DNA of 52,258 nt. It comes from Paracoccaceae bacterium. Lineage in GTDB: Bacteria; Pseudomonadota; Alphaproteobacteria; Rhodobacterales; Rhodobacteraceae. The translations under genes were made by a program, and so were the position numbers. The notes beneath the pieces were generated by a model, which was not told where the DNA came from, searched no databases, and saw nothing but the letters and a program-made list of their open reading frames with translations. Each line of letters starts with the position of its first letter. Position 1 is the stretch's first letter. The DNA lies in contig PAQV01000038.1 in the NCBI GenBank assembly GCA_002709405.1, forward strand, positions 1 to 52,258, given 5' to 3'. Of this stretch, positions 1 through 52,258 are shown one piece after another.

Positions 1-173
1 AACGCTACACGCACCTGCGCCGCTGGGCGCAGGAGATCCTGCAGCGGCCGGCCGTCCGGCGCGGTCGCATCGTCAACCGCACCTCGGGGCCGCTCGACCA
101 ACAACTCCACGAACGCCACGACGCCTCGGATTTCGAGCTGAGGACGCAGGACAAGCTCGCGCCTGCAAGCTGA
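1..173 (+). CDS. Glutathione S-transferase, YghU-like, C-terminal end (partial)
   Basis: Reading frame 3 is open from the left edge to a TGA at 171-173, giving the last 56 residues of a protein. The segment RRWAQEILQRPAVRRGRIVN followed by TSGPL and ERHDASDF resembles the helical C-terminal domain and tail of YghU-type glutathione transferases/disulfide-bond reductases. That family ends with a 'RPAVQRGR.VNR' helix and an acidic-histidine tail. The N-terminal thioredoxin-like domain lies outside the window. A second, complete transferase starts 26 bases downstream, so the two may be co-transcribed. The family call is recognition by eye and the substrate is unknown. Confidence 0.7.
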   Translation, partial: RYTHLRRWAQEILQRPAVRRGRIVNRTSGPLDQQLHERHDASDFELRTQDKLAPAS

Positions 174-199
174 TCATTTCACCCAGCAACGGAGACACC

Positions 200-877
200 A
201 TGCTGAAATTCTTCTACCACCCGACGCCCAACCCGATGAAGGTCGCGCTGTTTCTGGCCGAGACCGGAATGCCGTACGAACTGGTCCCCGTCGACACCGC
301 GAAGGGCGAGCAGCACACGCCCGAGTTCCGGGCGATCAACCCCAACGGCAAGGTTCCGGCGATCCTGGACGGAGAGGTTGCTGTCTTCGACAGCACGGCG
401 ATCCTGATGTACCTGTCCGAGAAGACCGGCCAGTTCGGCGTGGTCCCGGAAGAGCGCGGCGCGCTGCTGTCGTGGCTGATGTTCGTGGCCACGGGGTTGG
501 GCCCGTTTTCGGGCCAGTCGGTGCATTTCCACCATGCCGCGCCCGAAGACGTGCCCTATGCCAAGAACCGCTACATGCGCGAGATCGAGCGGCATTACCA
601 GGTTCTGGACACTCACCTGAAGGGCCGCGACTTCGTGGTGGGCGACAGCTATTCGATCGCCGACATGTCGCTCTGGGGCTGGGCGATGCGGGGCGGCCGT
701 GTTCTGGGCGGCGACGGGCTGGCGCGCTTTCCCGAAGTTGCGCGCTGGCTCGACGCGATCAATGCCCGTCCGGCCGTCGAGGTGGCCAACCGGATCGCCG
801 AAGGCAAGAGCTTCAAGACGCCGGGTGACGAGGAATCGATGCGGGCGCTCTATCCCAGCAATTTCGCGGCCGCCTGA
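200..877 (+). CDS. Glutathione S-transferase family protein
   Basis: A 225-residue cytosolic protein of normal length for the family. Residues 1-80 form the thioredoxin-like glutathione-binding domain, with an opening HPTPNPMK stretch, the cis-proline segment NPNGKVPAI at about residues 49-57, and DSTAILMYL matching the 'ES.AI..YL' glutathione-contact motif. Residues 90-205 form the all-helical substrate domain, including YSIADMSLWGW, the usual N-capping 'S.AD' motif. An in-frame GGAG lies about 6 bases before the ATG. It probably conjugates or reduces an electrophilic substrate with glutathione. The neighbouring partial transferase suggests a small detoxification unit unrelated to the downstream sugar-acid genes. 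Confidence 0.88.
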   Translation: MLKFFYHPTPNPMKVALFLAETGMPYELVPVDTAKGEQHTPEFRAINPNGKVPAILDGEVAVFDSTAILMYLSEKTGQFGVVPEERGALLSWLMFVATGLGPFSGQSVHFHHAAPEDVPYAKNRYMREIERHYQVLDTHLKGRDFVVGDSYSIADMSLWGWAMRGGRVLGGDGLARFPEVARWLDAINARPAVEVANRIAEGKSFKTPGDEESMRALYPSNFAAA

Positions 878-890
878 TCGCCGTGCCCGT

Positions 891-918
891 GGCGCCGCCG
901 AAGCAATTCGGTGGCGCC
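891..918. terminator. Strong hairpin between convergent genes
   Basis: A 12-bp stem (891-902 with 907-918, one G-U wobble) is capped by a GCAA tetraloop of the GNRA type. It sits between the convergent glutathione transferase and GntR genes and is followed by only two T residues. It is probably a bidirectional transcript end or an mRNA-stabilising structure. Confidence 0.5.
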
Positions 919-945
919 TTGATCCGGGCCGCGGATCCCGGGACG

Positions 946-1701
946 TCAGGGGTCCTGCGTGCCCACGAACATGCGGTCCTTCGCGGCGGTGATGTGATGC
1001 CGCATCGTGGCCTGGGCGACCTCGGGCTGGCCAAGCCGGATCGCGGTCAGGATGGCGCGATGTTCGGACAGGACAAGCTCCTGCCGGCGCGGGGTGTCGA
1101 GCAGCGTGAGCGAACGCGACAGCCTGACCCCGAAGGCGATCTGGTCGCCGAGGGATTCCAGCACCGAGGCGAAGAAGGGGTTCTTGGATCCCCGGGCCAC
1201 GGCGAGGTGAAGCATCTGGTCGGCTTCGACGCCCAGCTGGTTTTCCTGATACGACTTTTCCAGAACCTGATAGGCCGCTTCCATCGCGGCCAGGTCGTCG
1301 TCATCCCGGCGCCGGGCCGCCCAGGCGGCCGCCGCGCCTTCGACATCGATGCGGAATTCATAGCAGCGCTGCACGTCCGAGATCGATTCCAGCGGCGCAA
1401 AGCTGATCAGTTCCCGGTCGGGGCGCCGCAGCACATAGCTGCCGGAGCCGCGCCGCGACTGGATGATCCCGTCATCGCGTAACCGCGACAGCGCCGCGCG
1501 CACGATGGGCCGGGACACGCCGAATGTCTGACCCAGAACATCTTCGGCCGGTAACCGGCTGTGCACGGGGTATTCCTCCTGCAGGATCTTTTCCAGCAGT
1601 TGGTCGTAGACTTGATCCGCCAGCGTAAGGCGCCGGGTCTCTGACAACGGTCTCTCCCCTGTTTCCGACAGGATCGGATCATAACCCGATCCGCCATGCA
1701 T
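946..1701 (-). CDS. GntR-family regulator, FadR/FCD type
   Basis: A 251-residue regulator. The N-terminal winged helix-turn-helix covers about residues 25-95, with LPAEDVLGQTFGVSRPIVRA as the recognition helix region and RRGSGSYVL as the wing. The C-terminal FCD effector domain carries its metal-binding pattern: a D-x3-H in ADQMLHLAV, then His in SEHRAI and MRHHI. I chose the ATG at 1701 because GGTGGGG lies just upstream; the frame is open further but without a ribosome site. It is the last gene of a minus-strand run with tctCBA and sugar-acid enzymes, so it probably senses the substrate or an intermediate of that pathway. The ligand is unknown. Confidence 0.88.
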   Translation of the reverse strand: MHGGSGYDPILSETGERPLSETRRLTLADQVYDQLLEKILQEEYPVHSRLPAEDVLGQTFGVSRPIVRAALSRLRDDGIIQSRRGSGSYVLRRPDRELISFAPLESISDVQRCYEFRIDVEGAAAAWAARRRDDDDLAAMEAAYQVLEKSYQENQLGVEADQMLHLAVARGSKNPFFASVLESLGDQIAFGVRLSRSLTLLDTPRRQELVLSEHRAILTAIRLGQPEVAQATMRHHITAAKDRMFVGTQDP

Positions 1702-1778
1702 TGTCCCCACCAAGAACGCGGCTGCCCGTGTCCGCCGTCGCCGCGAGGGCATCTCGGCCCCCGGGCGCGTCGGTGCGG

Positions 1779-3305
1779 TCACAGGCCCGGTGCGGCCCCG
1801 GCCCTGGCGGAGGGTTTGCGGATCACCAGGAAGTAGACGAAGACCAGCGTCAGCAGGACGAAGAACAGGCTGTCGGGATTGGTCAGGAAGGTCATCGGGT
1901 TGCCGTTGGACAACGACAGCGAGCGGCGCAGGAATTCCTCGAGGTTGGGGCCGAGGATGTAGCCCAGCAGCATGGTGATCACCGGGAACCCGTTGCGCCG
2001 CAGCACGAAGGCCAGAACGCCCATTCCCAGCGCCATGAACATCTGGAACGTCGAATAGGTCGCGACATAGCTGCCGACGACGGCCAGCAGGGCGATCACC
2101 GCGTAGAGCACATCCTTGCGGATCGAGACGATGCGGATGAAGTACGGCCCGATGGCGTAAAGCGTCAGCGGGATCAGCACCACGGCGCTGAACAGCAGAG
2201 CGGCCAGCATCGGGGCGATCAGCCCGGCCTGGTCGGACATCAGCTGCGGCCCCGGCTGGATGCCGTTGATGACCAGAACACCCAGCATGATGGCGGTGAT
2301 CGGGTCGCCGGGGATGCCGAAGGTCAGCATCGGCACCATGGCGCCGCCGCAGACCGCGTTGTTGGCGCTTTCGGACGCCGCGATCCCCTGCGGGTTGCCC
2401 TTGCCGAAGGTCTCGGGCTCGGGCGAGGTGCGGACGGCCTCGGTATAGGCCAGGAAGGACCCCATGGAGCCGCCGGCGCCGGGCAGGGTGCCGACGAAAT
2501 AGCCGATCAGGCAGGATTTGAAGTAGCAGCGGAACCCGATGCGGCGGATGTCGGACCAGGGCGGGATGAAATCCCGGCGCCGCAGCTTGTGCTTGCCGGC
2601 GGCGGCCGTCGCGGCGGTGGTGTCGCTGGGCGTGCGGGCCTGGACCAGGATCTCGGCGATGGCAAAGGTGCCGATGATGACGGGCATCAGGTCGACCCCG
2701 GCGGTCAGGTTGGCATTGCCGAAGGTGAACCGGGTGACCGGCTCCATCGCGTCCAGCCCGACGGTGGCCAGCATCAGCCCGATGCAGGCGGCGAGCCCGG
2801 CCTGGGGGATGCGCCCCCGCTGGGCAATGACCACGACGATCAGCGCAAAGGCCAGCAACGAGAACTTGCCCGTGGTCTTCACCAGCAGCGACAGCTCGGC
2901 CACGAAGGGCGCGACGGCGATCAGCAGCAGGGCACCGACCGCGCCGCCGAACATCGATCCGATGGCAGCATGGCCCAGGGCCAGCGCGCCCTTGCCTTGC
3001 TGTTGCATCGGATAGCCGTCAAGGGCGGTCATCATCGACGAGGGCGCGCCGGGGATGTTGATGGTGGTGGCCGTGATGCTGCCCCCGCACATGCCGGCCA
3101 TGTAGATGCTGGCGCAGGCCATCAGCGCGGTTTCCACGTTCAGCGTGTAGGTCAGCGGCAGCAACAGGGCCATGGCCAGCGTGGCGGTCAGCCCGGGGAT
3201 GGCGGCAAAGATCGTGCCGATCACGAAGCCCAGGACGACGTAGGCCAGGTTCAGCGGGTCCAGGAGCAGCCCGAAGCTGTTCATGACGAGAAGAATGAAA
3301 TCCAT
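1779..3305 (-). CDS. tctA: Tripartite tricarboxylate transporter large permease TctA
   Basis: A 508-residue inner-membrane protein with about 12 hydrophobic segments. The N-terminus (FAAIPGLTATLAMALLLPLT) and the repeated NIPGAPSSMM and GIPGDPITA loops are the TctA signature, as is the FGKGNPQGIAASESANNA stretch near residue 300. It forms the main ion-coupled channel that works with small subunit TctB and periplasmic TctC. It follows tctB with a 3-base gap, so the two are translationally linked. The neighbouring dioxovalerate dehydrogenase suggests a carboxylated sugar or dicarboxylate substrate, but sequence alone does not fix it. Confidence 0.93.
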   Translation of the reverse strand: MDFILLVMNSFGLLLDPLNLAYVVLGFVIGTIFAAIPGLTATLAMALLLPLTYTLNVETALMACASIYMAGMCGGSITATTINIPGAPSSMMTALDGYPMQQQGKGALALGHAAIGSMFGGAVGALLLIAVAPFVAELSLLVKTTGKFSLLAFALIVVVIAQRGRIPQAGLAACIGLMLATVGLDAMEPVTRFTFGNANLTAGVDLMPVIIGTFAIAEILVQARTPSDTTAATAAAGKHKLRRRDFIPPWSDIRRIGFRCYFKSCLIGYFVGTLPGAGGSMGSFLAYTEAVRTSPEPETFGKGNPQGIAASESANNAVCGGAMVPMLTFGIPGDPITAIMLGVLVINGIQPGPQLMSDQAGLIAPMLAALLFSAVVLIPLTLYAIGPYFIRIVSIRKDVLYAVIALLAVVGSYVATYSTFQMFMALGMGVLAFVLRRNGFPVITMLLGYILGPNLEEFLRRSLSLSNGNPMTFLTNPDSLFFVLLTLVFVYFLVIRKPSARAGAAPGL

Positions 3306-3308
3306 GGA

Positions 3309-3758
3309 TCACCCCCAGGGCGTGGGGAGCCGGACCCCGAACAAATGCTGGAACATCACGTAGCCCAGCCCGACGACGACCAGGGCGATCAGGGCCTTCT
3401 GCGCGGGTTTCTCGAAGGACGAGAACAGCACGATCAGGGCAAAGACGAAGGCTGTGGACGACACGAGATACCCCAGCGTCCGGAAGGCCAGGATATAGAG
3501 GAAAATGGCCAGGACGATCCACAGGTGGGCATGGCCAGGCGCGTCCCGGGGCCGGTCCGGCGCTTCGGGTGCGCGCAGCTGTTGCAGGATCAGCAGGCTG
3601 GAAAAGAGGATTGCCGCGGCGCCTACGAGCATGGGGAAGAAAGACGGCGTCAGGCCGCTTTCGGCGATCGGCGTGCCCAGGCTGAGGGCCGAGACAAGGT
3701 ACCCGACAGAGAGCGCAAGCATCGCGGTCGGAAAGATGAGTTGCCTGTTTGAGAACAC
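3309..3758 (-). CDS. tctB: Tripartite tricarboxylate transporter small permease TctB
   Basis: A 149-residue inner-membrane protein with four predicted helices: near residues 5-25, 38-58, 80-105 and 118-140. It ends with the QHLFGVRLPTPWG tail typical of TctB. I start it at a GTG (3758) because GGAGAAGACCC precedes it at good spacing and the resulting length is normal for the family; the open frame upstream is low-complexity arginine/proline-rich and not credible. It lies between tctC (189-base gap holding repeats and a hairpin) and tctA. Its role is to stabilise TctA. Confidence 0.85.
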   Translation of the reverse strand: MFSNRQLIFPTAMLALSVGYLVSALSLGTPIAESGLTPSFFPMLVGAAAILFSSLLILQQLRAPEAPDRPRDAPGHAHLWIVLAIFLYILAFRTLGYLVSSTAFVFALIVLFSSFEKPAQKALIALVVVGLGYVMFQHLFGVRLPTPWG

Positions 3759-3868
3759 GGGTCTTCTCCGGGCAAGAGGGTTGGGATGCGGGGGATGGGC
3801 GGCGCATGCATGGCGCCGGCGGGCGCGGTGCCGGGGGGCTGGGCGGGCGTTGCCGCCGACGGTCGGCC

Positions 3869-3900
3869 AGGGGCCCGGCAGGATAGGGGCCCGGCAGGAT
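3869..3900. repeat. Perfect 16-bp tandem duplication
   Basis: The unit AGGGGCCCGGCAGGAT occurs twice head to tail (3869-3884 and 3885-3900) in the gap between tctC and tctB. It looks like a recent slippage duplication. No protein-coding role is seen. Confidence 0.85.
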
Positions 3901-3904
3901 AAAG

Positions 3905-3933
3905 GCCGCCCCGGGCGCATGGCTGGGGGCGGC
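3905..3933. promoter_or_regulatory. Stem-loop after tctC
   Basis: An 8-bp perfect inverted repeat (GCCGCCCC at 3905-3912, GGGGCGGC at 3926-3933) begins 14 bases past the tctC stop on the minus strand. No T-run follows. It could protect the tctC message from 3' decay and lower tctB/tctA expression. Confidence 0.45.
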
Positions 3934-3947
3934 TGCGACCTTGGGTC

Positions 3948-4913
3948 TTAGAGGCCCAGTTCGTCCATCAGCGAGAAGGTCCGGGTCTGCAGGTCGTCGA
4001 TCCAGACGGGCACCTCGTCCGAGCTCAGCCAGTCGGGCGTGACGCCGACCTGGGCCAGCCAGTCCTGGAACTCGGCGCTGTCATAGGCGGTCTTGAAGGC
4101 CGCTTCGAGCGTGGCGACGGCGTCGTCGGGGGTGTTGGCCGGGGCGGCCAGCACGATGAAGCTGCCGGTCTGCAGGTCGTGGCCCTTGGAGCTGATCGTC
4201 GGCACGTCGGTATAGGTCAGGTTCTGCACCGAGGTCAGTTCGACGACCCCCTTGGCGTCGCCCGACCCGATGAGGCCGCTGAAATCGCCCAGACTGGAGA
4301 TCGCCGCGTCCAGTTCACCCGACAGCAACGCCTCGGCCTCGGCCGCCGACGAACCGGCATAGGTGATCACGTTGAAATCCACGTCCAGCAGCTTTTCCAG
4401 CTGGATCGCCGACAGGTAGGGGCCCGAGCCCTTGGGGGCCACGCCCAGACGGACCTGGCCGGGGTTGGCCTTGGCCGCTTCGACCAGCTCTTCGAAGCTG
4501 TTGATGCCCGACTGTTTGGACACGACGATGGCATCGGCCTCGCTGGTGATGCGGGCGATGGGTTTCATGTTGTCCAGCGAATAGCCGGGCACCATCTGGC
4601 CGCGGGGCAGGGTGATCACGCTGTCATAGGTCAGCACGCCGACGGTATGCCCGTCGGGCCGGGCGTTGGTCATCTGGATCAGGCCGGTGGCCGTCACCGC
4701 GCCGGCGATGTTCTCGACATAGATGGATTTCGGCAGGTCCTGCTCGGCGATGTTGCTGATCTTGCGCGAAATGGCATCCGCGCCGCCGCCGGCGGGCCAG
4801 GGCACGATCAGGCGAATGTCGCGCGTCGGGAAATCGGCCGCGGCGGCGGACGCGCTGATGATGCAGGCGCCGAGCGCGAGCGTGACCTTGGTCCTCAGGG
4901 TTCTGGTAAACAT
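3948..4913 (-). CDS. tctC: Tripartite tricarboxylate transporter substrate-binding protein TctC (Bug family)
   Basis: A 321-residue periplasmic protein. Residues 1-26 form a signal peptide with a basic start, a hydrophobic core and an ASAAAA end. The mature start DFPTRDIRLIVPWPAGGGAD is the classic Bug/TctC opening, which shapes the carboxylate-binding pocket. GAGGAGGAAC precedes the ATG. It captures a carboxylic acid in the periplasm and delivers it to TctAB. It is downstream of the aldehyde dehydrogenase gene after a 159-base gap with a stem-loop. The ligand is unknown; context points to a sugar acid or a related dicarboxylate. Confidence 0.93.
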   Translation of the reverse strand: MFTRTLRTKVTLALGACIISASAAAADFPTRDIRLIVPWPAGGGADAISRKISNIAEQDLPKSIYVENIAGAVTATGLIQMTNARPDGHTVGVLTYDSVITLPRGQMVPGYSLDNMKPIARITSEADAIVVSKQSGINSFEELVEAAKANPGQVRLGVAPKGSGPYLSAIQLEKLLDVDFNVITYAGSSAAEAEALLSGELDAAISSLGDFSGLIGSGDAKGVVELTSVQNLTYTDVPTISSKGHDLQTGSFIVLAAPANTPDDAVATLEAAFKTAYDSAEFQDWLAQVGVTPDWLSSDEVPVWIDDLQTRTFSLMDELGL

Positions 4914-5025
4914 GGATCTGTTCCTCCTCTACAGATTTGGCCGGCGTGATGGCCGGACATGTCGAAAGATCCGGCTGGCGCGGCGGCGTGAACCGCCGGG
5001 CCGGCACGGCATGGGTCTTTCTGGT

Positions 5026-5060
5026 TCGAGGGGCGGAGCGCCTGGGCGCCGCCCCTTCGA
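5026..5060. promoter_or_regulatory. Stem-loop between dehydrogenase and tctC genes
   Basis: Complementary arms TCGA-GGGGCGG (5026-5036) and CCGCCCC-T-TCGA (5049-5060) form a stem of 11 pairs with one bulged base. On the minus strand it directly follows the aldehyde dehydrogenase stop. It has no T-run, so I read it as a processing or attenuation element rather than a clean terminator. Confidence 0.4.
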
Positions 5061-5072
5061 GGTTCGGTGGGT

Positions 5073-6605
5073 CTAGGTGGCGGCCAGGTCGTCGGCCAGG
5101 TCGTCGGGAAGCAGGCCTTCGGGCAGGTTCTGGTAGCAGACGGGTCTCAGGAAACGGCGGATGGACAACGTGCCCACGGATGTCGCGCCGAAATTGGTGC
5201 TGGCGGGGTAGGGGCCGCCGTGGACCATCGAATCGCAGACCTCGACCCCGGTGGGAAACCCGTTGGCCAGCACCCGGCCGGCCATGCGTTCGAGCACCGG
5301 CAGCAGGCCGCGGGCCAGGTCGAGATCGCCATCGTCCATGTGTAACGTGGCGGTCAGCTGGCCCCGGAAGTGGCGGGCCACGGCCAGCATCTCGTCCGCG
5401 TCACGAACCCGGACCACCAGGCCCAGCGGGCCGAAGACCTCTTCGGACAGGTCCGTGTCTGCCATCCAGTCGGCGGCCGACACGTCGAAGAGATAGGGCG
5501 TGGCATTGCGGCCCGCGCAGGCGGTGGCCAGCAGGGTTGTCACCCCGGCGCCTTCGGCCACCCGGCGCGCGCCGTCTCGATAGGCATCGGCCATGCCGTC
5601 GGTCAGCATTGTCTGGGCGGTCACGTCATGCAGCCCGGCCCTGGCCGATTGCACGAAGGCCTCTGCCTGGGGACCGTCGACGACAATGGCGATGCCGGGG
5701 TTGGTGCAGAACTGGCCGACGCCCATGGTCAGGCTGGCGGCCCAGCCGGTGCCGATCTCGGCGCCCCGGGCAGCGGCGGCCTGCGGCAGGACGAACATCG
5801 GGTTCACGCTGCCAAGCTCTCCGAAGAAGGGAATCGGCTCGGGGCGTCCGGCGCAGAGATCGAAGAGCGCCCGGCCTCCGCCGAGCGACCCGGTGAAGCC
5901 CACGGCCTTGATCCGGGGATCGGTCACAAGGGCCTCGCCCACGGCGCGGTTGCCGCCCTGGACCAGGCTGAAGATGCCCGGATCCAACGCCAGGTTTTCC
6001 AGCGCCGCGACGATGGCGTCGGCGACGATCTCGCTGGTGCCGGGGTGGGCGCCATGGCCCTTGACGACGACGGGACAGCCAGCGGCCAAGGCGGCGGCCG
6101 TGTCGCCTCCGGCCACCGAAAAGGCCAGCGGAAAGTTGGACGCACCAAAGACGGCAACCGGGCCGACCGGCCGCTGCATCATGCGCAAATCGGCGCGGGG
6201 CAGGGGCTGTCGGTCGGGCAGGGCGCCATCGTGGCGGCGGTCGAGATAGGCGCCGTCGCGGATATGCGCGGCAAACAGGCGAAGCTGACCGGTGGTCCGG
6301 CCCCTTTCGCCTTCAAGCCGGGCCGGGGGCAGGCCCGTCTCGGCGCTGCCGATTTCGGTGATCTGGTCGCCGCGGGCGTCCATCTCGGCGGCAATGGTTT
6401 CCAACAGCTGGGCCCGGAGGTCGCGGCTGGTTGCGGCAAAGCCGGGGAAGGCCGCATCGGCCGCGGCGCAGGCCTGGTCCACCAGTTCGGGCGATCCGGC
6501 CGCATAGTCAAACGGGGCTCCGGTCGCCGGAGCCGAGGAGAAGCGGGTGTCCGACCCGGTTGGCCGGCCCGCGATCAGGTGATGTCCGTGGGGCGCAAAG
6601 GTCAT
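5073..6605 (-). CDS. 2,5-dioxovalerate (alpha-ketoglutarate semialdehyde) dehydrogenase
   Basis: A 510-residue NAD(P)-dependent aldehyde dehydrogenase. The cofactor and catalytic elements are in order: FGASNFPLAFSVAGGDTAAA, the VKGHGAHPGTS stretch, the base FGELGSVNP (Glu), and the nucleophile in MGVGQFCTNPG (Cys). The GQFCT(N/K)PG and FGELGS(V/I)NP forms are typical of the ketoglutarate-semialdehyde branch. That enzyme finishes non-phosphorylative pentose, glucarate/galactarate and hydroxyproline breakdown by making 2-oxoglutarate. I start at the ATG at 6605, one base after the upstream stop codon and preceded by GGACGGG; a GTG at 6626 would overlap that gene. It should act in the cytoplasm as the last step of this locus. 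Confidence 0.85.
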   Translation of the reverse strand: MTFAPHGHHLIAGRPTGSDTRFSSAPATGAPFDYAAGSPELVDQACAAADAAFPGFAATSRDLRAQLLETIAAEMDARGDQITEIGSAETGLPPARLEGERGRTTGQLRLFAAHIRDGAYLDRRHDGALPDRQPLPRADLRMMQRPVGPVAVFGASNFPLAFSVAGGDTAAALAAGCPVVVKGHGAHPGTSEIVADAIVAALENLALDPGIFSLVQGGNRAVGEALVTDPRIKAVGFTGSLGGGRALFDLCAGRPEPIPFFGELGSVNPMFVLPQAAAARGAEIGTGWAASLTMGVGQFCTNPGIAIVVDGPQAEAFVQSARAGLHDVTAQTMLTDGMADAYRDGARRVAEGAGVTTLLATACAGRNATPYLFDVSAADWMADTDLSEEVFGPLGLVVRVRDADEMLAVARHFRGQLTATLHMDDGDLDLARGLLPVLERMAGRVLANGFPTGVEVCDSMVHGGPYPASTNFGATSVGTLSIRRFLRPVCYQNLPEGLLPDDLADDLAAT

Positions 6606-6606
6606 G

Positions 6607-7332
6607 TCAGCGGCCCGTCCGTTCACGCCACGCGGTGTATTTCGCGATGTTGTCCTCGTCGGTGCCCGGGTAAAGCCCGATGATTCCCGCGCCGCCCTTG
6701 ACGGTTTCCAGCACGAAGGCCTCGTAGGATTCCATCTCGGTGCATTCGTCGGCGATCTCGCAGGCCAGGTGGGCGGGGATGATCATCACGCCGTCACCGT
6801 CGCCCAGCACGACGTCGCCGGGAAAGACCGGCGCATCTCCGCAGGAAATCGGCACGTTGATGTCGATGGCCTCGTGGTGGGTCAGGTTGGTGGGGGCCGA
6901 GGGGCCGGCGAAATAGGCCGGCATGTCCAGCGCACCGATGCCCGCCGCATCGCGCACCCCGCCGTCCGAGACCACGCCCGCCCCGCCGCGTTCCTGCAGG
7001 CGCGTGATCAGGATGGATCCGGCCGTGGCCGCGCGGGCATTCTTGCGCGCATCCATCACCAGCACATGGCCTTCGGGGCAGGTTTCGATCGCCACGCGCT
7101 GCTTGTGGTCGCGGTTGCGGAAGACGGTGATCGGGTTGCGGTCCTCGCGGGCGGGAATGTAGCGCAGGGTGAAGGCCTGGCCGACCATGACGACCGGCTT
7201 GCGCTCGATCGGGGTGACGCCCTGGACGAACTGGTTGCGCAGGCCGCGCTTGTAAAGCGCCGTGGCGACCGACGCAGTGGACACGGCCTTCAGCTTTTCC
7301 CGTGTCGCGTCTGGCAAGATGTATTCGGTCAT
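6607..7332 (-). CDS. RraA-like protein, probable aldolase/dehydratase of a sugar-acid pathway
   Basis: A 241-residue protein of the RraA/HMG-aldolase fold. GGAGVVSDGGVRDAAGI carries the conserved Arg-Asp pair of class II pyruvate aldolases of this family, where the Asp holds the divalent metal. The following VVLGDGDGVMIIP strand is also conserved. It is longer than true RraA (about 160 residues), which regulates RNase E, so a catalytic role on a 2-oxo acid is more likely. It sits between a short-chain dehydrogenase and the dioxovalerate dehydrogenase with tight spacing. I infer it makes or cleaves a 2-keto-3-deoxy acid; the actual reaction is not established. Confidence 0.75.
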   Translation of the reverse strand: MTEYILPDATREKLKAVSTASVATALYKRGLRNQFVQGVTPIERKPVVMVGQAFTLRYIPAREDRNPITVFRNRDHKQRVAIETCPEGHVLVMDARKNARAATAGSILITRLQERGGAGVVSDGGVRDAAGIGALDMPAYFAGPSAPTNLTHHEAIDINVPISCGDAPVFPGDVVLGDGDGVMIIPAHLACEIADECTEMESYEAFVLETVKGGAGIIGLYPGTDEDNIAKYTAWRERTGR

Positions 7333-7428
7333 GAAGTCTTCCTGATGTTCGACCCTCTTGGGGGCCGGGACTGGGGGGACCCGCGGCCGGTGGGGCGCGC
7401 GGGGCCGGGGTGGGGCCGGGTGGGGCGG

Positions 7429-8172
7429 TCAGCTGAAGAGCATGCCGCCGTTGATGTCGACATTGGCCCCGGTGATGAAGGCGCTGTCGTCCGAGGCCAG
7501 GAAGGCCACGGCATTGGCCACGTCGTCCGACGTGCCCTGGCGGCGGACCGGGGCGTTGGCCTCCAGCGCCCGGCGGGCTTCGTCCTTTGTGAAGATGTTG
7601 TGGAAATCGGTGTCGATCATGCCCGGGCACAGGGCATTGACGCGGATCTTCGGCCCCAGTTCCTTGGCCAGCCCGCGCGTCAGGGTCATGATCGCGCCCT
7701 TGGAGGCCCCGTAGGCCCCGGCGCCCGGCCCGCCGCCGTCGCGGCCGGCCTGGCTGGCCATGTTCACGATGGTGCCGCTGTCCATGTGTTTGAGGCCTTC
7801 GTTGATCACCAGGAAGGTGCTGGTCAGGTTCAGGTCCATGACCGCCTGCCAATGGGCCAGGTCCATCTCGGCAATGGACTTGCGGGCGATCAGCCCGCCG
7901 GAATTGTTGACCAGGATGTGCAGCCCGCCGAACCGCTCGACCGTGGCCTCGACCAGCGCGGCCACCTGGGCCCGGTCCGTCATGTCGCCCTGCATGGCGA
8001 AGGCCTCGCCGCCGGCGTCCTTGATCCGCGCGACCACCCCTTCGGCCCCCGTGGCGGAGGCAAAATAGTTGATGGCGACATTGGCGCCTTCGGCGGCCAG
8101 GCGCATGGCGCAGGCCGCGCCGATATCGCGGCCGCCACCGGTGACGATGGCGGTCTGTCCCTTGAGTTTCAT
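7429..8172 (-). CDS. Short-chain dehydrogenase/reductase (SDR)
   Basis: A 247-residue classical SDR. TGGGRDIGAA near residue 11 is the nucleotide-binding turn, NNSGG around residue 90 replaces the usual NNAG, and the catalytic Ser (VNMASQAG) and YGASK follow at normal spacing. The tail FITGANVDINGGMLFS is the family C-terminus. GAAAGGACACC precedes the ATG. As the first gene of the minus-strand run, it probably oxidises a sugar or sugar acid before the RraA-like and dioxovalerate dehydrogenase steps. The substrate cannot be read from the sequence; a 3-oxoacyl reductase label would be generic. Confidence 0.88.
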   Translation of the reverse strand: MKLKGQTAIVTGGGRDIGAACAMRLAAEGANVAINYFASATGAEGVVARIKDAGGEAFAMQGDMTDRAQVAALVEATVERFGGLHILVNNSGGLIARKSIAEMDLAHWQAVMDLNLTSTFLVINEGLKHMDSGTIVNMASQAGRDGGGPGAGAYGASKGAIMTLTRGLAKELGPKIRVNALCPGMIDTDFHNIFTKDEARRALEANAPVRRQGTSDDVANAVAFLASDDSAFITGANVDINGGMLFS

Positions 8173-8436
8173 CTGGTGTCCTTTCGTTCAGGTCATGCAC
8201 CGGCAGGGTGGCGGGCGCAGAGGGAGGAGTGTCCCGCGCCCGCCGGTCATGCCGGCCGGCTCAGCCAAGCCAACGGGCATTCGAAGCTGGTGTGAGGGGA
8301 GGGCGCATGGCCCCCAGCGCTGTGCGATGCGGCTTTGCGCGCCGGTCGACGGTCATGTCTGTCCCTCCCCCTGGATGCCGGCAGTGCCGCCGGCGATCGG
8401 GGTGAAGGTGGCCGGTTTTGGAGCCTGCGTCAATAC

Positions 8437-8458
8437 TTGTATCCAAGAAGGGATACAA
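8437..8458. promoter_or_regulatory. GntR-type operator, perfect 8-bp arms
   Basis: TTGTATCC-N6-GGATACAA is a perfect inverted repeat in the 374-base gap between the divergent SDR and GntR genes. A close copy with the same left arm and spacer length lies before dctP (9330-9351). The Thr-Gly-Thr-like 'TTGTA..TACAA' pattern suits FCD-type GntR proteins, so the adjacent regulator is the likely binder. I see nothing else distinct in the gap. Confidence 0.7.
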
Positions 8459-8546
8459 ATAGAGTGGACCCCGACATGAGGGGTTTGGGCGCTTCGCTCT
8501 GGCCTGGGGAGGGTTTGGTGGGCTATACAGCAGCGGTCGCAGGGGA

Positions 8547-9248
8547 ATGATCATGGGAATGACCGCGGATCTTGGCGAGGCGCGCCGTAGCAGCGTCGAT
8601 GATATCGTCGACTATCTCTATCGCGAGATCACCACGCTTCGGCTTTTGCCGGGCACCCGCATTTCCGAAACCGACATTGCCGCGCGCTTTGGCGTGTCGC
8701 GCCAGCCGGTGCGCGATGCCTTCCGCCGCTTGGAAAGCATGGACCTGATCCTGGTGCGCCCCAAGAAGGCGACCGAGGTCAAGAAGTTCTCGGCCAAGGC
8801 CATCGAGAAAAGCCGGTTCGTGCGCGCGGCGGTCGAGGCCGCGGCTTTGCGCAAGGCGGCGGAACACATTGACAGAGCAGGGGGATTCCAGCTGGATGCC
8901 TGTATAGCCCTGCAGCACAAGGCATTGGCGGAAAACGACCAGGCCGGTTTCGGGCGGCTGGATTATGAATTCCACAAGGCCATCTGCGACATCGGGCGCG
9001 TGCCTTACGCCTTTGACGTGATCCGCACCGAGAAGGAAAAGGTCGACCGGCTGTGCGTGTTGGGCCTGGCCAAGGAGCAGCGCATGCCCGAGCTGATCGC
9101 CGATCACGAGGCAATCGCCGCGGCACTGAAGGATGGCGATGCCGAGCGGGCCGTGGCGGCCGGGATGCTGCACCTGACCCGCCTGGACGAGACCATCGCG
9201 GCGATCCGCATCAACAGCGCGGCCTATTTCGACGACGAGGACGGCTGA
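8547..9248 (+). CDS. GntR-family regulator, FadR/FCD type
   Basis: A 233-residue regulator. Its winged helix covers about residues 10-78 (ETDIAARFGVSRQPVRDAFR is the helix-turn-helix). The FCD domain shows D-x3-H in LDYEFHKAI, then His in ADHEAI and MLHLTRL, the metal and ligand pocket. It could start at 8547 or at the next ATG (8553); the AGGGG just upstream fits either. It lies between the SDR operon and the TRAP importer genes, and the same operator occurs in both control regions. It probably controls both, most simply as a repressor relieved by the imported acid. Confidence 0.9.
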   Translation: MIMGMTADLGEARRSSVDDIVDYLYREITTLRLLPGTRISETDIAARFGVSRQPVRDAFRRLESMDLILVRPKKATEVKKFSAKAIEKSRFVRAAVEAAALRKAAEHIDRAGGFQLDACIALQHKALAENDQAGFGRLDYEFHKAICDIGRVPYAFDVIRTEKEKVDRLCVLGLAKEQRMPELIADHEAIAAALKDGDAERAVAAGMLHLTRLDETIAAIRINSAAYFDDEDG

Positions 9249-9275
9249 CCCCAAAGGCCCTGGCGACCGGTTGTG

Positions 9276-9306
9276 CCCCGCGCGTTTCGCGCGGGGTTTT
9301 CTTTTT
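9276..9306 (+). terminator. Rho-independent terminator after GntR gene
   Basis: A perfect 9-bp stem (9276-9284 with 9288-9296), a TTT loop, and then TTTT-C-TTTTT. It closes the GntR transcript 28 bases past the stop and insulates it from the TRAP promoter. Confidence 0.92.
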
Positions 9307-9329
9307 GCGGCGTAGCGTGTGAATTTTAC

Positions 9330-9351
9330 TTGTATCCAAGATGGAATACTA
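9330..9351. promoter_or_regulatory. Second GntR-type operator copy, before dctP
   Basis: TTGTATCC-N6-GAATACTA keeps the left arm of the 8437-8458 site exactly and 6 of 8 bases of the right arm. A shared 14-base run ACTTGTATCCAAGA includes the spacer start. It lies 73 bases before the dctP start codon, a sensible place for control of the TRAP operon. Confidence 0.65.
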
Positions 9352-9423
9352 GCATGGTGCCGGGTGACCGGAGCGGCCCGGAGGATGTGTCGCCCGGTTT
9401 CATGCCAATCAGGGAGGATCTGC

Positions 9424-10410
9424 ATGACCATTTTCACTCGCATCACCCGCACCACCGCTGTCGCGGCCATGGGCCTTGGCCTTGCCTCGGGCGCACAGGC
9501 GCTGGACCTGCGCGGCTGGAACATCCATGTCGAGGACTACCCCGTGTCGATCGCGATGGAGAGCTTCATCGACGAGGTCTCCGAGAAGACCGGCGGCGAG
9601 GTGACAGGCCAGGTCTATCACAACGGGGTGCTGGGCTCGCAGCCCGATGCCATCGAACAGATGCGCCTGGGCGTGCTGGATTTCGGTGAATTCAGCCTTG
9701 GGCCCATGGGCCAGGCCGTGCCCGAGACCAATGTCGTGTCGTTGCCGTTCATCTTTGCCTCGGTGCCCGAGATGTACCGGCTGATGGATGGCGCCGTGGG
9801 CGAGGCCATCGGCGAGGGCATGCGGGCCAAGGGTATCCAGCCGCTGGGCTGGTATGCCGCCGGCGCGCGCAGCTTCTACAACTCGGTCCGGCCGATCAAC
9901 ACGCCGGCCGATGTCGACGGGCTGAAGGTGCGGGTCATGTCCAACGACCTGTTCGTCAAGATGATCGAGGCGATGGACGGCAACGCCACGCCGATGGCCT
10001 TTGCCGAGGTCTACCAATCGCTGAAAACGGGCGTGGTCGACGGGGCCGAGAACAACCCGCCCTCCTATGAATCGACCAACCATTTCGAGGTGGCCAAGTA
10101 TTACTCGCTGACCGAGCACCTGATCATCCCGGAATGCCTGTGCATGAGCCTGAAGACCTGGGAGAAGCTGACGCCCGAGCAGCAGGATATCGTCATGACC
10201 GCCGGCCGCGCCAGCGCCGAGCTGCAGCGCGAGCTGTGGGCGGACCGCGAAGCGGCCAGCCTGGAAACGGTCAAGGCCGGTGGCACCGAGGTGAACACGG
10301 TGGCCGACAAGGCGCCGTTCCAGCAGGCGATGACCCCGGTCTACGAGGCCTTCCTGGCCGATAACCCGGACCTGTCCGACCTGGTCGAGCTGATCCGCAC
10401 CGCCGAATAA
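9424..10410 (+). CDS. dctP: TRAP transporter substrate-binding protein DctP
   Basis: A 328-residue periplasmic protein. Residues 1-26 are a signal peptide ending SGAQA. The mature part shows the DctP fold: KVRVMSND near residue 180, holding the carboxylate-clamping Arg, and FAEVYQSLKTGVVDGAENNP, the family signature. The ATG at 9424 follows AGGGAGGA and gives a proper signal peptide; the frame is open upstream but runs through the operator. It binds an organic acid for the DctQM membrane pair. Its last six codons and stop form the first unit of a 26-bp tandem repeat. Confidence 0.93.
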   Translation: MTIFTRITRTTAVAAMGLGLASGAQALDLRGWNIHVEDYPVSIAMESFIDEVSEKTGGEVTGQVYHNGVLGSQPDAIEQMRLGVLDFGEFSLGPMGQAVPETNVVSLPFIFASVPEMYRLMDGAVGEAIGEGMRAKGIQPLGWYAAGARSFYNSVRPINTPADVDGLKVRVMSNDLFVKMIEAMDGNATPMAFAEVYQSLKTGVVDGAENNPPSYESTNHFEVAKYYSLTEHLIIPECLCMSLKTWEKLTPEQQDIVMTAGRASAELQRELWADREAASLETVKAGGTEVNTVADKAPFQQAMTPVYEAFLADNPDLSDLVELIRTAE

Positions 10411-10492
10411 CCGGCCTGACCCACAGCGCCGAACATTCGGGCTGATCCAAACCGCCGAGCGTTCGGCTTGTTTCACAGCGCCGAGCATTCGG
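10389..10492. repeat. Four-copy 26-bp tandem repeat with stem-loops, from the dctP 3' end
   Basis: Four units of exactly 26 bases start at 10389, 10415, 10441 and 10467. Each ends in a CCGA-N4-TCGG hairpin core or a variant (10403, 10429, 10455, 10481). The first unit encodes the last residues LIRTAE and the stop of dctP; the next three are non-coding copies with substitutions. The array fills the dctP-dctQ gap and would fold as consecutive stem-loops in the mRNA. Confidence 0.85.
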
Positions 10493-10550
10493 CGACGGGC
10501 AGGGCCCGCCCACCGAGGCCCTGCCCGGACCCAATGACAAGAGCATCCCC

Positions 10551-11081
10551 ATGACGACCGATAGCCCGCCCCTTGTCCGGTGGATCGAGCAGGCGCTCGA
10601 TCTTGTCCGGTCTTTCTGCCTGCTTGTTGCCTCTCTTGCCTTGGTCCTGCTGATCGCGACCTTCGGCTGGCTGGTCTTCGGGCGGTACGTGCTGAACATC
10701 ACGCCCACCTGGGTCGAACAGCTGGCCCTGCTGCTGATCTGCTACATCGCCTTCCTGGGGGCGGCGGCCGGAGTGCATGACGACACCCATATCGGCGTGA
10801 CCCTGTTCCGCGACATGCTGCCCGACGGGGCGCAAAAGGTCGTGCTGATCGTCATCGACATCGTGCTGGCCGCCTTCGGTGCGGTGATGCTGGTTGCGGG
10901 GATCACCCTGATGCGCTTTGGCTGGGACACGATGCTGCCCATGCTCAACCTGCCCGAAAGCGCGCGCACGGCCGCGATCACCTCGCTGGGCGGGCTGACC
11001 CTGTTGTTTTCCGGCCTGCGCGCCCTGCTGCGCCTGGTCCGGTTCCGGGCCTGGTCGGCCGATCCGGCGGAGGGTCTGTGA
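10551..11081 (+). CDS. dctQ: TRAP transporter small permease DctQ
   Basis: A 176-residue inner-membrane protein with four hydrophobic helices: near residues 18-43, 52-72, 90-115 and 135-155. The second carries the conserved YVLNITPTWVEQLALLLICYI stretch seen in DctQ proteins. It bridges the binding protein and the large subunit. The ribosome site is weak, which fits lower expression than dctP after the stem-loop array. Its stop overlaps the dctM start by one base (TGATG), indicating translational coupling. Confidence 0.9.
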   Translation: MTTDSPPLVRWIEQALDLVRSFCLLVASLALVLLIATFGWLVFGRYVLNITPTWVEQLALLLICYIAFLGAAAGVHDDTHIGVTLFRDMLPDGAQKVVLIVIDIVLAAFGAVMLVAGITLMRFGWDTMLPMLNLPESARTAAITSLGGLTLLFSGLRALLRLVRFRAWSADPAEGL

Positions 11082-12364
11082 TGGGTCTTGCAATTCTTCT
11101 GGGCGTCTTCGCCCTGGGCGTGATCATCGGTGCCCCGGTGGCCTTTGCCATGGGCATCGCCGCGGCCTGTGCCTTCTGGTTCGAGGGCTTTCCGATGCTG
11201 ATCACCTTCCAGCGGGCCACCGCCGGGGTGTCGGTCTTTTCGCTGCTGGCCATCCCGTTCTTCATCTTCGCCGGCGAGATCATGCTGCATGGCGGCATCG
11301 CCCAACGGCTGGTCCGGCTGGCCTCGGCCCTGGTCGGCCATCTCAAGGGCGGGCTGGCCATGGTCAACATCTTCTCGTCCATGCTGTTCGGGGGCATCTC
11401 GGGCTCGGCCGTGGCCGATATCTCGGCGCTTGGGTCGCTGTTGGTGCCGGTGATGAAGGAACGCGGTTATCGCCCGGATTTCGCGGTCAACGTCACGGTC
11501 ACCTCGTCGATTGCCGGCATCGTCATCCCGCCCAGCCACAACATGATCATCTTCGCCGTGGCCGCGGGCGGCGGCATTTCCGTGTCCAAGCTGTTCCTGG
11601 CCGGTGTCCTGCCCGGCATGCTGATGTGCGTCAGCCTGGCCATCGCCGCCTGGGTCCTGTCGATCCGCCACAATTACCCGGCCGAGCCCTTCCCGGGCTG
11701 GGCCGTCGTGGGCCGCGCCGCGCTGGATGCCGTGCCGGGCTTCATGACGGCCGTCATCATCGTGGGCGGCACCCTGTCGGGCATTTTCACGGTCACCGAA
11801 TCCGGGGCCTTCGGTGCGCTCTATGCCCTGCTGCTGACCACCTTCTACTACCGCTCGCTGACCTGGGAGGGCTTTCGCATCGCCGTGGTGGGCGCCGTGC
11901 GCACGACGGCCATGGTGATGATCCTGATCGCCTTCGCCAGCTCTTTTGCCTATCTCCTGGCGCTTTACCAGGTGCCGGCGAAACTGTCGGGCCTGCTGGT
12001 GTCGATCTCGGAAAACCCGATCGTCATCCTGCTGATGATCAACGTGATCCTGCTGGTCCTGGGTATGATCATGGACATGGCGGCGCTGATCCTGATCTGC
12101 ACGCCGATCTTCCTGCCTATTGCCACAGGGCTGGGCATGGACCCCACCCAGTTCGGCATCATGATGCTGATCAACCTCGGGATCGGGTTGTGCACCCCGC
12201 CGGTCGGCACCTGCCTGTTTGTCGGCTGTGCCGTCGGACGGATCAAGATCGAACAGGCGATGAAGTCGATCTGGCCGTTCTACCTGGCCATCTTCGCCGC
12301 CCTGCTGCTGGTGACCTACGTGCCGGGCGTGTCGCTCTGGCTGCCCTCGGTGCTGCTGGACTGA
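11081..12364 (+). CDS. dctM: TRAP transporter large permease DctM
   Basis: A 427-residue inner-membrane protein with about 12 helices. Diagnostic segments include the N-terminal LGVIIGAPVAFAMGIAAAC, LFGGISGSAVADISALGSLL, IVIPPSHNMIIFA and MNLGIGLCTPPVGTCLFVG-like loops; the sequence here reads LINLGIGLCTPPVG. These match the sodium-coupled TRAP-large family. GGAGGG lies 6 bases before the ATG, and an in-frame GTG directly precedes it. It completes a dctPQM operon that I expect to import the acid used by the divergent SDR/RraA/dehydrogenase genes. Confidence 0.94.
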   Translation: MGLAILLGVFALGVIIGAPVAFAMGIAAACAFWFEGFPMLITFQRATAGVSVFSLLAIPFFIFAGEIMLHGGIAQRLVRLASALVGHLKGGLAMVNIFSSMLFGGISGSAVADISALGSLLVPVMKERGYRPDFAVNVTVTSSIAGIVIPPSHNMIIFAVAAGGGISVSKLFLAGVLPGMLMCVSLAIAAWVLSIRHNYPAEPFPGWAVVGRAALDAVPGFMTAVIIVGGTLSGIFTVTESGAFGALYALLLTTFYYRSLTWEGFRIAVVGAVRTTAMVMILIAFASSFAYLLALYQVPAKLSGLLVSISENPIVILLMINVILLVLGMIMDMAALILICTPIFLPIATGLGMDPTQFGIMMLINLGIGLCTPPVGTCLFVGCAVGRIKIEQAMKSIWPFYLAIFAALLLVTYVPGVSLWLPSVLLD

Positions 12365-12388
12365 TCCGATTGTCCGGGCGGGCCCTCG

Positions 12389-12424
12389 CCGCCGGCCGTG
12401 GCCCCGGGCCATGGCCGGCGGTTT
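12389..12424 (+). terminator. Probable terminator after dctM
   Basis: A 9-bp perfect stem (12389-12397 with 12413-12421) continues through a G/T pair into TGGCCC/GGGCCA, and is followed by TTT. The stem is very stable but the T-tract is short. Confidence 0.65.
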
Positions 12425-12451
12425 GCGTTTGGCGGCAGGGGGGCCGCCGAT

Positions 12452-12477
12452 ACCTGCATCGCCTGGACGATGCAGGT
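12452..12477. promoter_or_regulatory. Perfect 10-bp dyad between convergent genes
   Basis: ACCTGCATCG (12452-12461), a 6-base loop, then CGATGCAGGT (12468-12477). It lies between the ends of dctM and the VOC gene, next to the hairpin at 12389. It has no T-run on either strand. It could stop or stabilise the minus-strand VOC transcript. Confidence 0.5.
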
Positions 12478-12504
12478 GGATGACGTGATCAGGTGCCGCA
12501 ATCG

Positions 12505-13002
12505 TCACGCATAGGCGCCGGCGGAATAGGTCAGCTCGTAGCCGTGGCTGTAAAGCTCGAAGACGATGCCGAACGGGTCTTCGACATAGACCATCCGGTA
12601 GGGTTTCGAGCCGGGGAAGTACTCGCGCACCGGCATGCGCTGTCGTCCGCCCGCATCGACGATCCGCTGGGCCAGGCCTTCAACGTCCGGGTCCTGCACC
12701 GCGAAGTGGAAGGTGCCATGGCGCTTGTGTTCAAGCCTGTCGTCGGGGGCGTAATTGCCGGGGAACTCGAAGATCTCGATGCCGATGCCGTCCGCGGTCG
12801 ACAGGTGCGCGATCCGGAGAGATCCCCACCCGGGGCCGAAGACGTCCGTGCACATGACGCCGATGGCGCTGTCGTCCTCGACCGCCTCGGAAGGGGCCAT
12901 GACGACGTAAAAGCCGAGGACGTCGGAATAGAACTTCACGGCCGCGTCAAGGTCGGGCACGGACAGGCCAATGTGGGAAAAGGTGCGGGGTGTCTGGGTC
13001 AT
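12505..13002 (-). CDS. VOC (glyoxalase/dioxygenase) superfamily protein
   Basis: A 165-residue protein with paired beta-alpha-beta-beta-beta modules. FSHIGLSVPDLDAAVKFYSD opens the first module with its metal His, HGTFHFAVQDPDVEGLAQ the second, and DPFGIVFELYSHG supplies the terminal Glu. CGGAG before the ATG at 13002 decides the start; a longer frame exists but reaches into the divergent control region. It may be a small-molecule lyase, isomerase or ring-cleaving enzyme. It is divergent from a LysR regulator that probably controls it. The substrate is unknown. Confidence 0.85.
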   Translation of the reverse strand: MTQTPRTFSHIGLSVPDLDAAVKFYSDVLGFYVVMAPSEAVEDDSAIGVMCTDVFGPGWGSLRIAHLSTADGIGIEIFEFPGNYAPDDRLEHKRHGTFHFAVQDPDVEGLAQRIVDAGGRQRMPVREYFPGSKPYRMVYVEDPFGIVFELYSHGYELTYSAGAYA

Positions 13003-13087
13003 TTCATCGCTCCGTTGGGATAGTGCTGGCCTTGATATGGACGAAGCGGGATGTTTCGTGAAATTATCATTCAGCATGTAAATCCAA

Positions 13088-13102
13088 ATGATGTGTTATC
13101 AT
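13088..13102. promoter_or_regulatory. Candidate LysR box in the VOC/lysR divergent region
   Basis: ATGAT-N5-ATCAT is a perfect dyad containing the T-N11-A LysR pattern, 3 bases before the lysR start. TTATCAT occurs at 13064-13070 and again at 13096-13102, which may be a second contact site. Confidence 0.5.
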
Positions 13103-13105
13103 CTG

Positions 13106-13993
13106 ATGCTGAACGCCATCTGGCTAGAGACCTTCACCACGCTTTGCGAGACCGGGCATTTCACCAGGGCCGCGGACCGTCTGAACATGACCCAACCGGG
13201 CGTAAGCCAGCATCTGGGGAAGCTTGAACAGCAGGTCGGACAGGCGTTGATCAGCCGGCAGGGCAAGAGCTTTACGCTGACCCCGGCGGGCGACGCCGTC
13301 TTTGCGCTTGGCCTGTCGCGCCGGGACGAGGAGACACAGCTGCGGGACGCCATCGCGGCAGACGACCCGAACAGCGGGAGCGTTCACCTGGCATGTTCCG
13401 GCAGCTTTGCGATGCTGCTTTACCCGATGCTTCTGCCCTGGATGCGCGCCGCGCCGGACCTGAGCTGTCATCTCACGGCCACGCCGCAGGCCGACATTCT
13501 GAAGGGGGTGCTGGAGGGCCGGTTCGACCTGGGTGTTCTGGGGGCGGATCCGGACCACGTCCGACTGGAGGCCTGGCACCTGGGGCGCGAAGAGCTCTGT
13601 CTGGTGCTGCCTGCGGGTAGCGCCACGCCGATGTCTTTCGCAGAGCTCGACGCGCGCGGGTTCATCGCGCATCCGGACGGCTATCGCTATGCCGACGACC
13701 TTCTGCGGCTGAACTTCCCCGATGCGTACCCCGGCGCCGACCGGCTGCGCCTGCGGGGGGCGGTCAACCAGATCGGCCAGATCCCCGCGCCCGTGGCCGC
13801 GGGTGTCGGCTACACGCTGTTGCCCCGGAGTGGCGTAGAAGCGTTCAAGGACAAGGATCGGCTGCGTGTCGGCCACCTTCCAAGGCGCCGCTGGCACGAC
13901 CTGTGGCTTGTTGCCCGGCGTGGCCGACGGTTGTCAGCCAGGGTGAGCCGCGCCCGCGAGGTGATCGAGGACGCGGCACGCCAGTTGCGCTGA
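13106..13993 (+). CDS. LysR-family transcriptional regulator
   Basis: A 295-residue regulator. The N-terminal winged helix spans about residues 1-60 (RAADRLNMTQPGVSQHLGKL is the helix-turn-helix). The effector-binding domain follows from about residue 90. I start at the ATG at 13106, which gives the usual MLNAIWLETF opening; an upstream in-frame ATG at 13088 lies inside the dyad that probably binds this protein. It is divergent from the VOC gene, the common arrangement for a LysR activator and its target. The co-inducer is unknown. The arginine-rich tail RRGRRLSARVSRAR is unremarkable. Confidence 0.9.
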   Translation: MLNAIWLETFTTLCETGHFTRAADRLNMTQPGVSQHLGKLEQQVGQALISRQGKSFTLTPAGDAVFALGLSRRDEETQLRDAIAADDPNSGSVHLACSGSFAMLLYPMLLPWMRAAPDLSCHLTATPQADILKGVLEGRFDLGVLGADPDHVRLEAWHLGREELCLVLPAGSATPMSFAELDARGFIAHPDGYRYADDLLRLNFPDAYPGADRLRLRGAVNQIGQIPAPVAAGVGYTLLPRSGVEAFKDKDRLRVGHLPRRRWHDLWLVARRGRRLSARVSRAREVIEDAARQLR

Positions 13994-14031
13994 GCGCGGC
14001 CTGCCGGTGCTTGGGTCTCAGGCTTTCCGGG

Positions 14032-15516
14032 TCAGGCTTTTTGGGCGCGCCAGGCGCGGACGATGGGCCACAGGATCAGGGCCAGGGTGGCCAGGGCGAG
14101 GGCGGCTGACAGGGGGCGGGTCAGCAGCTCTGTCGGGTCTCCGCGGCTGATCAGCAGGGCGCGGCGGACGCTTTGTTCGGCCATCGGTCCCAGGATCAGG
14201 CCCAGCACGATGGGGGCCAGCGGCACGTTGACCTTTTCCAGCACGTAGCCGGCGATCCCGGCGGCGAACATCACCCACAGGTCGATGACGCGCCCGTTGA
14301 TCACATAGACGCCCACGGCCATCAGCACGAGGATCATCGGCACCAGCATCACGCCGGGCAGGCGCTGGACCTGGGCAAAGACCCGGGTTGCGGCGGCGCC
14401 TCCGACGGCGAGGATCAGCAGCGAGGTCAGCAGCATCTGCACCATGAAGCCGCCGACCAGGCCGGGGTTCTGGTGAAAAAGCTGCGGCCCGGGCTGAAGG
14501 CCATGGATCAGCAGCGCGCCCAGCACGAGGGCGGCGATGACATTGCCCGGGATGCCGAGCGTCAGGGCGGGGATCATCGACGCGGCATTGTCGGCGTTGT
14601 TGCCGCATTCAGCGGCGGCGACGCCCTGGGGATTGCCCTTGCCGAAACTGTCGGGATCCGAGCTGGCGCTTTTGGCGGCGTTATAGCTGAGAAAGGCCGC
14701 GATGTTGCCGCCCGCGCCGGGCAGGATGCCCACGCTGATCCCGATCAGGGCCGAGCGCAGCCAGGTGGGCATGAAGGCGCGGATGTCGCTCCAGGGCAGC
14801 TTGGCCGCTTCGAGCTTCAGGTCGCTGGCGGACAGGCCCTTGATGTCGGCGGCCTCGGCCAGGGCGATGACCGGGGGCAGGGCGTAGAGGCCGACAAGGA
14901 TGACGATCAGGTCAAGCCCGCTCAGCAGCCAGATCTCTCCGAAGGTGAAGCGGGGGGTGCCCGACAGCTGGTCCAGCCCGACGGTGCCCAGCAGCAGGCC
15001 GAGGGCTGCGGCCATCAGGCCCTTGACCGCGTCGCTGCCGACCATGACGCCGATCGAGGCCATGCCGAACATGGCGATCCAGAAATATTCCGCGGGACCG
15101 AACAGCAGCGTGGCGCGGGCCAGGATCGGCCCGATGGTCATCAGCGCGATGGCCGAGGCGACGCCGCCGATGGCCGACGACCAGCAGGCGATCTTGAGCG
15201 CTCGGGCGGCCTCGCCCCGCTGGGCCATGGGAAAGCCGTCGTAGGTGGTGGCGATGGCGGCGGGGGTGCCGGGGATGCGCAGCAGGATAGCGGGGATCGC
15301 GCCGCCGTACATCGACCCGTTGTAGATGCCCGCGACCATGCCCAGGGCGACCAGCGGCTGCATCGAGTAGGTCAAGGGCAGCAGGAGGGCGATGGCCATG
15401 ACCGGGTTCAGGCCGGGCAGGGCTCCGATGAAGACGCCCAGGATCGAGGCTCCGATCATGGCCGTGACGGGGCCAACGGCCAGGACAGAGCCCAGGATGT
15501 CGAAAATCAGGTCCAT
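14032..15516 (-). CDS. tctA: Tripartite tricarboxylate transporter large permease TctA (second system)
   Basis: A 494-residue membrane protein with the TctA signatures: IGALPGLNPVMAIALLLPLT near the start, RIPGTPAAIATTYDGFPMA, GILPGAGGNIAAFLSY, and FGKGNPQGVAAAECGNNADNA in the middle. It has about 12 helices. It is clearly related to, but distinct from, the TctA at 1779. It is the last gene of a tctCBA operon behind a GntR/UTRA regulator and ends facing the LysR gene, with 38 bases between the stops. The likely cargo is an acid processed by the divergent amidohydrolase; that link is inference. Confidence 0.93.
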   Translation of the reverse strand: MDLIFDILGSVLAVGPVTAMIGASILGVFIGALPGLNPVMAIALLLPLTYSMQPLVALGMVAGIYNGSMYGGAIPAILLRIPGTPAAIATTYDGFPMAQRGEAARALKIACWSSAIGGVASAIALMTIGPILARATLLFGPAEYFWIAMFGMASIGVMVGSDAVKGLMAAALGLLLGTVGLDQLSGTPRFTFGEIWLLSGLDLIVILVGLYALPPVIALAEAADIKGLSASDLKLEAAKLPWSDIRAFMPTWLRSALIGISVGILPGAGGNIAAFLSYNAAKSASSDPDSFGKGNPQGVAAAECGNNADNAASMIPALTLGIPGNVIAALVLGALLIHGLQPGPQLFHQNPGLVGGFMVQMLLTSLLILAVGGAAATRVFAQVQRLPGVMLVPMILVLMAVGVYVINGRVIDLWVMFAAGIAGYVLEKVNVPLAPIVLGLILGPMAEQSVRRALLISRGDPTELLTRPLSAALALATLALILWPIVRAWRAQKA

Positions 15517-15528
15517 GTTCGTCTTTCG

Positions 15529-15966
15529 TCAGTAGGCCGACCAGAAGGGCGTCGGCAGCGGTTTCTCGAGCACGATGGAGAAGACCAGCCAGACGATGCC
15601 CACGAAGACCGCGGCGTTCACCAGCACAAAGACCGGACGGCGGAACCCGAGGGCCGGGGGCAGCAGCACGACCAGCAGGGCCGAGGCCAGGTAGAAGCCC
15701 AGGACGGGCACCAGGCCCAGGTAGGCGGCGGCGGTGCCCAGGGTGATCGCGACCCGGGGGCCGTGGTCGATGAGGATGCGGGGTTTGCCGGGCCCGGACA
15801 GCACGGCGCGGCCCAGCACCAGAAGCCCGAGGGCGGCGACCACGCAGCCCAGGGCCATCGGATAGACACCCGACGCCCCCGGATAACCGGCGGCGATGAC
15901 CGCCGCCGAGATACCGATGGCGGCGAAGACGCCTCCGAGGACGATGTCCTGCCGCCGGTCCGTCAC
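15529..15966 (-). CDS. tctB: Tripartite tricarboxylate transporter small permease TctB (second system)
   Basis: A 145-residue membrane protein with four helices and the ending SIVLEKPLPTPFWSAY typical of TctB. The GTG start at 15966 overlaps the tctC stop (GTGA), so translation is coupled; the longer upstream frame is antisense-like and lies wholly inside tctC. Unlike the first system, no stem-loop separates tctC and tctB. It supports TctA in the inner membrane. Confidence 0.85.
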   Translation of the reverse strand: MTDRRQDIVLGGVFAAIGISAAVIAAGYPGASGVYPMALGCVVAALGLLVLGRAVLSGPGKPRILIDHGPRVAITLGTAAAYLGLVPVLGFYLASALLVVLLPPALGFRRPVFVLVNAAVFVGIVWLVFSIVLEKPLPTPFWSAY

Positions 15967-16910
15967 TGGTTCAGCCCCAGGGCCTTGGCGACCTTGGACA
16001 GGGCGTCGTATTCGCCCTGCAGCCGGTCCGCCAGGGCGTCGCCGGTGACGACGTTGGGGGTTTCGCCCTTGGTGGCCAGGAACTCGACATAGGCCGGGTC
16101 GTTGACGGTTTTCTCCAGCGCGGCGGCCAGGGTGTCGACGATGGCCGGGTCCAGGCCCGCCGGGCCCAGCACCATGCGCCACAGCAGCGTTTCCTCGGCG
16201 CCCAGACCCAGGCTTTCAAGGCCGGCGGCCTGGGGCAGGGCGTCCACGGGGGCGGCGGAGGTGACGATCAGGCACTTGGCCTCGCCGTTTTCGGTGTAGG
16301 GCAGGACCGGAGAGATCGAGCCGCCGTAGATGTCGATGTGGCCGCCCAGGAAGTTCTGCAGCGTTTCGCCCGCGCCGCCGAAGGGGATGGCGATCGCGTC
16401 GATCTCGCGGCTTTGGAAGATCCGCTCGGCCGCAAGCTGCATGGTGCCGCCGATGCCGTCATTGCCATAGGTGTACTTGGCGGGGTTGGCGGCGAGCTCG
16501 GCCAGGAACTCCTCTCCGGTGTCGGCCGGGAAATCGGGTTTGACGCACAGGGTGTAGGCGGTTTCCGAGGTCGAGGCGATCGGCGTGAAGCTGTCGGGTT
16601 GGTAGGCGGTCTGCTGGACCTGGGGCACCGTGGTGATCGGGCTGTTCCAGGTGGCCAGCAGGGAATAGCCGGTGGGCTTTTGCATCATGAACTGGGTGAC
16701 ACCCACGGACCCGCCGCCGCCGGCCACGTTCAGGATAGCGATCGAGGCGCCAAGTTCCTCTTCCAGCAGGGTGGCCAGCTTGCGGGCGCTGGTGTCGGTT
16801 CCGCCGCCGGCGGGGGCGGGGATCGTCACCTCGATGGCGCGTTCGGGGTAATCGGCGAAGGCCGGTGTTGCCAGCGCAACGGCAGCAATGGTCAGGGCGA
16901 GATGTTTCAT
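15963..16910 (-). CDS. tctC: Tripartite tricarboxylate transporter substrate-binding protein TctC (second system)
   Basis: A 315-residue periplasmic Bug-family protein. The signal peptide covers residues 1-19 (ending PAFA), and the mature start DYPERAIEVTIPAPAGGGTD is the family hallmark. The ATG at 16910 follows GGGAGGA; the frame is open further upstream but runs into the regulator gene. It delivers a carboxylic acid to TctAB. It follows the GntR/UTRA regulator gene by 35 bases, so the regulator is probably autoregulated with the transporter. Confidence 0.92.
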   Translation of the reverse strand: MKHLALTIAAVALATPAFADYPERAIEVTIPAPAGGGTDTSARKLATLLEEELGASIAILNVAGGGGSVGVTQFMMQKPTGYSLLATWNSPITTVPQVQQTAYQPDSFTPIASTSETAYTLCVKPDFPADTGEEFLAELAANPAKYTYGNDGIGGTMQLAAERIFQSREIDAIAIPFGGAGETLQNFLGGHIDIYGGSISPVLPYTENGEAKCLIVTSAAPVDALPQAAGLESLGLGAEETLLWRMVLGPAGLDPAIVDTLAAALEKTVNDPAYVEFLATKGETPNVVTGDALADRLQGEYDALSKVAKALGLNQ

Positions 16911-16945
16911 TGAGTGTCCTCCCTCAAGTGGATCTGGAAAAGATG

Positions 16946-17674
16946 TCAGCCGATGCGGCTGCGGTAGCGGAAGCTGTCGGCCCGGCCGCTGGCGATGCGC
17001 CATTCGATGGGCTCGCCGGCGACGGTGAAGGCCGTGCGCTCGATGACGGCGATGGGATCGTTGGGGGCGATGCCAAGGCGTTTCGCGGTGGCCGGGTCGG
17101 CCGCGCCGAAGCGGACCTCGTCCTCGGCCCGGTTCACGAACACGCCGAACCGGTCGAGGTAAACGGGGTAAAGCAGGGGGCCCACGTCGGTTTCGGGCAT
17201 GGATTCGAAGCCCGCGAAAGTGGCGTAGGGGATGAAGAGTTCTTCCGACAGGAACGGCTGTTCGGACAGGTAGCGCAGGCGTTCGATGCGGATCACGTCG
17301 TCGGTGCCAAGGGCCTTGGCCACGTGGGCGGGGGCGTGGGTGCGGACGCGGGAAATCAGGCGGCTGCTGGGGATCGAGGCGTCGGAATTGGCGTCCCGGG
17401 CCTGGAAGAAGCGGAAGAGTGTCGCATCGAAGGCCGGTTTGCGCAGGAAGGTGCCGGTGCCCTGGCGCCGTTCCAGCAGGCCCTCGTCGACCAGCTGTTG
17501 AACGGCCTTGCGCACGGTGCCCACGGACAGCCCGTGGTCGCGGGCCAGGGCGTTGTCAGAGGGCAGGGGCTGTTCGGCGGTCCATTCGCTTGCCGCAATG
17601 CGGGCGGCCAGTTCGTCGCGCAGGCGCAGGTAGGCCGGAAGCCGATTGTCAAAGCTTTTCAGTTTATTGGCCAT
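16946..17674 (-). CDS. GntR-family regulator, HutC/UTRA type
   Basis: A 242-residue regulator. The winged helix covers residues 12-80 (LPSDNALARDHGLSVGTVRK, then RRQGTGTFL as the wing). The UTRA domain from about residue 100 has the chorismate-lyase-like fold; ERLRYLSEQPFLSEELFIPY and the closing GEPIEWRIASGRAD are its typical strands. GGAGGGGAGG precedes the ATG. It begins the tctCBA run and is divergent from the amidohydrolase. A 14-bp palindrome 56 bases from its start is its likely operator. Effectors of UTRA proteins are usually substrates or early intermediates of the controlled pathway. Confidence 0.92.
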   Translation of the reverse strand: MANKLKSFDNRLPAYLRLRDELAARIAASEWTAEQPLPSDNALARDHGLSVGTVRKAVQQLVDEGLLERRQGTGTFLRKPAFDATLFRFFQARDANSDASIPSSRLISRVRTHAPAHVAKALGTDDVIRIERLRYLSEQPFLSEELFIPYATFAGFESMPETDVGPLLYPVYLDRFGVFVNRAEDEVRFGAADPATAKRLGIAPNDPIAVIERTAFTVAGEPIEWRIASGRADSFRYRSRIG

Positions 17675-17710
17675 GATTCCTCCCCTCCGGTGGACGGAAG
17701 ATGAAGGATT

Positions 17711-17743
17711 TGACTGCCATAGTCAACTGGTTCTATATAGAAC
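17711..17743. promoter_or_regulatory. Divergent operator: 14-bp palindrome plus adjoining dyad
   Basis: GTTCTATATAGAAC (17730-17743) is a perfect palindrome of the AT-centred kind bound by HutC-type GntR proteins. Just left of it, TGACT-N5-AGTCA (17711-17725) is a second perfect dyad. A TTGACT at 17710-17715 could be a -35 box with a TATATA-like -10 at about 17734 inside the palindrome, so bound repressor would cover the amidohydrolase promoter. Confidence 0.7.
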
Positions 17744-17766
17744 TGAATAACTGGAGGAATCCCACG

Positions 17767-18537
17767 GTGTTACGCTTTGACTGCCACGCCCATGTCTATG
17801 AAGAGGTGGTCGCCGTGGGGCATGTCCGTTACCTGCCAAAGCGCCCCGCGCCGCTGGCAGAGTGGTTGCGGTTGCAGCAGGATCATGGCGTGTTGGGCGG
17901 GGTGATCGTCCAGGTCAGTTTCCTGGGCACCGACAATTCCCAGATGCTGCGCGCGCTGGACGGCCTGCCGCGCGATCGTTTTGCCGGGATCGCCGTCATT
18001 GCCACCGACACAAGCGCAGACGAGATCGCCCGGCTGGCGGCCGGTGGTGCGCGGGGCATCCGGTGGAACCTGGTTGCCGGGGCCGAGATCCCGGACCTGG
18101 AGTCGGCCGAGGTGCAACGGCTGATGGGGCGGCTGGCGGATCACGGTATGCACCTGGAAATGCAGCTGGAAAGCGCGCGGCTGGCGCCTGTGCTTGAAGG
18201 CTTTTCGCGGCTGCCCGTGCCCGTGGTGATCGACCACCAGGGGCTGCCGGAAACCTCGGCTGCGGACGAGCCCTGGCTTGACGCCCTTGAGGCGCTGGAG
18301 GACCGCAGCGTGTTCCATGTCAAGCTGTCCGCCCCTTACCGGGGCACGGGTACAACGCTGGCCCATGCCGAGCGGCTGATGACGTTGCTGCCGGCCGACC
18401 GGTTCGTCTGGGGCAGCGACTGGCCCCATACGCGCCACGAGGCCCGGGCCGTCTATGACGGGCTGCGCGGCGCGCTGGCTGACCGGGTCGACGATGCGGC
18501 GGCGGCCCTTCGGCTTTACGGGCTGAGCGCCGGCTGA
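17767..18537 (+). CDS. Amidohydrolase, 2-pyrone-4,6-dicarboxylate-lactonase-like
   Basis: A 256-residue TIM-barrel metal hydrolase (Amidohydrolase-2 type). FDCHAHV near the N-terminus is the D-x-H-x-H metal motif, PVVIDHQG supplies a mid-barrel His, and FVWGSDWPHT carries the catalytic Asp. This pattern fits the LigI-like lactonase group. The GTG at 17767 is preceded by GGAGGA; an ATG at 17701 would make the operator part of the protein. The protein probably opens a lactone or decarboxylates a cyclic dicarboxylate brought in by the divergent TctCBA. The exact substrate is not readable. Confidence 0.8.
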   Translation: MLRFDCHAHVYEEVVAVGHVRYLPKRPAPLAEWLRLQQDHGVLGGVIVQVSFLGTDNSQMLRALDGLPRDRFAGIAVIATDTSADEIARLAAGGARGIRWNLVAGAEIPDLESAEVQRLMGRLADHGMHLEMQLESARLAPVLEGFSRLPVPVVIDHQGLPETSAADEPWLDALEALEDRSVFHVKLSAPYRGTGTTLAHAERLMTLLPADRFVWGSDWPHTRHEARAVYDGLRGALADRVDDAAAALRLYGLSAG

Positions 18538-18560
18538 GTCGCGCCGGTTTGGCAAGGTTT

Positions 18561-18578
18561 GGCGGGGTCTGCCCCGCC
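18561..18578. terminator. Hairpin between convergent genes
   Basis: GGCGGGG, a TCTG loop, and CCCCGCC form a perfect 7-bp stem between the ends of the amidohydrolase and the 2-hydroxyacid dehydrogenase genes. There is no T-run, so termination is only probable. Confidence 0.45.
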
Positions 18579-18604
18579 CGCCGTATCTCGACGGGCGGAG
18601 ACGG

Positions 18605-19555
18605 TTAATAGCCCCGGGTCAGGTTCACGCTCTCGGGCAGCTCGCCCGTTTGGCGGAACCGGATGATATTGCCTGCCACGACCTGCGCCCCGGTCTCGGG
18701 ATCGGTGGGCCCCGAGATATGCGGCAAGACGGTGATGCCGGGGGTGTCCCACAGGGGCGACTCGGCGGGCAGCGGTTCCTGGTCGAAGACATCCAGCACC
18801 GCGTGGCCGACCTGCCCGCTGGCCAGCGCCTTGATCAAAGCTTCGGTGTCGACGATGGGCCCCCGGGCAAAGTTGATCAGCCCCGCGCCGGTCTTCATGC
18901 GGCCCAGGGTGGTGGCGTTCAGCAATCCGCGCGTCTGGGGTGTGAGAGGCAGCAGACAGATGACGATGTCACTGCGCGACAGAAGATCCTCCAGCCCGTC
19001 GTCCCCGGACAGGCAGTCGATGCCGGGCAGGCTCTTGGGGCTGCGACTCCATCCGATGACGTTGAAATCCTGGGCCTGGATGCGCGCGGCCGAGGCGGCG
19101 CCCAGCTCTCCGAGACCAAGCAGGCCGACGGTCACCGAGGATGCGCTGCGGTAGGGTTCCTGCACCCATTCGCGGGCGCTTTGGTGGCGGGCATAGGCGG
19201 GCATGTCGCGGAACAGGTAATAGGTCCAGGCCAGGGCGGCCTCGGACATGTTGCGCGCCAGCTGCGGATCGACGAGCCGGACGATGGGCGGGGTAAAGCC
19301 GGGCAGTTCGGCGACCAGCCGCTCGACGCCGGCCCAGAGGCTGTGGACCCAGACCAGGTTGGGCAGGTCGGACAGGTCCTTGGGGTCGGGGTTCGCGACG
19401 ATGGCGATATCGACATCCGCGCGGTCGTCCTGGGACATGGCGCGCAGCGACTGGATGGTCTCGGCGGGCAGGGCGGCGCGCAGGAGCGTCAGCCATTCGG
19501 CCTCGGCCTCGTCCGAGAGCCGGGTGACAAGCGCGATTTGGTGGGAAGCGGACAT
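18605..19555 (-). CDS. D-2-hydroxyacid dehydrogenase, GhrA-like
   Basis: A 316-residue NAD(P)H-dependent enzyme. The Rossmann turn GLLGLGELG lies at about residues 144-152. The catalytic triad is in place: Arg231 (NFARGPIVD), Glu260 (DVFDQEPLP) and His279 (LPHISGPT). This LPHISGPTDP ending resembles glyoxylate/hydroxypyruvate reductase A. It interconverts a 2-oxo acid and a D-2-hydroxy acid in the cytoplasm. It follows the amidotransferase-like gene by 15 bases and is last in the minus-strand run under the tandem-winged-helix regulator. It could reduce the 2-oxo acid made by the aminotransferase across the divergent promoter. Confidence 0.88.
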   Translation of the reverse strand: MSASHQIALVTRLSDEAEAEWLTLLRAALPAETIQSLRAMSQDDRADVDIAIVANPDPKDLSDLPNLVWVHSLWAGVERLVAELPGFTPPIVRLVDPQLARNMSEAALAWTYYLFRDMPAYARHQSAREWVQEPYRSASSVTVGLLGLGELGAASAARIQAQDFNVIGWSRSPKSLPGIDCLSGDDGLEDLLSRSDIVICLLPLTPQTRGLLNATTLGRMKTGAGLINFARGPIVDTEALIKALASGQVGHAVLDVFDQEPLPAESPLWDTPGITVLPHISGPTDPETGAQVVAGNIIRFRQTGELPESVNLTRGY

Positions 19556-19570
19556 GGGTCTTCTTTCGGT

Positions 19571-20794
19571 TCAGTCGTTCAGGGGGTGTTGGGCGGTGGC
19601 GGCCTCGAGGAAGGCGCGGAACAGGGGATGCGGAGCGCCGCGCCGGGTCAGCAGCTCGGGGTGGCCCTGCAGGCCGATGCAGAAGGTCAGGTCGGGCCGT
19701 TCGACCGCATCGGCCAGGGGCGCGGTGTCCTGCCAGGCCGAGATGCGCAGCCCGGCCCGTTCCAGCGGAGCATGCAGGGCGGGGTCCAGCACGTAGCGGT
19801 GGTTGGCGGGGATCGGGGCGGTGTCGGTGTTGATGCGCAGGATCCGGGCCAGGTGGGATCCGGGAACGGGGCGCATGCTGTGCAGGCCGATGCGGAACGC
19901 GCCGGGCGCCTCGTCGGGCCGCAGCCTGCGGAAGACCTTGGTTTCGGCATCCGGGGCGACCTCTGCCATGTTGGCATCGTTGAGCGCGCCGCAGGTCTGG
20001 GCGATTGCGGTGGTCAGGGTCTGCATGCCCAGGCAGAGGCCCAGCAGGGGGGTGTCCGTCTGGAAGGCCTGGCGCGCGACGCGGATCTGGCCGGCGACCT
20101 GGTCCATGTCGGCCCCGCCCGGCAGGACGATGCCCCGGACCTTGTCGAGCTGGTGGGGCAGGCTGGCGTCCGGGGCTTCGGCCGGGTCCCAGAAGTTCAG
20201 ATCCAAGCCCAGATCGCAGGTATCTGCGGCATCGCCAAGAGCGGCGAGCACGGCCGGGTAGGTGTGCCGCAGGCGCGTTTCCGACCCGACGATCAGCAGG
20301 GGCAGGGTGTCCACGGGGGGCGGGGTCGGTCCCGGGACCGGGCGGCCAAAGGCGTCGGTGGTCCAGTCGGGGGCCAGGCCTGGCGGCACGTCGCCTGTCA
20401 GGGTCCAGCCGCCTTCGCGGTCGCGCACGATTATGCGGCGGATGTCGTGGCCTGCTTGGCGGGCCTTGCGGTCAAGGCGTTCGGCCATCTCGACCTGGGC
20501 GGGAACGGCCGGGTTGACCGGGACCAGCACGGCCGCGTCAAGACGCCTGGCGATGACGGCCGGGGGCAGGGCCGGGGGGACGGGGTGCCCCGAGGCCCAT
20601 TCGCTCCAGAACAGCCCATTGGCGGCCAGCGCGCCAGAGGCCAGCACGTGCTGGCAGGCCTCGTAGGCGCCAAGCCCGGCACCGCCGGTGTCGAGACAGA
20701 GGAATTCGGCACCCGTCTGGGCGGCGATCACGCCGGCCAGCATGGCGTCACGGGCGGGCGACGTGGTGTCGTGATGGACGAAGGTCAGAGGCAT
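19571..20794 (-). CDS. CTP-synthase-like class I glutamine amidotransferase with unknown N-terminal region
   Basis: A 407-residue protein. From about residue 165 it reads as a class I glutamine amidotransferase of the CTP-synthase kind: GIVLPGGADMD, the nucleophile elbow PLLGLCLGMQTL with Cys254, NHRYVLDP (compare the RHRYE segment of CTP synthase) and the GLQGHPEL dyad with His378 and Glu380. Residues 1-160, beginning FVHHDTTSPARDAMLAGVIA, are not a CTP-synthase synthetase domain; I see no P-loop and do not recognise them. It may hydrolyse or transfer a gamma-glutamyl or amide nitrogen. It is co-oriented with a 2-hydroxyacid dehydrogenase and downstream of its regulator gene. An unspecified amidase is an alternative. 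Confidence 0.7.
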   Translation of the reverse strand: MPLTFVHHDTTSPARDAMLAGVIAAQTGAEFLCLDTGGAGLGAYEACQHVLASGALAANGLFWSEWASGHPVPPALPPAVIARRLDAAVLVPVNPAVPAQVEMAERLDRKARQAGHDIRRIIVRDREGGWTLTGDVPPGLAPDWTTDAFGRPVPGPTPPPVDTLPLLIVGSETRLRHTYPAVLAALGDAADTCDLGLDLNFWDPAEAPDASLPHQLDKVRGIVLPGGADMDQVAGQIRVARQAFQTDTPLLGLCLGMQTLTTAIAQTCGALNDANMAEVAPDAETKVFRRLRPDEAPGAFRIGLHSMRPVPGSHLARILRINTDTAPIPANHRYVLDPALHAPLERAGLRISAWQDTAPLADAVERPDLTFCIGLQGHPELLTRRGAPHPLFRAFLEAATAQHPLND

Positions 20795-20825
20795 GGCGGC
20801 TGTCCGGGCGGGGCGGGGCGCAGGG

Positions 20826-21725
20826 TCATTTGCCCCCCGATGCCGAGGATGCGGTGCTGGCGCCCCGGGCGCCCTGCAGGTGGCTGGCCATCAGGTCAGA
20901 GGCGTTGTCCAACTGGCCGTTCGCGACGGCGTCGATGATCTTGATGTGCTCGCGGCACCAGGCGCGGATCCGGGCGCGGTTCGAATAGGTGGCGAATTCC
21001 AGCAGCCGGCGCAGGCGGTTCTGGTGCTGGATGGCCTGAAGCAGGAACGGGTTGCGGGAGAACTCGGCAATGGTTTCGTGGAAGGTCGCGTCCAGCTCGA
21101 ACAGCTGCTTGCCCATGCTTTCATTCAGGTTCGGGTGGTCGTGGACATAAAGGTGCTGCAGCCGCAGCCGGTCCAGCGCGGCCTTGTCGGCGCGGAAGCT
21201 GGGCAGAAGGATGCCCGGAGGTTCCAGCAGCAGGCGGTATTCGTAGCTGGCCTGCTGGGTTTCCATGTCTTCCATCGTCGGCAGGAAGGTCCAGTTGCGC
21301 CCCGGCCCCCGGTTGACCAGCCCGTCGCGTTCCAGCTCGGCCAGCACGTTGCGCACCATCGCGCGGTCGGCGTCGTAGACGCGGGCCAGCTCGGTGATCG
21401 AGACCTCTTCGCTCAGCGCGCCGGCGATCCGGTCCTGCATGATGCGGGCATAGATGCGCTGCGCCGAGGATGGCGGCGTGGCCACATCCAGCTTGGTCAG
21501 CTGGTCGGCGGGCAGGCGCAGGAAGTAGCCCTTGTTGCGGATCGAATCGACCGCGCCCTTTTCGGCCAGCAGGGCCAGGGCGGCCCGGACGGGCGTCCGC
21601 GACACGCCCAGCATTTCCGCAAGCTGCTGTTCGCGCAGATGGTGGCCCGGCTCGAACCGGGATTCGATCACCAGATCAAGGATCTGGTTGGCGAGCTGAT
21701 AGCGGGCCTGCTGCGCGGCGTTCAT
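20826..21725 (-). CDS. GntR/FCD regulator with two winged-helix domains
   Basis: A 299-residue regulator. Its first winged helix is at about residues 8-75 (EQQLAEMLGVSRTPVRAALA). A second helix-turn-helix-like block follows at about residues 88-150 (EEVSITELARVYDADRAMVR, then ELERDGLVNRG). The C-terminal FCD domain has D-x3-H in LDATFHETI and later His in REHIKII and ASHLQGA. I use the ATG at 21725; a GTG at 21758 in frame lies within the control region. Two DNA-binding domains per chain are uncommon in this family. It is divergent from the amino-acid ABC operon and probably controls both sides. Confidence 0.85.
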   Translation of the reverse strand: MNAAQQARYQLANQILDLVIESRFEPGHHLREQQLAEMLGVSRTPVRAALALLAEKGAVDSIRNKGYFLRLPADQLTKLDVATPPSSAQRIYARIMQDRIAGALSEEVSITELARVYDADRAMVRNVLAELERDGLVNRGPGRNWTFLPTMEDMETQQASYEYRLLLEPPGILLPSFRADKAALDRLRLQHLYVHDHPNLNESMGKQLFELDATFHETIAEFSRNPFLLQAIQHQNRLRRLLEFATYSNRARIRAWCREHIKIIDAVANGQLDNASDLMASHLQGARGASTASSASGGK

Positions 21726-21748
21726 GAGATCTTGTCCAAGATTGCACG

Positions 21749-21986
21749 TTGTTCTCACACTTGAACAATAATTTCACCCCAAATGGAAAGCCGATAATGG
21801 GCCCGGATGGCCCTGATCCAGCGGAAGTGACCGCTTTGCAGTCGTTATGATCCTACTTTTTCCGTTGCTTCCGGCGTTATTGTCTGTTTTTTGTGCAGAT
21901 CACCGGGTCTCGAGCCAAAGTGTCGCGGTCCCTGCGGAATACAGCTTGCTTTGTATGTTTGATGATGAGTTGAACAATCTTGTCAA
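21749..21986. promoter_or_regulatory. Candidate operator sites in the 285-base divergent region
   Basis: TTGTTC-N8-GAACAA (21749-21768) is a perfect 6-bp dyad just upstream of the regulator gene. The 9-mer TTGAACAAT inside it recurs at 21970-21978, 33 bases before the ABC operon start, followed by CTTGTCAA, so TTGA-N9-TCAA forms a second loose dyad. A pair of sites suits a regulator with two DNA-binding domains. The rest of the gap is AT-richer with no other distinct feature. Confidence 0.5.
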
Positions 21987-22010
21987 AACAACCAACCGAC
22001 AGGGATCGCA

Positions 22011-22832
22011 ATGATCATTTCTCGACTGACCCAGACTGTTGTCGCCGGCATGTTCGCCCTTGCCGCCGCAGCCCCCGCAACTGCCGCCGACATGCCCGAA
22101 ACCGGTCTCGTCGAAACGGGCAAGCTGACCTATGGCGTGGCGGCCACCTTCGCGCCGTTCGAATTCATGCGTGACGGAGACCTGACCGGCTTTGACATCG
22201 ACATGATCGCGGCGCTGGCGGAAAAGCTGTCGGTCGAACCCGAAGCCAGCAACATGGAATTCAAGGGCCTGATCCCGGCGCTGCAGGGCGGGCGGATCGA
22301 CATGATCAATTCGGCCATGTACATGAACGAGGCCCGCGCCGAGCAGGTGGATTTCGTCGAATACATGCAGATCGGCAACCGGGTGATCGTGCAGGCGGGC
22401 AACCCCAAGGGCGTGACCGGGCGCAATGACACCCTGTGCGGCACGACCATCGCGGTCACGCTGGGCGGCATCCAGGAAAGCCAGGCCCGGGCCGATGACG
22501 CGCGCTGCAAGGAAGCGGGCAAGGACGGCATCAACGTGATGACCCTGCCCACCGCCCAGGACAGCGCCCTGACCCTGCGCCAGGGCCGCGCCGACGCGAT
22601 CTTCGACAGCACCCCGGGTTCGGTCGTCCTGATGGACAAGGTGCCGGGCGTCTACGAGGTCGTGGGCGACGAGTTCGAACAGAACAACCTGGTGGGCATG
22701 GCCTTCCGCAAGGGCGACACCGCCATCGCCGAGGCCCTGGCCGCGGCCCTGTCGGAAATCGTCGAGGACGGCACCTATGACGCCCTTCTCGAGAAATGGA
22801 ACCTGCCCGCGTCGGTTTCCATCTTCAACTGA
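22011..22832 (+). CDS. Polar amino-acid ABC transporter substrate-binding protein
   Basis: A 273-residue periplasmic protein of the family-3 type. The signal peptide spans residues 1-26. The mature domain opens with GKLTYGVAATFAPFEFM, then FDIDMIAALAEKL, the standard family motif, and later a TLGGIQESQ stretch at the amino-carboxylate phosphate-like loop. Two Cys (about residues 143 and 164) could pair. It leads an operon with permease, ATPase and five enzymes. The ligand is most likely an amino acid or a small cyclic/acyl derivative, judging by the downstream enzymes. Confidence 0.92.
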   Translation: MIISRLTQTVVAGMFALAAAAPATAADMPETGLVETGKLTYGVAATFAPFEFMRDGDLTGFDIDMIAALAEKLSVEPEASNMEFKGLIPALQGGRIDMINSAMYMNEARAEQVDFVEYMQIGNRVIVQAGNPKGVTGRNDTLCGTTIAVTLGGIQESQARADDARCKEAGKDGINVMTLPTAQDSALTLRQGRADAIFDSTPGSVVLMDKVPGVYEVVGDEFEQNNLVGMAFRKGDTAIAEALAAALSEIVEDGTYDALLEKWNLPASVSIFN

Positions 22833-22850
22833 CCCCTAACATGACACCCG

Positions 22851-22878
22851 GTCCCGTAGCCCCCGCCGGCTACGGGAC
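22851..22878 (+). promoter_or_regulatory. Stem-loop between binding-protein and permease genes
   Basis: A perfect 11-bp stem (GTCCCGTAGCC at 22851-22861, GGCTACGGGAC at 22868-22878) with a 6-base loop. No T-run follows. It is typically a 3' stabiliser that lets the binding protein be made in excess of the permease. Confidence 0.7.
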
Positions 22879-22909
22879 ATTGAAACGACGAAAGGCCCTG
22901 TAAGCCCCA

Positions 22910-23659
22910 ATGTCCCTCGACCTTGTCCTGCAATATCTGACGTCCCAGTCCTTTGCGCACGGTGCCTGGATCACGCTGCTGATCACCGTTGTATCGCTTC
23001 TGTTCGGAGTGATCGCCGGTTTCATCATCGCTCTGGCCCAGCAGGTCCGTTTCGCGCCGGTCAAGGTGTTGGTGACGGGCTATCTCTGGCTGTTCCGCGG
23101 CACGCCCGTGCTGTTCCAGATCATCTTCATCTACAACGTGCTGCCCAGTTTCGACATCCGGTTCAGCGCCTTCTGGTCCGGCGTCATCGCGTTGTCGCTG
23201 AACGAAGCCGCCTACATGGCCGAGATCATCCGTTCGGGCCTGTCCTCGGTCAAGAAGGGCCAGCGGACCGCCGGCCAGGCCCTGGGCATGACGCGGTTGT
23301 CGGTGTTGCGCTGGGTGGTTTTGCCCCAGGCCGCGCGGATCGTGCTGCCGCCGATGGGCAACCAGATGATCGGCATGCTGAAGACCTCGGCCCTGGTGTC
23401 GGTGATCGCGGTGCAGGATCTTCTGCTGGTCGCGAACCAGACCGCCTCTGCCGATTTCCGCTATTTCGAGGCGCTGACGGCCGCCGGCATCTATTACCTC
23501 GGGCTGACCACGATCTTCATGTTCCTGCTGGCCACGATGGAGGCCGCGCTGGACCCCAAGTTGCGCCGGGCCCGGGCCACGGGGGCTGCCGGGTTCGGTG
23601 GCCTGGTCCGCCGGATCATTTCCAACACCAAGAAAGCCGGAGCCGACAATGCCCGCTGA
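22910..23659 (+). CDS. Amino-acid ABC transporter permease, HisMQ/GlnP type
   Basis: A 249-residue inner-membrane protein with about five helices. WLFRGTPVLFQIIFIYN is the N-terminal HisMQ signature. The cytoplasmic EAA loop reads KKGQRTAGQALGMTRLSVLRWVVLPQAARIVLPP, shown here as two adjoining parts. It forms the translocation path, probably as a homodimer because only one permease gene is present. Its end overlaps the ATPase gene by 11 bases. Confidence 0.92.
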   Translation: MSLDLVLQYLTSQSFAHGAWITLLITVVSLLFGVIAGFIIALAQQVRFAPVKVLVTGYLWLFRGTPVLFQIIFIYNVLPSFDIRFSAFWSGVIALSLNEAAYMAEIIRSGLSSVKKGQRTAGQALGMTRLSVLRWVVLPQAARIVLPPMGNQMIGMLKTSALVSVIAVQDLLLVANQTASADFRYFEALTAAGIYYLGLTTIFMFLLATMEAALDPKLRRARATGAAGFGGLVRRIISNTKKAGADNAR

Positions 23660-24392
23660 AGACACGATCCTCGAACTGGTCCAGGTGTCCAAATCCTTCG
23701 ACGACCTCCAGGTGCTGACGGATTGCAGCCTTCGGGTCAAAAAGCGCGAAACGCTGGTTCTGATCGGGCCGTCGGGGTCGGGCAAATCGACCCTGCTGCG
23801 CTGCATCAACCTGCTGGAGCCGCCCAGCAAGGGGTCGGTGCTGTTCGAAGGGCGCGAGATTTCCGGCGACCTGCGCCATGGCGACAAGGTGCGGCGCGAC
23901 ATCGGCATGGTGTTCCAGAACTTCGAGCTGTTCCAGCACCTGAACGCGGTGGAAAACATCATGCTGGCGCCGATGAAGGTGCTGGGCATGAGCCGCCACG
24001 ACGCCCATGACCTGGGCCTGGAACTGCTGGGCAAGGTGCATATCCCCGAGCGGGCCGATCACTTCCCCGACGAGCTGTCGGGCGGCCAGCAGCAGCGCGT
24101 GGCGATTGCCCGGGCGCTGGCGATGCGGCCCAAGATCATGCTGTACGACGAACCCACGTCGGCGCTTGATCCCGAGATGATCCGCGAGGTGCTGGACGTG
24201 ATGACCGAGCTGTCCAACGAGGGCATGACCACCGTCTGCGTCACCCATGAAATGGGCTTTGCACGCCGGGCCGCGGACCGGATCGTCTTCATGGAAGACG
24301 GCCGCATCCTGGAAGACGCCGCCACCGAGGAATTCTTCGGGGGCAAGGCCAACGAGCGCGCCCAGAAATTCCTGTCGCAGATCCTGCACTGA
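23649..24392 (+). CDS. Amino-acid ABC transporter ATP-binding protein, GlnQ/HisP type
   Basis: A 247-residue ATPase with Walker A LIGPSGSGKST (about residues 36-46), Q-loop VFQNFELFQHL, signature LSGGQQQRVAIARAL, Walker B IMLYDEPTSALDPE and switch His in CVTHEMGFA. The Q-loop FELFQHL form is typical of the polar amino-acid subfamily. I use the ATG at 23649 inside the permease end, where the product opens MPAEDTILELVQ. It energises the single-permease importer of this operon. Confidence 0.95.
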   Translation: MPAEDTILELVQVSKSFDDLQVLTDCSLRVKKRETLVLIGPSGSGKSTLLRCINLLEPPSKGSVLFEGREISGDLRHGDKVRRDIGMVFQNFELFQHLNAVENIMLAPMKVLGMSRHDAHDLGLELLGKVHIPERADHFPDELSGGQQQRVAIARALAMRPKIMLYDEPTSALDPEMIREVLDVMTELSNEGMTTVCVTHEMGFARRAADRIVFMEDGRILEDAATEEFFGGKANERAQKFLSQILH

Positions 24393-24408
24393 ACCACCGG
24401 AAGACCAC

Positions 24409-25566
24409 ATGATCGCCCAACCGCAGCCCGACCGCCTTGTCGCGCATCTTGCCGCCCTCGTTGCCATCCCGTCCGAGAACCCTCCGGGGGGCGAGCGGGC
24501 GGTGGCCGAGTATGTCCGGGACCAGCTGGACCCGCTGGGCTTCACCGTGCGGCTGGAGGAATACGCGCCCGGTCGGTTCAATGTCGAAGCGGTGCTGGAA
24601 AACGGCCCTGGCCCGGTCTTTGCGCTGAACACGCACATGGACACGGTGCCGGCGGGCGAGGGCTGGGCCACCGATCCCTTCGTGCTGACCGAAAAGGACG
24701 GCAAGCTTTACGGACGGGGCAGCGTCGATTGCAAGGGCCCTCTGGCGGCGATGATCGAGGCGCTTCAACTGATGTCCGAGGCGCGCGACGGTTGGTCCGG
24801 CACGCTGATGGGGGTCTTTACCGGCGACGAGGAAGTCGCCAGCGAAGGGGCCAAGTTCTACTGTGGACGGAACTCGGCGATCGACATGGTGATTGTTGGT
24901 GAGCCCACTGCAAACACGACCTTTTCGGCGCACAAGGGGTCCTATCGGCCGCGCGTGCGGGTGCTGGGAAAAGCGGCGCATTCCGGCAGCCCTCACCTGG
25001 GCGAAAACGCGATCTTTGCGGCCGGCCAGCTGATGCCACGGATCGCCGCCTTTCATGATGATGTGCTGTCGCAGCGGTCCCATCCCCTTGTCGGCAATCC
25101 CAGCCTGACGGTCACGCGGATCGCGGGGGGCCATGCGGACAACGTGATTCCCGACGCCTGCGAGCTGCTGCTCGACCGGCGCCTGATCCCGGGCGAAACC
25201 GACGACAGCGCCGAGGCCGAGATCGAGGCGCTGTTGCAGGCGGCCCGCGAAGACCTGGGCCTCTGCTGCGAGATCGTCGGCAAGAATGCGACCACCGGCG
25301 GGGCGACGGAAACGGCCGAGGACGCGGCCATCGTGCAGACCTCGCTTGCGGCCTGCGCGGCGGCGGGTGTCGCGGCGCCCGGGCCCTTCGGGTTCCAGGG
25401 AGCCTGCGACCTGGTGCATTTCATCGAGGCCGGCGCGACCGGAACGGTCATCGGGGCCGGAGACATCCGCGTGGCCCACAAGCCCGACGAGTTCGTGCCG
25501 AAGGACGAGTTCATCGCCTCTGCCGGGATCTATGCCGACATCGCGCAACGCGTGCTGTCAAAGTGA
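24409..25566 (+). CDS. M20-family metallopeptidase / N-deacylase
   Basis: A 385-residue zinc enzyme of the ArgE/DapE kind. FALNTHMDTVPAG gives His76 and Asp78, GRGSVDCKGPLAAM the bridging Asp107, and GDEEVASEG the catalytic Glu141 and ligand Glu142. IVGEPT (Glu165) and AHKPDEF near the end complete the site. A dimerisation domain lies between. It hydrolyses an amide bond, such as an N-acyl amino acid. It starts 16 bases after the ATPase gene and overlaps the next gene by GTGA, so it is part of the uptake-coupled pathway. Confidence 0.88.
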   Translation: MIAQPQPDRLVAHLAALVAIPSENPPGGERAVAEYVRDQLDPLGFTVRLEEYAPGRFNVEAVLENGPGPVFALNTHMDTVPAGEGWATDPFVLTEKDGKLYGRGSVDCKGPLAAMIEALQLMSEARDGWSGTLMGVFTGDEEVASEGAKFYCGRNSAIDMVIVGEPTANTTFSAHKGSYRPRVRVLGKAAHSGSPHLGENAIFAAGQLMPRIAAFHDDVLSQRSHPLVGNPSLTVTRIAGGHADNVIPDACELLLDRRLIPGETDDSAEAEIEALLQAAREDLGLCCEIVGKNATTGGATETAEDAAIVQTSLAACAAAGVAAPGPFGFQGACDLVHFIEAGATGTVIGAGDIRVAHKPDEFVPKDEFIASAGIYADIAQRVLSK

Positions 25567-26663
25567 CCCTGGCCTATCGGTTCCACCGGGCGTCGCTGCA
25601 TTACGAGGGGCTGACGCTGCACACCGCCAGTTCGGGCGCGGTGCCCGGGCTTGATGCGCTGTACCTGGCGTTGGGCCCCGAGAGTACGCCCGAGGCCGTG
25701 GCCGAGGTGCGCCTGAACTGCGCCTACCTCAACGGCTACGACCCCGAGGATCTGGTCGCCGAGGCGCAGGCCTTTGCGGCGGTGCTGGACTGGACGAAGG
25801 CCCCGGCTGCCCTGCGGGCGGTCGTTGCCGACAGCGCGGCGCGGGCTCCGGTCCGGGCGCTTTTCGATTGCGCGCTTTGGGATTTGGAGGCCCGGCGGGC
25901 CGGGGTGCCCCTGGCGCATCTGATCGCGGGCAAGCCGGTGCCGCTGGCGCGGGGCAGCAACCAGACGCTGTTTCTGTCCTCGGATGAGGACCTGGTCGCG
26001 CGGGCCGATGCCTATGTCGCGCGGGGCTTTCGCGATCTGAAGGTGCGCTTCGGCCCCGAATTCGGCGCGGACCTGCGGCGGCTGACCCTGTTGCGCGATC
26101 GCTTCGGGCCGGACCTGACCCTGGCCATCGATGCGAACGGATCCTGGTCCGTCGACGATGCAGCGGGCCGCCTTGCCGCGCTGGGGCCGCTGGCCCTGAA
26201 ATACGTGGAACAGCCGATCCCGCCGGGCGACTGGCCGGCGCTGATCCGCCTGGCCAAGGCGGCTCCGATGCCCCTGATGCTGGACGAAAGCATGGCCGAC
26301 GACGACGACGTGACCCGCACCATCGAGGGCTTCGAGGCCGCGGGCCGCAAGCTTTGGGCGCATCTCAAGCTGATCAAGACCGGGGGCATCACCCCCGCGC
26401 TTCAGGCCGTAAGGCGGCTGGAGGCGGCCGGTGTTCCTTTCATGATCGGGCAGATGAACGAAGGCGGGCTGGCCACGGCCGCCGCCGCTCACCTGGCGCT
26501 GGCCACCACGCCGGTTGCCGCTGAACTCTACGGGGCTGACGGGCTGACCGACGATCCCGCCCCGGGGCTGATCTACGAGGACGGGCGCATCACGGTTCCC
26601 GCCGCCCCGGGACTTGGACTGACTTTCGACAAGCGGCGTGCGCCGCGCATGATGGAGAACTGA
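25563..26663 (+). CDS. Enolase-superfamily (MLE/mandelate racemase-like) enzyme
   Basis: A 366-residue enzyme with an alpha/beta capping domain and a TIM barrel. Metal ligands are Asp190 (AIDANGSW), Glu216 (YVEQPIP) and Asp241 (MLDESMA). The far-side base Lys269 lies in HLKLIKTGG. The near-side motif reads Lys160-Val-Arg162 rather than the usual K-x-K, so one of the two expected lysine bases is Arg. This favours one-sided chemistry (dehydration or specific epimerisation) over free racemisation. The GTG start overlaps the M20 stop. The substrate is probably an amino-acid derivative from this operon. Confidence 0.87.
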   Translation: MTLAYRFHRASLHYEGLTLHTASSGAVPGLDALYLALGPESTPEAVAEVRLNCAYLNGYDPEDLVAEAQAFAAVLDWTKAPAALRAVVADSAARAPVRALFDCALWDLEARRAGVPLAHLIAGKPVPLARGSNQTLFLSSDEDLVARADAYVARGFRDLKVRFGPEFGADLRRLTLLRDRFGPDLTLAIDANGSWSVDDAAGRLAALGPLALKYVEQPIPPGDWPALIRLAKAAPMPLMLDESMADDDDVTRTIEGFEAAGRKLWAHLKLIKTGGITPALQAVRRLEAAGVPFMIGQMNEGGLATAAAAHLALATTPVAAELYGADGLTDDPAPGLIYEDGRITVPAAPGLGLTFDKRRAPRMMEN

Positions 26664-26664
26664 A

Positions 26665-27834
26665 ATGGACAATGCAGGCGTGGTGCAGGGACAGGAATCC
26701 GCCTTTCCCAAGGCCGAGTACGAGGCACGCCAGGCCGGGGCCCGCGCGCGGCTGGCAGCGGCCGGGCTTGACGCGATGGTCATCACCGGTCCGGAGAACA
26801 TCTATTACCTGACCGGTCAGCAGACCCCGGGCTATTACACGTTCCAGGCGCTGATCCTGCCAGCCGAGGGCGACCCGGTCTTCGTGATCCGCCAGCTGGA
26901 ATATTACAACTTCATTGCCAATACCTTTATCTCGGACGCCACCGTGTTCCAGGATGCCGAGGATCCCATCGACGTGCTGATGCGCGTGCTGGACCGGATG
27001 AAGCTGAAGGGCCGCCGCGTCGCCATCGACAAGAAGGGTTGGTTCCTGCCCATCGCCGTTTACGAACGGATGCAGGAGGCGCTTGGCGCGCTGGAAGATT
27101 GCGCCGGCATCGTCGAGGTCGGCCGGGCGGTCAAATCTCCGCTGGAGGTCGAGAAGCTGCGCAAGGCCGCGTCCTACGTCGATGCGGGCATGACCGCCGG
27201 GCTGGCCGCCGTGAAAGCCGGCGCAACGGATAACGACCTGGTGGCGGCGATGCTGCAGGCCTCGATCTCGGCCGGGTCGGAATACATGGGGATGGAGCCG
27301 CTGGTGTCCACCGCCAGCCGCACCGGCGTGCCGCACGGCACCTGGCGCCGGACGGCCCTGTCGGACAACGATCCGGCCTTCCTGGAAATGGCCTGCGTGC
27401 ACGACCGTTATCATGCGGCCCTGATGCGCTCGGCCTGGGTCGGGCCTGTTCCGCAGGTGGCCGAGGACATGATGAAGGTCTGCCAGGAGGCGCTGGCCGT
27501 CTCGCTGGAAGAAATCAAGCCGGGCGTGCCCTGCGAGGTGCCGCACATGGCCTGCCAGAAGGTCATCGACAAGGCGGGCTACACCGACAATTTCCGCAAG
27601 CGGCTGGGCTATTCGACCGGCATTTCCTTTGCGCCGGACTGGGGCGAAGGCGCGATCCTGTCGCTGAACGCGGGCGTCAAGACAGAGCTTCAGCCGGGCA
27701 TGGCCTTCCACCTGCCGCCGGCGCTGCGGATCTACGGCCAGTTCACCGTGGGCGTGTCCGAGACCATCGTGGTGACCGAAACCGGCTGCGAGCAGCTGGG
27801 CACCGTCGCCCGCGACCTGCTGTGCGTCGCCTGA
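26665..27834 (+). CDS. Pita-bread hydrolase, ectoine-hydrolase/creatinase-like, metal ligands lost
   Basis: A 389-residue protein of the M24 fold with an N-terminal creatinase domain (about residues 15-155) and a C-terminal pita-bread domain. The five metal ligands of aminopeptidases are mostly gone: Glu241 and Ala251 (EMACVHDRYHAALMR) replace the two Asp, the His motif reads LGYSTGISFAPDWGE, and the FHLPPAL stretch replaces the Glu-Pro motif. These same forms occur in ectoine hydrolase and creatinase, which open cyclic C-N bonds without metal. GGAG precedes the ATG, 2 bases after the previous stop. I infer ring opening of a cyclic amidine, lactam or guanidine. Confidence 0.8.
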   Translation: MDNAGVVQGQESAFPKAEYEARQAGARARLAAAGLDAMVITGPENIYYLTGQQTPGYYTFQALILPAEGDPVFVIRQLEYYNFIANTFISDATVFQDAEDPIDVLMRVLDRMKLKGRRVAIDKKGWFLPIAVYERMQEALGALEDCAGIVEVGRAVKSPLEVEKLRKAASYVDAGMTAGLAAVKAGATDNDLVAAMLQASISAGSEYMGMEPLVSTASRTGVPHGTWRRTALSDNDPAFLEMACVHDRYHAALMRSAWVGPVPQVAEDMMKVCQEALAVSLEEIKPGVPCEVPHMACQKVIDKAGYTDNFRKRLGYSTGISFAPDWGEGAILSLNAGVKTELQPGMAFHLPPALRIYGQFTVGVSETIVVTETGCEQLGTVARDLLCVA

Positions 27835-27858
27835 TCGCCGCTTGATCCCTGCACTCGA

Positions 27859-27878
27859 GGGGGCGCAGCGGCGCCCCC
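27859..27878 (+). promoter_or_regulatory. Stem-loop between hydrolase and aminotransferase genes
   Basis: GGGGGCGC, an AGCG loop, and GCGCCCCC form a perfect 8-bp stem in the 66-base gap. With no T-run it may be a processing or partial attenuation site inside the operon. Confidence 0.5.
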
Positions 27879-27900
27879 AAACCAACGGAAAGACCTTTTC

Positions 27901-29118
27901 ATGACCTATCTCGCTTCGCGCATGTCCAGTGTCGGTGCCTCGCCGACCGCCGCGATTTCCGACACGCTTCGCCGGCTCGCCGCCGAGGGCAAGAGCGTCA
28001 TCAACCTGGGCGAGGGCGAGCTGGACTTCGCCACGCCGGATCATGTCTGCGAGGCCGGGATCGCCGCCATCCGGGGCGGCCAGACTAAGTACACCGCCGT
28101 TTCGGGGACGCCCGCCTTGAAAGAGGCCATTGCCCGCAAGTTCGCGCGTGAAAATGACATGGCTGTGCCGGTGTCGCAGATCATCGCCGGGGCAGGGGCC
28201 AAGCAACTGATCTTCAACGCGTTTCTGGCCACGCTCGATGCCGGGGACGAGGTGCTGGTGCCAGCGCCCTACTGGGTCAGCTATCCGGACATGGTCAGCC
28301 TGGCCGGGGGGACGCCGATCATCGTGCCGACCGGGGCGGAGACCGGGTGGAAGCTGACGCCGCAAGCCCTGGCCGGGGCCCTGGGGCCGCGCACCAAGTG
28401 GGTGATCCTGAATTCGCCCAACAATCCGACCGGTGCCGTCTACACGGCCGCCGAGATCCAGGCCCTGGGCGACGTGCTGGCCGATCACACCGCGCTGATC
28501 ATGGCCGATGACATTTATGAACACATGGTCCATGAGGTGCCCTTTACCGCGCCCGCCACGGCTTTGCCCGATCTGGCCGAGCGCATCCTGACCGTGAACG
28601 GCGTGTCCAAGGGCTATTCGATGACCGGCTGGCGGCTGGGCTACGCGACCGGTCCGGCCTGGCTGATCTCGGCCATGGACATCCTGCAATCGCAAAACAC
28701 CTCGAACCCGTCGACCGTGTCGCAGGCGGCCGCCATTGCCGCGCTGGACGGGGACATGAGCTTTGTCGACGGCTGGCGGGACAGCCTGCGCGCCCGGCGC
28801 GACCGGCTGGTCAAGGCGATCGGGGCGATCCCGGGGCTGGCAACCGACGTGCCGCCGGGGGCGTTCTATGTCTTCGCCGATTGCACCGGCCTGATCGGCA
28901 CCCGCCGGCCCGACGGCACGCGGATCGCGTCGGACGTGGACGTGGCGGAATACCTGGTGTCCGACGTCCACGTGGGCACCGTGCCCGGCACCGCCTTCGG
29001 CACGCCGGGCTACCTGCGCCTGGCCTATGCCATTGACGATGTGTTGCTTTCAGAGGCTATCGACCGCATCACCGCCGCTGTGGCAAAACTGGAGCCAGCC
29101 AGCCTCGTGTCGTCCTGA
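27901..29118 (+). CDS. Pyridoxal-phosphate aminotransferase class I/II, aspartate-aminotransferase-like
   Basis: A 405-residue fold-type I enzyme. YTAVSGTPALKEAIA (about residues 64-78), NSPNNPTGAVY with Asn175, Asp204 in MADDIYE, the PLP lysine Lys237 in NGVSKGYSMTGWRLGY, and Arg245 are all in place. It is similar in layout to the thermophile-type aspartate aminotransferases. It moves the amino group from the amino acid released by the deacylase and ring-opening enzymes to 2-oxoglutarate or pyruvate. Ectoine pathways use a class III aminotransferase instead, one reason I do not call this an ectoine cluster. Confidence 0.92.
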   Translation: MTYLASRMSSVGASPTAAISDTLRRLAAEGKSVINLGEGELDFATPDHVCEAGIAAIRGGQTKYTAVSGTPALKEAIARKFARENDMAVPVSQIIAGAGAKQLIFNAFLATLDAGDEVLVPAPYWVSYPDMVSLAGGTPIIVPTGAETGWKLTPQALAGALGPRTKWVILNSPNNPTGAVYTAAEIQALGDVLADHTALIMADDIYEHMVHEVPFTAPATALPDLAERILTVNGVSKGYSMTGWRLGYATGPAWLISAMDILQSQNTSNPSTVSQAAAIAALDGDMSFVDGWRDSLRARRDRLVKAIGAIPGLATDVPPGAFYVFADCTGLIGTRRPDGTRIASDVDVAEYLVSDVHVGTVPGTAFGTPGYLRLAYAIDDVLLSEAIDRITAAVAKLEPASLVSS

Positions 29119-29183
29119 CCATCGGTCGGGCCCTCTTCGCGCGGCGCCACTTTCACCTTTCCTGACGGACAAAGGGCAAACCC

Positions 29184-29597
29184 ATGACCTCACTTTTCCA
29201 TCTCGCCATCCACGTCACCGACCTGGACAAGACCCGGGCCTTCTACGGCGATGTGCTGGGCTGCAAGGAAGGCCGCAGCACCGACACCTGGGTGGATTTC
29301 GATTTCTTCGGCCACCAGCTGTCGATGCACCTGGGCGAGCCATTCAAGACAACCCGGACCGGCAAGGTTGGCGACCACATGGTGATGATGCCCCACATGG
29401 GTGCGGTGCTGCCGCTGGACGACTGGATGGCCCTGTCCGAGCGCCTGCAAGAGGCCGGGATCGAGTTCGACATCCCGCCCGTCATCCGGTTCGAAGGTGA
29501 GCCCGGCGAACAGCGGACCATGTTCTTCTTTGATCCCTCGGGGAATCCCATAGAGATCAAGGGGTTCAAGGACTTCGCCTCGGTCTACGCCAGCTGA
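29184..29597 (+). CDS. VOC-superfamily protein
   Basis: A 137-residue single-domain glyoxalase/bleomycin-resistance-fold protein. FHLAIHVTDLDKTRAFYGD gives the first metal His, HQLSMHL a second candidate, and FFDPSGNPIEIKGF the terminal Glu. It is the last gene of the operon, 65 bases after the aminotransferase. Proteins of this length dimerise to form the active site. It might isomerise or cleave a late intermediate; the role is unknown. Confidence 0.85.
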   Translation: MTSLFHLAIHVTDLDKTRAFYGDVLGCKEGRSTDTWVDFDFFGHQLSMHLGEPFKTTRTGKVGDHMVMMPHMGAVLPLDDWMALSERLQEAGIEFDIPPVIRFEGEPGEQRTMFFFDPSGNPIEIKGFKDFASVYAS

Positions 29598-29626
29598 GGC
29601 CCGGCCGGTGTGCCGGATAACAAGGG

Positions 29627-29650
29627 AAGGGGCCCGGGTCCGGACCCCTT
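29627..29650 (+). terminator. Weak hairpin after the operon
   Basis: AAGGGG (29627-29632) pairs with CCCCTT (29645-29650); GGGTCCGGACCC (29636-29647) is an alternative palindrome. No T-run directly follows. Confidence 0.4.
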
Positions 29651-30038
29651 CGATAAACCTTTTGCCGAGTTTCCCGGACCTGGGTCTTTGACGCCATGAT
29701 CCATCAGGCGTCGCCGCTTCATCGTAATCGTGTAATCTTGATTATGTTATACAACAGAGATGAAGTTCATTAGGCATGCATTGCTGCTTGATTGAAGCTG
29801 CTCTTGCCCTTGCCGTTACCCCTAAGCCAGCCCCCTCTTTCAGTCATCGCGCTTCGCAAATTACACGCCCGTCTCAAACTGAAGTCCGTCTTCGGTTGCG
29901 GTGGATTCGATATAATTGACGAGCGACTGCGCCGGATCGATCATCTTACCTGCGGGGAACATCAAGTTGTCTAGCTGATCCCGCGTCGGACCGAGACACC
30001 TCTTACAGGCAGGCTTGGAAGTACCGGACTCCGGTCCG

Positions 30039-30059
30039 AAAACCTGAGGCCAAATCAGG
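30039..30059 (-). terminator. Terminator downstream of the tRNA remnant
   Basis: On the minus strand CCTGA, a 7-base loop and TCAGG are followed by TTTT (complement of 30039-30042). It lies 8 bases beyond the CCA end of the tRNA remnant, as expected for the natural end of a tRNA transcript. Confidence 0.6.
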
Positions 30060-30066
30060 CCCTTTT

Positions 30067-30090
30067 TGGTGCCCCCACACGGACTCGAAC
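30067..30090 (-). other. tRNA 3'-end remnant, probable integration attachment site
   Basis: Read on the minus strand this is GTTCGAGTCC-GTG-TGGGGGC-A-CCA. That is a T-loop (TTCGAGT), the 3' side of the T-stem, the 3' acceptor strand, discriminator A and an encoded CCA. The sequence on its 5' side (30091 onward) does not pair as a T-stem or continue as a tRNA. Only the 3' end is therefore present, as at the duplicated attachment site left by a tRNA-targeting integrase. The integrase gene begins 146 bases away. The tRNA identity cannot be told. Confidence 0.65.
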
Positions 30091-30236
30091 AATTGTCTCT
30101 GGGCGTTGCACCACGTCTCACCCTCTCCAAAAACATCCGTCGTGGTATGGATGAACTGTCTCACAGTGTCTCACGGCGTCTCTACACGTCGCAGGGTCTC
30201 CTGGGGGACCAATTGGGGGGCCAGACCGGGGAGCGG

Positions 30237-31412
30237 ATGAAAAACAAGCTGACGACGACCGAGATCAAGCACGCCTCGGACAGCAAGATATTCGATGGCG
30301 GCGGCTTGATACTGAATAAGAAGGGCAAGCGCGGGAAGTGGGTGTTCCGATATTCTCATCTGGGCAAGCGCCGGGAGATGGGGATCGGCACCTGGCCCGA
30401 CCTGTCCCTGGCGGGGGCCCGCAAATAGCGCGACCGATGGGCGGCCGATCTGGCTCGAGGCCTGGACCCGATAGAATCGAGACGCCAGGCCCGGGCGGAA
30501 GAGATCACAGAGCGCGATCGCTCCAACCCGACCTTCGCCGAAATGGTAGACATCGTGTTCGAGGCAAAGCGCGACGGCCTGCGAGGCAACGGCAAGCGCG
30601 GGCGGTGGCGCAGCCCATTGGATGGCCACGTCATCCCGGTCATCGGCCGCATGCGCATGACGGACATCTACCAGGTGGCGGTGCGGGATGCCATCACCCC
30701 GATCTGGCGGGCGAAGCACCCCACCGCGATCAAGGCCATCCAGCGCACCCGGATGGTGTTCGAGGAAGCCCGCTTCGCCGGCATCGCGTGCGATCCGTTC
30801 ACCGTTGATGCCGCCCGCCGGATGCTCGGGGAGGTCCGCCACCAGGTCGAGCACATCGCGGCGACAGCCTGGCAGGACGTCCCGGCGCTTTGGGATCGGC
30901 TGGACCCGGACACGATCAGCGGCTTGTGTCTGCGCTGGATGCTCCTGACAGTCGTGCGCTTCGACGGATGCAGCCGGGCAAGGGTCTCCGAGGTTGATGC
31001 CAGCGGGATCTGGACCGTGCCGGCGGATCGCGTGAAAGGCCGGGAGGGCCAGGTGCAGGACTTTCGCGTGCCCCTGCCCCCGGCCGCCGTCGAGATGGTT
31101 CAGGACCGCGGGGCCGGCCTGCTGTTCCCGGGGAACACCGGGCAACCGATTGGGTCTCGTGCCGTCGAGCTCTACCTTGACCGGATTGGCGAGCCGGGCC
31201 GGCCGCACGGGTTCAGGACCGCGTTCAGAACATGGGTCCAGGACACCGACGCCTGTAGCTATGACGTAGCAGAGACGATCCTTGGTCACCGCATCGGGAA
31301 CAAGATCGAGCGCAGCTATGCCCGATCAGATCTCCTGGAGCGCCGGCGGCCCGTCATGGCCGCGTGGGCCGCTCATGTCACCGGGGCGGACACCGCTGAC
31401 GTGGTCCCGTAG
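30237..31412 (+). pseudogene. Tyrosine integrase (P4/DUF4102 type) interrupted by an amber codon
   Basis: One frame encodes about 391 codons. An N-terminal arm-binding domain (KHASDSKIFDGGGLILNKKG, then GTWPDLSLAGARK) is followed by a core-binding domain from TFAEMVDIV and a catalytic domain. The catalytic domain has the first Arg in CSRARVSEVD, HGFRTAFRTW with the H-x-x-R pair, LGHRIG, and the Tyr nucleophile in ERSYARSD. Codon 64 (30426-30428) is TAG, where a CAG glutamine is the natural reading (ARK-Q-RDRWAADL). No frameshift is present. Catalytic residues are intact, so inactivation may be recent, or a restart at 30543 could yield a protein without the arm domain. Confidence 0.85.
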
Positions 31413-31517
31413 CGCAGATAGCAACGACACCGTACCGTAGGCCCTGACATCCCAAGGCGTGGATTGGCCTTCGTTGGCCCCCCGGTGTCTCTGAACGGGT
31501 ATCAGCTCTTACCGAGG

Positions 31518-31558
31518 CCGTCATGGCATGCCGGTCTCCCATCCTGCCATCATGACGG
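31518..31558. promoter_or_regulatory. Interrupted dyad upstream of the ABC operon
   Basis: CCGTCATG (31518-31525) and CATGACGG (31551-31558) are perfect 8-bp arms 25 bases apart, with GCA/TGC continuing inward. The site lies 134 bases before the binding-protein start in a gap with no clear gene. It could be an operator or a transcript hairpin. Confidence 0.35.
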
Positions 31559-31691
31559 AATTGAAACGCATCACGGTCCGCCAGGAGGACGCCGCAGCAG
31601 CGGCCGGCGGCGGGTGGAGGCTCTGACAAAGGACATGCGGGGGCTCTGGCTGAACGCTGACATGCGGGCCGGATCGAATGGGAGGATCACG

Positions 31692-32864
31692 ATGAAACGT
31701 ATCGTCATGGCGGCCGCGGGGCTCGCCACCAGCTTTGCTTTGCCCGCGTTGGCCGAAGACATCAAGGTCGGCCTCATGCTGCCCTACTCCGGCACCTATG
31801 CCTCGCTCGGGAACGATATTGAGGCGGGCTTTCGCCTGGGCCTCGACACCTACGGCGCGGATACGGGGGTGACCTTTGACATCCTGACGGAAGACACCGA
31901 GGCCAAGCCGCCGGTCGCCCTGGGCAAGGCGAAAAAGCTGATCCTGCAGGACCGGGTGGATGTCCTGTCGGGCATCGTCAGTTCCGGCGTGCTGGGTGCG
32001 ATGCGCGATCTGATCCATGGGTCCGAGGTGCCTTTGATCGTCGCCAATGCCGGCAATGACGAAGCCACGGGCGAGGCCTGTTCGCCCTGGATCACCCGCC
32101 TGTCCTTTTCGAACGGGCAGGTGAACCGGCCGATGGGCACCTGGCTGCACGAGCAGGGCGTGGGGAAGGTCTATACGCTGGCCCCTGACTATGCGGCCGG
32201 CCGCCAGATGATCGATGCCTTCACCGCCAGCTTCACCGACGCGGGCGGCGAAATCGTCGGGCAGCAGTTTACGCCCTTCGGCAAGACGCAGGATTTCGGC
32301 CCCTACCTTGCCAAGGCGCAGGCCAGCGGGGCGGATGCGGTCTACGTGTTTTATGCGGGCGGCGAGGCGATCTCGTTCGTCAAGCAATACGACAGTTTCG
32401 GGCTCAAGGCCGATCTGCCGCTTTACGGCGCGGGCTTCCTGACCTCGCCGCTATATGTCAACGCTGAAGGCCCGGCGGCCGAAGGCGTGATCGCGGCGCT
32501 GCATTACGTGCCCACGATCGAAAACGACGCCAACGCGGCCTTTACGACAGCCTTCATGGCCGAGACCGGCCGCCTGCCGTCGGAATACTCCGTGCAGGGC
32601 TATGACGCGGCCCGCGCGCTGGTCGAAGCGGTGAAATCCGGCGCGACGGACCGGGCGTCGCTGGGGGCCGCCCTGCGCAAGGTCAGCTTCGACGGGCCGC
32701 GGGGCAAGCTGTCGATCGATCCGGTGACCAACAACCTGATCCAGCCGATCTATGTCTACGAAACCGTGGCCGGTGACGATGGCCTGACCCAGAAGGTGCT
32801 TGCCACGCTTCCGGCCTCTGCCGATCCGGCGAATGGCTGCGAACTGGCGCCGGTTTCGAACTGA
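31692..32864 (+). CDS. Branched-chain/aromatic-acid type ABC transporter substrate-binding protein
   Basis: A 390-residue periplasmic protein of the LivK-like type I fold. The signal peptide covers residues 1-21 (ending LPALA). The mature part opens IKVGLMLPYSGTYASLGNDI, the standard ligand-binding start, and continues GKAKKLILQDRVDVLSGIVS. GGAGGA lies 6 bases before the ATG. It heads a five-gene importer that converges on benABCD. Related importers carry benzoate, hydroxybenzoates or phenylpropenoids as well as amino acids, so an aromatic acid is my preferred but unproven ligand. Confidence 0.92.
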   Translation: MKRIVMAAAGLATSFALPALAEDIKVGLMLPYSGTYASLGNDIEAGFRLGLDTYGADTGVTFDILTEDTEAKPPVALGKAKKLILQDRVDVLSGIVSSGVLGAMRDLIHGSEVPLIVANAGNDEATGEACSPWITRLSFSNGQVNRPMGTWLHEQGVGKVYTLAPDYAAGRQMIDAFTASFTDAGGEIVGQQFTPFGKTQDFGPYLAKAQASGADAVYVFYAGGEAISFVKQYDSFGLKADLPLYGAGFLTSPLYVNAEGPAAEGVIAALHYVPTIENDANAAFTTAFMAETGRLPSEYSVQGYDAARALVEAVKSGATDRASLGAALRKVSFDGPRGKLSIDPVTNNLIQPIYVYETVAGDDGLTQKVLATLPASADPANGCELAPVSN

Positions 32865-32880
32865 TCCGTCCTGACTGTGT

Positions 32881-32912
32881 CGCGCCTGGCGGAGCCACCT
32901 CCGGCAGGCGCG
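32881..32912 (+). promoter_or_regulatory. Stem-loop between binding-protein and permease genes
   Basis: Two 14-base arms (32881-32894 and 32899-32912) pair at 13 positions with one G-G mismatch around a CCAC loop. No T-run follows. It sits directly after the binding-protein stop, like those at 22851 and 51013. Confidence 0.65.
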
Positions 32913-32928
32913 CCCAAGGAGACCCCTC

Positions 32929-33798
32929 ATGACATCCGACCTTGGTTTCTGGACCCTGCAGGCGCTCAACGCGCTGCAATTGTCCATGCTGCTTTTCCTG
33001 CTGTCCATCGGCCTGACGGTGATTTTCGGCCTGATGCATTTCGTCAACCTCGCCCATGGCTCGCTTTATGCCGTCGGAGCCTATGCCGGGGCGGCCGCGG
33101 CTGCGGTCGGCGGCTTCTGGATGGGGCTTTTCGTGGCGCCCGTTGCCGTGGCCGGGATGGGGGTGCTGCTGTATTCCGGGCTGATCAAGCGGATGCGGCG
33201 GTCGGGCCCGATGGCCCAGGTGCTGGTGACCTTCGGCCTGATCTTCGTTCTGCTGGACCTGACCCGGATCTTCTGGGGAGACCTGCCGCTGGCCATCGAA
33301 AAACCCGGCTTTCTGAGCGGACGCGTGGCGCTGTTGGGCATCGAATACCCTGCCTACCGCCTGTTCGTCATCGCCCTGGGCCTGGCGATATTCACCGGGC
33401 TGGCCTGGGTGCTGGGGCAGACACAGGTCGGCGCGATGATCCGCGCGGGCGTCGACAATGACGCCATGGCCGCCTGCCTCGGGATCAACGTGGAACGGCT
33501 GTTCTTCACCGTCTTCTGCGTCGGCTGTGCGCTGGCCGGGCTGGCGGGCGTGGTCGCCGCACCTCTGCTGAGCGTGACGCCGGACATGGGCCTGCAGATC
33601 CTGATCCCGACGCTGATCGTCATCGTCATCGGGGGCCTCGGGTCGCTGAAAGGCGCGATTGCCGGGTCGCTGATCTACGGCTTCGTCCAGACCTTCGGCG
33701 CGGTGCTGGCCCCGCAGCTGGCCTCCGTTCTCATCTATGCCCTTTTGGCCGCGGTGCTCGTGATCCGCCCGATGGGCCTGTTCCCGGCGAAAGGATAA
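32929..33798 (+). CDS. livH: Branched-chain type ABC transporter permease LivH
   Basis: A 289-residue membrane protein with about eight helices. LSIGLTVIFGLMHFVNLAHG is the LivH N-terminal signature. GVDNDAMAACLGINVERLFF is the cytoplasmic coupling loop, followed by IVIVIGGLGSLKGAIAGSLI near the end. AAGGAG precedes the ATG. It pairs with LivM to form the channel; the two genes are 3 bases apart. Confidence 0.94.
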   Translation: MTSDLGFWTLQALNALQLSMLLFLLSIGLTVIFGLMHFVNLAHGSLYAVGAYAGAAAAAVGGFWMGLFVAPVAVAGMGVLLYSGLIKRMRRSGPMAQVLVTFGLIFVLLDLTRIFWGDLPLAIEKPGFLSGRVALLGIEYPAYRLFVIALGLAIFTGLAWVLGQTQVGAMIRAGVDNDAMAACLGINVERLFFTVFCVGCALAGLAGVVAAPLLSVTPDMGLQILIPTLIVIVIGGLGSLKGAIAGSLIYGFVQTFGAVLAPQLASVLIYALLAAVLVIRPMGLFPAKG

Positions 33799-33801
33799 AA
33801 G

Positions 33802-34803
33802 ATGTTCCGACACACGCCCCTGCGCTATATCGCGCTGGCCCTGCTGGCCGCCGGAGCCCTGTTCCAGGCCGCCACGGCGGGCTACTTCGGCCTGGAAATC
33901 CTGATCGAGATCCTGATCCTCGCCATGCTGGTCCTGGCCCTGGACATGGTCGCGGGCTTCGGGGGCATGGTGTCCCTGTGCCATGGCGCGTTGATGGGGG
34001 TCGGCGCCTATGCCTTCGCGACCTTCGGCGGGATCCTCGGACTGACGCCCCTGGTGTCGCTGGTCGGCGCCATCGCCCTGACCGGGGCCACCGCCTGGGT
34101 CATCGGCGCGGTCTGTGCGCGCAGCCACGGCATCTATTTCATCATGGCCACGCTGGCCTTCGGGCAGATGGCCTATTCCTACGTGTTCCAGACCCCGTTC
34201 TTCGGCGGTGACGACGGCATGGGTGGGATCGAGCGGCTGGACCTCACGGCCCTCGGCATCGACCTGACCGACAGCCGCAGCTTTGCGCTGTTCTGCCTGG
34301 GCGTGCTGGGGCTGGTCTACCTGGCCACCGTCGCGGTCCTGCGCTCGGGCCTTGGCCGGTCGCTGACCGGCGTCATGCACAGCGAACAGCGGATGCGTGC
34401 GCTGGGGCTGACGGTCTGGCGGGTGAAGGCGGATGTCTTTGGCCTGTCGGGCATGATCGCGGGCCTGGCGGGGGCTCTGTCTGCGATGCACATCATGTAT
34501 ATCTCGCCCGGCCTTCTGGACTGGACCGTGTCGGGCGAGGCGCTGGTGGTGGTGATCCTCGGCGGCCTCGGCACGCTGGTCGGGCCGATGATCGGGGCCG
34601 TAGCTCTGGTCGTGCTGAAACATGAACTTAGCGCCATCACGCCCTACTGGCACCTGGTCGTGGGCCTGCTGCTGATCGGTGTCGTCATGAGCCGCGCCAA
34701 CGGCATCTTCGGCTGGATCGAAGCACAGATCGGGGCGCGGCTGGACAAGCGGCTCAACGACATCACGCGTCCGCAGCCGACGGAGGAGCCTCGCGATGCT
34801 TGA
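33802..34803 (+). CDS. livM: Branched-chain type ABC transporter permease LivM
   Basis: A 333-residue membrane protein with about ten helices. ALDMVAGFGGMVSLCHGALMGVG, here in two adjoining parts, is the LivM signature. ARSHGIYFIMATLAFGQM and the coupling loop HSEQRMRALGLTVWRVK follow, then VVVILGGLGTLVGPMIGA. It partners LivH. Its end overlaps livG by 8 bases through ATGCTTGA. Confidence 0.94.
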   Translation: MFRHTPLRYIALALLAAGALFQAATAGYFGLEILIEILILAMLVLALDMVAGFGGMVSLCHGALMGVGAYAFATFGGILGLTPLVSLVGAIALTGATAWVIGAVCARSHGIYFIMATLAFGQMAYSYVFQTPFFGGDDGMGGIERLDLTALGIDLTDSRSFALFCLGVLGLVYLATVAVLRSGLGRSLTGVMHSEQRMRALGLTVWRVKADVFGLSGMIAGLAGALSAMHIMYISPGLLDWTVSGEALVVVILGGLGTLVGPMIGAVALVVLKHELSAITPYWHLVVGLLLIGVVMSRANGIFGWIEAQIGARLDKRLNDITRPQPTEEPRDA

Positions 34804-35539
34804 GACCCGCAACCTCGACAAATCCTTCGGCGCCGTTCACGTCACGCGCGACGTGTCGTTCCGGCTGGAAAAGGGCGAACGGAGGGTGATCCTGGGCCCG
34901 AACGGGGCCGGCAAGACAACGCTCTTCAACCTGCTGGCCGGCGAACTGATCCCCGACAGCGGCGCAATCATGCTGGCCGGAGAGGACGTCACCTCCCTGC
35001 CGGTGGCCAGCCGGGCCCGGCGCGGGCTGTCGCGCAGTTATCAGAAGAACACTCTCTTTGACGGCCTGTCGGTCGAGGAAAACCTCGGCCTTGCCGCCAG
35101 CATCCATACCGGGTTCGGCACGCGGCTTTGGGGCGACAGCCTGTCCCGCCCCGAGGTGCGCGAGATCGTCGAGGATGTCGCCGCCCAGGTGAACCTGCAG
35201 CCTTATTTGCATGCCCGCGTGTCCGAGGTCAGCTATGGCGTCCGGCGCCAGCTGGAGGTCGGTGTCGCCCTGGCCACCCGGCCGCGCGTGTTGTTGATGG
35301 ACGAACCGACCAGCGGCGTCGGCCCCGAAATGGCGGGGGCGTTCCATGCCCTGCTGGCGGGCCTGCCGCGCGACCTGACGATCCTGATCATCGAACACGA
35401 CATGGACCTCGCTTTCGAGGTCGCCGACAGCATCACCGTCCTGAATTACGGCGAGGTGGTCTTTGACGGCGCGCCCGAGACAGCGCGGGGATCGGATCTG
35501 CTGAAGGAAATCTATCTGGGGAGCTGGGAACATGCTTGA
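34796..35539 (+). CDS. livG: Branched-chain type ABC transporter ATPase LivG
   Basis: A 247-residue ATPase with Walker A LGPNGAGKTTLFNLL and Walker B VLLMDEPTSGVGPE. The signature is the degenerate VSEVSYGVRRQLEVG form usual in LivG, and the switch His is in IIEHDMDLAFEVAD. YQKNTLFDGLSVEENL is the Q-loop region. It works as a heterodimer with LivF. It overlaps both neighbours by 8 bases, so translation is tightly coupled. Confidence 0.95.
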   Translation: MLETRNLDKSFGAVHVTRDVSFRLEKGERRVILGPNGAGKTTLFNLLAGELIPDSGAIMLAGEDVTSLPVASRARRGLSRSYQKNTLFDGLSVEENLGLAASIHTGFGTRLWGDSLSRPEVREIVEDVAAQVNLQPYLHARVSEVSYGVRRQLEVGVALATRPRVLLMDEPTSGVGPEMAGAFHALLAGLPRDLTILIIEHDMDLAFEVADSITVLNYGEVVFDGAPETARGSDLLKEIYLGSWEHA

Positions 35540-36224
35540 ACTGGCAGCGGTGAATTCGGGCTACGGCGAAACGCAGGTTCTGCATGGCATGAGCCTGACC
35601 GCCCGGGCGGGCCGGGTCATGGCGATCCTCGGGCGCAATGGCGCGGGCAAATCCACGACGCTGAAGACCATCATGGGCCTGTTGCCCCGCACCGCAGGAG
35701 ACATCCGGTTCGAAGGTCAGCCCATCGACCGTCACCCCTACGAGATCGCCAAGCGCGGCATCGCCTACGTGCCAGAGACGCGCGATATCTTCCCGTCATT
35801 GACGGTGCGCGAGAACCTCGAACTGACGGCCAAGCGCTTCGGCGGCGGCGGTTGGACGATGGACCGGGTGTTGGAGCTGTTTCCCCGGCTGGGCGAACGG
35901 ATGGCCAATGGCGGCACGCAATTGTCGGGCGGCGAACAGCAGATGCTGGCCATCGCGCGGGCGCTGCTGATGAACCCGCGCCTGCTGATCCTGGATGAAC
36001 CGACCGAGGGCCTGGCCCCGATCATCGTGCAGCTGATCCACGACAAGCTGCAGGAGCTGAAGGCCGAGGGCCTGTCGATGATCATCGTCGAGCAGAACTT
36101 CGGCTTTGCCACGTCGCTTGCCGACGACGTGGTGGTCGTCGGCAAGGGCCAGATCGTCTGGGAGGGCAGCGCGGCCGAGATCCGCGCCGACAGCGATACC
36201 CAGCACCGCTGGCTGGGCGTGTGA
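35532..36224 (+). CDS. livF: Branched-chain type ABC transporter ATPase LivF
   Basis: A 230-residue ATPase with Walker A LGRNGAGKSTTLKT, Q-loop YVPETRDIFPSLTVREN, signature LSGGEQQMLAIARAL and Walker B LLILDEPTEGLAP. IVEQNFGFA replaces the switch His with Gln, the normal LivF form. It is the last gene of the importer. Its TGA abuts the stop codon of the convergent LysR gene with no base between, so transcripts from both sides must overlap or end within coding sequence. Confidence 0.95.
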   Translation: MLELAAVNSGYGETQVLHGMSLTARAGRVMAILGRNGAGKSTTLKTIMGLLPRTAGDIRFEGQPIDRHPYEIAKRGIAYVPETRDIFPSLTVRENLELTAKRFGGGGWTMDRVLELFPRLGERMANGGTQLSGGEQQMLAIARALLMNPRLLILDEPTEGLAPIIVQLIHDKLQELKAEGLSMIIVEQNFGFATSLADDVVVVGKGQIVWEGSAAEIRADSDTQHRWLGV

Positions 36225-37133
36225 TCAGGCGGCGCTGAGATGGATCGACTGCCTGCGCGCCGTCCGCTGCGCGATCCGCAGCAGGTTCTGCACCGGCGCG
36301 CCGCGTTCATCCAGCCGGAAGTTCAGCGCCAGCGTGCTGGTGCCAAGCCCCGGCCGGACTTCGCAGAACCGCACGCCATTGCGCGGCTGGGTGCCGACGG
36401 CGGCGGGCACGATGCAGATGCCTTCGCCGATGGCGACAAGGCTCAGCGCGGTATGGGCGTCCATGGTCCAGACCTGGCGGTGCGTGTCCAACCCCTGCAC
36501 CGCGCAGGCCGCCAGCACCGTGTCGGCATAGCTGGGGCGGGGGAATTCCGGGTAAAGCACATAGGCCGTGTCGGGCAGCGAGGCGAGGTCGAGGATACCG
36601 TTCATGCCCACGTCAAACGTGTCAGGGATGGCGGCGATCAGCGGCTCTTCCAGCAGCTTGCGGGTGGCGATCTCGGCATCCTCAAGCGCGGGCCGGGTAA
36701 AGGCCGCGTCGAGTTCGCGCGCGACAAGCCCCTGATGCAACTGGGCATTGTTCATCGGGAAGAGGCTGAGATCGACATCGGGAAACTCGGCGCGAAAGCT
36801 TTTGACGACCTCCGGAACAATGCCGAAGGTGGCCGATCCGACAAAGCCGATGCGCAGCCGCCCCTGTGCCCCCTGCCCCAGCCGACGCACCTCTGTCTGG
36901 GCGTCGTCGAGTTGCTTCAGGATGCGCCTGGCGTGATCCAGCATGCGTTCGCCCGCCGGGGTCAGGCGTGTCGAACTGCGGCTGCGGTCAAACAGCAGCG
37001 TGCCGATCTCGTCCTCCAGCGCCTTGATCTGGCGGCTAAGAGGCGGCTGCGCGATGTTCAGGCGATCCGCCGCGCGACCGAAATGCAGTTCTTCGGCGAC
37101 AGCGATGAAGTACGTCAGGTGCTTGAGGCGCAT
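36225..37133 (-). CDS. LysR-family transcriptional regulator
   Basis: A 302-residue regulator. LKHLTYFIAVAEELHFGRAA leads into RLNIAQPPLSRQIKALE, the helix-turn-helix form shared by the CatR/BenM/CbnR group. The effector domain includes GFVGSATFGIVPEVVKSFR. It lies 101 bases downstream of benD on the same strand and may be co-transcribed with ben genes. It is related to the LysR at 41196, so two paralogous regulators flank the benzoate operon. Their division of labour is unknown; catechol/muconate and benzoate sensing is one possibility. Confidence 0.88.
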   Translation of the reverse strand: MRLKHLTYFIAVAEELHFGRAADRLNIAQPPLSRQIKALEDEIGTLLFDRSRSSTRLTPAGERMLDHARRILKQLDDAQTEVRRLGQGAQGRLRIGFVGSATFGIVPEVVKSFRAEFPDVDLSLFPMNNAQLHQGLVARELDAAFTRPALEDAEIATRKLLEEPLIAAIPDTFDVGMNGILDLASLPDTAYVLYPEFPRPSYADTVLAACAVQGLDTHRQVWTMDAHTALSLVAIGEGICIVPAAVGTQPRNGVRFCEVRPGLGTSTLALNFRLDERGAPVQNLLRIAQRTARRQSIHLSAA

Positions 37134-37234
37134 CGGAATGGCCCTTTCGATGAAAGCTGGGGAACGGTCCGCGTGGGCGGTCCGGAGACAGGCCGCGGAT
37201 CCTCATCCACGGCCCCTTGGTGGTCTCTGGGTCG

Positions 37235-38023
37235 TCAGCCCGTGTCGCCGCCGGCGACGACCAGCGTGCTGCCGGTGATGTAGGACGCCTCTTGCGAGGC
37301 CAGGAACAGGATCGGCGCGACCTGTTCGTCCAGCGTGCCGTAGCGCCCCATCAGGGTCGACGTGGTCACCTGTTTGACCGCCTGCGCCATCCAGCGCTGC
37401 TCGGCCTTGGTGTCGCCCTTGGCATTGCGCGGAATGCGCCGGGGCGGGGCGTCGGTCCCGCCGGGGGCTGCGGCGACCACGCGGATATTGTGCTTGGCCA
37501 GTTCCATCGCCAAAGACGCGGTCAGCGCGTTCACGCCCCCCTTTGCCGCCGAATAGGGCACCCGGTGGATGCCGCGCGTGGCGTTGGACGAGACATTGAC
37601 GATCACCCCGCCGCCCCGTGCCTTCAGCGGCGCGATGGCCGCGCGGCACGACCAGAGGGTCGGCATCAGCGACCGGCGGACCTCGGCTTCGATCTGGTCG
37701 GGCGTGAATTCGGCAAAGGGGCGCATGCGGATCGCCCCGCCGACGCCTGTCACGACGATATCGATCCCGCCGAAGGCCTCGGTGGCGGCCGCCATCACGG
37801 CCTCCGCCCCTTCGTAGGTTTCCAGATCCGCGATCACCGCACGCGCCCGACCCGGTCCGCTGGCGTCGATCTGGGCGGCCACCTCGGGGGTGAACTCGGC
37901 GCGATCGGCCAGCAGGACATCGGCCCCTTCGGCGCAGGCGCGGGCCGCGACGCCAAGGCCTATGCCCTGGGCCGCGCCCGTCACCACCATGACCTGCCCC
38001 TTGAAACGATCGGGACAGATCAT
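37235..38023 (-). CDS. benD: 1,6-dihydroxycyclohexa-2,4-diene-1-carboxylate dehydrogenase BenD
   Basis: A 262-residue SDR. TGAAQGIGLG (about residues 15-24) binds NAD, VNVSSNATRG carries the catalytic Ser, and YSAAKGGVNALTASLAMELA contains Tyr and Lys. VVAAAPGGTDAPPRR is characteristic of BenD. The NNxG motif of strand 4 reads VTGVGG, an atypical form. It oxidises and decarboxylates the benzoate cis-diol to catechol with NAD reduction. Its ATG overlaps the benC stop by 4 bases. It is the second enzymatic step encoded by the operon. Confidence 0.88.
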   Translation of the reverse strand: MICPDRFKGQVMVVTGAAQGIGLGVAARACAEGADVLLADRAEFTPEVAAQIDASGPGRARAVIADLETYEGAEAVMAAATEAFGGIDIVVTGVGGAIRMRPFAEFTPDQIEAEVRRSLMPTLWSCRAAIAPLKARGGGVIVNVSSNATRGIHRVPYSAAKGGVNALTASLAMELAKHNIRVVAAAPGGTDAPPRRIPRNAKGDTKAEQRWMAQAVKQVTTSTLMGRYGTLDEQVAPILFLASQEASYITGSTLVVAGGDTG

Positions 38024-39051
38024 GCGGCGACCTCTTTGGGCGCCTCGGAGGGCGTGAATTTCTCGTAATGGAAACTCGCCGGGGTCAGCCCCTTGTCCTG
38101 GAAGAAGACACGCACCGCCTCGACCATCGGCGGCGGGCCGCAGAGGTAAACGTCGATCTCGCCGTCGTTCAACTGCTCGTCGGTCAGGTGGTGGGTGACA
38201 TAACCCTTCAGGGGATGCGCGCTGTCCTGATCCGCGACACAGCAGGCAACAGACAGGTTCGGCAGCCGCGCGGCCAGGGCATCGATCCGGTCGACCTCGA
38301 CCAGGTCGGCGTCGGTCGTGACACCATAGACAAGGTGCACGGGCTGGGTGGTCTGCCCCTTCTCGGCCATGACCTCCAACATCGACAGGATCGGGGCCAG
38401 GCCGGTGCCGCCCGCCAGCAGCAACAGCGGGCGCTTGATTTCCCGCAGAAAGAAGCTGCCATAGGGCCCGGTAAACCGCATGGTCTGACCGAGTTCGACG
38501 GTGTCCGTCAGATGGCGGCTCATGGCGCCGCCGGGGACATTGCGGATGAGGAAAGTCGCCTCGACCGCCCCGGGGGCGGAGCTGAAGGAATAGGACCGCG
38601 ACTGGCCATTCGGCAGGGCGAGGTTGACGTATTGCCCCGGCAGGAAATCCAAGGCCGCCGGGTTGGGCAGCGTCAGCCCCAGCCGGATCGTCGTGTCCGA
38701 CAGACGGTCCAGCGTGGTCATCTCACCCTGGAATTCCGCAGGCGTCAGCTTGCAGGAGGACGACGGCACGGGCACCGAGACGACGCAATCGCCCTCGGGC
38801 ACCATCTGGCAGGACAGCACGTAGCCCTCCTGCGCTTCACCGTCGGACAGCGCCTCTTCCAGGTAGTCGTCGCCAAGATCAAAGGCCCCCTGTTCGCAAC
38901 GGCACTTGCAGGTGCCGCAGACGCCGTCGGAGCAATCCACCGGCAGGTTCACCTTCTGCCGGTAGGCCGCGTCCATCACGGTTTCCATCGGGTTGACCTG
39001 GATGACGCGCGTGACGCCATCCTCGAAGTTCAATGCTACGCGATAGCTCAT
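38020..39051 (-). CDS. benC: Benzoate 1,2-dioxygenase reductase component BenC
   Basis: A 343-residue electron-transfer protein. The N-terminal plant-type [2Fe-2S] ferredoxin has Cys40, Cys45, Cys48 and Cys81 (CSDGVCGTCKC, then VLSCQM). An FAD domain follows (YSFSSAPG with RSYSF), then the NADH domain with LLLLAGGTGLAPILSMLE and the YLCGPPPMVEAV ending. This domain order is that of the class IB dioxygenase reductases. It passes electrons from NADH to the BenAB oxygenase. It is 9 bases downstream of benB. Confidence 0.93.
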   Translation of the reverse strand: MSYRVALNFEDGVTRVIQVNPMETVMDAAYRQKVNLPVDCSDGVCGTCKCRCEQGAFDLGDDYLEEALSDGEAQEGYVLSCQMVPEGDCVVSVPVPSSSCKLTPAEFQGEMTTLDRLSDTTIRLGLTLPNPAALDFLPGQYVNLALPNGQSRSYSFSSAPGAVEATFLIRNVPGGAMSRHLTDTVELGQTMRFTGPYGSFFLREIKRPLLLLAGGTGLAPILSMLEVMAEKGQTTQPVHLVYGVTTDADLVEVDRIDALAARLPNLSVACCVADQDSAHPLKGYVTHHLTDEQLNDGEIDVYLCGPPPMVEAVRVFFQDKGLTPASFHYEKFTPSEAPKEVAA

Positions 39052-39060
39052 GATCCCCCC

Positions 39061-39561
39061 TCAGACGTGGTACACGTCGATGACCTGGTGGATGTAATCG
39101 TCCTTCAGGATCACCTTTTTCGCGGTGATCCGGGGCGCATCTGCAGACAGGTCGATGGTGTAGAAGGAAGTGCCGAAGAAGGTGGACGTCTTCTTGTAGC
39201 GGTGGCTGAGCGTGTGCCAGTTGAACCGCAGGTCGATCTCTGTTTCGCGGCGCTCGAGGATCTCGATGTTCGAGATCATGTGGCTGGTGCGCGGTTCGGG
39301 CATGGTCGCGCCCGAGCGTTCCGTCTTGATCCGGAACACGCGGTCCTCAAGCCCCGCGCGGTCGGGGTAATAGATCAGCGACACCTGGCTTTGCGGGTCT
39401 TCGACCAGCTGGTCGTCATCGTCCCAGGTGGGCATCCAGAAGCTGGCCTCGGGCGCGTAACATTCCAGCCAGGCATCCCATTCGCGGTCATCCAGCAGGC
39501 GGGCTTCGCGATAGAGGAAATTGGTGATGGCGGTCAGGTCGGATTGGACGGGCGCGTTCAT
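39061..39561 (-). CDS. benB: Benzoate 1,2-dioxygenase small subunit BenB
   Basis: A 166-residue beta subunit with the nuclear-transport-factor-2-like cone fold. [20 protein letters not shown] is the usual N-terminal helix, and [20 protein letters not shown] follows. The conserved [10 protein letters not shown] and the ending [17 protein letters not shown] are typical of BenB/XylY. It is structural and forms an (alpha-beta)3 oxygenase with BenA. Its ATG overlaps the benA stop (ATGA). Confidence 0.92.
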
Positions 39562-40910
39562 GCCAGTTCCTCCTCGCGGGTGGTGGCCTCTTCGGCGTCA
39601 AGCGCCTTCAGCAGGGTGTCGGCCCAGAATTCGTGCTGGCGGACGAACAGGCCCTCGTCCTCGGCCCGCTCGGCGCTCAGGATCGGGGTCATGCCCATCG
39701 CGCGGGCATTGTCGTCCGGCCCATCGACCCAGCGAGAAGCCCCCCGGCTGAGGTCGTTCCAGACACCATCGGCGGCGGCATAAGCTTCCTGGCAGGCGCG
39801 GAATTCTTCCAGGTCGTCGGGCGTTCCCATGCCCGAGACGTTGAAGAAATCCTCGTATTGGCGCAGGCGCGTCGCGCGTTCCTCGGCGGGCTCACCAACG
39901 GGCGCAAAGCAGTAGATGGTGATCTCGGTCTTGTCGACGGACACCGGGCGCACCACCCGGATCTGGGTCGAGAACTGGTCCATCAGGTAGACATTCGGAT
40001 AAAGGCCCAGGTTGCGGGTCTGGCCGACGATGAACTGCGTGCGCTCGGCGCCCAGCCGTTCGGTCAGGGCGTCCTTGTGGTTCCAGACCGGGCGCACCTC
40101 GGGGTTCAGCGTCTGCGTCCACAGCAGGATGTGGCCCTGTTCGAATCCATAGACACCGCCCACGGATTTCGACCATCCGTTCGCATCAACCGCCTTGGTG
40201 CCCTCGTCCTTGCGGTGGCCCATGGTGGCGGCATAATTCCAGTGGACCGAGCTGACGTGATAGCCGTCCGCGCCGTTCTCCATCTGCAATTTCCAATTGC
40301 CATCAAAGGTATAGCTGGAATTCCCCCGCAGCACCTCCAGCCCGTTCGGCGCCTGGTCAACGATCTGGTCGATGATGACCCGGGTTTCGCCAAGGTAGTC
40401 TTCAAGCTCCAGGACATCCGGGTTCAGCGAGCCGAAGAGGAACCCCTTGTAACTGCCGAACTTTGCAACCGTCTTCAGGTTGTGCGACCCGTCCTTGTTG
40501 AAGCCCTCGGGGTAAGCGCCGGTCTTGCCGTCCTTCACTTTCAGCAGCTTGCCGGTGTTGTTGAAGGTCCAGCCGTGGAACTGGCAGGTAAAGCTTGCCT
40601 TGTTGCCATGCTTGCGCCGGCACAGCGTCGCCCCGCGATGGGCGCAGGCATTGACCACGGCGTGCAGCTCGCCCTCCTTGTCGCGGGTGATGATGATCGG
40701 CACGCGCCCGATCCAGGTGGTGAAATAGTCGTTATTGTTCGGGATCTGGCTTTCGTGGGCCAGGTAGACCCAGTTGCCCTCGAAGATGTGCTTCATCTCC
40801 AGCTCGAACATCTCGGCATCGGTAAAGATATCGCGGCGGCAGCGGTGGATCCCGGTCTGCGGGTCCTCGATGACGGCATTCTGGATGCGCGCTCTCAGGT
40901 CGTTGGTCAT
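39558..40910 (-). CDS. benA: Benzoate 1,2-dioxygenase large subunit BenA
   Basis: A 450-residue Rieske oxygenase alpha subunit. The Rieske cluster ligands are Cys89-x-His91 ([11 protein letters not shown]) and Cys109-x2-His112 (CQFHGW). The mononuclear iron site has His218 and His223 ([15 protein letters not shown]). It dihydroxylates benzoate at carbons 1 and 2. GGAGGAAAGACC before the ATG at 40910 fixes the start; the longer open frame runs through the promoter region. The partner benD supports benzoate rather than anthranilate as substrate. Toluate or a substituted benzoate remains possible. No catechol-cleavage genes are visible nearby. Confidence 0.92.
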
Positions 40911-41063
40911 GGTCTTTCCTCCGGTCTGGCGGATCCCGGTGTGACGGGATCTTGGCTGGCAAGCTGGCCGGGCAGCCATGGCGTGGACGACAGGGTGCAA
41001 GACATCGTGTCCCGGAACAGTCCCGGGAACAGGCGGCACGGACGGCCGCCTTGATGCAATTTG

Positions 41064-41079
41064 GGTATCGCCTGATACC
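41064..41079. promoter_or_regulatory. Dyad in the benA upstream region
   Basis: GGTATC-N4-GATACC is a perfect 6-bp dyad 154 bases upstream of benA and 117 bases upstream of the divergent LysR gene. It contains GTAT and ATAC in the order opposite to the BenM/CatM consensus, so it may be an accessory activator site. Confidence 0.45.
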
Positions 41080-41177
41080 TCCCTGCCGGCAGCATCCTCC
41101 TCTACCCGGCTCAACCAAGCTTGGGGTAAGGTGACAAAAAGAAGTCGTTTTGACCAAGATCAAGTTGATCTGTTTCC

Positions 41178-41192
41178 ATACGGGAGGGGTAT
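41178..41192. promoter_or_regulatory. BenM/CatM-type ATAC-N7-GTAT operator
   Basis: ATAC-N7-GTAT matches the established BenM/CatM consensus exactly. It lies 3 bases before the LysR start codon and covers that gene's ribosome-binding purines, so binding here would repress the regulator itself. Confidence 0.65.
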
Positions 41193-41195
41193 AGT

Positions 41196-42125
41196 ATGGA
41201 GATGAAGCAGCTCCGCTACTTCGTGGCGGTCGCGCGGGAACGGAATTTCTCGCGGGCCGCGGAATCGCTGAACATGGCCCAGCCGCCGCTCAGCCGGCAG
41301 ATCCAGGTGCTGGAGGCCGAGATGGGCACCGAGCTGATCGACCGGTCGGTGCGCCCGCTCAGGTTGACGACATCCGGGCGCCTGTTCCTGAAACAGGCCG
41401 AACAGATCCTCGACCATGCCGAGGCGACCAAGACGATGATCCACCGCACGGTCACCGGGTCCAAGCGCAGCGTGGTGTTCGGCTTCGTGGCCTCGACCAT
41501 GTACGGGCGGTTCCCGGCCCTGATCCGCAGCTTTCGCAAGCTGGCCCAGGATGTCGACCTGCACTTGCTGGAGATGAGCAGCCTTGAACAGATCAATGCG
41601 CTGAAGGAAGGCCGCATCGACGCGGGTTTCGGGACGCAGCGGTTCGACGACCCGGCCATCCGGCGGGTGCTGCTGCGCGAGGAGCAGATGATCGTGGCCA
41701 TGCCGATCACCCATCCGCTGGCCGGATCGGACGACCCGCTGCCCCTGTCGCGGATCGCCGAGGAACCGCAGATCCTTTACCCCAGCAAGCCGCGCCCCAG
41801 CTATGCCGACCAGGTGCTGACCGTCTTCCACGACCATGGCCTGACCCCGGCCATCGCCCACGAGGCGCGCGAATTGCACATCGCCATGGGCCTGGTCGCG
41901 GCCGCGGAAGGGATCGCCGTCGTGCCGGAATCGCTGGAACGGCTGCGCATGGAAGGCATCTGTTATCGCCCCATCGAGGAACACGCGACCTCACCGATCT
42001 TCATGAGCATCCGCCAGGGCGACACGTCTCGCCCGATCTGCCAGATGAAGGACGTCATCTGCGACATGTATCCCGGATGGGGCTACGCGGTGCCCGAGGG
42101 TCTGCGCGATCCCATGGGGGGATGA
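41196..42125 (+). CDS. LysR-family regulator, BenM/CatR-like
   Basis: A 309-residue regulator. The MEMKQLRYFVAVARERNFSR opening and LNMAQPPLSRQIQVLE helix-turn-helix match the BenM/CatM/ClcR group. The effector domain contains VVFGFVASTMYGRFPALIR and AMGLVAAAEGIAVVPESL. It is divergent from benA with a 285-base gap, the standard place for the benzoate-operon activator. It probably responds to benzoate and/or cis,cis-muconate. The consensus site at its own start suggests autorepression. Confidence 0.9.
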   Translation: MEMKQLRYFVAVARERNFSRAAESLNMAQPPLSRQIQVLEAEMGTELIDRSVRPLRLTTSGRLFLKQAEQILDHAEATKTMIHRTVTGSKRSVVFGFVASTMYGRFPALIRSFRKLAQDVDLHLLEMSSLEQINALKEGRIDAGFGTQRFDDPAIRRVLLREEQMIVAMPITHPLAGSDDPLPLSRIAEEPQILYPSKPRPSYADQVLTVFHDHGLTPAIAHEARELHIAMGLVAAAEGIAVVPESLERLRMEGICYRPIEEHATSPIFMSIRQGDTSRPICQMKDVICDMYPGWGYAVPEGLRDPMGG

Positions 42126-42158
42126 CCCGGCCCCCCGTGCGGTCCAGGGGCCGGCCCG

Positions 42159-43235
42159 TCACATCGGCTTTTGCCCCATGGCGTAGCGATTGGCGAGATC
42201 GGTCAGGCCCCGGAACTTCTTGCGATAGGCCGCCGGGGACAGGCCCACGCGTTTCTTGAACACGCGCCGGAACGAGGACCCGTCCTCGTAGCCGACCGAT
42301 GCCGCGATATCGTCAATCGAGCGCTGCTCGCGTTCCAGGACCTGCTTGGCCTCTTCGATCCGAAGCGCCTGCACGTAGTCGATCGGCGTATAGCCCGTGG
42401 CCGCCCGGAACCTCCGCGCAAAGGTCCGCGCCCCCAGCCCGGATTTCTCGACCATGCGCTCGACCGGCTTGGGGCTGTCGTAATGCTCGGCGATCCAGGC
42501 CTGGCATTCCGACATCAGCGCGTCCTTGACCTCCATCGGGCGTGTCATGACGGCGTAGGGCGACTGGCCTTCCACGTGGTCCGACATCAGGAAGACCTTC
42601 GCCGTGTCGACCGCGTGGCGATAGCCGCAGTAGCGGGCGATCAGGTAGAAGGCCAGGTCGTGCCACGCGCTGACCGCACCGGCGGTCACGATGCCCTCGT
42701 CCTGGGCGTTCAGGCACAGCGCCGCGCTTTCCAGGAAGGACACCTTGGGATAAAACCGGTGGAACATGTCGCGATAGGCCCAATGGGCGGTTGCCTTGCG
42801 CCCATCAAGAAGTCCGGCCTCTGCCAGAACCAGCGCCCCGGAACAGACCGACGAAATCAACACCCCCGCCGCGTGCAGGTCGCGGATCCAGGCGCATTCG
42901 CGCGGATAGCGCCCCGTCGGAACGCCCGTCACCGCGACGTACATGTCGCAGACGATCACCGCGTCGGGGCGGGCCCCGGGCGCCCGCAGATCGTCCAGGC
43001 CGGCATGGGGACGGACAGGGATATCGCCCGCGCAATTGAACGGACGGCCGTCGGCACAGACGATCCGCACGTCCAGCAGCTCTCGTTCAGGAAAGCCCTT
43101 GACCATCTCGGGGTAAATGCCGCCGACCGTGGTCAGCACGTCGTACAAACCATACAGCACCATGGCCGAGGTATCAGGCGAGGCCAGAAGCGCGATCACG
43201 GGCCGCCGACGCGCAGGCTGCATCGTCTCTGTCAC
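42159..43235 (-). CDS. GlxA-type AraC-family regulator with DJ-1/PfpI domain
   Basis: A 358-residue protein. Residues 12-205 form a DJ-1/PfpI-like amidotransferase fold with the elbow ISSVCSGALVLAEAGLLDG. Residues 225-345 carry two AraC helix-turn-helix motifs, including VEKSGLGARTFARRFRAATG and SVGYEDGSSFRRVFKKRVGL. A GTG at 43235 starts the frame, and an ATG at 43223 is an alternative. Proteins of this layout often govern nitrogenous or quaternary-amine compound use, though the ligand here is unknown. It is divergent from the flavin oxidase gene, its likely target. Confidence 0.88.
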   Translation of the reverse strand: MTETMQPARRRPVIALLASPDTSAMVLYGLYDVLTTVGGIYPEMVKGFPERELLDVRIVCADGRPFNCAGDIPVRPHAGLDDLRAPGARPDAVIVCDMYVAVTGVPTGRYPRECAWIRDLHAAGVLISSVCSGALVLAEAGLLDGRKATAHWAYRDMFHRFYPKVSFLESAALCLNAQDEGIVTAGAVSAWHDLAFYLIARYCGYRHAVDTAKVFLMSDHVEGQSPYAVMTRPMEVKDALMSECQAWIAEHYDSPKPVERMVEKSGLGARTFARRFRAATGYTPIDYVQALRIEEAKQVLEREQRSIDDIAASVGYEDGSSFRRVFKKRVGLSPAAYRKKFRGLTDLANRYAMGQKPM

Positions 43236-43318
43236 TTTCGGTCCGGTCCTGTCACATGCGCCCAGTCACGGTGTCCAGTTTCGCACGTTTCCAGCCTATT
43301 TGCCACTGTCACCGAAAG
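43229..43318. promoter_or_regulatory. Repeated CTGTCAC motifs and CTTTCGGT dyad in the divergent region
   Basis: CTGTCAC occurs at 43229-43235, 43249-43255 (exactly 20 bases apart) and 43306-43312; CAGTCAC is at 43263-43269. CTTTCGGT (43235-43242) is mirrored by ACCGAAAG (43311-43318). Spaced direct repeats are typical of AraC-family sites. Confidence 0.45.
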
Positions 43319-43364
43319 GTCTTGGCCCGGATAACCGGCGCATCGCAATTGGATGGAGGTTCCA

Positions 43365-44759
43365 ATGGACACGCAAACGACCACGATCGACGAATTGAAA
43401 TCCGGCTTCTCGGGCGACGTGCTGGTCCCCGGCGATCCGGCCTATGACGAGGCGCGCCAGGTCTGGAACGCGATGATCGACCGCCGGCCGACGCTCATCG
43501 CCCGCTGCGAAAGTACCGAGGACGTGATGGCGGCCGTCCGCTTCGCGTCTGACAAGGGCTTGCCCGTGTCCATCCGGGGCGGCGGTCACAACGTGGCGGG
43601 TCACGCGGTGTGCGACACCGGCGTGATGGTCGACCTGTCGAAAATGCGCTCGGTGCGTGTCGATCCGGACAAGCGGATCGCCTACGCGGACGGCGGGGCC
43701 ACCTGGGCCGACATGGACGCCGCCACCCAGGTCTTCGGGCTGGCCACGCCCGGCGGGCTGATCTCGGAAACCGGGGTGGCGGGCCTGACCCTGTCGGGCG
43801 GCTTTGGATACCTGCGCGGCCAGCACGGGCTGAGCATCGACAACCTTCTGGCGGCCGATGTCGTGACCGCAGACGGCCGGCTGACCCGCGCCAGTGCGAC
43901 CGAGAACCCCGATCTCCTCTGGGCGCTCAAGGGCGGCGGCGGGAATTTCGGCATTGTCGTCCGTTTCGAATTCGCCCTGCACCCGGTCGGGCCAGAGGTG
44001 TTCTTCGTCGCCCCGATCTACGCGATGGAGGACGGCCCCGGCCCCATCCGGGCATGGCGGGACTATATTTCCCAGCACGACGAGGCCCTTGCGATGATCT
44101 GCGAGTTCTCGACCGTCCCCGAGGATGACGAGTTTCCGCAGCAATACTGGGGCAAGAAGGTCTTTGCGCTGGTGGCCGTCGTCACCGGAGACCTCGACGC
44201 CGCCGAAGAGCTCGCCCGCCCCCTGCGCGAACTGGGCCCGCTGGTGACGGATTTCTCTGGCCGGATGCCCTATGCGGAGGTCCAGCGCCTGTTCGATGCC
44301 CAGACGCCCTTCGCCACGATGCGCTGCTATTGGAAGGCGCTCTACCTGGCGGATCTGCCCGACGAGATGATCGACCTCGCCATGGCCAATGCAAAGGCCG
44401 CGCCGTCGCCGAACACGATCTCGTCCCTGTGGAACATGGGCCACGGCGTGCGGGCGGTGGCCGCCGAGGCGACAGCCTTTGGCGACCGGTCCATGGGCTG
44501 GATGTACTCGGCCGACGGGGTCTGGGCAGACGCGGCGGACGATGCGGCCAACATCGCCTGGGCACGGGCCAGCTGGCTAAAGGCGGAACCCTTCGGGCAC
44601 GAGGGCCGGGCCTACCTGAATTTCCCCGGCCATGGCGAGGACGACACGCTCACCCGCGCCGCCTTCGGGGACGGCTATGACCGGCTTGCCCGCATCAAGG
44701 CGCAATACGACCCGCACAACATGTTCCGGTTCAACCAGAACATCACGCCGGCGGGCTGA
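43365..44759 (+). CDS. FAD-linked oxidase, berberine-bridge-enzyme-like
   Basis: A 464-residue flavoprotein of the vanillyl-alcohol-oxidase fold. PVSIRGGGHNVAGHAVCDTG holds His75, the expected 8-alpha-histidyl FAD attachment site. GVAGLTLSGGFGYLRGQHGLS and DNLLAADVVTADG form the rest of the FAD domain. I see no cysteine at the second attachment position, so attachment is probably through His only. NMFRFNQNI near the end is the family C-terminus. GGAGG between two in-frame ATGs selects 43365. It oxidises an alcohol, amine or sugar with oxygen or another acceptor; the substrate is unknown. Confidence 0.88.
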   Translation: MDTQTTTIDELKSGFSGDVLVPGDPAYDEARQVWNAMIDRRPTLIARCESTEDVMAAVRFASDKGLPVSIRGGGHNVAGHAVCDTGVMVDLSKMRSVRVDPDKRIAYADGGATWADMDAATQVFGLATPGGLISETGVAGLTLSGGFGYLRGQHGLSIDNLLAADVVTADGRLTRASATENPDLLWALKGGGGNFGIVVRFEFALHPVGPEVFFVAPIYAMEDGPGPIRAWRDYISQHDEALAMICEFSTVPEDDEFPQQYWGKKVFALVAVVTGDLDAAEELARPLRELGPLVTDFSGRMPYAEVQRLFDAQTPFATMRCYWKALYLADLPDEMIDLAMANAKAAPSPNTISSLWNMGHGVRAVAAEATAFGDRSMGWMYSADGVWADAADDAANIAWARASWLKAEPFGHEGRAYLNFPGHGEDDTLTRAAFGDGYDRLARIKAQYDPHNMFRFNQNITPAG

Positions 44760-44859
44760 TGGTCCAGACCGTGACCAGGCGCATCCCAAGGTTTGACGCC
44801 TTGGGGTGCCGCCGCCTACCCTGTCCCTCGACCGGGGGGCATTGGAGGCGGCACATCCC

Positions 44860-45651
44860 ATGACGTTTCAATTGGCAGGCAACGGCCCGAGGATCTACGA
44901 AGAGGTCATGGTTCCGCTCTGGTTCGGGCGATGGGCAGAGACGCTTGTTGACCGGGTCGACCTGCGCCCCGCGCAGCGGGTGTTGGACGTTGCCTGCGGA
45001 ACCGGGGTGACGACACGGCTGGCCCGGGCCAAGGTCGGGCCGACCGGCACGGTGGACGGGCTCGACATCAATGCGCCGATGATCGCCAAGGCCAGGGAGC
45101 TGGCCGGCGATCTCGATATCGGCTGGATCGAAAGCGACGTCTGCGACAGCGGCCTGCCGTCCGGCTCCGTCGACGTCATCCTGTCGCAACACGGCTATCA
45201 TTACTTCCCGGACAAGGCGCGCGCCCTTGCCGAGTTTTCCCGGCTGCTCGTTCCCGGCGGGCGCCTGGCGTTCTCGATCTGGGACGGGCACAGCCGCTAT
45301 ACCAAAGCCCTCTGTGCGGCGGTCGAGCATCACATCTCGCCCGAGGTTGCCTGCAAACAACGCGCGCAACGGGAAACGCCAAGCGCGGCGGATCTTGCGG
45401 AACAGGTCTATGCACAAGGGTTTTCCGACGTGGTCGTCCATCGTCAGGAATTGATGATCGACGTGCCCTCCGCGCCCGAGTTCGTGCCCCTGCACCTGGC
45501 CTCGATGCCGATCGCGGGCGCCTTCCTGGCGCTTCCCGACGACCGCAAACAGGCCCTGATCGACGAGGTCGGGGCGTCCCTCGCCGACTACGCCCATAAC
45601 GACCGGCTGATCTATCCCGACGCCGTCCATGTCGTGATCGCCCACAGGTAG
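44860..45651 (+). CDS. Class I SAM-dependent methyltransferase
   Basis: A 263-residue protein. VLDVACGTGVTTRLARAKVG is the SAM-binding motif I, VDGLDINAPMIAKARE motif II, and VDVILSQHGYHYFPDKARAL the motif IV region. It resembles the UbiE/COQ5-like group in its core. The ATG at 44860 is preceded by GGAGG at long spacing; the frame opens 18 codons earlier. It follows the flavin oxidase gene by 100 bases on the same strand and could modify that enzyme's substrate or product. No target can be named. Confidence 0.85.
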   Translation: MTFQLAGNGPRIYEEVMVPLWFGRWAETLVDRVDLRPAQRVLDVACGTGVTTRLARAKVGPTGTVDGLDINAPMIAKARELAGDLDIGWIESDVCDSGLPSGSVDVILSQHGYHYFPDKARALAEFSRLLVPGGRLAFSIWDGHSRYTKALCAAVEHHISPEVACKQRAQRETPSAADLAEQVYAQGFSDVVVHRQELMIDVPSAPEFVPLHLASMPIAGAFLALPDDRKQALIDEVGASLADYAHNDRLIYPDAVHVVIAHR

Positions 45652-45692
45652 CGGCGCGGGTGGCCGGATGGCCCATGTGGACGGCGCGCAGA

Positions 45693-45729
45693 TTGACATG
45701 CGCCGGGGGGCGGCCTCTAACATCGCGCC
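45693..45729 (+). promoter_or_regulatory. Promoter placed for a leaderless transcript
   Basis: TTGACA (45693-45698), a 17-base spacer and TCTAAC (45716-45721) make a good sigma-70-like promoter. Transcription would begin at about 45727-45729, and the ATG is at 45730. No Shine-Dalgarno sequence precedes the ATG, so the message is probably leaderless. Confidence 0.55.
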
Positions 45730-46794
45730 ATGACCGGTCGCCGCGAGGATATCAGCTCCTGGATCGCAGGAGAGATAGACCGCCTGTCGCCCGGCGACCG
45801 GCTGCCCACGGTGCGCGAGATGATGCGCCGGTTCGGGACCGCGCAACGGGTCATCGAGGCCGCCCTCGCCCCCCACCTGCAGGCCGGCCGCCTTGTGTCC
45901 CGGAGGGGCCTGGGCATCGTGGTCACCGAACCGCCTGAACCGGTCGATCCATGGGAGGCCGACGTGCTGGTGCTCTATCGGTTGTCGGCCAGCCGCCTGG
46001 CCCGCAACCTCTTGATGGAGCTTGAACATCGCATCAAGGCGCGCGGCCATCGCATCCTGATCCTGGGCTTCTCGGACGAGGACCAGGCCCTGTCGATCCT
46101 GTCCCGCCTTGGCCGCTTCCGGGTCTGCCTTGTGCAGGTCCATTTCGAACTCATCACCCTGCCCTTCCTGGCCGAACTGTCCGAACATGCGGCACAGGTG
46201 GTGGTCGACGGGATCTCGACCACCGGGGTCGGGGTGGACGCCATCGGCACCAACTGGCGCGAGGCCCTGGCCGTTGCCATGCGCCACCTGCGCGAGGCCG
46301 GCCACGAGCGCATCGCCTTCCTGACCTCGGGCCACGCGGCCCGGCCCATCGCCATGGCCCGGCAGGAATACCTGCGCCAGGCCGAACGGATGGAGGGCGG
46401 CGGCTGGCTGATCGCGCTCGACGCCCTGCCCGGAGATTACACCGCCCGGGACATGACCGCCGCGATCGCCGCCCACCAGGACACCCGGGGCACCCTGCCC
46501 TTCACCGCCCTGATCACCTGGGGCGTGGTCGACGGCCACCTGGTCGGCCGGGCCTTCGACGCGCTGCGCCTGGTGCCCGGCCCCGACCTGTCGCTGGTGA
46601 TCCTGGGCAGCGTCGATTTCCGCTCGGAACACCTCGACCGGTTCGACGTGGTCGGCAATTCCAACGCCGAGAAGATCGACACGTTCGAACGGGTTGTCCT
46701 GTCGCGGCTGGACCCCGACGGCCCGGCCCCCGCGACCCATTACCTGCCCATCCGCCACCTGGAACAGGGTAGCGTCACGGCACCCGACACCTGA
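45730..46794 (+). CDS. GntR/LacI-type transcriptional regulator
   Basis: A 354-residue hybrid. Residues 1-65 are a GntR winged helix (LPTVREMMRRFGTAQRVIEA, wing RRGLGIVVT). Residues 75-350 are a LacI-like periplasmic-binding-protein sensor, with VLVLYRLSASRLARNLLMEL, VVVDGISTTGVGVDAIGTNW and MRHLREAGHERIAFLTSG as typical strands. It resembles AraR-type sugar repressors in layout. It begins the sugar locus; its stop codon overlaps the left arm of a 9-bp operator before the oxidoreductase gene. Control by an imported sugar or polyol is likely. Confidence 0.88.
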   Translation: MTGRREDISSWIAGEIDRLSPGDRLPTVREMMRRFGTAQRVIEAALAPHLQAGRLVSRRGLGIVVTEPPEPVDPWEADVLVLYRLSASRLARNLLMELEHRIKARGHRILILGFSDEDQALSILSRLGRFRVCLVQVHFELITLPFLAELSEHAAQVVVDGISTTGVGVDAIGTNWREALAVAMRHLREAGHERIAFLTSGHAARPIAMARQEYLRQAERMEGGGWLIALDALPGDYTARDMTAAIAAHQDTRGTLPFTALITWGVVDGHLVGRAFDALRLVPGPDLSLVILGSVDFRSEHLDRFDVVGNSNAEKIDTFERVVLSRLDPDGPAPATHYLPIRHLEQGSVTAPDT

Positions 46795-46827
46795 GTATAA
46801 CTCCCGTTCTCAGGTTAATTATACTCA
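46792..46827. promoter_or_regulatory. Operator with 9-bp arms before the Gfo/Idh gene
   Basis: TGAGTATAA (46792-46800) and TTATACTCA (46819-46827) are a perfect inverted repeat, 27 bases from start to start. The right arm contains TATACT, a good -10 box. A bound regulator would cover the promoter of the oxidoreductase and transporter operon. Confidence 0.65.
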
Positions 46828-46864
46828 CATACGATGGCTCCGAATCGTGTTTTCAGGAGCCTCC

Positions 46865-48169
46865 ATGCCCGCACCCACGTCCGATCCCGTGTCCCGCCCG
46901 GCACAGGTGTCCCCCGGCCAGGTGACGTCCGACACCATCGGCGTCGCCATCATCGGCGCCGGCGAACGCGGGGTCTATTACGTCGGCAGCCGCATGGCCG
47001 AACTGGCCGCGGAAACCGGATTTCGCATCGTCAGCGTCTTCGACCGCCTGCCCGCCCGCGGCCAGCTGGCCGCCGCCCACCTGAACGCGCTTTACGCCGG
47101 ACAGGGGCTCGATCACTCGGTCCGCGTGGCCCGGGACCTGGACGCCGCCGTCTCCGACCCCGCCGTGCAGATGGTGCTGGTCACGACCCACACCAACGCC
47201 CACCTGGACCCGGTGCGCGCCGCCGTGAAGGCCGGCAAGCGGGTCTACCTGGACAAGCCGATCTCGGTCAGCCTGGCCGATGCCGAGGCCATCGTCGACG
47301 CCGAAACCGCGTCCGGCCAGCCGATCATGATGGGCTTCACCCGCCGCTACGAACGCCCCTGGATCGAGGCCATCGGCCTGTCGCGCAGCGGGGCCACCGG
47401 TGATCCGCGGATGGTGCTGTTGCGCTCGGTCATTCCCTACACGCGCTACCTGCAGCTGTGGCACCGCACCAACGCGGCCTCCGGCGGGGCGATCAACGAC
47501 AAGGGCTCGCATCATTTCGACGTGCTGAACTGGGTCGCCGGGTCCGAAGCCGCCACCGTCACCGCCATCGGCGGGCGCTCGTCGATCTTCGCCCCCGACC
47601 CCACCGCGCCGGCGCGCTGTTCCGAATGCACCCGCGACTGCCCCTACCGCCGCCACGAGACGCTGATCGACGTGGCCGAGGGCGTGGGCCGGGTGCCGAA
47701 CGACAGCTGGCTGCAGGCCGACAACCCCGCCGACCGCAACGACAATTGCGTCTACCTGCCCGGCTCGGACATCGACGACCACGCCGTGGTCACCGTGCGC
47801 TATGAAAACGGCCTGGTGGCCTGCCTCTTCTTTACCATCTTCGGACCCTATGCCGAGGACCAGGAAACGCTGGAAATCATCGGCGACACCGGCCGGCTGC
47901 GGATGGAGCGCCACTCGGGCCAGATCGACCTGGTCACGGACCACGGCGCCACCCGCGAGGTGATCGAGGCCGGGGCCGACAACCGCGATTCCTCTCACTT
48001 CGGGGCCGATCTTGAACTGGTGCGCACCATGCGCCGCTTCGTCGGCGGCGAAATCCCCCCCGCCGGGGTGCGCGACGGGCTGGCCTCGTTGCGCCTGGTC
48101 GAGGCCGCGCGCAAGTCGATGGCCGCGCAGGGCCGCCCGGTGAACCCGCGCACGCAGGAGTACCTATGA
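46865..48169 (+). CDS. Gfo/Idh/MocA-family oxidoreductase
   Basis: A 434-residue NAD(P)-dependent enzyme. The Rossmann turn IGAGERGVYY lies at about residues 30-39, and YLDKPISVSLADA carries the catalytic Lys131. GGAINDKGSHHFDVLNWVAG (about residues 207-226) is the C-terminal substrate motif with its His pair. A Cys252-x2-Cys255-x3-Cys259 group (ARCSECTRDCPY) may hold a metal or make disulfides. AGGAG precedes the ATG. It probably oxidises a sugar, inositol or other polyol taken up by the adjacent ABC system. It overlaps the next gene by ATGA. Confidence 0.9.
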   Translation: MPAPTSDPVSRPAQVSPGQVTSDTIGVAIIGAGERGVYYVGSRMAELAAETGFRIVSVFDRLPARGQLAAAHLNALYAGQGLDHSVRVARDLDAAVSDPAVQMVLVTTHTNAHLDPVRAAVKAGKRVYLDKPISVSLADAEAIVDAETASGQPIMMGFTRRYERPWIEAIGLSRSGATGDPRMVLLRSVIPYTRYLQLWHRTNAASGGAINDKGSHHFDVLNWVAGSEAATVTAIGGRSSIFAPDPTAPARCSECTRDCPYRRHETLIDVAEGVGRVPNDSWLQADNPADRNDNCVYLPGSDIDDHAVVTVRYENGLVACLFFTIFGPYAEDQETLEIIGDTGRLRMERHSGQIDLVTDHGATREVIEAGADNRDSSHFGADLELVRTMRRFVGGEIPPAGVRDGLASLRLVEAARKSMAAQGRPVNPRTQEYL

Positions 48170-49713
48170 CCGCGCAACTGCCTCTCCACATGACGCCGCT
48201 GGCCACCCGGCTGGGCCTGCGCCCCTGTTACGGCGACATCCACAACCATTGCGACCTGTCCTATGGCCACGGCCGCTTTGCCGATGCGCTGGCCCGGGCG
48301 GCGCTGCAACTGGATTTCCTGTCGATCACCGGCCACGCCCATTGGCCCGACATGCCCGTCGACGTGCCCGAGGTCGCCCATATCGTCGATTTCCACGTCA
48401 AGGGCTTTGCCAGGCTGCGCGACGGCTGGAGCGCCCATTACGATGCGCTGGCCGCAGCCGATGGGCCGGGTTTCACGGTGTTCCCGGGCTATGAAATCCA
48501 TTCCTGCGAACATGGCGATTACACCATCGTCTACCGCGACATCGACGGCGCGCCGCTGCACCTGGCCGACAGCCCGGCCGAACTGAAAGCGGTCCTGCAG
48601 GCCACGATGCCGGGCCGGGCCCTGGCCTTCCCGCATCACATCGGCTACCGGCAGGGCGCGCGGGGCATCAACTGGGACACCTTCGATCCCGGCCTGTCGC
48701 CCTTCGTCGAGATGAACTCGATGCACGGCACCGCCGAAACCTCGGAAAGCGCGCGCGGCTACCTGCATTCCATGGGGCCGGTGGACGGCCGGTCGACCAT
48801 GGCCCACGGGCTGGCCGAGGGCCATGTCTTCGGCATCGTCGGCAACACCGATCACCACTCGGCCTTCCCCGGTTCCTACGGCCACGGGCGGATGTGCGTC
48901 TACGCGGCCTCTGCCGCGCGCGGCCCGCTCTGGGACGCCATGATGGCCCGCCGGACCAACGCCCTGACCGGGGCCAACATCCACCTGCTGACCGCCATCG
49001 GTGACCGGATCCAGGGCGCGATCGTGCCCCCAGCCGATGATGCGGCCCTCGACATCGAGGCGATTGCCGGCGGGGCCATCGACAGCATCGACGTGATCCG
49101 CAACGGCCGGCTGGTCAGCCGTATCTCTCCGGCGCTGACGCCTGCGCCCATAAGCGATGCGGGCGACACCATCCTGTTCCTGGAAATGGGCTGGGGCGCG
49201 CGCGGATCGGCCCATGACTGGACCGGCGAGATCTCGGTCGAGGGCGGCGAGGTCACCGCGCTGGAACCCCGCTTCCGCGGCACCGAGGTCGTGTCCCCCC
49301 TGGAAGGGGCCGACACCGGCTTTGCCCTGCCCTCGGCGACGCTGTCGGACTGCACCGCCCGGTTCCGCGTCATGGCCCAGGCCAACCCGAACAATTCCAC
49401 CACCGCCACCCAGGGCATCGCCCTGCGGCTGACCCTGGGCGACGACGCGGTCATCCGGGCCACCCTGTGCGGCCAGGACATCACCCTGCCGGCGGCCCGC
49501 CTGCGCGCGGGATCGGTGTCGGGCAACCTCGGGCCGATCGACAGCCCGGCCTGGCTGTTCCACCCCCTGCCCGACCCCGCCGACTGGCAATGGCAGGGGC
49601 GCCTCCCGCTGGGGGCGCTGACGGCCGGTGAAACCATTTACGTCCGCCTGCGCCAGGCGGACGGGCAGATGGCCTGGGCCTCGCCCATCTACTGCCGCGA
49701 TGGCGTGCAATGA
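48166..49713 (+). CDS. PHP-superfamily metal-dependent hydrolase, DUF3604-like
   Basis: A 515-residue protein. An N-terminal PHP-like metal site reads CYGDIHNHCDLSYGHG, then LSITGHAHWPDMP, FPGYEIHS, LAFPHHIGYR and GNTDHHSAF: the spaced His/Asp/Glu set of PHP phosphoesterases and related hydrolases. From about residue 300 the chain is beta-rich (AIDSIDVIRNGRLVSRI, IYVRLRQADGQMAWASPIYC), a likely sandwich domain. No signal peptide is evident. Coupled by overlap to the oxidoreductase and followed by a sugar importer, it may hydrolyse an ester or glycosidic bond in the imported compound. The reaction is unknown. Confidence 0.75.
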   Translation: MTAQLPLHMTPLATRLGLRPCYGDIHNHCDLSYGHGRFADALARAALQLDFLSITGHAHWPDMPVDVPEVAHIVDFHVKGFARLRDGWSAHYDALAAADGPGFTVFPGYEIHSCEHGDYTIVYRDIDGAPLHLADSPAELKAVLQATMPGRALAFPHHIGYRQGARGINWDTFDPGLSPFVEMNSMHGTAETSESARGYLHSMGPVDGRSTMAHGLAEGHVFGIVGNTDHHSAFPGSYGHGRMCVYAASAARGPLWDAMMARRTNALTGANIHLLTAIGDRIQGAIVPPADDAALDIEAIAGGAIDSIDVIRNGRLVSRISPALTPAPISDAGDTILFLEMGWGARGSAHDWTGEISVEGGEVTALEPRFRGTEVVSPLEGADTGFALPSATLSDCTARFRVMAQANPNNSTTATQGIALRLTLGDDAVIRATLCGQDITLPAARLRAGSVSGNLGPIDSPAWLFHPLPDPADWQWQGRLPLGALTAGETIYVRLRQADGQMAWASPIYCRDGVQ

Positions 49714-49738
49714 ACGAAACAAGGACAGGGAGTCCGAC

Positions 49739-51001
49739 ATGAACACCAACAAAGCCCTGGCTGCGGGTGTCGCAGCCCTCGCGCTCTCGGCTGCGTCCCT
49801 TGGCGCCGAAGAGCTGAACATCGTGCACGGGGCGGTCGGAAAGGACCAGGAAGTCCTGCGCGCCGCCCTCGACCGGTTCGAGGAAGAAACCGGCCACACG
49901 GTCAACATCGTGTCGATGCCCGAACGCACCACCGACCAGTTCGCCCAGTTCAAGCTGTGGCTCAGCGCCGGGTCTGAAGACATCGACGTCTACCGGCTTG
50001 ACGTGATCTGGGCCCCGCAACTGGCCGATCACTTCATCGACCTGACCGAGCCGACCGCCGACATCATCGACCAGTTCGTGCCCGCCGCCGTGCAAAGCCA
50101 GACCGTCGACGGCAAGCTGGTCGGCCTGCCGATGTTCCTGGGCGCACCGGCGCTGTACTACCGCGCCGACCTGCTGGAGAAATACGGCAAGGAGGTGCCC
50201 TCCACCTGGGCCGAGATGACCGCCACCGCGCAAGAGATCATGGAGGCCGAACGCGCGGCCGGAAATGACGAGATGTGGGGCTATGTCTTCCAGGGCGCGG
50301 CCTACGAGGGACTGACCTGCAACGCCATGGAATGGATCGCCTCGAACGGCGGCGGCCATATCGTCGAACCCGACGGCGAGATTTCCGTCATGAACGACAA
50401 GGCCATCGCCGCGCTGGAACTGGCGGCCTCGTGGCCGGGCAACATCTCGCCTCCGGGCGTGCTGAACTACGCCGAGGAAGACGCCCGCGGCGTGTTCCAG
50501 TCGGGCGACGCCGTGTTCATGCGCAACTGGAACTATGCCTATGCCCTGGTCAACGGCGACGACAGCCCGATCAAGGACGTGGTCGAGGTCACCACCCTGC
50601 CCGCCGGCGACAGCGGCGCGGGCGCCTCGATCCTGGGGGGCTCGCACCTGGGCGTGGCGCGCTATTCGCAGCACCAGGACGAGGCGATCGAGCTGATCCG
50701 TTTCCTCAACAACGAGGAAAGCCAGCGCGCCCGGGCCATCGAAAGCTCGCGCCCGCCGACCCTGTCCGCCCTGTATGAAGACCCCGAGATCGGCGAGAAG
50801 CAGCCCTTCATCCCGCTCTGGAAACCGGTGATCGACAACGCCATCGTGCGGCCCGCGGCCCCCACCAAGACCGATTACAACGAGGTCTCCTCCGAGGTCT
50901 GGACCGCCGCCCATGACGTTCTGGCCGGCGAGATGGACGCCGAGGCCGCGATCGGCCGGCTGAACGCCATGTTGAACCGCCTGCGCGGCAACAACTGGTA
51001 A
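49739..51001 (+). CDS. Sugar ABC transporter substrate-binding protein (family 1)
   Basis: A 420-residue periplasmic protein. The signal peptide covers residues 1-23 (LSAASLGA). The mature domain opens EELNIVHGAVGKDQEVLRAA. FIDLTEPTADIIDQFVPAAV, LVGLPMFLGAPALYYRADLL and GEKQPFIPLW resemble the trehalose/maltose group (ThuE-like). AGGGAG lies upstream of the ATG. It delivers a mono- or oligosaccharide to the following permeases. The enzymes upstream suggest an unusual sugar or polyol derivative rather than plain trehalose. Confidence 0.9.
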   Translation: MNTNKALAAGVAALALSAASLGAEELNIVHGAVGKDQEVLRAALDRFEEETGHTVNIVSMPERTTDQFAQFKLWLSAGSEDIDVYRLDVIWAPQLADHFIDLTEPTADIIDQFVPAAVQSQTVDGKLVGLPMFLGAPALYYRADLLEKYGKEVPSTWAEMTATAQEIMEAERAAGNDEMWGYVFQGAAYEGLTCNAMEWIASNGGGHIVEPDGEISVMNDKAIAALELAASWPGNISPPGVLNYAEEDARGVFQSGDAVFMRNWNYAYALVNGDDSPIKDVVEVTTLPAGDSGAGASILGGSHLGVARYSQHQDEAIELIRFLNNEESQRARAIESSRPPTLSALYEDPEIGEKQPFIPLWKPVIDNAIVRPAAPTKTDYNEVSSEVWTAAHDVLAGEMDAEAAIGRLNAMLNRLRGNNW

Positions 51002-51012
51002 GACGACCCCAT

Positions 51013-51038
51013 GCCGCGCCCCTGACCGGGGGCGCGGC
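51013..51038 (+). promoter_or_regulatory. Stem-loop between binding-protein and permease genes
   Basis: GCCGCGCCCC (51013-51022) and GGGGCGCGGC (51029-51038) form a perfect 10-bp stem with a 6-base loop, 11 bases past the binding-protein stop. No T-run follows. Confidence 0.7.
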
Positions 51039-51064
51039 CCAAGCCATCCCAACCGGACCCGACC

Positions 51065-52006
51065 ATGACTCAGAAGACCGGCCTGACAGCACAACGCACC
51101 CGCGCCGCATGGGCCTTTATCGCGCCCATGCTGGTGGTGCTTGCCGCCGTGGCCCTTTACCCGCTGGCGCGGACGATCTGGTTCGGCTTCACCGATGCCT
51201 CGCTGAACAACATCGACGATGCCCAATGGGTGGGGATCCGCAACTACCTGGAATGGCTGGATTATGGCAACGGCCAGGGCGAATGGTTGGGCCTGCTGGC
51301 CGATGACCGCTGGTGGCGCGCGGTCTGGAACACGCTGAAATTCGCCTTTGTCTCGGTGTTCTTCGAAACCCTCTTCGGGCTGATCATCGCCCTGGTGCTG
51401 AACGCCCAGTTCCCCGGCCGGGCCATCGTGCGCACCGCCGTCCTGGTGCCCTGGGCGATCCCCACGGTCGTTTCGGCCAAGCTGTGGGGCTGGATGCTGC
51501 ATGACCAGTTCGGGATCATCAACGACATGCTGATGAAGCTTGGGATCATCGCCGCCCCCGTCGCCTGGACCGCCACGCCCGACACCGCCATGGCCGCCGT
51601 CATGATGGTCGACATCTGGAAGACCACACCCTTCATGGCCCTGCTGATCCTGGCCGGCCTGCAGATGATCCCCAACGACATCTACGAGGCGGCCAAGCTC
51701 GACGGCATCGGCCCGGTCCGCGTCTTCCGCCGGGTGACCCTGCCCCTGGTCATGCCCGCCCTGCTGGTCGGCGTCGTGTTCCGCGCGCTCGATGCGCTGC
51801 GCGTCTTCGACATTGTCTACGTGCTGACGCCCAATACCGACACCACCCGCACCATGTCGCTTTATGCCCGGGAAAACCTCTTTGATTACGACAAGTTCGC
51901 CTATGGCTCGGCCGCGTCCACGCTGCTGTTCCTGATCGTCGCCCTGATCACCATCACCTTCATCTATGCCACCCGCATGGATCTCGAAGGCAAGGAGGAC
52001 AGCTGA
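51065..52006 (+). CDS. Sugar ABC transporter permease, MalF/UgpA type
   Basis: A 313-residue inner-membrane protein with six helices. AFIAPMLVVLAAVALYPLAR is the first. The coupling loop reads NDIYEAAKLDGIGPVRVFRR followed by VTLPLVMPALLVG, the MalFG EAA motif. FRALDALRVFDIVYVLTPN is also conserved in this family. It forms half of the heterodimeric channel with the next gene, which starts right after its stop. Confidence 0.93.
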   Translation: MTQKTGLTAQRTRAAWAFIAPMLVVLAAVALYPLARTIWFGFTDASLNNIDDAQWVGIRNYLEWLDYGNGQGEWLGLLADDRWWRAVWNTLKFAFVSVFFETLFGLIIALVLNAQFPGRAIVRTAVLVPWAIPTVVSAKLWGWMLHDQFGIINDMLMKLGIIAAPVAWTATPDTAMAAVMMVDIWKTTPFMALLILAGLQMIPNDIYEAAKLDGIGPVRVFRRVTLPLVMPALLVGVVFRALDALRVFDIVYVLTPNTDTTRTMSLYARENLFDYDKFAYGSAASTLLFLIVALITITFIYATRMDLEGKEDS

Positions 52007-52007
52007 C

Positions 52008-52258
52008 ATGGCCATCCTGAAACGCATCGGCTTCTGGGCGCTGGTCACCGTGATCGTGGCCCAGGCCGTGTTCCCGTTCTACTACGCCATCCTGACCTCC
52101 TTCGAGAGCGGCCAGGCGATCTTTGACGTCAATTACCTGCCCAAGGTCATCGACTTCGTGAATTACCGCAAGGCCTTCGACAGTGGCGTCTTTGGCCGCC
52201 AGATCCTCAATTCGGTCCTTGTCGCCGCCGTGGTCGTGGCCCTGTCGCTGTTCCTGGC
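52008..52258 (+). CDS. Sugar ABC transporter permease, MalG type (partial, runs off the window)
   Basis: The first 83 codons are present. WALVTVIVAQAVFPFYYAIL is the first helix, TSFESGQAIFDVNYLPKVID resembles the periplasmic N-terminal part of MalG-type permeases, and VLVAAVVVALSLFL begins the second helix. The ATG lies 2 bases after the previous stop with AAGGAGG upstream. It is the second channel subunit of the sugar importer. The ATPase gene is presumably beyond the window. Confidence 0.88.
   Translation, partial: MAILKRIGFWALVTVIVAQAVFPFYYAILTSFESGQAIFDVNYLPKVIDFVNYRKAFDSGVFGRQILNSVLVAAVVVALSLFL

Follow-up and report, generated by a model that had tools for sequence, protein, structure and literature searches.

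A conserved GntR-associated gene cluster with a possible role in importing and degrading a cyclic or N-acylated amino-acid derivative

Introduction

Which compound is handled by a bacterium that carries, in one divergent locus, a polar amino-acid importer, a deacylase, an enolase-superfamily enzyme and a relative of ectoine hydrolase? The question was raised by positions 18605-29597 of the window, that is, the whole stretch of 52,258 nucleotides analysed here. A first-pass annotation had proposed one pathway of import, ring opening, deacylation, transamination and reduction, modelled on ectoine breakdown and applied to another ring compound, with an epimerase or dehydratase step added. Here, we evaluated this proposal by comparing the locus with its relatives.

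Results

Organization of the locus

All gene types named in that annotation were found, as eleven intact ORFs in two divergent operons. The leftward operon (minus strand) encodes a GntR/FCD-family transcriptional regulator of 310 aa (20826..21758; PF00392 3.2e-22 and PF07729 7.1e-21), a CTP-synthase-like class I glutamine amidohydrolase of 407 aa (19571..20794; PF00117 2.6e-18) and a reductase, namely a GhrA-like 2-hydroxyacid dehydrogenase of 316 aa (18605..19555; PF02826 5.7e-49) that scored 180 bits against a cut-off of 403 with the GhrA model. The rightward operon (plus strand) opens with a polar amino-acid ABC importer made up of a family 3 substrate-binding protein (22011..22832; PF00497 9.7e-37), a single permease (22910..23659; PF00528 6.5e-21) and an ATPase (23649..24392; GlnQ model 5.9e-91). 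These genes are followed by an ArgE/DapE-like M20 metallo-deacylase/peptidase (24409..25566; TIGR01910, 228 bits, above the cut-off of 217.6), an enolase-superfamily enzyme of the muconate-cycloisomerase type (25563..26663; PF13378 6.5e-44), an M24 "pita-bread" protein (26665..27834), a class I aminotransferase (AT) of the aspartate-transaminase type (27901..29118; PRK06107, 485 bits for a cut-off of 617) and a VOC (glyoxalase-fold) protein (29184..29597; PF00903 1.5e-12). The predicted starts of the ATPase and M20 genes, for which ATG codons were counted from the ORF translations, are most likely ATG 23649, inside an ORF opening at 23598, and ATG 24409, inside an ORF opening at 24247. The GC content of the locus (0.64-0.70) was similar to that of its flanks, so base composition gave no island signal.

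The gene set is a conserved unit

We then asked whether these genes travel together. Syntenic loci were anchored on M24 and comprised 80 loci from named genomes (the top 80 among 153 related stretches), 5 plasmid records and the window, for a set of 86. Some loci came from near-identical strains, several were cut by contig ends, and the identity limits for orthologues were chosen after inspection of the data. In this set, the M20, enolase-type and M24 genes were each present in 86/86 loci, followed by the ATPase (85), the permease and the GntR regulator (83 each), the binding protein (81) and the amidohydrolase (74). The AT was found in 61 loci and a D-type AT in 8 others; the two types never occurred together (0/86). 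A check anchored on the enolase protein gave 31 plasmid records (45-57% identity), 30 of which were the same 30 that carried M24 above 60%. Because synteny held in 86 loci and both anchors retrieved these 30 plasmid records, the gene set is a real unit, far beyond chance. Thus, the genes were not scattered in relatives, and the idea of a single pathway held; the neighbourhood search that had been suggested for the pita-bread, enolase-superfamily and amidotransferase genes found them together, the last in 74 loci. In broad samples, the enolase gene was present in 1/398 genomes of the phylum, the source genome alone, and in 4/394 genomes of the family, too few for unbiased co-occurrence statistics.

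The seven-gene core spans alpha-, beta- and gammaproteobacteria. In Agrobacterium fabrum C58, a model strain, the cluster lies on the At plasmid; other carriers are Pantoea, Erwinia, Pseudomonas, Rhizobium, Klebsiella and acetic acid bacteria; its users appear to be bacteria of which many belong to plant-dwelling groups. An AT of either type was missing from 17/86 loci and the amidohydrolase from 12/86, some of these stretches being cut by contig ends, and five amidohydrolase-less loci kept the seven core genes only. This indicated that the lower steps may be dispensable.

A shared operator-like palindrome

An 18-bp palindrome, TTGTAYAAATTTRTACAA, was common to the gaps flanking the regulator and to the separate gaps between AT and amidohydrolase. 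Allowing up to 4 mismatches, it occurred in 27/78 GntR-flanking divergent gaps, as compared with a mean of 0.72 for 300 shuffled palindromes, and in 12/41 other divergent gaps (mean 0.43), 38 of which lay between AT and amidohydrolase. None of the 300 shuffled palindromes reached the observed counts, the motif having been derived from the same loci in which it was counted. Its presence in both gap types suggests that they belong to one regulon. The motif stands out across the locus set; the window's own copy, in the divergent promoter region (21970..21987), is weak, with 5 mismatches.

The M24 protein is related to ectoine hydrolases

Among solved structures, DoeA (6twj, 3e-43) was the closest to the M24 protein. 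Residues D, D, H, E and E of 7n02, which we take to be the M24 metal ligands, aligned by eye with E241, A252, Y316, P351 and S365 of the window protein; the metal-ligand positions are thus lost. Moreover, 38 columns were identical across 14 cluster M24 members and 4 ectoine-type M24 proteins, including H224, T226, W227, E241, R248, Y249, R255, R313, W326, E328 and H349. The window protein therefore combines the two traits of ectoine hydrolases, lost metal ligands and shared ring-hydrolase residues, and the kinship claimed in the first-pass annotation was borne out. By analogy, it would be a putative ring hydrolase.

Ectoine/hydroxyectoine catabolism, as presented in PMC5924519, relies on DoeA/EutD and on DoeB or DoeB2. 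Compared with that account, the cluster shares an M24 ring hydrolase, an N-deacylase, an AT and an ABC importer with a family-3 binding protein, and M20 and aminotransferase genes do adjoin M24 as predicted. In contrast, it adds enolase-type, CTP-synthase-like and DapA/SDR or VOC/GhrA genes, has a GntR/FCD regulator and a single permease, and misses every curated ectoine cut-off.

A possibility was that the cluster encodes a variant ectoine/hydroxyectoine pathway, in which M24 would be the ectoine hydrolase, M20 would serve as a deacetylase of the DoeB2 type and the AT would act on diaminobutyrate. Besides the DoeA relationship, a Tsukamurella cluster is annotated with DoeB2 deacetylase, aminotransferase and DoeA side by side, and in Rhizobium jaguaris M24 (40%) and M20 genes adjoin ectoine genes. 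However, the M24 protein scored only 302 bits with DoeA_2 (cut-off 575) and 197 with EutD (613), and formed its own clade (support 98/97). All importer components fell below the curated ectoine cut-offs as well (EhuB 81/191, EhuC 142/197, EhuD 148/205 and EhuA 268/345 bits). A eutB-like gene was found in 9/86 loci (30-39% identity), and the copy scanned was closer to hydroxyaspartate ammonia-lyase (300 bits) than to EutB (193). Among families present in at least 5 loci, judged by position and sequence, neither a class III aminotransferase nor a semialdehyde dehydrogenase was conspicuous. Given the missed cut-offs and the gene content, the ectoine label was discarded, in agreement with the first reading, and we hold the variant pathway to be very improbable.

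An enolase-superfamily enzyme with an unusual catalytic motif

The model of the enolase-superfamily enzyme (pLDDT 93.5) had 3dgb and 3q45 as nearest folds, and its identity with the first 30 Foldseek matches was 20-27%; the nearest solved relatives were a muconate lactonizing enzyme, dipeptide epimerases and an N-succinyl-Arg/Lys racemase. Like the N-acylamino-acid racemase/dipeptide epimerase/muconate cycloisomerase group, it has the fold, the sixth-strand lysine (K272, in 86/86 proteins) and the three acidic residues D190, E216 and D241 (86/86), which we take to be the metal ligands. The catalytic lysines of racemases and epimerases are presumably a K-x-K on strand 2 and a K on strand 6. In contrast, the cluster enzyme has K160-x-R162, R162 being invariant in 86/86, and lacks the second catalytic lysine of these enzymes. 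It also scored 119 bits with DgcA (cut-off 400) and 90 with L-Ala-D/L-Glu epimerase (343). Both labels were dropped on account of the cut-offs and the invariant arginine. For the enolase-type step that had been added to the scheme, the term "epimerase" is uncertain, because the second lysine of known epimerases is missing.

These data bear on another scenario, namely scavenging of N-acyl-D-amino acids or D-containing dipeptides from plant conjugates or cell-wall fragments, in which the enolase-type enzyme epimerises, M20 hydrolyses, the AT acts next and M24 is an odd dipeptidase. The solved relatives listed above and the D-type AT in 8 loci speak for it; the lysine-to-arginine change, the missed epimerase cut-offs and the loss of the peptidase metal-ligand positions in M24 speak against it. 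We regard this scenario as possible, if doubtful. The M20 proteins themselves kept their metal-ligand motifs in 84-85 of 86 rows.

A CTP-synthase-like protein points to a possible glutamine-like intermediate

The amidohydrolase model (pLDDT 94.4) was closest to CTP synthase (1vco, E 1.1e-24). Aligned to 1vco, C254, Q258, E278, R333 and E380 were present in 74/74 proteins and H378 in 73/74; C254, E278, R333, H378 and E380 are, we assume, the glutaminase triad and glutamine-site residues. Fold and glutamine site are thus those of the PyrG glutaminase domain. Unlike CTP synthase, the cluster protein sits among catabolic genes, and the P-loop pattern G-x(4-6)-G-K-[GST] was found in 0/74 amidohydrolases vs 29/29 control CTP-synthase frames. 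Hence it presumably has no synthetase activity, and it scored 104 bits with the PyrG model (cut-off 463). Its presence speaks for a glutamine-like intermediate, a feature that the initial scheme lacked.

Two mutually exclusive lower branches

A DapA-type aldolase gene, usually with an SDR gene, was present in 55/86 loci. The VOC and GhrA-type 2-hydroxyacid dehydrogenase genes were each found in 17/86. DapA occurred with GhrA in 0/86 loci and with VOC in 0/86 (Fisher 6.7e-10 each, values that overstate independence because of near-identical strains, contig-end cuts, identity limits set post hoc and the restriction to 80 of 153 stretches). The two lower branches exclude each other. The reduction step of the original scheme is therefore not general.

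The Shinella DapA-type protein missed the curated DapA cut-off (112 bits vs 206). Since Tyr141 and Lys168 are present in 55/55 sequences, it is likely that this branch gene encodes an aldolase of the same fold. In VOC, H6, H49 and E124 are kept in 17/17 and are likely metal ligands. The VOC gene was also found outside the pathway and may thus encode a general enzyme; it was dropped as a pathway-specific marker.

Sister clusters with 5-oxoprolinase genes

Rhizobium tumorigenes, Salipiger, Agrobacterium tumefaciens, Shinella and Methylobacterium carry sister clusters, not named as a system in their records, in which a related M24 (50-51%) accompanies 5-oxoprolinase pxpABC. These clusters share with the window VOC (78-85%) and, in 4/5, a D-type AT (58-62%), the AT (65%) occurring in one; they have an amino-acid ABC or TRAP importer. 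They differ by having pxpABC in place of the M20, enolase-type and CTP-synthase-like genes, for none of which a match was found there. The 2-hydroxyacid dehydrogenase, in the four having one, is of another subfamily (32-33% identity). Furthermore, pxpA, B or C adjoins a window-type cluster in 7/86 loci. A glutamate-type amino acid would result from lactam opening as well as from glutamine hydrolysis. The Salipiger cluster holds a DapA-type gene (29% to the cluster type) together with a VOC gene, which weakens the idea that one replaces the other.

Hydantoinase/carbamoylase-family amidases in 4/5 sister clusters, and "urea carboxylase-associated" genes in two, raised the possibility of ureido or guanidino compound breakdown, hydantoin or creatinine-like, with a creatinase-like M24 and another, carbamoylase-like hydrolase. 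Contig L169 also fits this scenario: it has GntR, M20, enolase-type, AT and amidohydrolase genes plus a carbamoylase-family amidase that passed its cut-off (519 bits vs 461), and no M24. Yet, the cluster M20 is of the ArgE/DapE type, not the carbamoylase type, and the families in at least 5 loci, judged by position and sequence, included no conspicuous urease or hydantoinase. We consider this explanation unlikely. Incidentally, L169 suggests that M24 ring opening may not be universal.

Proposed route and variant loci

From the gene set, its conservation and coupling, the shared operator-like motif, the lost or changed catalytic residues and the branch exclusion, we infer a step order, a chemistry for each step and a glutamine/glutamate type of intermediate. 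We give about even chances to a GntR-controlled uptake and breakdown of one external cyclic or N-acylated amino-acid derivative, probably often from plants; the compound is probably a glutamine/glutamate-type amino acid. The ABC importer would take up a carboxylate that lacks a free alpha-amino group, and M24 would hydrolyse a ring or an amidine-type C-N bond in the manner of ectoine hydrolase. The enolase-superfamily enzyme would act at the alpha-carbon of the N-acyl acid (epimerisation or elimination), M20 would remove the N-acyl group, and the CTP-synthase-like protein would hydrolyse a glutamine-like side-chain amide. The AT, D-type in some species, would then give a substituted 2-oxo-dicarboxylate, to be finished by the DapA-type aldolase, usually with SDR, or, in the window, by VOC and the 2-hydroxyacid dehydrogenase. 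Of the initial scheme, this keeps the single pathway and the M24/M20/AT grouping, with the ring as a presumed feature and reduction confined to one branch.

A more specific version of this route is a long shot: an undescribed pathway for a ring on a 4- or 3-hydroxy glutamine-family amino acid, with the Lys/Arg enolase, a free-standing amide hydrolase related to CTP synthase, and VOC as a metal-dependent lyase replacing the DapA-type aldolase. If true, this last activity would be new to the VOC fold.

The conserved core suggests that some common amino-acid derivative of the environment is broken down by an apparently undescribed route: no description of the cluster was found in the titles and abstract openings of the open-access full-text matches listed for gene combinations and compound or genus names, or for C58 locus tags, which were estimated and make a weak test. 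The binding protein (ligand screening), the operator-like motif (reporter) and clean deletions offer experimental handles, and the Lys-x-Arg enolase and the P-loop-less amidohydrolase are two catalytic oddities, testable enzymology in themselves.

Finally, a dehydratase gene is added in eight Burkholderiales loci, of which seven have a VOC or GhrA orthologue. The one copy scanned came closest to threo-3-hydroxyaspartate ammonia-lyase (300 bits vs 452), and such an enzyme would fit a beta-hydroxy aspartate-type amino acid instead.

A conserved cluster of two divergent operons

Eleven intact genes lie within 18605-29597 of the window, in two operons that diverge from an intergenic region at 21759-22010. 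The leftward operon encodes, in order, a GntR/FCD regulator, a CTP-synthase-like amidohydrolase (407 residues) and a GhrA-like 2-hydroxyacid dehydrogenase. The rightward operon starts with a family-3 binding protein, a single permease, a single ATPase and an M20 enzyme, followed by an enolase-superfamily enzyme, an M24 protein, a class I aminotransferase (AT) and a VOC protein. Gaps in each operon were 1 to 77 bases long, and two gene pairs overlapped.

We ran a profile built from six M24 orthologues on a collection of 84,980 species and obtained 153 related stretches. The best 80 of these 153, five plasmid records and the window make up the 86 loci behind every count given out of 86, and orthologue counts are limited to the DNA stretch analysed around each M24. 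The M20, enolase-type and M24 genes were each found in 86/86 loci, the ATPase in 85, the permease and GntR in 83 each, and the binding protein in 81. The amidohydrolase (74/86), class I AT (61/86), DapA-type (55/86) and SDR (44/86) genes were less frequent, as were VOC and GhrA (17/86 each), a D-amino-acid-type AT (D-type AT, 8/86) and FAH (6/86). Because this set is anchored on M24, we tested the enolase protein as a second anchor. Of the 31 plasmid records that it matched, 30 showed 45-57% identity and were exactly those carrying an M24 above 60%. The cluster is a real, conserved unit, which bears out the joined gene set noticed in the first-pass annotation.

Hosts among the best 80 of the 153 stretches include Rhizobium, Bradyrhizobium, Bosea, Methylobacterium, Pseudomonas, Caballeronia, Paraburkholderia, Pantoea, Erwinia, Rahnella, Klebsiella, Azospirillum and acetic acid bacteria; many host genera are plant-associated and some are marine. 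The cluster was also present on the At plasmid of Agrobacterium fabrum C58. A second genome of the window's genus had the complete gene set (M24 97%), and the rows nearest to the window's M24 in the tree were Pseudooceanicola and Aquimixticola. Within the window's family, the enolase gene occurred in 4/394 genomes, and an amidohydrolase search of 244 genomes gave, outside the window's genome, a best E of 5.6e-24, for a match covering the CTP-synthase-like part only. Given this sporadic distribution, horizontal spread is the simplest reading, and the base composition of the locus gave no sign of transfer. The window itself constitutes contig 38 of a 5.39-Mb genome. An ORF at 30543-31412, downstream of the VOC gene, matched a phage integrase middle domain (6.1e-09) and is possibly a trace of mobility. 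The neighbours on either side, upstream TctA/TctC tricarboxylate-type transporter genes with an Amidohydro_2 enzyme (14032-18537) and downstream a branched-chain-type ABC importer (31464-36224), were not prominent among the gene families that recur across the 86 loci.

Many of the 86 loci have AT and amidohydrolase as a divergent pair of their own. A palindrome, TTGTAYAAATTTRTACAA, was first noticed in gaps flanking GntR and then counted with up to four mismatches: it occurred in 27/78 divergent gaps next to GntR and in 12/41 other divergent gaps, 38 of which are AT/amidohydrolase gaps. Shuffling it 300 times with equal make-up gave means of 0.72 and 0.43, respectively, and never reached the observed counts. 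The window's own copy is weak, with five mismatches. The cluster is probably regulated as one unit, that is, one regulon.

Active sites of the conserved enzymes

The closest solved structure to M24 was the ectoine hydrolase DoeA (3e-43). Four ectoine-type M24 proteins and 14 cluster members shared 38 identical alignment columns, including H224, T226, W227, E241, R248, Y249, R255, R313, W326, E328 and H349. In an alignment read by eye, the five metal-binding positions of aminopeptidase 7n02 are E, A, Y, P and S in the window's M24. By this replacement, and by analogy with ectoine hydrolase and creatinase, which work without metal, M24 should be metal-independent. At 302 of 575 bits, it fell short of the curated model for ectoine hydrolase.

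The enolase enzyme gave a confident model (pLDDT 93.5) with a fold in common with muconate cycloisomerase, dipeptide epimerase and N-succinyl-Arg/Lys racemase. Its metal ligands are kept, but 86/86 loci have Arg in place of the second KxK lysine. This change is compatible with folding, since 1mdl, the K166R mutant of mandelate racemase, was among the structural matches; that mutant retains slight activity.

The amidohydrolase model, also confident (pLDDT 94.4), resembled CTP synthase, whose P-loop pattern was present in 29/29 CTP-synthase frames but in 0/74 cluster amidohydrolases. C254, Q258, E278, R333 and E380 were found in 74/74 and H378 in 73/74. Since the CTP-synthase equivalents of E278 and R333 presumably bind glutamine by its amino and carboxyl groups, their retention suggests that the substrate is a free amino acid resembling glutamine. 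The window's AT is of the aspartate-transaminase type (485 of 617 bits), and K101, kept in 61/61, corresponds to a lysine of a thermophilic aspartate transaminase that presumably grips the distal carboxylate. When the binding proteins were aligned to 4zv1, R109, presumably the arginine for the ligand carboxylate, was kept in 81/81, and the Asp that we assume usually holds the alpha-ammonium group was replaced by Ser in 79/81. This pattern fits an importer ligand that has no free alpha-amino group.

Two versions of the lower pathway

Orthologous DapA-type genes were found together with GhrA in 0/86 loci and with VOC in 0/86 (Fisher 6.7e-10 each, a value that is indicative only because the loci are related by descent and orthologue limits were set by eye). 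VOC and GhrA occurred jointly in 16 loci and each alone in one, 43/44 SDR loci had a DapA-type gene, and no locus carried both AT and D-type AT. The lower pathway comes in two versions, DapA-type (with SDR) or VOC/GhrA, although a sister cluster in Salipiger, with both DapA-type and VOC genes, speaks against this. Within the stretches analysed, 12/86 loci were without the amidohydrolase and 17/86 without any AT, which also counts against the proposed pathway.

In the SDR, S156 and N157 were present in 44/44 loci (among L037-L123) at what we take to be the place of the catalytic Tyr, so this protein may not be an ordinary dehydrogenase. The VOC protein (29184-29597) recurred at 54-84% identity in seven further settings examined (L160-L166), adjoining a divergent LysR gene in four of them, with GhrA too in L160 and a FAH-family gene in L161, so it may be a general enzyme.

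The first-pass annotation had proposed import, ring opening, deacylation, transamination and reduction, with an epimerase or dehydratase step. That outline holds and ring opening is plausible; the epimerase (KxR in 86/86) and the reduction (GhrA in 17/86) are uncertain. The cluster seems to combine familiar enzyme families in an undescribed pathway, and our searches of open-access papers turned up no account of it.

Sister clusters and variant loci

The chemistry is best hinted at by sister clusters. Those of Rhizobium tumorigenes, Salipiger, Agrobacterium tumefaciens and Shinella had a related M24 (50-51%), VOC (79-85%), D-type AT (58-62%), a 2-hydroxyacid dehydrogenase and the 5-oxoprolinase genes pxpABC; that of Methylobacterium had M24, VOC (78%) and pxpABC without D-type AT. 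Such clusters of M24 with pxpABC make up a second recurring type, without a name in the records (L039, L040, L041, L124, L129). A related M24, VOC, pxpABC, GntR genes and an importer were found in 5/5, D-type AT with 2-hydroxyacid dehydrogenase in 4/5, a carbamoylase-family amidase in 4/5 and a second M24 in 3/5. The window-type M24 formed its own clade (98/97), separate from the pxpABC-associated one (99/99), in a tree with long branches whose deeper order is unsure. A pxpA, pxpB or pxpC gene lay within the stretch of 7/86 window-type loci: L036 (Rhizobium lusitanum plasmid, 4998-25211), which additionally carries a pxp-type M24, L061, L070, L075, L082, L086 and L088.

5-Oxoprolinase opens a lactam to glutamate, and a glutaminase-like enzyme converts glutamine to glutamate. 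Lactam opening and glutamine hydrolysis would then converge on an amino acid of glutamate type, to be used by AT or D-type AT. Our guess is a substituted glutamate, as plain glutamate would need no dedicated aldolase or VOC step; a 4-hydroxy group, we infer, would suit a DapA-type aldolase. Counter to this glutamate reading, eight Burkholderiales loci (L069, L076, L079, L080, L081, L091, L100, L105) have a serine/threonine-dehydratase-type gene adjoining the cluster, and a ninth match lies at the remote end of L088. For the one copy scanned, the closest match was threo-3-hydroxyaspartate ammonia-lyase, with 300 of 452 bits, followed by BhcB (241 of 550); both scores lie below cut-off. A beta-hydroxy intermediate of aspartate type is therefore possible. 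The dehydratase aside, a variant on L169 (1-7483), a 7.5-kb contig of a 73% complete genome (G823), counts against the proposed pathway. It carries GntR, M20, enolase-type, AT and amidohydrolase genes together with a member of the carbamoylase family, which scored 519 bits against a cut-off of 461; nothing on these 7.5 kb matched M24.

Finally, on a plasmid of the Gram-positive Priestia megaterium (L127), an M24 that groups with the Sinorhizobium ectoine hydrolase lies next to genes with annotations as the hydroxyectoine dehydratase EutB, M20, a cyclodeaminase and a homoserine dehydrogenase.
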